Position numbers and translations under genes: made by a program. From Pseudeuparius sepicola (taxonomy: Eukaryota; Arthropoda; Insecta; Coleoptera; Anthribidae): 64,000 nt of DNA. The stretch is taken from positions 26,242,901 through 26,306,900 of the forward strand of contig OY987299.1 of NCBI GenBank assembly GCA_963920635.1, read 5' to 3'. Of this stretch, positions 1 to 64,000 are shown one piece after another. Below the pieces are notes generated by a model, which saw only the letters and a list, made by a program, of their open reading frames with translations, did not search any database and was not told the origin of the DNA. The first letter of the stretch is position 1. The number at the start of each line of letters is the position of its first letter.

Positions 1-90
1 TCACAGCATTTCTCTGTCGGTGTGCGACGCATCATTGTCGGATTGCTCTTTCTTATAGCAGAACATATAAAACAACCAGCAGTTGATCAT

Positions 91-230
91 ATTAGGGGAA
101 CAGAAGTCAGACATATTGGGGGAATAGAAGTCAGACATATTGAGGGAATAGAAGTCAGCCATATTGGGGGAATAGAAGTCAGCCATATTGGGGGAATAGA
201 AGTCGGCCATATTGGGGAGATATAAGTCAG
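91..230. repeat. 24-bp minisatellite, about six copies
   Basis: About six head-to-tail copies of a 24-bp unit (consensus ATTGGGGGAATAGAAGTCAG followed by CCAT) lie here, with units starting at 91, 115, 139, 163, 187 and a decayed one at 211. Because the unit is a multiple of three it gives open frames on both strands, which I do not regard as genes. It lies in the presumed terminal region of the Polinton, and tandem repeats close to the termini are a known habit of these elements. Confidence 0.9.
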
Positions 231-526
231 AGGCGTATCCGAGAAAATCAATTCATAAATACAGAGTAGTATTAGTAAATAGTGTGTGGTAAGCACAAGC
301 AGCTTTGACTCCTCCTGGGATTCTTTATTTAAGATACTAGCACAATTTACAAAAATGCACATTCCACGGCACGGTAATATCTCTCATACAACCAAATAAG
401 AACTGCTCAAACGCTCCGACACTGCATCCATTTGACAGAATCTATTCCCAAATGGCGGCTGCGCGAACAGGTGCGCAGAATTTTCCCCCATGGGAAGTAA
501 TACTGCTGGTTGTTTTATATACTCTG

Positions 527-805
527 TGTCGGGGGGTGTCTCGTAGTGGGCTGTAGACTGGTCCGGAGGGGGTAAAATGGAAACAACTCGCACTATAGAC
601 TCGTATATTCGCCGACTTTTGCAGAGCCACCATCCACCGGTCGATGCTCAATGATGGCGGCAGGCGACTTCTTCTCTCTCTCTCTATCGGGGAAAAGACC
701 GACGTTGGGCGGCGTTGCGCGTTCAGCAGTTCGAACTTGATTTGCAACGCGCCTAAAACTAAGACTAAATCTAAATCTAAACACATCATGCCGTATGCGG
801 CAACA
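527..805 (-). repeat. 3' LTR of the BEL/Pao element
   Basis: This is the 279-bp partner of the LTR at 6486-6764, preceded at 522-526 by the target duplication CTCTG. The bases just inside it (806-818) form a short purine-rich tract when read on the minus strand, the expected position of the polypurine primer. Confidence 0.95.
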
Positions 806-908
806 TCCCGCCGGCCTTGAAATTTTAGTAGATTTCAACAAACTATAAATAAATACACTCAGAAACATAAAAGCCCTTGGCTAAGTCACATCCGGGAAAA
901 GCAAAAAC

Positions 909-3900
909 TTAAATAGGTAACACGCACACCTTGTTCACAGAGCGTCTCGTTACACTTTTGTCGTTGAATCGGAGAGTCACCACTCTGGTGACGTTGTCTT
1001 CTCCTGGGTGGAGTGCTACGACTCGCGCCGTCTTCCAGTGAAGCGGTGGAAGATTATCTTCCTTCACCAAAACTAAGCTGCCGACGTTCAACAGCTGTCC
1101 TGTCTCTTGACGCCATTTGAGTCGAGTTTGGAGCTCAGAGATATATTCTCGGCTCCAACGCTGCCAAAACTGTTGTACTGCTTGTTGCTGTCGCTTGTAT
1201 CGGTCGAGACGGTTTTCGGGAATAGGAGTAAAATCAGGTTCGGGTATAGAGGTCAAAGGGCGGCCAATTAGGAAATGACTGGGTGTCAATGGGGAGTAGT
1301 CGTCAGGACTAGTGGAGAGTGGACTTAGCGGCCTCGAGTTCAATACCGCCTCTATCTGCGTTAATATAGTCACAAAGTCCTCGAAGTGTAAATGTTCTTT
1401 ACCTATAACTCTTTTGAGGTGGTGCTTAATGCTCTTGACTCCGGCCTCCCACAAGCCTCCGAAATTTGGTGACCGCGGTGGTATAAACTTCCACTCAACA
1501 GTTTCCTCGGACAGGGACCTAGTTATCGAATTTTTCTCGCGTTTTAAAAACTTAATCATTTCAGCGTTCGCTCCGACAAACGTAGTCCCATTATCAGAGA
1601 AGACTCTAGAGGGTTTTCCTCTTCTCGCCATGAATCTTTTGAAACATGCCAAAAAAGCTTGGCTGGTTAAATCAGTGACAACCTCCAAATGCACAGCCTT
1701 AACCGACATGCATACGAAAATACAAACCCAACCTTTAATCAATACCGGCCTCCTCGTTTTTCTATCCTTCAAGAGAAAGGGTCCAGCGTAGTCACAACCT
1801 ACGTTAACGAAAGGTGCAAATTGATTTACTCGTTCGGGAGGTAGATCACCCATTAAGTACTCGCAAGTTTTCGGCTTCACCTTATAACAAACCAAACATC
1901 CATGAACTATGTTTCTAGCCAAGTTTCGTCCTGAAACGGGCCAAAAATTCTCTCGAATAGCGTATAGAAGCTGCTGAGGCCCACATTGGAATAGCCTGTT
2001 ATGCTCACTTGTGAACAAAAGTCGCGTCAAATTGTGTTTACTATCTAGTATGATCGGATGTTTTTTGCCGTAATCGATGTTTGCCTTCGAAAGTCGACCA
2101 CCTACTCTAATTATTCCCCGCGAATCAAAAAAAGGATTTAAGGCCAAAATACTGCTTGATTTACTTATAGATCCGCCTGTTTTTAAATCGCGAATTTCCT
2201 TGGAAAAGGAATGTTTTTGTGAGAGTTTAGCCAACTCCTCAAGCGCGTCGCCTAATTCGTTCACACTCAAAGGACCATCGAGTCGATTATCAGAGTTTCT
2301 GATATTATTGATAAATCGTTTGCAATAGGCATATACTCGCTTCAACTTACTCAACGATGAAAATCTCGAAAAAATGTCAAATTCTTCAATAACGGTGGTC
2401 GCAGTGGCCACAACCTTCCGCTCCGGAATAGATTCTATGTCCGAAGATTTCTCGGAATTTTCCCATTCATGTTCCGACAATTCTAGCCAGAACGGCCCGT
2501 GCCACCAAATTTTGCTATCTAACATTTCCGCCGCAGTCATACCGCGTGATATGAGGTCCGCAGGATTGTTCTGGGAACTCACGTGTCGCCAATTATCCTT
2601 TTCGCTTAAGCCTTGAATCGTACTAACCCTATTCGCGACGAACGTTTTCCACTTATCCGGACTACCTTGTATCCAGTGCCACACAATCAGGGAATCAGTC
2701 CAATAAAAGGATCGCTCGCAAGTCATGTCCATAGAATTTCTAGCTCTTTTAGCTAATTTCGCACCTAATGTAGCTGCGCACAGCTCTAGTCGCGGTACGG
2801 TTAGCTGTTTTATCGGAGCCACCTTGCTTTTGGCACACAACAATCGTGTGGTAACTTCGCTCTCGCTAGTTTTGCTTCTGATATACACACACGCACCATA
2901 ACCTTTTTCGGACGCGTCAGTAAAAGTGTGTAGTTCGCAGTAATTCGCGTTTTCACGTAGGACACATCTTGATATTCGTAGTTCATTAAGAGCGCTTAAA
3001 TCGGCGCAGAAACTCAACCAATTTTCGCGAATCGATTTCGGAACTGGTTGGTCCCATTCCAAATTCTCTCGCCACAATGCTTGGAGAAGCATTTTTGCCC
3101 GAATGACTACTGGCCCTACTAAACCCATTGGGTCGAAAATTTGACTAACAGTAGACAAAATCGATCTTTTCGAAACTACATTTGACCTATCGATTAAAAG
3201 AGCTATATGATATGCCATCGTGTCCGATTTAGCATTCCAGTAAATTCCTAATGTTTTGTTCTGCTCGCCTTCGCCAATGTGAAGAATGCTAACGTCTAAA
3301 TTACTATTTACTTGAAATTGTTCGCAAAGTCGTTCGTCATTCGACAGCCATTTTCGTAACTCAAAACCCCCACTCGCTAATATGTTCGAAACTTCTCGCT
3401 GTAACCTTAAAAGTTCGACTTGTGAATCGTGCCCCGCTAGCAGATCGTCCACATAAAAACTATTCGCTATAATCTTACTGGCTTCGGGATGCTCCGTTTC
3501 ATTTTGTATTGCTAATTCTAACAAACAACGCGTAGCTAGATATGCAGATGCAGAAACACCGTAAGTTAACGTCAACAACTCGAAACATTTTAGGTCGTCA
3601 CTAGGGTTAGCTCGCCAAAATATTCTTTGGTATCTCGTTTGAGCAGGATCTACTAAAACTTGTCTATACATTTTTACAATATCCGCATTCATAACAAAAG
3701 CGTATTTTCTAAACCGTAAAAGAATGTCAAAAAGTTCGCTTTGAACCATCGCTCCCGAAAGATGAACATCATTCAAGGATAAGTCGCTATCTGTTTTGGC
3801 CGAGCAATCGAAAACTATTCTACATTTGGTTGTGACACTATCTTCTTTTAGAACAGCTCGATGAGGCATGTAGTACGCGGTACCATCCTCTAGCGATTCT

Positions 3901-4502
3901 ATATTCACGGACAATTCTTTCATGTGACCTAATCGCGCGTATTCTGACATAAATTCCGCATATTGTTTTCTCAAACCTTCGTCTTTTGCCAATTTTCTTT
4001 CTAATTTACTAAATCTGTGTATCGCCATTTCCTTGGAATTTCCTAGGTTCTCTACTTCTTGCTTAAAAGGAATTTGGACAATAAAACGCCCAGTTCCATC
4101 TCTTCGAACAGTTTTCGTGAAGTGTTTTCCGCAGAAATCATCTCTTTTTTCAATTTTCTCGCATTCCTCGACTTCCCAAAATTTTGTTACCGCTTCGTCG
4201 AGTGCTAAAGGCCTATCTATACACAGATGAGAAACTATGTGTTTTTGCCCAAACATCGTTCTGAAAAGAGGTCCGCCTAACACCCATCCCAACTTGGTGT
4301 TTTGCAATACGAGATCGTTGCCTAAGTCTATCTGATTCATTAGTAAAAGGCTATAAAATAGCTCTCCGCCTATTAAAATATCGATTTCGCCTCTTTCGTA
4401 AAATTTAGGATCGGACATAACAATATTGGGGGTATTTTTATCGCAGAAGGATTGAATGATTGCGTGGGTATTTGCTTGGTTACCCTTCCTAAAATCAAGC
4501 AA
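909..4502 (-). CDS. BEL/Pao Pol: protease end, reverse transcriptase, RNase H, integrase
   Basis: This open frame of nearly 1,200 codons carries in order: the tail of the protease, a Pao-type reverse transcriptase with the YVDD active site (near 3,450), an RNase H region, an integrase zinc-binding segment, an integrase core, and a C-terminal DUF5641-type domain. The integrase core shows catalytic Asp in VGCDYAGPF (near 1,790), Asp in FSDNGTTF (near 1,590) and Glu in LWEAGVKS (near 1,445). The first codon of the frame is not ATG, so expression depends on reading from gag across a frame change. No internal stops are seen, in keeping with a recent insertion. The protein would copy the element's RNA and insert it into the host genome. 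Confidence 0.9.
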   Translation of the reverse strand: MLDFRKGNQANTHAIIQSFCDKNTPNIVMSDPKFYERGEIDILIGGELFYSLLLMNQIDLGNDLVLQNTKLGWVLGGPLFRTMFGQKHIVSHLCIDRPLALDEAVTKFWEVEECEKIEKRDDFCGKHFTKTVRRDGTGRFIVQIPFKQEVENLGNSKEMAIHRFSKLERKLAKDEGLRKQYAEFMSEYARLGHMKELSVNIESLEDGTAYYMPHRAVLKEDSVTTKCRIVFDCSAKTDSDLSLNDVHLSGAMVQSELFDILLRFRKYAFVMNADIVKMYRQVLVDPAQTRYQRIFWRANPSDDLKCFELLTLTYGVSASAYLATRCLLELAIQNETEHPEASKIIANSFYVDDLLAGHDSQVELLRLQREVSNILASGGFELRKWLSNDERLCEQFQVNSNLDVSILHIGEGEQNKTLGIYWNAKSDTMAYHIALLIDRSNVVSKRSILSTVSQIFDPMGLVGPVVIRAKMLLQALWRENLEWDQPVPKSIRENWLSFCADLSALNELRISRCVLRENANYCELHTFTDASEKGYGACVYIRSKTSESEVTTRLLCAKSKVAPIKQLTVPRLELCAATLGAKLAKRARNSMDMTCERSFYWTDSLIVWHWIQGSPDKWKTFVANRVSTIQGLSEKDNWRHVSSQNNPADLISRGMTAAEMLDSKIWWHGPFWLELSEHEWENSEKSSDIESIPERKVVATATTVIEEFDIFSRFSSLSKLKRVYAYCKRFINNIRNSDNRLDGPLSVNELGDALEELAKLSQKHSFSKEIRDLKTGGSISKSSSILALNPFFDSRGIIRVGGRLSKANIDYGKKHPIILDSKHNLTRLLFTSEHNRLFQCGPQQLLYAIRENFWPVSGRNLARNIVHGCLVCYKVKPKTCEYLMGDLPPERVNQFAPFVNVGCDYAGPFLLKDRKTRRPVLIKGWVCIFVCMSVKAVHLEVVTDLTSQAFLACFKRFMARRGKPSRVFSDNGTTFVGANAEMIKFLKREKNSITRSLSEETVEWKFIPPRSPNFGGLWEAGVKSIKHHLKRVIGKEHLHFEDFVTILTQIEAVLNSRPLSPLSTSPDDYSPLTPSHFLIGRPLTSIPEPDFTPIPENRLDRYKRQQQAVQQFWQRWSREYISELQTRLKWRQETGQLLNVGSLVLVKEDNLPPLHWKTARVVALHPGEDNVTRVVTLRFNDKSVTRRSVNKVCVLPI

Positions 4503-6238
4503 GAAATTTCTTTAGAATAATTCAAAAATCGTGACGTTATGATAACAGTTGCCTTGTAATTTGCCGGGGTTACAAAGTGATCGCCAACTCCAGAAATCGC
4601 GTAATTCACCGGCTGTTTACATAAACCTAATTTTTCACACAAGCTTTCCTTTATAAAAGAGCTCTGGGACCCTGGGTCTAGCAATACTCTCGCAATACAT
4701 ATCCTACCGTCCTTATTTTGCACGTTTACTAGAGCTGTCGCTAGCATTGTGCAAGGCTCCTCCGAATCGTCGCATTTGGCACCGCCGTAGGCCCCGCCGC
4801 CGGCCTTGCGCGCGCTACCCGCAAAAAACTGTTCGTTTTCCTCGCAACTTTCGCATATCAGAGATCCCTGCGTTGCTACTATAGAGACCGGCCCGTTCCC
4901 GCCCGAAAGCCGGGGTTTTTCGTCGTCGTCACCGGCATGCGCGGCGACCGGTGCGGCCTGGGGCCTACTACGTTCGCTCGCGGCCGTGTTTACGACCTTT
5001 TCGCGATGTAATAACGAGTTGTGCATTTGATTGCACTTTTTGCAACCTGGCCTGTCGCAATTTTCAACCATGTGATTTGGATTAAAACAGTTGAGGCACA
5101 GATTCAGCTTTCGCACATTCGAATACCGCTCATCGCGCGTCAAGTTATTGAACGCTTCGCATTTGAAAATCGTGTGATTTTTTTGACAGAAGTAACAAGA
5201 TAAATTCGACCTTTGGCTGGTCAAAAAAGCTTGCGTCCGCTGTGTTTTGAATCTCGAATCCTTGTCGCGATTATCGATTTTTTCGCGGTTCTGTGTTCGG
5301 TGTAGTTCCAATCTTTGGAGCAAATCGCACTTATCTTTTAAAAACAATCGCATTTCGGACATTGTGGGAAGTTCGCCTGCTATTTTAACAGCTTCCCAAT
5401 CGCGTTTCGTTCGACTATCGAATTTAGAAACTAACAAGTGTATAACTAACACATCCCAGGTATCGGTTTTAACGCCTAAATTTTCTAAACATCTCAAATT
5501 TTTATTAAAAGTTTCGTGTAATTTTCGCAAATCTGTATGCGCTTCTTTCGTTAACGTGGGTGCGTCAAATAACCCTTGTATATAGTTGAAAACTATGATT
5601 TCTTTATTTTCGTATCTGTCGACCAAGGCATCCCAAGCTACTTGGTAGTTGTCACCAGTTTTGGGAATCGAATCGATGACTTGGGCCGCTTCGCCGTCGA
5701 GCGAACACCGGAGGTAGTGTATCTTTTGGGTATCATCTAAGCATCTATTATTGTGCACAACTGACAAGAACGTGTCCCGGAAATCCAGCCACCCATCCAA
5801 GGAACCGTGGAACTTTGGGATGGTCATTGGCGGTAGCTTAGACGGCATAGACATGATCGAAAAATCGTGCGACATATTCGCGTTCGCGTTTCGCGGGTTA
5901 CTGTTAATTGATTCTCTAATCGCATCGTGTTTCGAAATGATTGTGGTAATTTTCGCTACTAAATCAAAATAGTTCGTCTCAAAATTCTCGCGTTCTAGAA
6001 CCTCTCTGTCTACTTCTTCGCTGCTCGCGCCATTTGTCTGTAAATGGTATTCAATATCGCCTTGTATTTTACAAAAATCGCTGTAGACAGGTTCCAATCT
6101 AGCTAGTCGTAACTTTAGCTGAACAATATCGCTTTCGGTGGGAGCACCTTCGTCAATCGCATTAAAAAATTTCAACATTCGCGTCAAATTCGCTTTAACC
6201 TGACCTCGCTTGAATCTTAACTGTGTTAAGTCTTCCAT
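4373..6238 (-). CDS. BEL/Pao Gag with start of the protease
   Basis: This is the structural polyprotein of the retrotransposon. I place the start at the ATG at 6238, because the frame upstream of it is leader and LTR sequence. The N-terminal part is a helical DUF1759-type region. The middle contains the gag segment common in BEL elements. Two zinc knuckles follow (CYFCQKNHTIFKC, then a second Cys-rich segment with CLNCFNPNHMVENC), which bind the RNA genome. Near the end is the aspartic protease motif LLDPGSQSSFI, with Pro where many relatives have Ser. The frame stops at 4373, inside the protease. The pol frame overlaps it by 130 bases in a frame offset consistent with -1. BEL elements usually have one continuous gag-pol ORF, so this may be a lesion rather than a programmed shift. 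Confidence 0.85.
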   Translation of the reverse strand: MEDLTQLRFKRGQVKANLTRMLKFFNAIDEGAPTESDIVQLKLRLARLEPVYSDFCKIQGDIEYHLQTNGASSEEVDREVLERENFETNYFDLVAKITTIISKHDAIRESINSNPRNANANMSHDFSIMSMPSKLPPMTIPKFHGSLDGWLDFRDTFLSVVHNNRCLDDTQKIHYLRCSLDGEAAQVIDSIPKTGDNYQVAWDALVDRYENKEIIVFNYIQGLFDAPTLTKEAHTDLRKLHETFNKNLRCLENLGVKTDTWDVLVIHLLVSKFDSRTKRDWEAVKIAGELPTMSEMRLFLKDKCDLLQRLELHRTQNREKIDNRDKDSRFKTQRTQAFLTSQRSNLSCYFCQKNHTIFKCEAFNNLTRDERYSNVRKLNLCLNCFNPNHMVENCDRPGCKKCNQMHNSLLHREKVVNTAASERSRPQAAPVAAHAGDDDEKPRLSGGNGPVSIVATQGSLICESCEENEQFFAGSARKAGGGAYGGAKCDDSEEPCTMLATALVNVQNKDGRICIARVLLDPGSQSSFIKESLCEKLGLCKQPVNYAISGVGDHFVTPANYKATVIITSRFLNYSKEISCLILGRVTKQIPTQSFNPSAIKIPPILLCPILNFTKEAKSIF

Positions 6239-6485
6239 CTCGTCGGATGTTCGTACGCCAACGACAGTACAGGCTATACAAAACTCAAAAACCACTAAAA
6301 TCAAGGAAATCGGAAAGGACTCACGGAATCCGTCTTCGTGTTCGCTGTCTACGGCCTGGGTGGTAGGATCGTCGTCCCTCCAACCGCCGTGTCGCTCGCC
6401 CCGTGTGAAACCGCCGCCGTTGTCGATCGCTCGTTCGTTGTTTCTTCTCAAATTACCCTGCCTCCATGCGGGTCGAAGGTCCAGA

Positions 6486-6764
6486 TGTCGGGGGGTGTCT
6501 CGTAGTGGGCTGTAGACTGGTCCGGAGGGGGTAAAATGGAAACAACTCGCACTATAGACTCGTATATTCGCCGACTTTTGCAGAGCCACCATCCACCGGT
6601 CGATGCTCAATGATGGCGGCAGGCGACTTCTTCTCTCTCTCTCTATCGGGGAAAAGACCGACGTTGGGCGGCGTTGCGCGTTCAGCAGTTCGAACTTGAT
6701 TTGCAACGCGCCTAAAACTAAGACTAAATCTAAATCTAAACACATCATGCCGTATGCGGCAACA
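6486..6764 (-). repeat. 5' LTR of the BEL/Pao element
   Basis: This 279-bp LTR is the upstream one because the element runs on the minus strand. It matches 527-805 throughout. The right boundary is fixed by the CTCTG duplication at 6765-6769. It lies about 70 bp upstream of the Polinton polymerase start codon and is divergent from it, so it could affect that promoter. Confidence 0.95.
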
Positions 6765-6776
6765 CTCTGCTTATAG

Positions 6777-6820
6777 TATATAGGTTGCGGTGCCGCAGAT
6801 GCTAGACATACTGCTTCAGT
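6777..6820 (+). promoter_or_regulatory. Possible polB promoter (TATA and TCAGT initiator)
   Basis: A TATATA stretch starts at 6777 and a TCAGT initiator lies at 6816-6820, 14 bases before the polymerase ATG. The spacing (about 41 bases to the initiator A) is longer than the usual 30, so only the initiator is convincing. The BEL LTR ends only 12 bases upstream of the TATA stretch. Confidence 0.35.
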
Positions 6821-6833
6821 GCTTTGCTGCAAG

Positions 6834-9800
6834 ATGGTTGTAGAAAGTGAAATATCTGCAGTCAGTGACAAAACTGTCAAAGTTTGTGAGAAAGCGTTTA
6901 ATACGCTAAATGGTGGTAGTTCAGCTGTACATTCACAAGTATCGCAATGTTGGCAACAACATTTAAAATTGACAATACGACAACATTACTCAGCGCTTCG
7001 ATGTAACTTTAACCATGGTACTATATCCAAGTTGCATGCCAATTTGCAACATTTGAAAAGACTTCAACTATACTTCAAAACGTTGAACAAAACTGGTGCC
7101 GGAAAACGTCACAATAGAAGTGTACGAGTTAAATGGTTGGACGTTCAGGCAGCGTTCCAGAATCGAATTCGCACAGGTTTGATAGTGAATATGAGACATA
7201 TTGACATATGGCAGTTTTTTGATGATGCATTTATCCTCTTTAAATATCGTATAACTCGAATATTAAATGCTTTTCACATTGTCAAGTGGTTTCAAGATAA
7301 TGTTGTTGATGCACTCATAAAAAAGATTGAAGATTATCATCAACATGGGTCTGGTTGCAGGTTACGTAAAATATTAAGTTTAAATATTAACGTCAATAAA
7401 TATGAGATTGGGAACGGGGCTTCATATCTACCACTCCCTGTGGAAATTTATAAAAAACGTTCGTGTATCAATGTAAAAAACGATGATGAAGCTTGCTTTT
7501 TTTTGGAGCGTTATTTCCGCACTCTATCCGATTAACTCTAAAAACCATGCTGATCGCACTAATTCATACCCGCTTTACAATCAGTTATTAAAATTAGATG
7601 GTATCGATTTACCAATGAAAATACCTCAAATATCGAAATTCGAACAGATGAATGACATTTCTGTGAATGTGTATATTTTGGAGCTGGTATGTGAGGCTCC
7701 GCGTAAATTTATCACTTCCCCAGCTCGATTAACTAAAAATAAAATGGCCCGTCATGTAAATCTACTTCTAATTCAAAACCATTATTATTTGAAAACTAGC
7801 GATTTTGACGTTCCACCTGTAGATGATTCGAATATCGATATAAAATATCATTATTGTTGGATTAAAGATTTATCTAGACTGATTTCGAAACAGTCAAGCA
7901 AACATAATGGTCGAAAATTTATATGTGAAAGATGCCTAAATTACTTTACATCTGACGCTAAATTAGAGAAGCATACAGTTTATTGCGAGCAAATAAATAA
8001 CTGTAAAATCGAGTTTCTGAAAGAGAAGTTTATCGAATTTAAAAATTTTGTTCATAAAGAACGCACTCCATTCGTTTTGTATGCAGATTTTGAAGCAATT
8101 CTAAAACCATGTGGAGATTCTAATGATACACTGAAAACTGACAAATATCAAAAACATGAAGCATTCAGTGCTGGATATTATTTCAAGTGCTCCTTTGATA
8201 ACTCACTCTCTTTCTACAAAGGTTATCGCGGAGTCGATTGTATGGTATGGTTTGCTAGTCAAATGGAGCGAATTGCTAAGTTTGTATCCAGCAAATTGAA
8301 ACATGTTGAACCTATGGATGAAACTATAAGCCTTAAAGATGCCACTCCTAACTGTCACATTTGCGAGAAAAAATTTAATGTTAATGACATGATTGTTCGC
8401 GACCACTGCCATCTGACCTCTATATTTCGCGGATATGCACATCAAGCATGCAATTTAAATTACCAGAACTCATTCTTAGTCCCCATAATTTTTCACAATC
8501 TTAGTGGATATGACAGTCACTTTATAATACGAGAACTTGCCAAACGGAATCATGTCACACTACTTCCTGTAAATAATGAAAAATATATTAGCTTTACAAT
8601 ATTTGATAATGAAACAAATATTAAATTTCGGTTTATTGATTCTTTCAAGTTCTTAGCCTTCTCTCTCGACAAACTCACAGCATCTCTAAATACTTTTGAA
8701 AATACTAGAAATGAATTTCCTTCTGAAAATTTTGAGTTGCTAACTAGGAAAGGTGTTTTTTGCTATGATTACATCGATTCAATGGAAAAATTGCAAGAAA
8801 CCTCATTACCACCTATTCAAAATTTCTATAACAAATTAAATGATTATAATATCGATGAAAAAGATTACAATCATGCTCAATTAGTTTGGGAGAGGTTTGG
8901 TATAAAGACTTTGGGTGGGTATTCTGATCTATATTTGAAAAGTGACGTACTTTTGTTGACTGATATATTTGAGCAGTTTAGAACCACTTGTCTTCGAAAT
9001 TATGGTTTAGATCCGGCCTGGTACTATACTTTACCTGGATACAGTTGGGATTGCATGCTTAAATATACGAAATGTAAATTAGAAACCTTCCAAGACAGTG
9101 ATATCTTAATGTTTTTCGAAAGGGGCGTTCGAGGTGGGGTTAGCCAGGTGAGCCACCGCTTTTTTCAGGCCAACAACAAATATATGGAAAATTATGATGT
9201 TAATATGCCGTCAAAATATATTCTTTATGCTGATGTTAATAACCTTTATGGCTGGGCGATGTGTGAACCTCTTCCTTACGGAGGATTTGAGTGGGTGTCT
9301 GATATCGATGTCACAAAGGTTGCTGATGATGCTGATGATGGATATATTTTAGAAGTTGATTTGTCATATCCTGATCATCTTCATAACCTCCATAAAGACC
9401 TTCCGTTCACACCTGAACACTGCAAACCTCCAGGTTCCAAAATAAAAAAGCTCATGACCACTTTCTATGATAAGAACAATTATGTGATTCATTATAGAGC
9501 GCTTAAGCAAGCTTTACAACATGGCTTAATTTTGAAAAAAGTTCATAGAGTTTTGAAATTTAAACAGTCTACCTGGTTAGCTCCCTATATACAGCTCAAT
9601 ACTCATTTAAGAACTGTGACAACGTTGGATTTTGAAAAAACTATAATGAAGCTCATGAATAATGCAATCTACGGTAAAACAATGCAAAACGTTAGAAAGC
9701 ATAGAATTGTTAAACTATTAAGGAAATGGGATGGTAGATATGGTGCGAAAAATTTTATTTCTAGCCCGCGTTTTAGACGTAGTGTAATTTTTGATGAGAA

Positions 9801-10448
9801 CTTAATAAGTGTTGAATTAAATAAGACTAATATTATGTTTGATAAACCTCTGTACGTTGGAATGTCTATCCTAGACATATCCAAAACCTGTGTATACGAA
9901 TTCCACTATGATTTTATGTTGAAAACATTTTCTGATAACTGCTTATTATTATATACTGATACTGATAGTCTAGTGTACGAAGTACGTTGTGAAAATATGT
10001 TCGAAGACGTAATTAAGAAACATATCCATCGGTTTGATACCAGTGACTATCCCGCAGATAATCCATATGGAATTCCACTCGTAAATAAGAAAGTGCCCGG
10101 CTTAATGAAGGATGAATTAAACGGCAGTATCTTGACACATTTCATTGGTCTTAGATCTAAAATGTATACTTATAAAGTTCAAGGAAAAATATGTGTGTTA
10201 AAAAATCAAAAGGTGTCAGGGGTTCCGTTATAGCGAAGCAAATAACATATCAAGACTATTTCGATTGTTTATTTAATAAGAGCGAAAAAATTGTAAATCA
10301 GCGTTCTATACGCTCATTTGCTCATAACGTTTTTAGCATAAGTCAGACTAGGATTGGTTTAAATCCATTTGATGATAAGCGTTTTCTAGTTGATAGTATT
10401 TCAACTATCCCTTGGGGTCATAAAGATGTGTGTAAAGTTGATGAATAA
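6834..10448 (+). pseudogene. Polinton protein-primed family B DNA polymerase, two frame breaks
   Basis: This is the replicative polymerase of the Polinton, predicted to copy the element using a protein primer. I choose the ATG at 6834, 16 bases after a TCAGT motif; the frame upstream has only a GTG. It has an N-terminal region, a C2H2-like finger near 7,920, exonuclease motif YADFEAIL near 8,080, an HNH-like segment (DHCHLT, AHQACN) near 8,400, exonuclease II near 8,490, motif A (DVNNLYGWAM) near 9,230, motif B (NNAIYGKTMQN) near 9,660 and motif C (YTDTDSLVYEV) near 9,955. The frame changes twice: at a run of eight T at 7,497-7,504, and near 10,185-10,195 in an A-rich stretch. All catalytic motifs survive, so the breaks are recent or are homopolymer sequencing errors. 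Confidence 0.88.
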
Positions 10449-10583
10449 GAAAATATATATTTTGCAAATAGTGTTTTACTCCCCCTTCAACTGAAAATGT
10501 ATCCACCCCTACTAACGTCCTAGCCACACCCCATCCCCCACCAGCCGCCTCCTTGCGGACGCACCCCTACCATCCCTAGATTG
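10449..10583. other. C-rich non-coding spacer inside the Polinton
   Basis: This spacer has an AT-rich start and then a strongly C-rich plus strand (runs such as CCACCCC and CCCCCACC), unlike the AT-rich neighbours. A similar C-rich patch lies near the right end of the element (18,529-18,570). No gene is seen in it. Confidence 0.6.
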
Positions 10584-10616
10584 TATATAACTGAGAAATC
10601 CCCATCATTCTTCAGT
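10584..10616 (+). promoter_or_regulatory. TATA box and TCAGT initiator of the CHHC gene
   Basis: TATATAA at 10584-10590 is followed at the canonical spacing by TCAGT at 10612-10616, with the predicted +1 A at 10614 exactly 30 bases from the first T of the TATA box. This is the arthropod RNA polymerase II core promoter arrangement and decides the start codon of the next gene (10650). Confidence 0.75.
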
Positions 10617-10649
10617 CTGATAACCCGCAACATCGACAACAGCATCAGC

Positions 10650-10862
10650 ATGTACAACCAACCAATCCAGTTTGTGTCAGATTTGGTTCCCTGCCCATAC
10701 GTTGCCAACCACATGGTGAAGCGAACTCGACTCCAGAATCACTTGGTGAAGTGCCGCCTCCAGTTGAGTACTGTGCCTGAAATAAATTGGGGGGAATATT
10801 TCAAGACAATCAACAACCAGCCGCCAATTGTCATTGTGAATCCAAGGGTTAGACCAGAATAA
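10650..10862 (+). CDS. Small CHHC zinc-finger protein, GTSF1/Asterix-like (70 aa)
   Basis: This is a 70-residue protein with one U11-48K/GTSF1-type CHHC zinc finger: Cys15, His21, His31, Cys35, with spacing C-x5-H-x9-H-x3-C (CPYVANH ... NHLVKC). The CPY-x3-H and HL-[VI]-KC signatures are those of the first finger of GTSF1/Asterix proteins, which are cofactors of Piwi-type small-RNA silencing. GTSF1 has two such fingers plus an acidic tail; here there is one finger and a short tail with Trp47. The start at 10650 follows a good TATA/initiator pair; the frame is open further upstream but would start before the predicted transcript. It lies next to polB and converges with the minus-strand genes. 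Function is not shown by the sequence. A tRNA- or RNA-binding role, or interference with Piwi cofactors, is inference. Confidence 0.75.
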   Translation: MYNQPIQFVSDLVPCPYVANHMVKRTRLQNHLVKCRLQLSTVPEINWGEYFKTINNQPPIVIVNPRVRPE

Positions 10863-10905
10863 AAGTATATTTAAATAAAAACACAATTTGTAATCATTGT
10901 TTTAT
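10858..10905. terminator. Back-to-back polyadenylation signals at the convergence point
   Basis: AATAAA on the plus strand occurs at 10858-10863, overlapping the stop of the CHHC gene, and again near 10876-10881. On the minus strand AATAAA is formed by TTTATT near 10900, overlapping the stop of the 10,902 gene. The two transcription units therefore end face to face with almost no spacer. Confidence 0.6.
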
Positions 10906-11540
10906 TCCAATCTTCTTCTATACAAGTCTGCTAACAGGAATTGATTATAATAACAGTACAGTTCAAAAATGCAATGTGTTTCCATGCTAAACACAGCATT
11001 ACACATTAAGAATACAATTTCCATTACATTTATGGCATAGTTGCTACGTACTAATAGTTCATTAGCCTTATCTAAAAAATTGAGGTAAAAATCATACAGT
11101 TTAAAATTAAGCAAAAAGTTTATCCTTAAGGTTATGTATGGTTCGATATTTAATAGCTCGAAAACCTCCGATATTGAAAACCATTGGCAAACACCATTTT
11201 TTGCAAGCAACACTCGTTGATTTCCATCTGCAGTCAACATTGTTCTTAACATTATATTAGAATCAAATCTGATAAACATAGATGTACCCAGATTGCTGGT
11301 GAAGTTGCTCAAATGATTCACTAATTCTTTCCATTCCAAATGATCCAGTGAAATCACATTTCGACGCACTGTTGATTGGATATTTACTTGAGGTTTGAAA
11401 TATCTCATAATACTCAATCCATTAGCAATACTATATGTAGGCAATGTGAAACAAGATGATAAAAGCATAGAATCTTCGTCCACATTGTTTACTTCTTCAT
11501 AATCGCTACCACTATCAGTTTCATAGCCGCTGTCAACCAT
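10902..11540 (-). CDS. Unknown Polinton protein with acidic N-terminus (212 aa)
   Basis: This is an intact frame. I place the start at the ATG at 11540, because the longer frame opens only with TTG. The first 30 residues are acidic and serine-rich (SGYETDSGSDYEE). The middle has a segment (RRNVISLDHLEWKELVNHL) loosely like the PC4/p15 single-strand-DNA-binding fold found in some viral and transposon proteins. The last 80 residues are hydrophobic and helical without a clear membrane span. The gene begins just after the integrase stop codon (11,557) and is last in the minus-strand series. I do not recognise the family with certainty; a DNA-binding or transcription role is only a guess. Confidence 0.6.
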   Translation of the reverse strand: MVDSGYETDSGSDYEEVNNVDEDSMLLSSCFTLPTYSIANGLSIMRYFKPQVNIQSTVRRNVISLDHLEWKELVNHLSNFTSNLGTSMFIRFDSNIMLRTMLTADGNQRVLLAKNGVCQWFSISEVFELLNIEPYITLRINFLLNFKLYDFYLNFLDKANELLVRSNYAINVMEIVFLMCNAVFSMETHCIFELYCYYNQFLLADLYRRRLE

Positions 11541-11556
11541 GTTATCGTTTGTAGCA

Positions 11557-12483
11557 CTACACAACGTTTGACTCGTCTATCCAAGAATCGTGGGTCTTAT
11601 CAAACCCTAGCCATCGCACCAATACTCTCCCTCTTTTTCTACGAAGCACTTTTTCAACCAGATAAATATCAGAATTTGCAGTTTTTTGCAATTCTTCACG
11701 GTAAAACCCACCCTTTATAGATCTCCCACTTAAATCTTCTAGAAGATATGTGGGAGGATTGGTTATTTGTACTTTACTTATTTTAAACAATTCTGTAGTC
11801 CAATTAGGTGTATATCCTTTAGCAAATATGTGTTTCACTTTACTTATTCTCACAATATCGCCAACCTTCAATTTTCTACCTTTGAAAATCTTCACGTGAC
11901 TATACACTTTTTTAAGCAGATATTGTTCATTGGTTTTATTAACTTGGTTGGGTTTCATTTGAATCACTCTATGTTTTCTGTTATTATAATCGACAACTAG
12001 CGTAGGCAAATAATCATCCCATTTAAATTTACCATTTAGACTAAAATACTTAAATAATCGCTCTTTTAGAGTTCGTATTACTCTCTCAGCCATGGAGGCT
12101 TTCGTGCTGCTAAAGGTGCTGTAATGATTAATTTTGAATTTTCGCATCAAATTTTGAAATCTTGAGTTATAAAACTCTTTGCCCTGATCAGTTTGCAGGT
12201 TGCGAGGCTTTCGACTTCCCGATAGGATGTCAGCGAAGGTGTTGGTAACATCTTCCGCAGACTTGGATTTGAGCGGTCGACACCAAACAAATTTAGAGAA
12301 GCAGTCGATTACGACAAGTATGAATTTGAAACCATGATTGTGACTAGCATACTGATCCAGCTGAGCGAGATCGGCTTGCCACAAATCGTCTAAACCTTTA
12401 ATAATAGTTCGACGACGTGGATAATTTTTTCGAGCTGGTTTATGTAATTCCTTAACTACTTGAATTTTTTCTTTACTGTGCAT
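11557..12483 (-). CDS. Polinton integrase with C-terminal chromodomain
   Basis: This is a retroviral-type DDE integrase of 308 residues that would insert the element's DNA ends into the host genome. Catalytic residues are visible as Asp in DLWQADLAQL, Asp in LQTDQGKEF and Glu in SMAERVIRTL. An SH3-like segment (GDIVRISK) follows, and the C-terminus is a chromodomain (YLVEKVLRR ... VRWLGF ... SWIDESNVV), which commonly targets chromatin marks. An N-terminal HHCC zinc domain is not visible after the ATG at 12483; either it is absent or the true start is upstream. The frame overlaps the end of the upstream fibre-like gene by 28 bases. The core looks intact. Confidence 0.9.
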   Translation of the reverse strand: MHSKEKIQVVKELHKPARKNYPRRRTIIKGLDDLWQADLAQLDQYASHNHGFKFILVVIDCFSKFVWCRPLKSKSAEDVTNTFADILSGSRKPRNLQTDQGKEFYNSRFQNLMRKFKINHYSTFSSTKASMAERVIRTLKERLFKYFSLNGKFKWDDYLPTLVVDYNNRKHRVIQMKPNQVNKTNEQYLLKKVYSHVKIFKGRKLKVGDIVRISKVKHIFAKGYTPNWTTELFKISKVQITNPPTYLLEDLSGRSIKGGFYREELQKTANSDIYLVEKVLRRKRGRVLVRWLGFDKTHDSWIDESNVV

Positions 12484-12845
12484 GACAGTAAGGATTGCAT
12501 ACGCTTACCAGTTAATTTTAAATAATAATCTTCTATAGTTTTAGTCAATTCTCTCAATTCATCGATCTTATCTTGAAAATTTTCGATCATTGTGTTGCGA
12601 ATATGTAGATCACATTCATCAGTATGCTGTTTAAGATTTGTGTAAAAATATTGTAATGCATGAATTATCCCTTCATCGATATATTGTTTTGTGCTGGCAT
12701 CACTACCGTCGATCGGGGTCTTAACGTTGCTCAGTCTACGATTGTTACAATCATAGTTTCCCTCTAGATTCAAATTTAATGTGTAAATAGGTGGACAAGA
12801 CCTGCCCTTCGGTCTCGAAGCACGTCCGAACTTGTTTAAGGACAT
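12456..12845 (-). CDS. Fibre-like Polinton protein, copy 2 (129 aa)
   Basis: The protein starts MSLNKFGRASR, the same opening as the neighbouring gene at 12,874-13,230. It contains NRRLSNVKTPIDGSDASTKQ followed by YIDE. This is the pattern R-[RL]-x-N-V-x-x-P-x(4)-D-[AV]-x-T-K-x-Y that is typical at the head of tail-fibre or virion attachment proteins in phages and is also seen in Polinton proteins. A helical, probably coiled-coil region follows. It may be a minor virion protein or a spike component. Nothing in the sequence shows a receptor-binding domain, so the role is inferred from this motif only. Confidence 0.6.
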   Translation of the reverse strand: MSLNKFGRASRPKGRSCPPIYTLNLNLEGNYDCNNRRLSNVKTPIDGSDASTKQYIDEGIIHALQYFYTNLKQHTDECDLHIRNTMIENFQDKIDELRELTKTIEDYYLKLTGKRMQSLLSCTVKKKFK

Positions 12846-12873
12846 ATTTTAACTAACTTGAATGAACTATAAA

Positions 12874-13230
12874 TTATGAGACTTCTCTAAATGTATCTAA
12901 CAATTTGGGGTTTGGCTGGGCCTGTTCACCAACTATTTTCAAATAACACTCTTCAACGATTTTAGCAAATTTTCGTATTTCATCAATCTCCTTTTCCAAA
13001 GCATCTTTAACCGTACTCTCAATATAATTATTATGTTGTTCGAGAGTCGCGTTAAACGTTTTCAATGTTGCATTGATATTTTCATCGGCATATTGCTTTG
13101 TGACGACATCATTGCTGCTAATCGGATAACTAACTTTGCACAGTCTGCGGGTTTTGAAATCCCCCTCATAATTCAATGAGTAAGGACTAATCCTAGATCT
13201 TGAAACACGTCCGAACTTGTTTAAAGACAT
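12874..13230 (-). CDS. Fibre-like Polinton protein, copy 1 (118 aa)
   Basis: This is a paralogue of the gene at 12,456-12,845, sharing the start MSLNKFGR, the segment CKVSYPISSNDVVTKQYADE and a C-terminal helical region ending near a YLK motif. It lies 28 bases upstream of the second copy on the same strand, so the pair arose by tandem duplication and then diverged. The shared N-terminus suggests an anchor to the particle with a variable helical stalk. The function is unknown. Confidence 0.6.
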   Translation of the reverse strand: MSLNKFGRVSRSRISPYSLNYEGDFKTRRLCKVSYPISSNDVVTKQYADENINATLKTFNATLEQHNNYIESTVKDALEKEIDEIRKFAKIVEECYLKIVGEQAQPNPKLLDTFREVS

Positions 13231-13243
13231 CTTGTAAATAACG

Positions 13244-14182
13244 TTAGAGAATAATTTTCGCTTCCTTCATCTCATTAATTATGGCGATGATTTCGTTTTC
13301 GTGTGAAGTATTTCCGGCATCTTTCGATGCTATTAGTAACCTTAACCTGTCTACAAGTTCATTAGGATTATCCCAGAAAACATATTCCACAGGTTTTGTG
13401 TTATACTTAAGATGCATGCCAGAACCCTTCGCAGGCGTGGAGGTAGCCACCGGCCCCTTCATAAGAGGTTTAATAATATTAGAGTACTTAATTTTGTTGC
13501 TAGATTTTAATCGTCCCTTTGAAGTAAGGTGAGCACCAGTGAGATTTAAAATATCTTTGTAACTTTTCAAATCATCCTCAGTACTTTTTGGATTATCATA
13601 GAAAATTAGTTGGTAGAGACCATCAGTGCCTGCGAATCGAGTTTTGTTGATGATTATATCGCCAGACACTTTTTCAAAATCGATTTGTTTATTTCCTAGA
13701 CTCCATACTGATTTGGTTTTGTCATACTTAGGACCATATTTCCAATCGATTTTAGGCGATTTATCCATAAATTCAGTTACGCATGATATAGCTACTTTAG
13801 GATATACATTATCAAAATGTCCGTACACTTTGTCAATTCCTTTCTCAACATCATTTAAAGTTTCATTCATTTATCCTAAAAGTGCAATTGGACTTTTCAA
13901 AGTGTTGCGCCACTTTTCCATAAATGATTCGACTTTCGGTTTTAGTTCCGGTTTTACTTCCGGTTTTAATTCATCCTTAACTTGTAGACTTGCTAGAGAG
14001 TTTGTCACAGGTTTGAAAATTTTTTGTAATGTTTCATCCTCCTCAAATTTACCTATTTTTAAGGCGGTATATTTTTTTCTAATCGTTCGAGCTAGTTCAC
14101 TGATTTTCTTTGCGCGCTGCGCTTCTTGAATCTGTTCTTGCATCAACATCTCGATTAATAATAAGCGTATTGTGCTTATCAT
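13244..14182 (-). pseudogene. DUF8207-like Polinton protein, interrupted by an in-frame stop
   Basis: The frame starts at the ATG at 14182, which overlaps the ATPase stop (ATGA). The first 103 codons encode a basic helical region with a KPEVKPELKPKV-type repeat. A TAA at 13871-13873 then interrupts it and is followed at once, in the same frame, by ATG at 13870 and 208 more codons. The second part has the GTDGLYQLIF and YKDILNLTGAHLTSKG segments that I recognise from the DUF8207 family common in Polinton-bearing animals. Relatives, as I recall them, carry both parts in one chain, so the stop looks like a nonsense mutation. The immediate ATG could alternatively allow two proteins. The function is not known; a virion role is plausible from its place between ATPase and fibre genes. 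Confidence 0.65.
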
Positions 14183-14906
14183 AACTTTATATACCTATCA
14201 AACCCTATTCTATATCGACCCTCATTCATATTGAAATCTTTAACAATAACCAGAGTTCCAAAATTGGTATCATTCCAGCAGAGTGAGCATAGATTCTTGA
14301 AATCTCCGTATGAGATGTCTGGTGACACGTGTTCGTCATAAATATGTTTAAGGTTTACCTCATCTTGTTTAAATAAAACGATTACATTACATTACAATTG
14401 TCTCGTATTAATTGTTTAGGTATTTTTGAATATGTCTGGCACAGATATGCAACATCTATACTTTTATGGCGACCCATGGAATAAAATTCTCTAATTTTAT
14501 CCTGTTTGTCACAAGACACGTCATCAAAAATAAAGACTGAATTTTCTCTAGCCTCCGACGGTGCAATGACGTCATCGTTTGAACTAAATGGAAAATAACC
14601 AACACATTTAGCTTTTTTAAGAACATCTTGTAGTAACTGATATTTAGGTTGGTAAAGGGATTTACTGTAAAGGTAGATGTTCTTAAATTTCAATCCATTC
14701 TCGTTGAATATTAAACTAAGTAGACTGTTTGTTTTGCCACAACCGCTAGGACCGCAAAATATAGCTCTAATAGAGTTTGGCAAGAGTACTCCATGTTTAG
14801 ATTTCTCACTCCGAACAAAATCTAAATTTTCGATTGGTAGAGATAACTGATGTGGTTCGATGCGCATCTTATAAACATCTAATAATATATCACGTGCTTG
14901 CCTCAT
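14179..14906 (-). pseudogene. Polinton packaging ATPase (FtsK/HerA type), frame broken near its end
   Basis: This ATPase is expected to pump the genome into the capsid. It shows Walker A GPSGCGKTNSLL, Walker B SVFIFDDVS, and a downstream motif AYLCQTYSKIPKQLIRDN. The frame reads from the ATG at 14906 to a stop at 14382. The remaining C-terminal part (about 65 codons) continues in another frame down to a TGA at 14179-14181. The break coincides with three tandem copies of ATTAC at 14381-14395. A 5-bp slippage there explains the shift. Both Walker motifs are upstream of the break. The end overlaps the start of the next gene by one ATGA, typical of a tightly packed Polinton. Confidence 0.85.
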
Positions 14907-14988
14907 ATATACATATCAGGATGTAAATAATAAACAGTTTTTCAATTAAGAATATTTATTTCCTACAGTGATATAGATTAATACATTT

Positions 14989-15425
14989 TCAAGGGAGGTA
15001 AGCTCGAATCTTCTGCTGCACAAGACTTCTGCACAGTGGGCATTTCTCCATGAAGTCTGCACAACTCATACAGCAAACCAAATGTCCACATGGAACCATC
15101 AAGACTTCTATGTCTTTGCAGTAGCAAACTTTACATGAAAACTCGATTGTAGTTTGGGGATTCGTGCTCCGAATGGCTTTTTCGGGTGGAATGTCCACAG
15201 GTTTGATTTCCCCCTTAATGAATGAACAATTAGGACTCCAGCTAGCATGATCTTGCCATGGATCATCATCCTTTTCCCATTTATATCCTTCGATATTGCA
15301 AAATGGACACTGGACAACGTCTTCATAATTCGTATAAAAAAATCCCGCTCGGGCATCTTTTCTGGGGATAGGAGGCTTGACCAGTTTTCAAACGTTCTTA
15401 GAAGACTCTCGTAATTATACTCCAT
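14989..15425 (-). pseudogene. Inhibitor of apoptosis protein: one BIR domain plus RING, one frame break
   Basis: This is a baculovirus-like IAP carried by the Polinton. The ATG at 15425 opens with the BIR entry RTFENW. The frame then shifts once around 15,365-15,385, after which the BIR core is clear: a C-x2-C pair near 15,300, a Trp-rich helix and H-x6-C near 15,240. The last 55 codons are a C3HC4 RING (CKVC ... CGHLVCCMSC ... CPLC), the ubiquitin-ligase half of IAPs. IAPs bind caspases or their activators through BIR and mark partners through RING. The protein would be about 145 residues, shorter than two-BIR baculovirus IAPs. It overlaps the end of the upstream membrane-protein gene by 28 bases. 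The lesion is single, so it is recent or a sequencing error. Confidence 0.85.
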
Positions 15426-15820
15426 CTCTCACTCAGTAATATTCTTACTATTTCAATAAATAATTTTGCTACTAGCAATGAAGAACATATAGTAATGTAG
15501 TAAATTAGTGGTACAAATGTGAGGTCTTTTATATGTTGTTCTTGACTGAGTTCTCTGGGTGTGACCATTGTGGGCGTGGTGGAAGGTGGGATCTCCCTCC
15601 ACACACTTTCAGCAATCGTATGATTTTGTACGGCTCGAAGTTTAAATTGTGTAGCATTTTTAGGTAGGCTTGCTACCAAAATTTTTTCAACTACCGTCTT
15701 AAATGGGAAACATTTTTTATCCTGGTCGCAAATAGATACCTTAGCATCTTCAGGGTTGTAAATATAGAACACATTATTTATTAGTGAGAACAATATAATG
15801 TGACCCAATCTCAGCAACAT
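15398..15820 (-). CDS. Small membrane protein of the Polinton (140 aa)
   Basis: This is an intact frame from the ATG at 15820. Residues 1-20 form a hydrophobic signal-like segment (LLRLGHIILFSLINNVFYIY). An ectodomain follows with two Cys and N-glycosylation sequons (NAT, NHT), then a Thr/Pro-rich stretch. A second hydrophobic segment (LIYYITICSSLLVAKLF) lies near the C-terminus and is followed by a short basic tail. The layout is that of a type I membrane protein. A TATA box and TCAGT initiator lie directly upstream. I do not recognise a family. An envelope or membrane-interaction role is possible, but no fusion motif is visible. Confidence 0.65.
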   Translation of the reverse strand: MLLRLGHIILFSLINNVFYIYNPEDAKVSICDQDKKCFPFKTVVEKILVASLPKNATQFKLRAVQNHTIAESVWREIPPSTTPTMVTPRELSQEQHIKDLTFVPLIYYITICSSLLVAKLFIEIVRILLSERWSIITRVF

Positions 15821-15830
15821 CTTGATTATA

Positions 15831-15863
15831 ACTGAAATGTCTCGATAAATGTTCTTTTATATA
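15831..15863 (-). promoter_or_regulatory. TATA box and TCAGT initiator before the membrane-protein gene
   Basis: On the minus strand TATATAAAA begins at 15863 and TCAGT spans 15835-15831, putting the predicted +1 A at 15833, 28-30 bases from the TATA box and 13 bases before the ATG at 15820. The downstream IAP gene overlaps this gene and could share the transcript. Confidence 0.7.
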
Positions 15864-15870
15864 TGAGGAT

Positions 15871-17106
15871 CTACATTAAATCTCGTACAGTTTCACTTAA
15901 AGGTAAATATTCCATTGCGCAGTCATGAATAATTATGCAGTAGGCTCGAGTTCTATCAGGAAACCCACTGCTGTTTTCTATGTCCAGCTTAACGTCAACT
16001 GTGTTTAATTTTATAGATTCACTCCGGCGAGAACAGTCAATGACAAACAAGGTTGCATTATCTTTGTAATCTGCATAGCTAAGTAGCGGTCGACTCTCCC
16101 CCACATTCATATAACTTGAATAAAATTCCACATAACTGTGATAGACCTCCAGAAAGTCGTTACCATCAAAATTCAACCTCTGACGTTCGAATGGAAAATA
16201 TTCACCGTTTACAATTAATCTCACATCTGTCGTATCTATGTGATCAAATGCCGTGGGATTTTTTTTTGAATTCTCATTGCGATTAGTCTGAAATCCCACG
16301 ATGACGTACCGAGGAGTTGACACTGCTGCAGATGACTTTACAGCCCATATTTCTCTTCGGGAGTTTACAGTAAGATTTGGCAATTCGTGTAACTCCCACT
16401 TACGGAACGCAATTATAATTGGACGATCAACTTTTATATATTTAAGGAGATCCAATCTAATCATATCATTCGGCTGAATATGTTTAACTTTTAATTCAAT
16501 GTTGGAAATTGTTATTTCTGCAGTTATGGCAGGAAGCGGGGTTGCAGAGTCTTGGGTTAGTAATAAAGCATTGTTATCATTTCGAGCTCGTATTAATCTC
16601 ACTGTTTGTTTGCCGCAAATTGCCATCTGATAATCGTTGAATATTCCAAACAGATGTTTTAGCGGTATTCTTACATTGAATGTTCCATCATTGTTGACAG
16701 CGAAAGATTTATCGACCCCAGCCCAGCTCGCTGTTGACATATATTTTTCGTCACTAGTAGTATAGCAAAGATACGATCTGATTGTGCTTACAATTCCCGG
16801 GTTTCTCACTACCTCCACTTCTTTACCATTTAGTTCGTAAGAAATAGAATCGAAGAGAAATGCCCCCGCATTGTTGGATAGTTTACAATCTCCGGCACCA
16901 GTTTTCTTAGTCACTGCACCTTTGACAAAAATTGAAGCATCGTACATCAATAACCATGCATCACCCTGATTAATGGTTATTTCCACAATATCATTATTCC
17001 TGAATGACTTTACAAATGGGTAATAGGTGCGCTTCTCTAAACGTTGGATAGATTCATCATATTTGGGAGTGCGATGCACATTAAACACTTGAGGTGTTAG
17101 GGACAT
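15871..17106 (-). CDS. Polinton major capsid protein (double jelly-roll)
   Basis: This is the hexon-like capsid protein. The ATG at 17106 is the start, since the longer frame opens only with TTG. At 411 residues it is short compared with many Polinton major capsid proteins but continuous. It is rich in beta-strand patterns, with the second jelly-roll marked by NTVDVKLDIENSSGFPDRTR and the closing motif AYCIIIHD, which is characteristic of the family. The N-terminal part (TYYPFVKSFRNNDIVEI) and the segment DVRLIVNGEYFPFERQR also fit. The product should form pseudo-hexameric capsomers. It overlaps the small basic protein gene upstream by 26 bases, and no stops or shifts are seen. Confidence 0.8.
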   Translation of the reverse strand: MSLTPQVFNVHRTPKYDESIQRLEKRTYYPFVKSFRNNDIVEITINQGDAWLLMYDASIFVKGAVTKKTGAGDCKLSNNAGAFLFDSISYELNGKEVEVVRNPGIVSTIRSYLCYTTSDEKYMSTASWAGVDKSFAVNNDGTFNVRIPLKHLFGIFNDYQMAICGKQTVRLIRARNDNNALLLTQDSATPLPAITAEITISNIELKVKHIQPNDMIRLDLLKYIKVDRPIIIAFRKWELHELPNLTVNSRREIWAVKSSAAVSTPRYVIVGFQTNRNENSKKNPTAFDHIDTTDVRLIVNGEYFPFERQRLNFDGNDFLEVYHSYVEFYSSYMNVGESRPLLSYADYKDNATLFVIDCSRRSESIKLNTVDVKLDIENSSGFPDRTRAYCIIIHDCAMEYLPLSETVRDLM

Positions 17107-17245
17107 AGCCAAGTGCTTTTAAAAATTGCTGATTTTCCAACGAGAGCCGACCTGCACCCTTCCGTGAAATCTTTACTAGTGAGTTTTTACAGCGTTGTGA
17201 TTGCCTTTTATACGGTTGATATCTGTCACCAAAAACCAAAACCAT
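17081..17245 (-). CDS. Small basic virion-type protein (54 aa)
   Basis: The product is rich in Lys and Arg and contains KGAGRLSLENQQFLKALGY, close to a motif seen in small late proteins that precede the capsid gene in adintovirus/Polinton genomes. I start it at the ATG at 17245 because the frame further upstream opens only with TTG and a TATA box lies just upstream (17272-17277). Basic charge suggests DNA condensation or membrane-active core protein functions as in adenovirus minor proteins; this is inference. It overlaps the capsid gene by 26 bases and probably shares its transcript. Confidence 0.6.
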   Translation of the reverse strand: MVLVFGDRYQPYKRQSQRCKNSLVKISRKGAGRLSLENQQFLKALGYVPNTSSV

Positions 17246-17251
17246 TTTGTT

Positions 17252-17277
17252 TCTGATCGAACTCAAAAAATTTTATA
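17252..17277 (-). promoter_or_regulatory. TATA-like box and TCAGA initiator before the capsid pair
   Basis: Minus-strand TATAAAA starts at 17277 and TCAGA spans 17256-17252, about 23 bases apart to the initiator A, which is short for a canonical promoter. It sits nine bases before the ATG of the small basic protein. Confidence 0.4.
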
Positions 17278-17983
17278 CACGCTTCAACTCCAACCGCACA
17301 ATTATTTCCTCACCTCTAAAATTTACAGGCTGAAAGTTCTGATCGAGAATAGTTAACGTTAAATTATGAATCTCACGATATGCAACTGGCATATACACCA
17401 AATGTTTCGGAGACTCGTCTATGGCGTAACCAGGATCACTGCTAACTGCAAACTCGTAAATCGTATGAGTTGGTTGATTTTTATAGTATGCTCCAGATGT
17501 TACGTTACAATCTATATGTATAGTTCTGACCTTCACGATGTTTACAGATATATCAGAAGTATGTAATTGACCAGACTCTAATAGACTAGGAGAAAACCCT
17601 AACACATGAGCAATAGAGTCTGTTGGTCGAAAATCTACTGTATATTTATCACTGTAAATTTCGCACTGTAAGGTGCTATTATTAGCCTTTATTGAAATTG
17701 GATTTTTCTGATCAGATTCCTCTTTTCTTAAAGCGCGAACTATGTACGCTTCTAGAGCCTCAATTTCATACGACCCTGTGGGAATCACTAAACAATTGCG
17801 ATATCCATCAGCGTTTATATAATAAAATTTGTTGACACCAACATCTATATTGGGTATGCTGTTATATGTGTGTAATCCTAGGAGTGCCAAACCATACTCA
17901 ACATCTGGTTCTAAATGTATAGGAATATTAAAGTCAATAGATAGTGTTGAAGTAAATCCATGCAGGGTGAACAGCAGCGACAT
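17273..17983 (-). CDS. Polinton minor capsid (penton, single jelly-roll) protein
   Basis: This protein of 236 residues is counted from the ATG at 17983. A longer start at 18061 exists, but a TATA box at 18013-18019 points to the shorter form. The N-terminus has LEPDVEYGLALLGLHTYNSI, the middle DFRPTDSIAHVLGFS, and the C-terminus THTIYEF and then LTLTILDQNFQPVNFRGEE, all of which recur in Polinton penton proteins. It would form the pentameric vertices of the capsid. It lies directly upstream of the basic-protein and major-capsid genes, so the three structural genes are contiguous. Confidence 0.8.
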   Translation of the reverse strand: MSLLFTLHGFTSTLSIDFNIPIHLEPDVEYGLALLGLHTYNSIPNIDVGVNKFYYINADGYRNCLVIPTGSYEIEALEAYIVRALRKEESDQKNPISIKANNSTLQCEIYSDKYTVDFRPTDSIAHVLGFSPSLLESGQLHTSDISVNIVKVRTIHIDCNVTSGAYYKNQPTHTIYEFAVSSDPGYAIDESPKHLVYMPVAYREIHNLTLTILDQNFQPVNFRGEEIIVRLELKRV

Positions 17984-17984
17984 G

Positions 17985-18019
17985 ATTGACGAATCTTCTC
18001 CACAACTACCACTTTTATA
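17985..18019 (-). promoter_or_regulatory. TATA box of the penton gene
   Basis: Minus-strand TATAAAAG starts at 18019, with an initiator-like TCAAT at 17989-17985. The predicted start would be only a few bases before the ATG at 17983, which is an unusually short leader. Confidence 0.55.
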
Positions 18020-18180
18020 GGCCTCGACCACAAACATGAAAAATATTGTAATAAAAAACATACAAACAAATAATATTTTATTTTCACAATTTTACACTTT
18101 TAAACTTTTTATTTAACTCGTACATAATAATCATGTTTTCAGCTTTTCCAATTCTTCGATATGGCGACGTAGACTCACGT

Positions 18181-18474
18181 TCATTCTTCAGAAAATATAA
18201 TATTAGTCGTTATACCAACAGGTCCCAAGCTTGTTAAAAAGTACCTTTTGTTATCACCATTCAACTCATCTATACGTTCTTGAGTTAATTTATCCGTAAA
18301 CCTCTGCGGTAGAATCATCTTGAAGTCTTCAAATTCCACAACCACCTTTTCACCATACTTAGTATTTATTCTCTTAAAACTCTGAATCTCAAACTTTTCA
18401 TTTACTTCCAAATCTCGAACGTTCACCAGATTTTTCTGCAGCAAGTTCTTATTTAAATTGTTTAAGAAGGACAT
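18181..18474 (-). CDS. Small Polinton protein, possible OB-fold (97 aa)
   Basis: The start is the ATG at 18474. The frame is open further upstream, but through the terminal repeats. The product has an N-terminal helical stretch and then a beta-rich core (EKFEIQSFKRINTKYGEKVV, ILPQRFT, DELNGDNKRYFL). The pattern of a strand, a K/R-N/T-x-Y-G turn and a strand of acidic and hydrophobic residues resembles small OB-fold proteins I associate with Polintons and could bind single-stranded DNA for replication. It is the outermost gene at the right end. The functional reading is tentative. Confidence 0.55.
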   Translation of the reverse strand: MSFLNNLNKNLLQKNLVNVRDLEVNEKFEIQSFKRINTKYGEKVVVEFEDFKMILPQRFTDKLTQERIDELNGDNKRYFLTSLGPVGITTNIIFSEE

Positions 18475-18566
18475 GTTGAGTTTGTTGACAATATTCGCTG
18501 AACCTTGCCTATATAATGTAGGGACCTCCCCACCCCAGAGTAGGGGTGGACCCCACCCTCCCCCAA

Positions 18567-18680
18567 ACCCTATGAGAGCATGACGCCACAACCCCTATGA
18601 GAGTATGACGCCAACCGAAAACCCCTATGAGAGTATGACGCCAAACTTGTTGAGACAGGTTTGGCGTCATGCTCTCATAG
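18567..18680. repeat. Terminal direct and inverted repeats at the Polinton right end
   Basis: Three direct copies of a 22-24 bp unit (CCCTATGAGAGTATGACGCC) start near 18,567, 18,592 and 18,622. The last copy (18625-18646) is repeated in reverse at 18659-18680 with one mismatch over 22 bp and a 12-base loop. The retroelement sequence begins directly after this hairpin. A C-rich stretch lies just inside (18,529-18,570). Confidence 0.85.
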
Positions 18681-18681
18681 T

Positions 18682-19980
18682 CTTACTACTGACATCCTAG
18701 AAATCCCAGTAAAAAATAATATCCTTACCATAAGAGACGAACTAACAAAATTTACCCAAGCTTATGCACTTCCTAATAAAACAGCGAGATCTGTAGTAGA
18801 CGCTCTTTTACTCTATTTTCAACATTTTGGAACTCCCTTAAGAATCCATTGCGATGTAGGTAAAGAATTTAATAATCAATTAATGAAAGATCTTTGTAAA
18901 TTATACAATATAAAATTAACTTTCTCTAGTGTTAGTCATCCGAAATCAAATGGCTCCTTAGAAAGATTTCATGCCACCTTAACTGAAATGATACGCGCGT
19001 GTAGTACAGAAAATCCTAACGAACACCCATTTCAAATGCTTCCTTACGCTTGTATAGCATATAACAATTCTATAAATAAAACACACGGCTTTACTCCTTA
19101 CGAATTGCTATTCGGTCACACCTCGTCTCGACCTCCAGAAGTTTTGTATAATCAGCAAGAATTAATCTCGTACGTTCGAGATTTAAACAATAAAATAAAG
19201 CATTATTATGAAGTGGCAAGAAAGCGTACAGATATGCGCAAGCAAAAAGCAAAACAGCGATTTGATACACACGTTTCGGAGCAGCAACAATTTCGCGTAG
19301 GAGAAAAGGTTTATGTCAAGGAGTCCCAAATAAAAAATAAACTAGCTAACAAATTTAATGGGCTCTATAAAATTAAAGAAATTTATACGAATTCAGCTTT
19401 GCTACATAACCCAATTACTAACCAAACTACAAAAATGAATTTTGATATGCTAAAGAAATGCCACGAATTGGAGGAAGAAGAACTAACGGTTAAAGAATTC
19501 TTTTATACTCTAGATCGAAAAATCCCTATTGAAAATAATAACGTTTCCATTGAACTGGGCAATTTATTTGATGCCCCTGAAAATATTTCATTAGCTCACT
19601 GTGTATCTAAAGATTTAGAAATGAATGCACGAATTGCAAAAGAATTTAAGAATAAATTTGGACACGTAGATGAACTAAAAAATCAAAATAAGTCAATTGG
19701 TGAAATAGCAGTACTTCAACTTCCGACAAGAAATATTTATTATTTAATAACTAAAGAATTTTTCTATTATAAACCAACTTATGCTAATTTATTTAATTGC
19801 TTAAAAGAATTACGGACAAATTGTCTCGAGAGCACTGATGAAAAAGATAAAATTATAGCTATACCCAAGTTAGCTTGTGGATTAGACAAATTAGATTGGG
19901 ACACAGTTCTCCCTATGATCAAATATATTTTCAAAAATACTGATATTAAAATAATTTGTTATATCGAACCAAGTTCCTAA
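18682..19980 (+). CDS. Retroelement integrase fused to an OARD1/TARG1-like macro domain (partial pol)
   Basis: One uninterrupted frame encodes the integrase core, its SH3-like tail and then a macro domain. The integrase has Asp at DILEIP (18,691), Asp in IHCDVGKEF and Glu in SNGSLERFH with 35 residues between the last two, as in retroviral integrases. After the GEKVYVK segment and a linker, about 145 codons (19,543-19,977) match the ADP-ribose glycohydrolase family OARD1/TARG1: IELGNLFD, SLAHCVS, GEIAVLQL, YYLITKEF, YKPTYANL, ACGLDKLDW. The Lys of YLITK and the Asp of CGLD, which correspond to the catalytic Lys/Asp of TARG1, are both present. The macro domain would remove ADP-ribose from proteins or related compounds. 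The fusion is in frame with no stop between the parts. Confidence 0.9.
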   Translation, partial: LTTDILEIPVKNNILTIRDELTKFTQAYALPNKTARSVVDALLLYFQHFGTPLRIHCDVGKEFNNQLMKDLCKLYNIKLTFSSVSHPKSNGSLERFHATLTEMIRACSTENPNEHPFQMLPYACIAYNNSINKTHGFTPYELLFGHTSSRPPEVLYNQQELISYVRDLNNKIKHYYEVARKRTDMRKQKAKQRFDTHVSEQQQFRVGEKVYVKESQIKNKLANKFNGLYKIKEIYTNSALLHNPITNQTTKMNFDMLKKCHELEEEELTVKEFFYTLDRKIPIENNNVSIELGNLFDAPENISLAHCVSKDLEMNARIAKEFKNKFGHVDELKNQNKSIGEIAVLQLPTRNIYYLITKEFFYYKPTYANLFNCLKELRTNCLESTDEKDKIIAIPKLACGLDKLDWDTVLPMIKYIFKNTDIKIICYIEPSS

Positions 19981-20021
19981 TTCTGAAACTTCGTTACAGA
20001 TTTTCTTTGTTCGCTACCGCT

Positions 20022-21864
20022 ATGGCACAATATACACTGCGACCAATTAATAACACCATAGGCGTGTTCTATCAAGAGCAATCCGGACTCAAAATTTCTA
20101 ATGACAAGTGGAGTTTATTGGTATATAAAGACATTTCATCTCTAAAAACAACATTCGAAAATAATAATAAAATTTTAGAAAATATGCAATTTATAATTCA
20201 ACCAAAAGACGTACGAATGGCCGCCTTTCTAAGCGAAGTTAAGTCACATCTCACTTTACTAAATCAACTTTCCGAAAACATTGCGCTCAAATTTGTAGAA
20301 TTAGCTATTGATGTAAGAAGATATAAGAGGTTTAATTAATGGTTTAGGGTCAGTTTGGAAATTTATTACCGGAAATTTAGACGCTTCAGACGGACAGTAT
20401 TATAACGATTGTATCGACAAAATTAACAGAGACGAACACGAATTAGAAAAATTATTGAAAAAACAAATTTTAGTAACTACTTCAGTTATCAAAAACTTTA
20501 ACGACTCTATCAACAAATTACAAATTGATGAAATTACTTTTAATAATGACATAAAACAAATCGAAAATTACATTTATAACATTTCTGTTAATTATTACAC
20601 TGCAAAATTACAAGTTTTAGAGATGGCCGAAAGACTCCTAGAATCCTATACCTTTATCGAAAGCAATTTAAATGACATTCTAAACTCTATTACTTTTGCA
20701 AAGTTACATATCATTCACACGTCAGTTATAACTCCTGAAGACCTGGTTCATCATTTGCAAATAATCGCTCAAACTTTAAACAAAAATAATTTGCCCTTAA
20801 CTCCTCAACTTCTAAATGTTGCAACTTATCTTGATTTTATAGAACTAAAGGTTTTTCAAACAGAAAATAGACTTGTTTTTATATTAGACATTCCTTTAGT
20901 AGAACCTCAATGGTATACTCTTTATAGAATTTATCCTATTCCAATTTTCGACAATAAAACTGGATTTTATCACATAGTATCCACTGATACTAAATTTGTA
21001 GCAAAAAGCGATGACCCAACTCTCTATGTAATTCTCTATGATATAAAAAATTGTAAAGAACTAGCATTTGATTTAATAATGTGCAAAGATTTATATCCTA
21101 CTCCTATTGACTCACATTCAAGATGTGAAGCTCAATTATTAGAGGTAAAAACCCATTTACCTAATACTTGTGACAGAGTCACAATTTCAATTGAAAGTTA
21201 CAATGTACAATTGATTCAAGAGAATCAATGGTTAATAATTTTAAGTGAAATATTTCCTATAACTATTAAGTGCAAAAATCAAAATCCTTTGACTATAATG
21301 CTAGACAAAACTTCAATTTTAACGTTAAAATCTGAATGCATTGCTTATATTAGAAGTACTAAAATTCAAACGAAAAATTTAAATAAATCTAATCAAACCT
21401 ATAAATTTCACCCAATTAATATACCATTTGAATGTTGCAAAGAAACTCCAAATAAACTAAAATATCCTGACTTAAAACCTTTACAACTAAATAAATTTAA
21501 TTATGACGATTTAAATGTCGCAAAGCATAAATTAGACGAATATGCAAAGGATCTTGATAATATTATTAACGAACCAACTGTAAATAAGTATACGCCAATA
21601 TTGACATATCTATCCATTACTTTAATCATACTTTTAATTATTGTGTACTTTTATTTTAAATGTAAAAAGTCTAGGAACATTAAAATAGGCATTATTACTA
21701 CTAATAACGGAGACGATCCTCCACAACCTCCTAGAACTCGAAATCGCGTTTTTCAAAATTTAAGAAAATTTGTTACTGTCAAAAGAAGACCTTCGTATAG
21801 ATTGGACGAACCTCGCGAAGAAGAAGAAATTGAACTAAATTCTAATACCAAAACATATGCCTAA
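20022..21864 (+). pseudogene. Errantivirus-like envelope (F-type) gene, frame broken near the cleavage site
   Basis: This gene encodes an insect errantivirus envelope glycoprotein related to baculovirus F proteins. The first ATG is at 20022, with the signal peptide probably supplied by upstream spliced sequence. The first part ends in a stop at 20337-20339, just after a basic, furin-like stretch. The rest, beginning with a glycine-rich fusion-peptide-like segment near 20,340, continues in another frame to 21,864. The shift therefore falls at the expected proteolytic cleavage site (about 20,320-20,335). The second part has a long helical region, a Cys-containing ectodomain, a transmembrane segment (LTYLSITLIILLIIVYFYF, near 21,605-21,660) and a cytoplasmic tail. 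As it stands, it cannot make a full-length envelope protein. Confidence 0.85.
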
Positions 21865-21912
21865 TTTAATGTCAAAATTTGTTAACACAAATTTTTAATA
21901 TAAGGGGGAAGG

Positions 21913-22324
21913 TGTTATATCCGACCTCAAGCATCACCTTGAGCATAACCTTGTTTTTACCCTTGATTCTGTTTACTGTTGGATATTATGTTCTCATTCT
22001 CTATTGTTCAAGATGCTTACTACACAGATATCATTTTCCATTGTATATTGTTCTAGAATGATTACTAGAACATATCATATTCCTTTTGAGTATTGTTAAA
22101 ACTTGCTTACTGCAAGAATTGCAGAATTTGATCTTCCCTTTGTCTTTATATTCTTTTCCCATGAGAACCACAACACCTCAGCATAACAGATCTGTATAAA
22201 TAGGACCTAGTAAAGTAAGAGTGTTAATTCTAGTCTTGTCTGTAGTCTAAGCCGAAACTCTGTAACTCGCGTTACTCAAATAAAAGTTTTTTAAAAAGTC
22301 TTCGTCTTCACGTCGCCCGTAACA
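21913..22324 (+). repeat. 3' LTR of the errantivirus-like element
   Basis: This LTR of about 412 bp begins TGTTATAT directly after the polypurine tract and ends GTAACA. It contains TATAAATA at 22,195-22,202 and a polyadenylation signal AATAAA at 22,279-22,284. No partner LTR is in the window. The flank after it is TATATA, the kind of target errantiviruses prefer. Confidence 0.8.
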
Positions 22325-22930
22325 TATATACGACTAAGTTGGTCACGTGACTACGCGATTATGAGTTAGCGCCGTGGCCTGTCTTTATCGTTGGCATCGA
22401 TGCGCAATGACATACCGTGGGTTAGTCTATCGTGGTCTGCGCGCAAGGTTAGTAGAGATCCTCATTTCTCTATCAAAATAACAAATACATAAGTATGAGT
22501 TTTTGGTTTTACGGTTTTATGAACCTATCTAATCCAAATATTTTGAGGTTTTATGTAGTTTGTGTTTTGTGTTCAATTCAGATTTCAATTTCATCCACAA
22601 AATATATATAGGTTAGTTCATCCATGTTCAAAAAAGTTGTTCTAAAAGTTTTGTTATTTTAGGTATTATTTAAAAATGCATTTTCCAAGTGCTAGAAAAA
22701 TTATTTTTAACATTTAAAGACAGTTTTTTCGGTTCTAAAGTAAGTTTATTTGGCCATGTCCAATGTTTTATTAGAGAGAAGATCTACAAGCATTATTATT
22801 ATTAAATTACTAGTAAAAAAAACCAAAGGGTGAAATTTGGGCAATGTACAATGTAATTTTTCTTGAGAATTTATTATTCTTCGCTTTGTAATACCTGTAC
22901 ATAATATTTACACCATATTTTTTATTTGGT
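22325..22930. other. Non-coding AT-rich stretch with a repeat-family fragment
   Basis: No gene is seen here. At about 22,395-22,440 a segment reading GATGCGCAATGACATACCGT and then GGGTTAGTCTATCGTGG matches the arms of the inverted-repeat element at 58,400-58,852, so it is a fragment of that family. Confidence 0.55.
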
Positions 22931-22949
22931 AATTATTTCTCGAGGAGTC

Positions 22950-23110
22950 CTTAGGTTCTGCAGTAGGTGTACAAATTTGTATGCAGGACATCTGCAGTAC
23001 TTCGTCAGGCCCCTGCAGTACTTATGCAGGAGCGTGCAGTGGTTATGTGTGCTGGACTCTGCAGTAGGTACCTGTGCAGGACCCGGCAGTATTTATGCAG
23101 GACTCTACCC
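22950..23110. repeat. Degenerate CTGCAGTA-type minisatellite
   Basis: Six or seven imperfect copies of a unit around CTGCAGTACTTATGCAGGAC, of about 22-30 bp, can be aligned by eye between the first CTGCAGTAGG and the last TATTTATGCAGGACTC. Spacing varies. It yields open frames by chance. Confidence 0.75.
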
Positions 23111-23156
23111 GAGGGTGTACCTCCCCACTACAAAAGAAAACACTACTACACATAAT

Positions 23157-23850
23157 ATTTTCTTGGAAGTGGCTATTTATACGTCCGACGGATACAAACG
23201 TCAGTATACGTCTTGCGCTCTCATTAGCGGGCTGAGTCACGTGACTTCTTTGGACGTGCATTTAACTCCGTACACGTCCGAAGCCGTAGTAAACTAATAT
23301 TTAGATACGACGGAAGTGCATTTTTCTCAAGCATCTTTGCAATAAGGAGCGTATGCACTGCTCCTTTTTGGGGGATAGACGCTGCCGTATGAAAAAAGAA
23401 GTGGTAATAATTTCCAATGGTGTAACTCACCCCCGATTTTCTTGAAATTTTGGCTAGGTAGGTACCCCGTATTTTTGCCCGATGCAATGTTCGGCGTTGT
23501 AACCCACCCCCCGATTTTCTTGAAATTTTGGCTACCCCCCGACATTCGGCGCCGTGCCGAATGTCGGGTGGGTTACATCATTGTAAATAATAAAATAACC
23601 ACTTCATTTTTCATTCCGCAGCGCCCATCGCGGAAAAAGTAGGGCATACGCAATATAAAATGAGACAAGATAGGTCTGAATAATCTCGGACATCATCCAA
23701 TCGACTTAGTAAACAAGCCGATTCATAATCCATCGGACGGTAGAAGTAAGGTTATGTGTCACGTGACTCAATTGACCAATGAGAGCGCAAGACGTATACT
23801 GACGTTTGTATCCGTCGGACGTATAAATAGCCACTTCCTATTTTCTTTGC
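23157..23850. mobile_element. Inverted-repeat element with GC-rich palindromic core
   Basis: Arms at about 23,163-23,245 and 23,756-23,848 are inverted copies over some 80 bp (core CCGACGGATACAAACGTCAG and flanks). Inside are two direct copies of a segment CCCGATTTTCTTGAAATTTT at 23,433 and 23,510, and a perfect-looking palindrome around 23,538-23,570 (CCCGACATTCGGCGCC and its mirror). The inner segment near 23,370-23,400 (GACGCTGCCGTATGAAAAAA) recurs at about 46,222-46,250. No transposase is seen, so it is non-autonomous. Confidence 0.7.
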
Positions 23851-24287
23851 CACTACCCACACCCACCCCTGGATTTTTTGGCACCCCCTCATTTGCGAGG
23901 TACCTGAACACTAATTTTTTTTTCTTCAAAATACAGTAGTCGCGATTTAGTGAACTCTGCTTCGAGTGAACTACCCTGTAGTCTGTGTAAGTTTAAACAA
24001 TCCAAAATGATGTAATTTTCACGCATCTTCTATAAAAGCGTTGTTTTAAAAGTTATTTTAAATTTTTAAATAAAGCTTTATTTAGTATGTACCTACATCT
24101 CGATGTTAATATATTATATGTTTGCTCCAACTGTGTGGAAGATATAAGCAATTCAGTATAACAACACACCCTGTATTTTTTGTCTCTTTCCTCTACAGCG
24201 ATATATAATAGTAATTTTCTACTCATTATATTAATTTATTTTCAAATAACAACATTTTAAGATGGCTCGTTACTGGAGAGAAGGAAT

Positions 24288-24971
24288 ATACAAGGTGAGT
24301 CACATCTAAAGGCAGAGCCGAAAAAGCAATGTAGAATTCGCTAAAATAAGCACATATGCTTAATAAACATTAGCTCAAAAACGCTTGGTTCTCCATATAC
24401 AACGTGTTGAAACCTTTCGAAAAATATCATATATATTTTGGGTTGTCATTTTTTGCAATAATTTGGGCCTGTTCAGATGACCAGCGGCGTAGATACAAAT
24501 CATTTTATTTTAAATGCCAGCATAATCGCCTTGGCACTAGTTTAAAAAATCCGAAATTACGAAGAAACTGTACCAGATATAAAAAAAAATACCAAGAGGC
24601 GCTTTTTGTTCCAAATTGAATGGGCTATCCAAAAAAGGGAAAAAATTTGGTTTTTCCCAGAACCGTACTAATTTTTTTTTACAATTATTTACAGTAACTA
24701 TTTGTATCTACGCCGCTGGTCATCTGAACGGGGTCAAATTATTGCACAAAATGGCAAGCCTCCAATGCATAATGTGTACCAAATTTGGTTGGAATTCATA
24801 AATGGGCTCGAAAGAAATTAAAAAAATATGTAATTTTTGGAAAAATCTCAACACGCTGTATATGGAGAACCAAGCGTTTTTGAGCTAATGCTTATTAAGC
24901 ATATGTGCTTATTTTAGCGAGTTCTACCTTGTGTTTTCGGCTCTGCCTTTAGATATGACTTACCCTGTATA
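24288..24971. mobile_element. Foldback element, 684 bp
   Basis: Arms of about 115 bp (24,290-24,412 and 24,848-24,970) are imperfect inverted copies, for example CTAAAGGCAGAGCCGAAAA on the left and its reverse complement on the right. A second inverted pair (GACCAGCGGCGTAGATACAA at 24,479 and its mirror at 24,702) lies inside, so nearly the whole element folds back. Its ends read TACAAGGTGAG and CTTACCCTGTA, like mariner-type termini. No coding sequence is seen. Confidence 0.75.
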
Positions 24972-25132
24972 AATAAAAATTCTCAATTATGGGAATAAAA
25001 ATATACAGTGTGATTATTATAATGCAAATTTTAAGAAGAAAATCGTTTAGTTTTTTAATCGGGTAACATATTTTACATGTAGCACTTTCTTAAGGTTGTT
25101 TTTCCATAGCTATTCCTATATAGATTAATTCT

Positions 25133-25935
25133 TCAGTTACGAATGCTATGTCAGAAATTTTTATTCGGAATTTAATTTAAGCATATGCAAGGCACAACAC
25201 TATAGCCTCATCTTTTGTGAAAATTTTCTTTTTTGAATCACGACATTATCTCTGTTCTTCTCGGAGATATACTGTTTTGAAATGAATGCCTCTGAAGAAG
25301 GCTTTGCAGGCAGAAAATTCTACGTGTAAATAATCAAGGCGGCATAGGCGAAAATGCATGTCAGTTTTTCAACGGTTGTCAAATGGGTGTTCAGTGTCTT
25401 CTGTTTTCTTCCGGAGCCCACTCGCCTGGTGAAATTACCAGTTTCCATATATCGATTCCAGGCATCCTGGACTGTTGTTCGAGGTATACCAAAGGTATCA
25501 GACACATAACGTTGACTTCGGCCATCTTCAATTAATGCTACGATACTAGCAACATCCGTTACAGATAATGTCATTTTTAGATTTGACACACTGAACACCC
25601 ATTTGAAAAACTGACATGCATTTTCGCCTATGCCGCCTTGATTATTTACACGTAGAATTTTCTGCCTGCAAAGCCTTTTCCGAGGCGTTCGTTTCAAAAC
25701 AGTATATTTCCGACAAGAACGGAGATAATGTCGTGATTCAAAAAACAAAATGTTCACAAAAGATGAGGCTATAGTGCGGTTCCACTTGTCAACAGCTACT
25801 GTAGCGGCTGCACCCCACAGGGTGTTGCAAGTTTCGTGTAAAAAAAAAATCATCCCACTGGTGCGCCCTGTATATATGCTTAAATTAAATTCCGAATAAA
25901 AATTTCTGACATAGCATTCATAACTAAAGAATTAA
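25133..25935 (-). mobile_element. Tc1-like deletion derivative with long inverted arms
   Basis: The outer arms at 25,133-25,373 and 25,595-25,935 are inverted copies (for example AGGCGGCATAGGCGAAAATG at 25,338 and its mirror at 25,618). The unpaired centre carries the remnant of a Tc1/mariner-type transposase gene on the minus strand. Confidence 0.75.
25392..25574 (-). pseudogene. Tc1-like transposase fragment, helix-turn-helix part only
   Basis: From an ATG at 25574 about 60 codons encode a paired-type helix-turn-helix: SVTDVASIVALIEDGRSQRY, FGIPRTTVQDAWNRYMETG and a GSGRKQK stretch, the DNA-binding N-terminus of Tc1 transposases with its GRPR-like linker. The catalytic DDE domain is absent, so no transposition activity is possible. 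Confidence 0.75.
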
Positions 25936-25936
25936 G

Positions 25937-26197
25937 GTGGATTTATAAACTCGACGTTTGCGTTGGCGCTCGAAGTTGACGGTGACCTTCGCAGTTTGTG
26001 TCCAGAAATGCGAACGACGGAACGTGAAAAAGATGAAATTAGTTTATCTCGGACGGCATCGGATGCAGACGGCAGCATTCGACGGCATTTTATAAACGTT
26101 TACACGTAAAATATTGGGATTGAATTTTCGACGCACATGGCAACGTTGGCAACGGCGAGCACCAACGCAAATGTCGAGTTTATAAATCCACCTTTAA
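25937..26197. mobile_element. Small inverted-repeat element (MITE-like), about 260 bp
   Basis: The left end AAGGTGGATTTATAAACTCG (25,937) is mirrored at the right (26,170-26,190), and the match continues inward over about 40 bp through the segment GACGTTTGCGTTGG and its mirror. It contains no coding sequence. Confidence 0.7.
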
Positions 26198-27190
26198 TCT
26201 ACAATTAAAAAAAAAAATCATCAAAATCGAATGAGCGGTTCGCGAGAAATCCAAATTTGAAATTGGGGCTAATTTTTAGTGGCCGCTTTTTTTTGCCGGT
26301 CAGTGTAGTATTATAGTTTTACTTTCGATACCTAATTTTGTATCAATATACAGTGTGTTTCACTTCAAGTCGAGACAATTCATTATTTTTTTACGGGTTG
26401 ACTGATTTTCAAAAACTTTTTTTTAAAAGTATAGTGCTCCGAAAGATTTACATTTTGACACTAATTTTTTTCAGATTCGTCTTGTCCATGACCTACTACG
26501 ATTAAAATTATACCCCCAAAAACTGCAAAAGAACATTAGGCATTATTTTTTTAGGAAAAAAAATGAATAGCACAGTCGTATTGGCCATACCCGAAAACCA
26601 CACATACCATGTTTCACGATCATGGCTTATACAGGGCGTTCAGAAAATAGCTTCAAACATGGCAAAAATTTGGTTTTTCGAAGTACCCTGTACAAACACC
26701 GAGAGATATTTTAAAATGATTTTTTTGCAGTTTGATTAGGGCTCACATAAGCCATCAATCCCCACGATTTCATGGCTCTGCCATATAAAAATACAAAAAT
26801 CGAAAATAATCGTTATTTCTCTTGGTGTTTTTTTACATTTTTTTTCTACAATTTTAACTTATGTCTATTTGAATTATATTGATTAAAATTAATCTTCCAT
26901 CTTTTTGCATCTGGCAGAGTCTGCATATACCTTATTTTTTTAATGTATCAGAGGTAGCTGCGCCTGGCGAATGGAAAAAATGTCTAATTTTCCTTCTTTT
27001 TCCATATGGCCATTATTAAAATATATATTCTTTTACTCAATGATGTGGCAGAGTCCGTAATTACCTTATTTCAGTTTCAGTGGCTCCACTAATAAGGTAC
27101 CTAGTGTATATTGATACCCCTAGTCTTCACTCTCGAGACTATATTATAAATTATAACCACTATCTTCTGTGGCATTATCAAGGATTATTA
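26198..27190. other. Intergenic AT-rich sequence upstream of the SLD5 gene
   Basis: No gene or clear element boundary is seen. Fragments such as ATACAGTGTGTTTCACTTCA (26,349) look like ends of mariner-type elements. The last 200 bases before 27,198 should contain the SLD5 promoter, but I see no clear TATA/initiator pair. Confidence 0.4.
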
Positions 27191-27197
27191 GGCCACT

Positions 27198-28888
27198 ATG
27201 GATATTAGCGTTGATGATATAGAACTAGCCAGCGATAACGATGATGATGATGATGTACAACTAACACCAGCTGAAATTATAGAACGCATGGAAGAAGCAT
27301 GGATAAATGAAAAATATGCTCCGGAGATTTTGCCACATCAATCTGAAATAGTAGACTGCCTATTAGGTCAGATTACATATATGGAGGAAAATCTTCAAAC
27401 TGTACCAAGTGATAACCTGAAGAAGAGCATTCATCAGATGGAAGTAGACAGATTAAGATTTTTGGTTTCCAGTTATTTGAGAACTCGATTAGAAAAAATT
27501 GAAACATATTATAATCATATTTTGAAACAAGAAGATCAACGAAGCAGAAAAAATGAGGGGTTATATTTAACTGACAATGAGCTCGCATTTGCCAAGGAGT
27601 ATGCTGAAAGTATGTTTTTTACTACTAACCTGAGAAATCACCATTATTTACCTCATTCCTCTAATGAGAAGTAATATTTCTCTCCCTAGGTAAATAATGA
27701 TAATAAAAAAATACCTAGGTAAATAATGAAAAATTTTCTATATGACATTTAATTATCAGCTTGACAACTGAACTCCCAGCGTTGACTGACGTGTCAGTTT
27801 TGGTCTTCTTTATTTTTGCTATTTTATTTTGAAAAACAGAAATGCAAAATTATTTTTTATGGATCGTTCAAATTTATAAACAGAATTCTGTCTGTCAATC
27901 TAACAGAAAAAACTTATCTACATTTTTAAAAAATTACATTGAAATAAGTTACACAAATTAGGTCGATATAATTGAAGTAGGTAGTTTAAATTTCTAAACA
28001 TAAAACTTCTCTCCAGAAATATTTGGGGGACCAAGCCCCCCGACGCTACGCCACTGAGTTTGTCCTTGGTTTCATTCCTTCAGTAACCAGCAATTATCAC
28101 CACCAGACCTTGCCTAAAATGTTTATGGTTAACCAATGTAATTTAGGTGAATAACCAGGATGAATTGTCAAACTACCTACCCTAAATAATTTTAGGTAAT
28201 TCAGGAACTTCTTTATGTCCACTTTTTTGCAGACATTGAGGATATGTTCACAGAGAAATGATTGCGAAAGTAGTAAAACTAGTGAAATATTGAAAAGGAG
28301 TTTTTTTTTAACATGTGATGAACGTTTGGGATTTGAAAAGAAGTTTTGAAAAAATTCTACATACTGGACATCTCTGAAATATCATTTAACAAGTTAAGAG
28401 TTTTATATGTGTGATAAATGTTTTTTGGAATTTGTGGAAGTTTACATAAAAGCTTGGCTTTTGGTGATGTTCTCTGCACATTAGTATTTCTATATTTTGT
28501 CACTACACGAGACCACCCTGTTCCGAAGAACGACCAAGTTTTAAAATTGTTACAAAAATACATCATTTGTCTCACAAAAATACACCCCTACTTTTAATAT
28601 AACTGTGTACTGTATCCATTGTATTTTTCAGGCCTTGGACAGTATTTTGGTAGAATCCTAAATATACATTCAACAGTGTCAACGGAAGATTGGAACAACT
28701 ACCCAGTGATCCCAAATATCCATAGTTTTGTCTTCTTAAAATCAAAAGCGGATATAAAAGGAGTTAAGATTGATGAGGGTGAAAATAAACCAGAAGATGT
28801 TGCAGATGTACAAAAAGGATCACAACTTATTATTTCATACAATAGTATAGCAAGTTTGGTAAAGAATGGTGATGTGCATTTAATATAG
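27198..28888 (+). CDS. DNA replication complex GINS subunit SLD5 (two exons)
   Basis: SLD5 is one of four subunits of GINS, which joins MCM2-7 and CDC45 in the replicative helicase. I join exon 1 (27198-27609, donor GTATGT) to exon 2 (28632-28888, acceptor TTTTTCAG) across a phase-1 intron of about 1.0 kb. This gives 222 residues, the usual length for SLD5. Exon 1 has the acidic N-terminus and the family core LTPAEIIERMEEAWINEKYA, SIHQMEVDRLRF and SSYLRTRLEKIE. Exon 2 has NIHSFVFLK and ends with KGSQLIISYNSIASLVKNGD followed by VHLI, the typical C-terminal beta domain. The frame that runs past 27,609 is intron read-through. It is convergent with the ABC transporter gene. The gene appears intact. 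Confidence 0.93.
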
Positions 28889-30110
28889 GAGTGAAACAGA
28901 AAATACTAAAGGCAATTTAATTTCTCTTTTTATTATTTAATGTTAATAACCACAGAAAATCTATTCAGTATCTATCAATGGACCCCAATATCAATGCATT
29001 TGGGAAATGCATGGCCTTCTATGATTTACGGTTCCCTTCGGAGCCATGGAAAAATGAAAATGTATTTGTGTCAGACCCAGCATTATACTTTCCAAAGTGA
29101 GGCCGTTTCTTTCCTCATTCTAATGGTCTCAATCATTGCCAAGTATGCCATTTTATTGGAGAATCTATGAATATAACAGGTACTTTGATTGTTAGTAAAA
29201 ATTAATAATGGTTTCCATGATTTCTAAAAATTAGACTTGACAATGTTCTGTCAACAAACACAGAATATGGCAAGTGCCAAATGAATCAAATTTATTTTAT
29301 ATTTGAATTTGGTTTCCTGCAATTATTTCCAGGAATTTAAGTAATATAAGTATGGTAAGTCAGTGCCGATTTTGCTTGTTTAAGAATTTGTCGCTATTGC
29401 ACCTTGTTACCAGGTTCCTCAATCCATTTGTAATATGTATACTTCAACTAATCATGTAGTTTTTCTCGGTGATCATTATAAATTTTTTGTAATTTTATTT
29501 CTCTCCCAAGGTACCTCACAAACGTAAAATAAACTTATAGTTGTAGATAAAACCTGTTTAAAAAAAGACCTGACTGAAGCTACCTGCTTAATAATTTAAA
29601 ATTTTTGAAATACGATTTGTTTTGAACTACCTACTTATACGTAATGCCCACGTAATGGGAATTGTAGGATTACTAAAGGTGATACAGGAAAAATCTGGTT
29701 GCAATTATTGGGACTACTGCAGACGGCCGCATTACCTTTAACTGACTATCTGGAAGTTAGAAAACTTAAAAATTGTGAACTATGATGGGAAATATTTTGC
29801 CTCCTTTGGAATATATGGCACTGGCATGTCACATAAAACCTGATGGCAGTTGGACACTGACATATAACATAACCTTGTACCAGCCCAATTATGTGGTCTC
29901 GTTGGAGTATACAGAAAACAAACTTCCCCTCAAGGCTTTACTTTTCCTATGTGATAGACTGTGACATGCTGGGTCCCCTTATTTTAAAGAGTCCCTGATT
30001 TGTGTCAATTTTTGACAGGATAACAGATTTTTTGGGTTATACAATAAGTGGCAGTAGAAAAAAATAAATATATAAATATTAACAGCAGTAGCTTAGGTTC
30101 ATCCACAAAA
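28889..30110. other. Non-coding spacer downstream of SLD5
   Basis: This stretch is AT-rich with no recognisable gene. Short open frames around 28,940-29,170 and 29,780-29,960 show no domain pattern and no codon bias that I can support. Confidence 0.4.
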
Positions 30111-30113
30111 CCA

Positions 30114-31700
30114 CATATACAGTGTGTTCATTTAAGTGTGCAACATATGGGATTTTTTTTATTAATTACACAAGGAAAATGGAAATAGGTATTCCCGAAA
30201 GTTGGTGCATGTTTGATAATCATATTAGGCACACTTAGAATGGTTGAGAGTCAAACAGCATACAGGGTAGGTCAAAAAATATAAAAATTGTACAAGAGTC
30301 AAGTACCCTTATTTCAGAAAATTCAGCAAAATGTTATTAAGAAAAGTTGTCTAGAATTAAAAGTTATGCATGGCCTCCTAAGAAAATTTTTTTTTAAACA
30401 ATCTCTTAAAAAAATTGTTTTAATATTCACCCTAAATAATTTCATAAACCAATCAAAATTAAATCAATTTCGCATAACTTTGTTCAAATTCAAGCATATT
30501 TGTAAAATTAACTTAGATTTTTAATTTTTTAGGGAACCACAAACTTCATGTTTGTTGCAACGATATTAAACAAAACGATAATGTGTATAGTAAAAAAACT
30601 CTCATTTAAGGTGCAAAATGTTTATATTAAATGTTTATTAAGAGACTGTGGAAATTAATTGACGAAAAATATGTTTTTTCTAGCTATGTTTGTTTTTTTT
30701 TTGGTATTTAGGCATAGCTTTTAATTGTAAACAACTTTTCTCAATTACCTTTTGCTGAATATTTTGAAATAAGGGTACTTTAGCCAGGGGGCAGGCAGGG
30801 CAACGCCCTGCCTGGCAGAATGTTTGCCCTGCCTGAGCCGCAAGTTCACCATTCACCTCACCAGAGCCGTAGATAATTTGACCTTAAATTTTCTAAAAAT
30901 TTGCCTGCGGCCCATATTAGTCAGCACCTCAGAGAAATAACCTTGGTTATTAAGAGAAATAACCTTGGAAATAACCTTGGTTATTTCTCTCGAGGTCAGC
31001 ACACACCTCTATGTACTCTTTTTAAAAAAACAATAGGTAATCTTTATAAAAAACACCAATCTTTTTAAAAACCAATAATCTTTATTGTCCCACCTTCAAA
31101 CAAATTTTAATTATCTATACACTGGCCAGAAAATTTGTGCAAAAACTATAGACATAATGTGGCCCTTTGAAAGAAAATGTTAATTTATAGGGCACTATGA
31201 TGAGCACTAACTTTTATTTTTACTTCCATATCATAAAAGGGTGTTCAGTGGTACTTAATTACTGGATTTTTGTCTGTTAAAAATCAACAATAAAAGAGAA
31301 ATTTGTTACCACTTTTGCCTCCTCTATGAAAGAAAACAAAGTATTCTTGCCTCCTGCAAAAATGATTAGGTATGGGCCGCATAATTGGCAAAAAAAATTA
31401 CAATTGACGTAAAACTTTGACCTTGAAAATTTCACAAATGTTCGCGTGCAGCGCGATTTTTAATAACGAAATTTAAGTTTCGTTTTTACCCCCTCCTCTT
31501 CCCACCGACAATGTACCGCCCTGTAGGTACCTTTCCCTCACTTCTCAAATGTGTACTTGCACTGACAGGAAAGTGGTTTGCCCTGCCTGAAGTTTCTGTC
31601 TGGCTACGGCCCTGCAACCATCCTAAGTGCACCTAATATTATTGAACATGCATCAACTTTCGGCAATATCTGTATTTTGTTTGTGTAATAGTAATTGAAG
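30114..31700. mobile_element. Foldback element interrupted by a second element
   Basis: A left end TATACAGTGTGTTCATTTAA (30,117) begins an element whose inner arms pair: 30,300-30,370 (TACCCTTATTTCAGAAAATT) with 30,708-30,782, and 30,170-30,245 (TTCCCGAAAGTTGGTGCATG) with 31,610-31,695. The right arm is split by about 826 bp at 30,786-31,611, which starts CCAGGGGGCAGGCAGGGCAA and ends near GGCTACGGCCCTGC, a separate non-autonomous element with its own GC-rich ends. This gives a clear order of insertion. Confidence 0.65.
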
Positions 31701-31747
31701 TCATGAGGCGACTAAGAAGTCTGATATGTTATAATGTATTATATTGA

Positions 31748-31753
31748 TTTATT
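31748..31753 (-). terminator. Candidate polyadenylation signal of the ABCC gene
   Basis: TTTATT on the plus strand is AATAAA on the minus strand, about 257 bases beyond the stop codon at 32,010. Other AATAAA-like words lie nearby (about 31,830-31,860), so the exact site is uncertain. Confidence 0.45.
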
Positions 31754-32009
31754 TCATTAAAACCAAGTCTTCCGTTTCTACGGTCTATTTGTACACAAAA
31801 TATTTTTTGTTACATAAGTACATTCATCAAAAATAAATAATCTCTTCTCTGGCTTAACAAATAAACCTAACATTAATTCTGCATTGAGAAATAAGTAGTT
31901 TTAAAACATTAACTAACAGTACCTTGAACAACATTTCTCAGTTAAAATGTTCATGTTGTGACACAACAGTTGAAGTTAAAGCTCGTATATTTTGTGTAAC
32001 TGAGTAGCA

Positions 32010-63768
<31,759 letters not shown>

Positions 63769-64000
63769 TGCGTCTTTTTAAGGGCACTTATTATTATTCT
63801 TATTATTTTCTTTTCAACGTTATAAACTCGGTTGAAAATGATCACGACACATTATTTATCAGTTTTATCACACAAATTAGATTGTTTATATACATTTGCT
63901 AATTAATTGTTATAATATAGGTTAAAACGCCATGGCTTTGGCCGTCGAATGCCCACAGGCCACAGCCCACACCAGTCACGCACCACACCACACTCGAATA
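63769..64000 (-). promoter_or_regulatory. 5' untranslated region and probable promoter region of the ABCC gene
   Basis: The sequence immediately upstream of the ABCC start codon (ATG at 63768) is AT-rich and then becomes GC-richer after 63,930. No TATA box with a well-spaced initiator was found, so the transcription start is not placed and may lie beyond the window. Confidence 0.35.

What the first reader, a model, noticed from the sequence alone, without database searches (positions are those of the whole stretch)
18682..19980. Retroelement integrase fused to an OARD1/TARG1-like macro domain
A single open frame runs from a DDE integrase core into a complete macro domain with the Lys (YLITK) and Asp (CGLD) that act in TARG1. 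I know of macro domains in RNA viruses as countermeasures to PARP antiviral enzymes, but not as a standard part of Ty3/Gypsy pol. The fusion could give an errantivirus an enzyme that removes ADP-ribose from viral or host proteins. The frame, the motifs and the continuity are seen directly; the role is inference.
Basis: partly seen in the sequence, partly recalled or inferred. Interest (0 to 1): 0.92.

Follow-up and report, generated by a model that had tools for sequence, protein, structure and literature searches.

The report
Insect retroelements carrying an ADP-ribose eraser
A virus-like jumping gene of an insect carries, inside its replication polyprotein, a domain that looks like a working enzyme for stripping ADP-ribose tags, and related elements have gained such a domain several times at different places, which suggests that hosts use these tags against them.

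Summary
One open frame runs from integrase into a complete TARG1/OARD1-type macro domain, followed by a Baculo_F envelope ORF and a 3' LTR. The window's copy is a relic: a Polinton cuts off its 5' part, env is frameshifted, and one ligand-loop residue is altered. The fusion is not a local accident: in the same genome 150 of 150 scored places (907 candidates) carry this macro at 98-100% identity, many in frames of about 1,498 codons. Of 12 LTR pairs read, all enclose the macro; 6 of 6 pairs compared are identical. The macro is under purifying selection (shared variants 10 nonsynonymous to 16 synonymous, P 3e-5). Related Ty3 elements, here and in other organisms including Harmonia axyridis, carry a TARG1-type macro elsewhere in Pol: between RNase H and integrase, or between protease and RT. 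RT and macro trees disagree, so the domain was gained or moved several times. Catalytic Lys and Asp are conserved. Most likely it is a Pol-delivered ADP-ribosylhydrolase that undoes host ADP-ribosylation of element proteins or nucleic acids; that role is inferred. Macro domains in retroelements have a precedent (fish ERVs); I found no report of this arrangement.

The parts
18565..18680 (.). Terminal repeats of the Polinton that cut off the 5' part of the retroelement
   Evidence: Repeat unit found 4 times with 0-2 mismatches, expected 0 in shuffles
18682..19455 (+). Integrase core (5'-truncated) and integrase C-terminal region of a Ty3 pol
   Evidence: PF00665 E 4.7e-10; 64-72% identity to 9 pol proteins, two of them named as beetle (Anoplophora, Diabrotica); 7 of the 9 end within about 15 residues of this point
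19456..19533 (+). Linker in the same frame; its end resembles the linker before the macro in other macro-carrying elements
   Evidence: by eye
19534..19962 (+). TARG1/OARD1-type macro domain; catalytic Lys codon 19753-19755, Asp codon 19885-19887
19978..19980 (+). Stop codon of the pol-macro frame
19950..20339 (+). First part of the env reading frame, overlapping the end of pol; separated from the rest by a frameshift in this copy
   Evidence: this stretch was not itself Pfam-scanned. In copy L016 the corresponding ORF from 1932 on is one frame matching Baculo_F 19-485
20317..21861 (+). Main part of env, Baculovirus F-like
   Evidence: PF12259 118.3 bits, E 5e-34
21902..21909 (+). Polypurine tract
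   Evidence: Read by eye
21913..22324 (+). 3' LTR, 412 bp, TGTTA...TAACA
   Evidence: 40 of 42 genome matches span 1-412, the other 2 are partial; the 6 pairs fetched have these ends

Best explanation
This is a broken copy of a young, abundant, envelope-bearing Ty3 (errantivirus-like) retroelement family whose Pol polyprotein ends in a TARG1-type macro domain. Shown: the fusion is present in every family place scored, its catalytic residues are kept, selection maintains it, and related elements carry TARG1-type macros at other domain borders of Pol (protease|RT, RNase H|integrase), with trees that call for several gains or transfers. Inferred: the macro is an active ADP-ribosylhydrolase made with Gag-Pol, packaged with RT and integrase, and delivered with the cDNA. 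There it removes ADP-ribose that host transferases place on element proteins or on RNA and cDNA (ends or bases), so a host ADP-ribosylation response cannot block replication or integration. Confidence by step: anatomy 0.97, functional enzyme 0.85, counter-defence against host ADP-ribosylation 0.55.
For: In the family: 150 of 150 scored places of 907 candidates, 98-100% identity, no stop inside the macro in these best-ranked rows, frames of 1,498-1,499 codons around it in many rows (one row 1,851). Young: 6 of 6 LTR pairs compared differ at 0 of 412 sites. Selection within the family, copies picked by LTR or integrase: shared variants 10 N:16 S against a neutral N fraction of 0.767 (transitions weighted 2), P 3.4e-5; private variants 38 N:20 S; Fisher shared vs private P 0.031; integrase control 1 N:6 S shared. 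Selection between element lineages (B2 vs B3): macro dN/dS 0.102/0.482, RNase H 0.025/0.230, RT 0.022/0.283. Catalytic Lys in 49 of 49 readable rows, Asp in 49 of 50; both invariant in 22 aligned sequences. Recurrence: RNase H-macro-integrase in 6 of 6 Ty3 proteins found and in family B with env; protease-macro-RT in E and F. AU test rejects one clade for the macros of A and E, P 0.008, though their RTs are 82% identical. Arthropod viruses of other kinds carry similar domains (Kadipiro virus VP8 44% identity). Human TARG1 removes ADP-ribose from Glu/Asp, from thymidine in DNA and from RNA ends, and its Lys84 mutant fails to rescue DarT toxicity (passages of gkab771 and gkz305).
Against: No activity, expression, processing or packaging was measured. 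No host ADP-ribosyltransferase acting on retroelements was identified here. Domain-wide dN/dS is below 1 in the unsaturated comparisons and no site-wise test was run, so no arms-race signature is shown. Private variants also fall somewhat below the neutral fraction (38 of 58, P 0.036), so the neutral yardstick is not perfect. The pols closest to A by integrase show no macro in the parts held, so it may be dispensable, though the protease-RT border is not covered in most of them. Constraint within the family looks weaker than on integrase (10 of 26 vs 1 of 7 shared variants nonsynonymous; difference not tested). The C-terminal position also fits a targeting role.
Confidence: 0.6

Rival explanations
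1. Integration targeting: the macro acts as a reader of ADP-ribose on chromatin and steers integrase to PARP-active sites, comparable to the C-terminal chromodomain of chromoviruses (its targeting role is recalled).
For: In family A the macro sits after integrase at the C-terminus of Pol, where chromoviruses carry the chromodomain (passage in PMC12440569). Insertions are young and numerous.
Against: In other lineages it lies before integrase or before RT. Catalytic Lys and Asp are conserved, which pure binding would not require.
Confidence: 0.17
2. Repair helper: the macro removes ADP-ribose that host PARPs put on DNA ends and chromatin during gap repair at the integration site, or on cDNA, helping completion of insertion without any antiviral response being involved.
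For: TARG1 clears ADP-ribose from DNA and RNA ends and thymidine. The domain travels with the DNA-handling enzymes RT and integrase.
Against: Does not explain why arthropod RNA viruses have similar domains. The pols closest to A show no macro in the parts held.
Confidence: 0.18
3. Passenger: a host OARD1-like coding stretch captured by chance and carried along without function.
For: Retroelements do capture host sequence (recalled). A triple-macro ORF without any other Pfam domain (L039) shows that a host-like source may exist.
Against: Selection tests, conserved catalytic residues, repeated gains at different places.
Confidence: 0.02
4. Chance open frame or assembly artefact at this locus.
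For: The first 17 codons of the frame are Polinton sequence read by chance.
Against: 98-100% identical macros at 150 places on many contigs, and the same kind of domain in Ty3 proteins from other sources.
Confidence: 0.005

Closest known systems
TARG1/OARD1 (C6orf130), terminal ADP-ribose protein glycohydrolase
   Same: Same macro-domain class: 49% identity over 137 aa, same fold, Lys and Asp conserved
   Different: Human TARG1 is a host protein; here the domain is part of retroelement Pol. Activity not shown.
[quoted passage not shown] 2009, as cited in PMC4977317)
   Same: Retroelement with an added macro domain
   Different: Described there as additional open reading frames of vertebrate retroviruses; here fused inside Pol of insect Ty3 elements, in several positions. 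Only one passage of the review was read; Basta 2009 itself was not seen.
Chromoviruses: chromodomain at the C-terminus of Pol (PMC12440569, passages)
   Same: Extra domain at the C-terminus of Pol
   Different: Macro fold instead of chromodomain; position not fixed among relatives
Non-primate lentiviruses with dUTPase between RNase H and integrase (recalled)
   Same: Accessory enzyme placed between RNase H and integrase, as in P0020-P0025 and family B
   Different: Different enzyme and virus family
TARG1-like macro domains of arthropod viruses, e.g. Kadipiro virus VP8
   Same: 44% identity, same fold
   Different: Protein of a double-stranded RNA virus (recalled), not of a retroelement
Alphavirus and coronavirus macro domains
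   Same: Macro fold in a virus polyprotein
   Different: MacroD-like type (recalled); alphavirus chains match the model at 13-15% identity, against 45-47% for human TARG1; no coronavirus chain among the 50 rows listed

Membership tests
TARG1/OARD1-type macro domain | Sequence and fold closest to TARG1 among solved structures | tested here: met
TARG1/OARD1-type macro domain | Catalytic Lys and Asp | tested here: met
   Lys 49 of 49 readable rows, Asp 49 of 50; both invariant in 22
TARG1/OARD1-type macro domain | Hydrolase activity | not testable with these tools
   Needs purified protein
Errantivirus-like Metaviridae (Ty3) | Protease, RT, RNase H, integrase in that order | tested here: inconclusive
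   RT and RNase H in L036, H2C2 and rve in L016, neighbouring pieces of one natural copy; no protease match in the family A piece scanned; the window copy lacks the 5' part
Errantivirus-like Metaviridae (Ty3) | Baculovirus F-like env | tested here: met
   118.3 bits in the window, 129.6 bits in L016
Errantivirus-like Metaviridae (Ty3) | Paired LTRs with TG...CA ends | tested here: met
   12 pairs read from the 40 full-length matches; 6 of 6 fetched pairs identical
Errantivirus-like Metaviridae (Ty3) | Primer-binding site and target-site duplication | not tested
   -
Chromovirus | Chromodomain after integrase | tested here: not met
   Pfam scan of the 432-aa frame gives rve, Macro and rve_3 only at E up to 1
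Host gene captured only at this locus | Junction absent from other copies | tested here: not met

The most novel reading that the evidence does not exclude
ADP-ribosylation is a real antiviral or anti-transposon defence of insects, and env-bearing Ty3 elements have repeatedly armed their Pol with TARG1-type erasers, taken from hosts or from each other and inserted at whichever Pol border was tolerated, as independent arthropod RNA and DNA viruses also did.
Probability: 0.45. Interest if true: 0.92.

Novelty: new variant of a known kind. Interest (0 to 1): 0.82.

Why it matters
Viral macro domains are standard evidence for antiviral PARPs in vertebrates, while insect anti-transposon defence is discussed mainly as small-RNA silencing (both recalled). 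A selected ADP-ribose eraser inside Pol of abundant insect elements, found in three positions and gained several times, points to an unrecognised layer of host-transposon conflict based on ADP-ribose. It gives a direct handle for finding it: ask which element molecule is ADP-ribosylated and by which host enzyme. It also shows that the Ty3 Pol accepts new enzymatic modules at its domain borders.

Tried and rejected
Rejected: exon captured only here, chance frame, MacroD or alphavirus type, pure passenger (evidence above). A single capture inherited together by A and E is rejected by the AU test, but the macro tree is weakly resolved (10 of 23 inner branches open), so captures from hosts as against transfers between elements are not told apart. 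No certain host OARD1 gene was identified: with the TARG1 query of the own genome all 150 scored rows match (847 candidates), and only the rows fetched were identified, nearly all of them element copies. L039 (three tandem macros; no other Pfam domain in the ORF; no ORF over 126 codons in the fetched flanks, which were not Pfam-scanned) is the best host-like candidate and groups with family F (93/87). L135, at first a host candidate, has a protease-like stretch upstream (14.9 bits, below the cut-off). Family C has macro after a protease-like part (17.6 bits in L038, below the cut-off); env follows without RT or integrase in 2 of 3 downstream pieces (L046, L047) and no Pfam env was found in the third (L045), so it may be a deletion form. 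'No macro' for P0002-P0011, P0014, P0016, P0017 means none in the part held: several are fragments, and only P0005 and P0010 among the close relatives of A cover RNase H to integrase.

Led nowhere: viral contigs and genome-contig scans gave only bacterial and viral OARD1-like domains at 32-40% identity, and the pol query found nothing; phage megablast found nothing. One search returned 45 candidates and missed P0012 and P0013, which lie in its length range and had been found, so its recall is in doubt. Literature searches listed no report of a macro domain in Ty3 Pol that I could see from titles, abstracts and the passages read; the library holds open-licence papers only.

Full report
OBSERVATION. 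The frame 18631-19980 is open. From about 18682 it encodes the integrase core and C-terminal region of a Ty3 element (rve E 4.7e-10). It continues without interruption into a domain whose strong relatives of known structure are all TARG1 (5 sequences, E 3.6e-36 to 7.3e-36; the only other match at E up to 1 is a DarTG at 0.1; fold search). Catalytic Lys and Asp are in place. Downstream follow a Baculo_F env (118.3 bits), a polypurine tract and a 412-bp LTR. The 5' part is missing because the frame starts at the end of a Polinton. Env is split over two frames, whereas copy L016 has it in one. One residue in the glycine-rich ligand loop is altered: 47 of 49 rows readable at this position keep the family residue. 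So the window holds a relic.

FAMILY A, COPIES. The window lies in a genome of 769,049,646 bases in 16 contigs. The macro piece has 907 first-look candidates there; 150 were scored and 150 match at 98-100% identity, none with a stop inside, many in frames of 1,498-1,499 codons (the ranking favours the best, so this says nothing about decayed copies). Eight loci (L015-L022) were fetched around these; in L016 the order zinc-binding domain, integrase core, macro, env was scored. The LTR has 854 candidates; 40 were scored and gave 42 matches, 40 of full length (the window's own included) and 2 partial. I read 12 pairs from the coordinates, 11 of them 8.15-8.27 kb apart and one 10.5 kb. All 12 enclose the macro: 11, the twelfth by a row. 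Six pairs were fetched and all six have identical LTRs. Of 26 regions placed only by their distance from an LTR, 15 hold the junction; L077, chosen from a macro row, holds it too. The 11 misses may be 5' or solo LTRs or displaced copies; I did not check.

SELECTION. Copies were taken by LTR (16 loci, including L077) or by integrase (39 rows), plus the window: 56 in all. Five were dropped for an indel in the macro and one more gave no row, leaving 50 rows, some partial; 2 rows have a stop. Variants shared by two or more rows: 10 nonsynonymous, 16 synonymous, against a neutral nonsynonymous fraction of 0.767, P 3.4e-5. Variants private to one copy: 38 to 20, itself a little below neutral (P 0.036). 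Shared against private: Fisher P 0.031. Integrase control, 53 rows after 2 indel copies and one missing row: shared 1 to 6 (P 0.001), private 19 to 11 (P 0.079), Fisher P 0.033. A first, smaller run pointed the same way for the macro (shared 1 of 5, private 12 of 14 nonsynonymous; over all variants 14 of 22, P 0.12) and then stopped with an error. Between sub-lineages of family B the less saturated comparisons give macro dN/dS 0.21 (B2-B3), 0.23 (B2-B4) and 0.29 (B3-B4); RNase H gives 0.11, 0.19 and 0.24, and RT 0.08 (B2-B3). Comparisons of B with B2-B4 are near saturation at synonymous sites of the macro. The macro is thus kept, and in these pairs its ratio is above that of RNase H and RT. 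Synonymous divergence differs between modules of the same pair (B3-B4: macro 0.124, RNase H 0.454), which hints at recombination.

RELATED ELEMENTS, OTHER POSITIONS. A search for macro-bearing proteins of about 500-1,592 aa gave 7 hits among 183 candidates. One is the non-LTR-like P0015. The other 6 are Ty3 Pols or parts of them, with the order RNase H, macro, zinc-binding, integrase in 6 of 6 (the Pfam Macro score is above its cut-off in 3 of the 6, the others rest on BLAST at 47-54% identity). One is LOC123676417 of Harmonia axyridis; its contig length differs from those of G000 that I saw. P0019 shows RNase H followed by the macro, and P0012 of Coccinella septempunctata is 55% identical to the Harmonia protein over 322 aa. 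In the window's genome, a Pfam Macro search gave 54 matches among 150 scored of 435 candidates. Nine loci fetched from it (L026-L034) form one family, B; in L027 the order is RT, RNase H, macro, integrase, and the next piece holds a Baculo_F env (59.2 bits). Family E (L134) has protease, macro, RT, RNase H; its RT is 82% identical to that of A. Family F has gag, protease, macro, RT in L138; in L139, L140 and L143 only macro before RT was scored. The nine pols closest to A by integrase (64-72%) show no macro in the parts held. Seven of them end within about 15 residues of the point where A's macro linker starts; of the other two one is cut short and one is an odd gene model. Their protease-RT border is mostly not covered, so a macro there is not excluded.

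TREES. The integrase tree separates P0021-P0025 from the lineage of A, B and P0020 (100/100). It puts A among pols that lack the C-terminal macro and P0020 with B (99/95, but long branches meet there). In the RT tree A, E and P0009 (no macro in the part held) lie close together. In the macro tree E groups with B and C (96/91), A with P0019 (81/84, weak) and F with the host-like L039 (93/87). All insect element macros plus L039 and P0013 form one group (95/89) apart from human TARG1. Holding the macros of A and E together is rejected (P 0.008). At least four gains or transfers onto Ty3 backbones are the simplest reading (P0021-P0025; B with P0020; A; E), with F as a likely fifth. An early gain with many losses and moves is not formally excluded. 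Whether each came from a host or from another element is open.

MECHANISM. Human TARG1 removes mono- and poly-ADP-ribose from Glu/Asp, ADP-ribose from thymidine in DNA, and from RNA and DNA ends; its Lys84 mutant fails to rescue DarT toxicity (passages of 10.1093/nar/gkab771 and 10.1093/nar/gkz305). With Lys and Asp kept in nearly all copies, the element domain is most likely an active hydrolase. Being part of Pol it would be made in small amounts, packaged and delivered with RT and integrase (established knowledge of Gag-Pol, recalled). The varied position argues against a role tied to integrase alone. TARG1-like domains in arthropod viruses of other kinds (Kadipiro virus VP8 44% identity; thrips-associated RNA viruses; an isopod iridovirus; an entomopoxvirus at 26%, where bacteriophage macro domains also match) favour a shared pressure such as host ADP-ribosylation. 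None of this has been measured.

WHAT IS KNOWN. Fish Epsilon-like ERVs with macro-domain proteins are mentioned in PMC4977317 (one passage read), so a macro domain in a retroelement is not new in itself. New, as far as the ten searches named in Tried and rejected show, are the TARG1 type inside Pol of insect Ty3 elements, the three positions, the repeated gains and the evidence of selection.

Noticed in passing
L039 (G000:C1:131515500-131518800, - strand): An open frame (629 codons in the piece fetched, 711) with three tandem TARG1-like macros; the first two have lost the catalytic Asp motif, the third keeps Lys and Asp. Possibly a host gene and a source of family F's macro.
   Followed up: partly
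P0015 (unnamed assembly): A 535-aa protein with a weak PHD match (17 bits, below the cut-off), a TARG1-like macro and a GDSL esterase; it recalls ORF1 of non-LTR retroelements and would be a separate capture.
   Followed up: partly
BFVD hit A0A8E0KJF2 and others: Kadipiro virus VP8 and several thrips-associated RNA viruses carry TARG1-like macros.
   Followed up: no
6777-18680: A Polinton with, by eye, PolB (7477-10233 +), integrase, ATPase and capsid-like ORFs on the - strand, ending in short repeats at 18565-18680.
   Followed up: no
527-6764: By eye a Bel/Pao element; two identical 279-bp LTRs (527-805, 6486-6764) flanked by CTCTG on both sides, next to the Polinton's left part.
   Followed up: partly
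32000-49000: By eye, exons of an ABC transporter of the MRP type on the - strand, probably a host gene.
   Followed up: no
P0013 (Molorchus minor): A TARG1-like macro split by a stretch with a weak match to a LINE reverse-transcriptase zinc-binding domain (19.1 bits, below the cut-off).
   Followed up: no
L027 vs L132: In B against B2 the macro is 64% identical while RNase H is 96% and RT 91%; synonymous sites of the macro are also more diverged, so module exchange as well as faster evolution is possible.
   Followed up: partly
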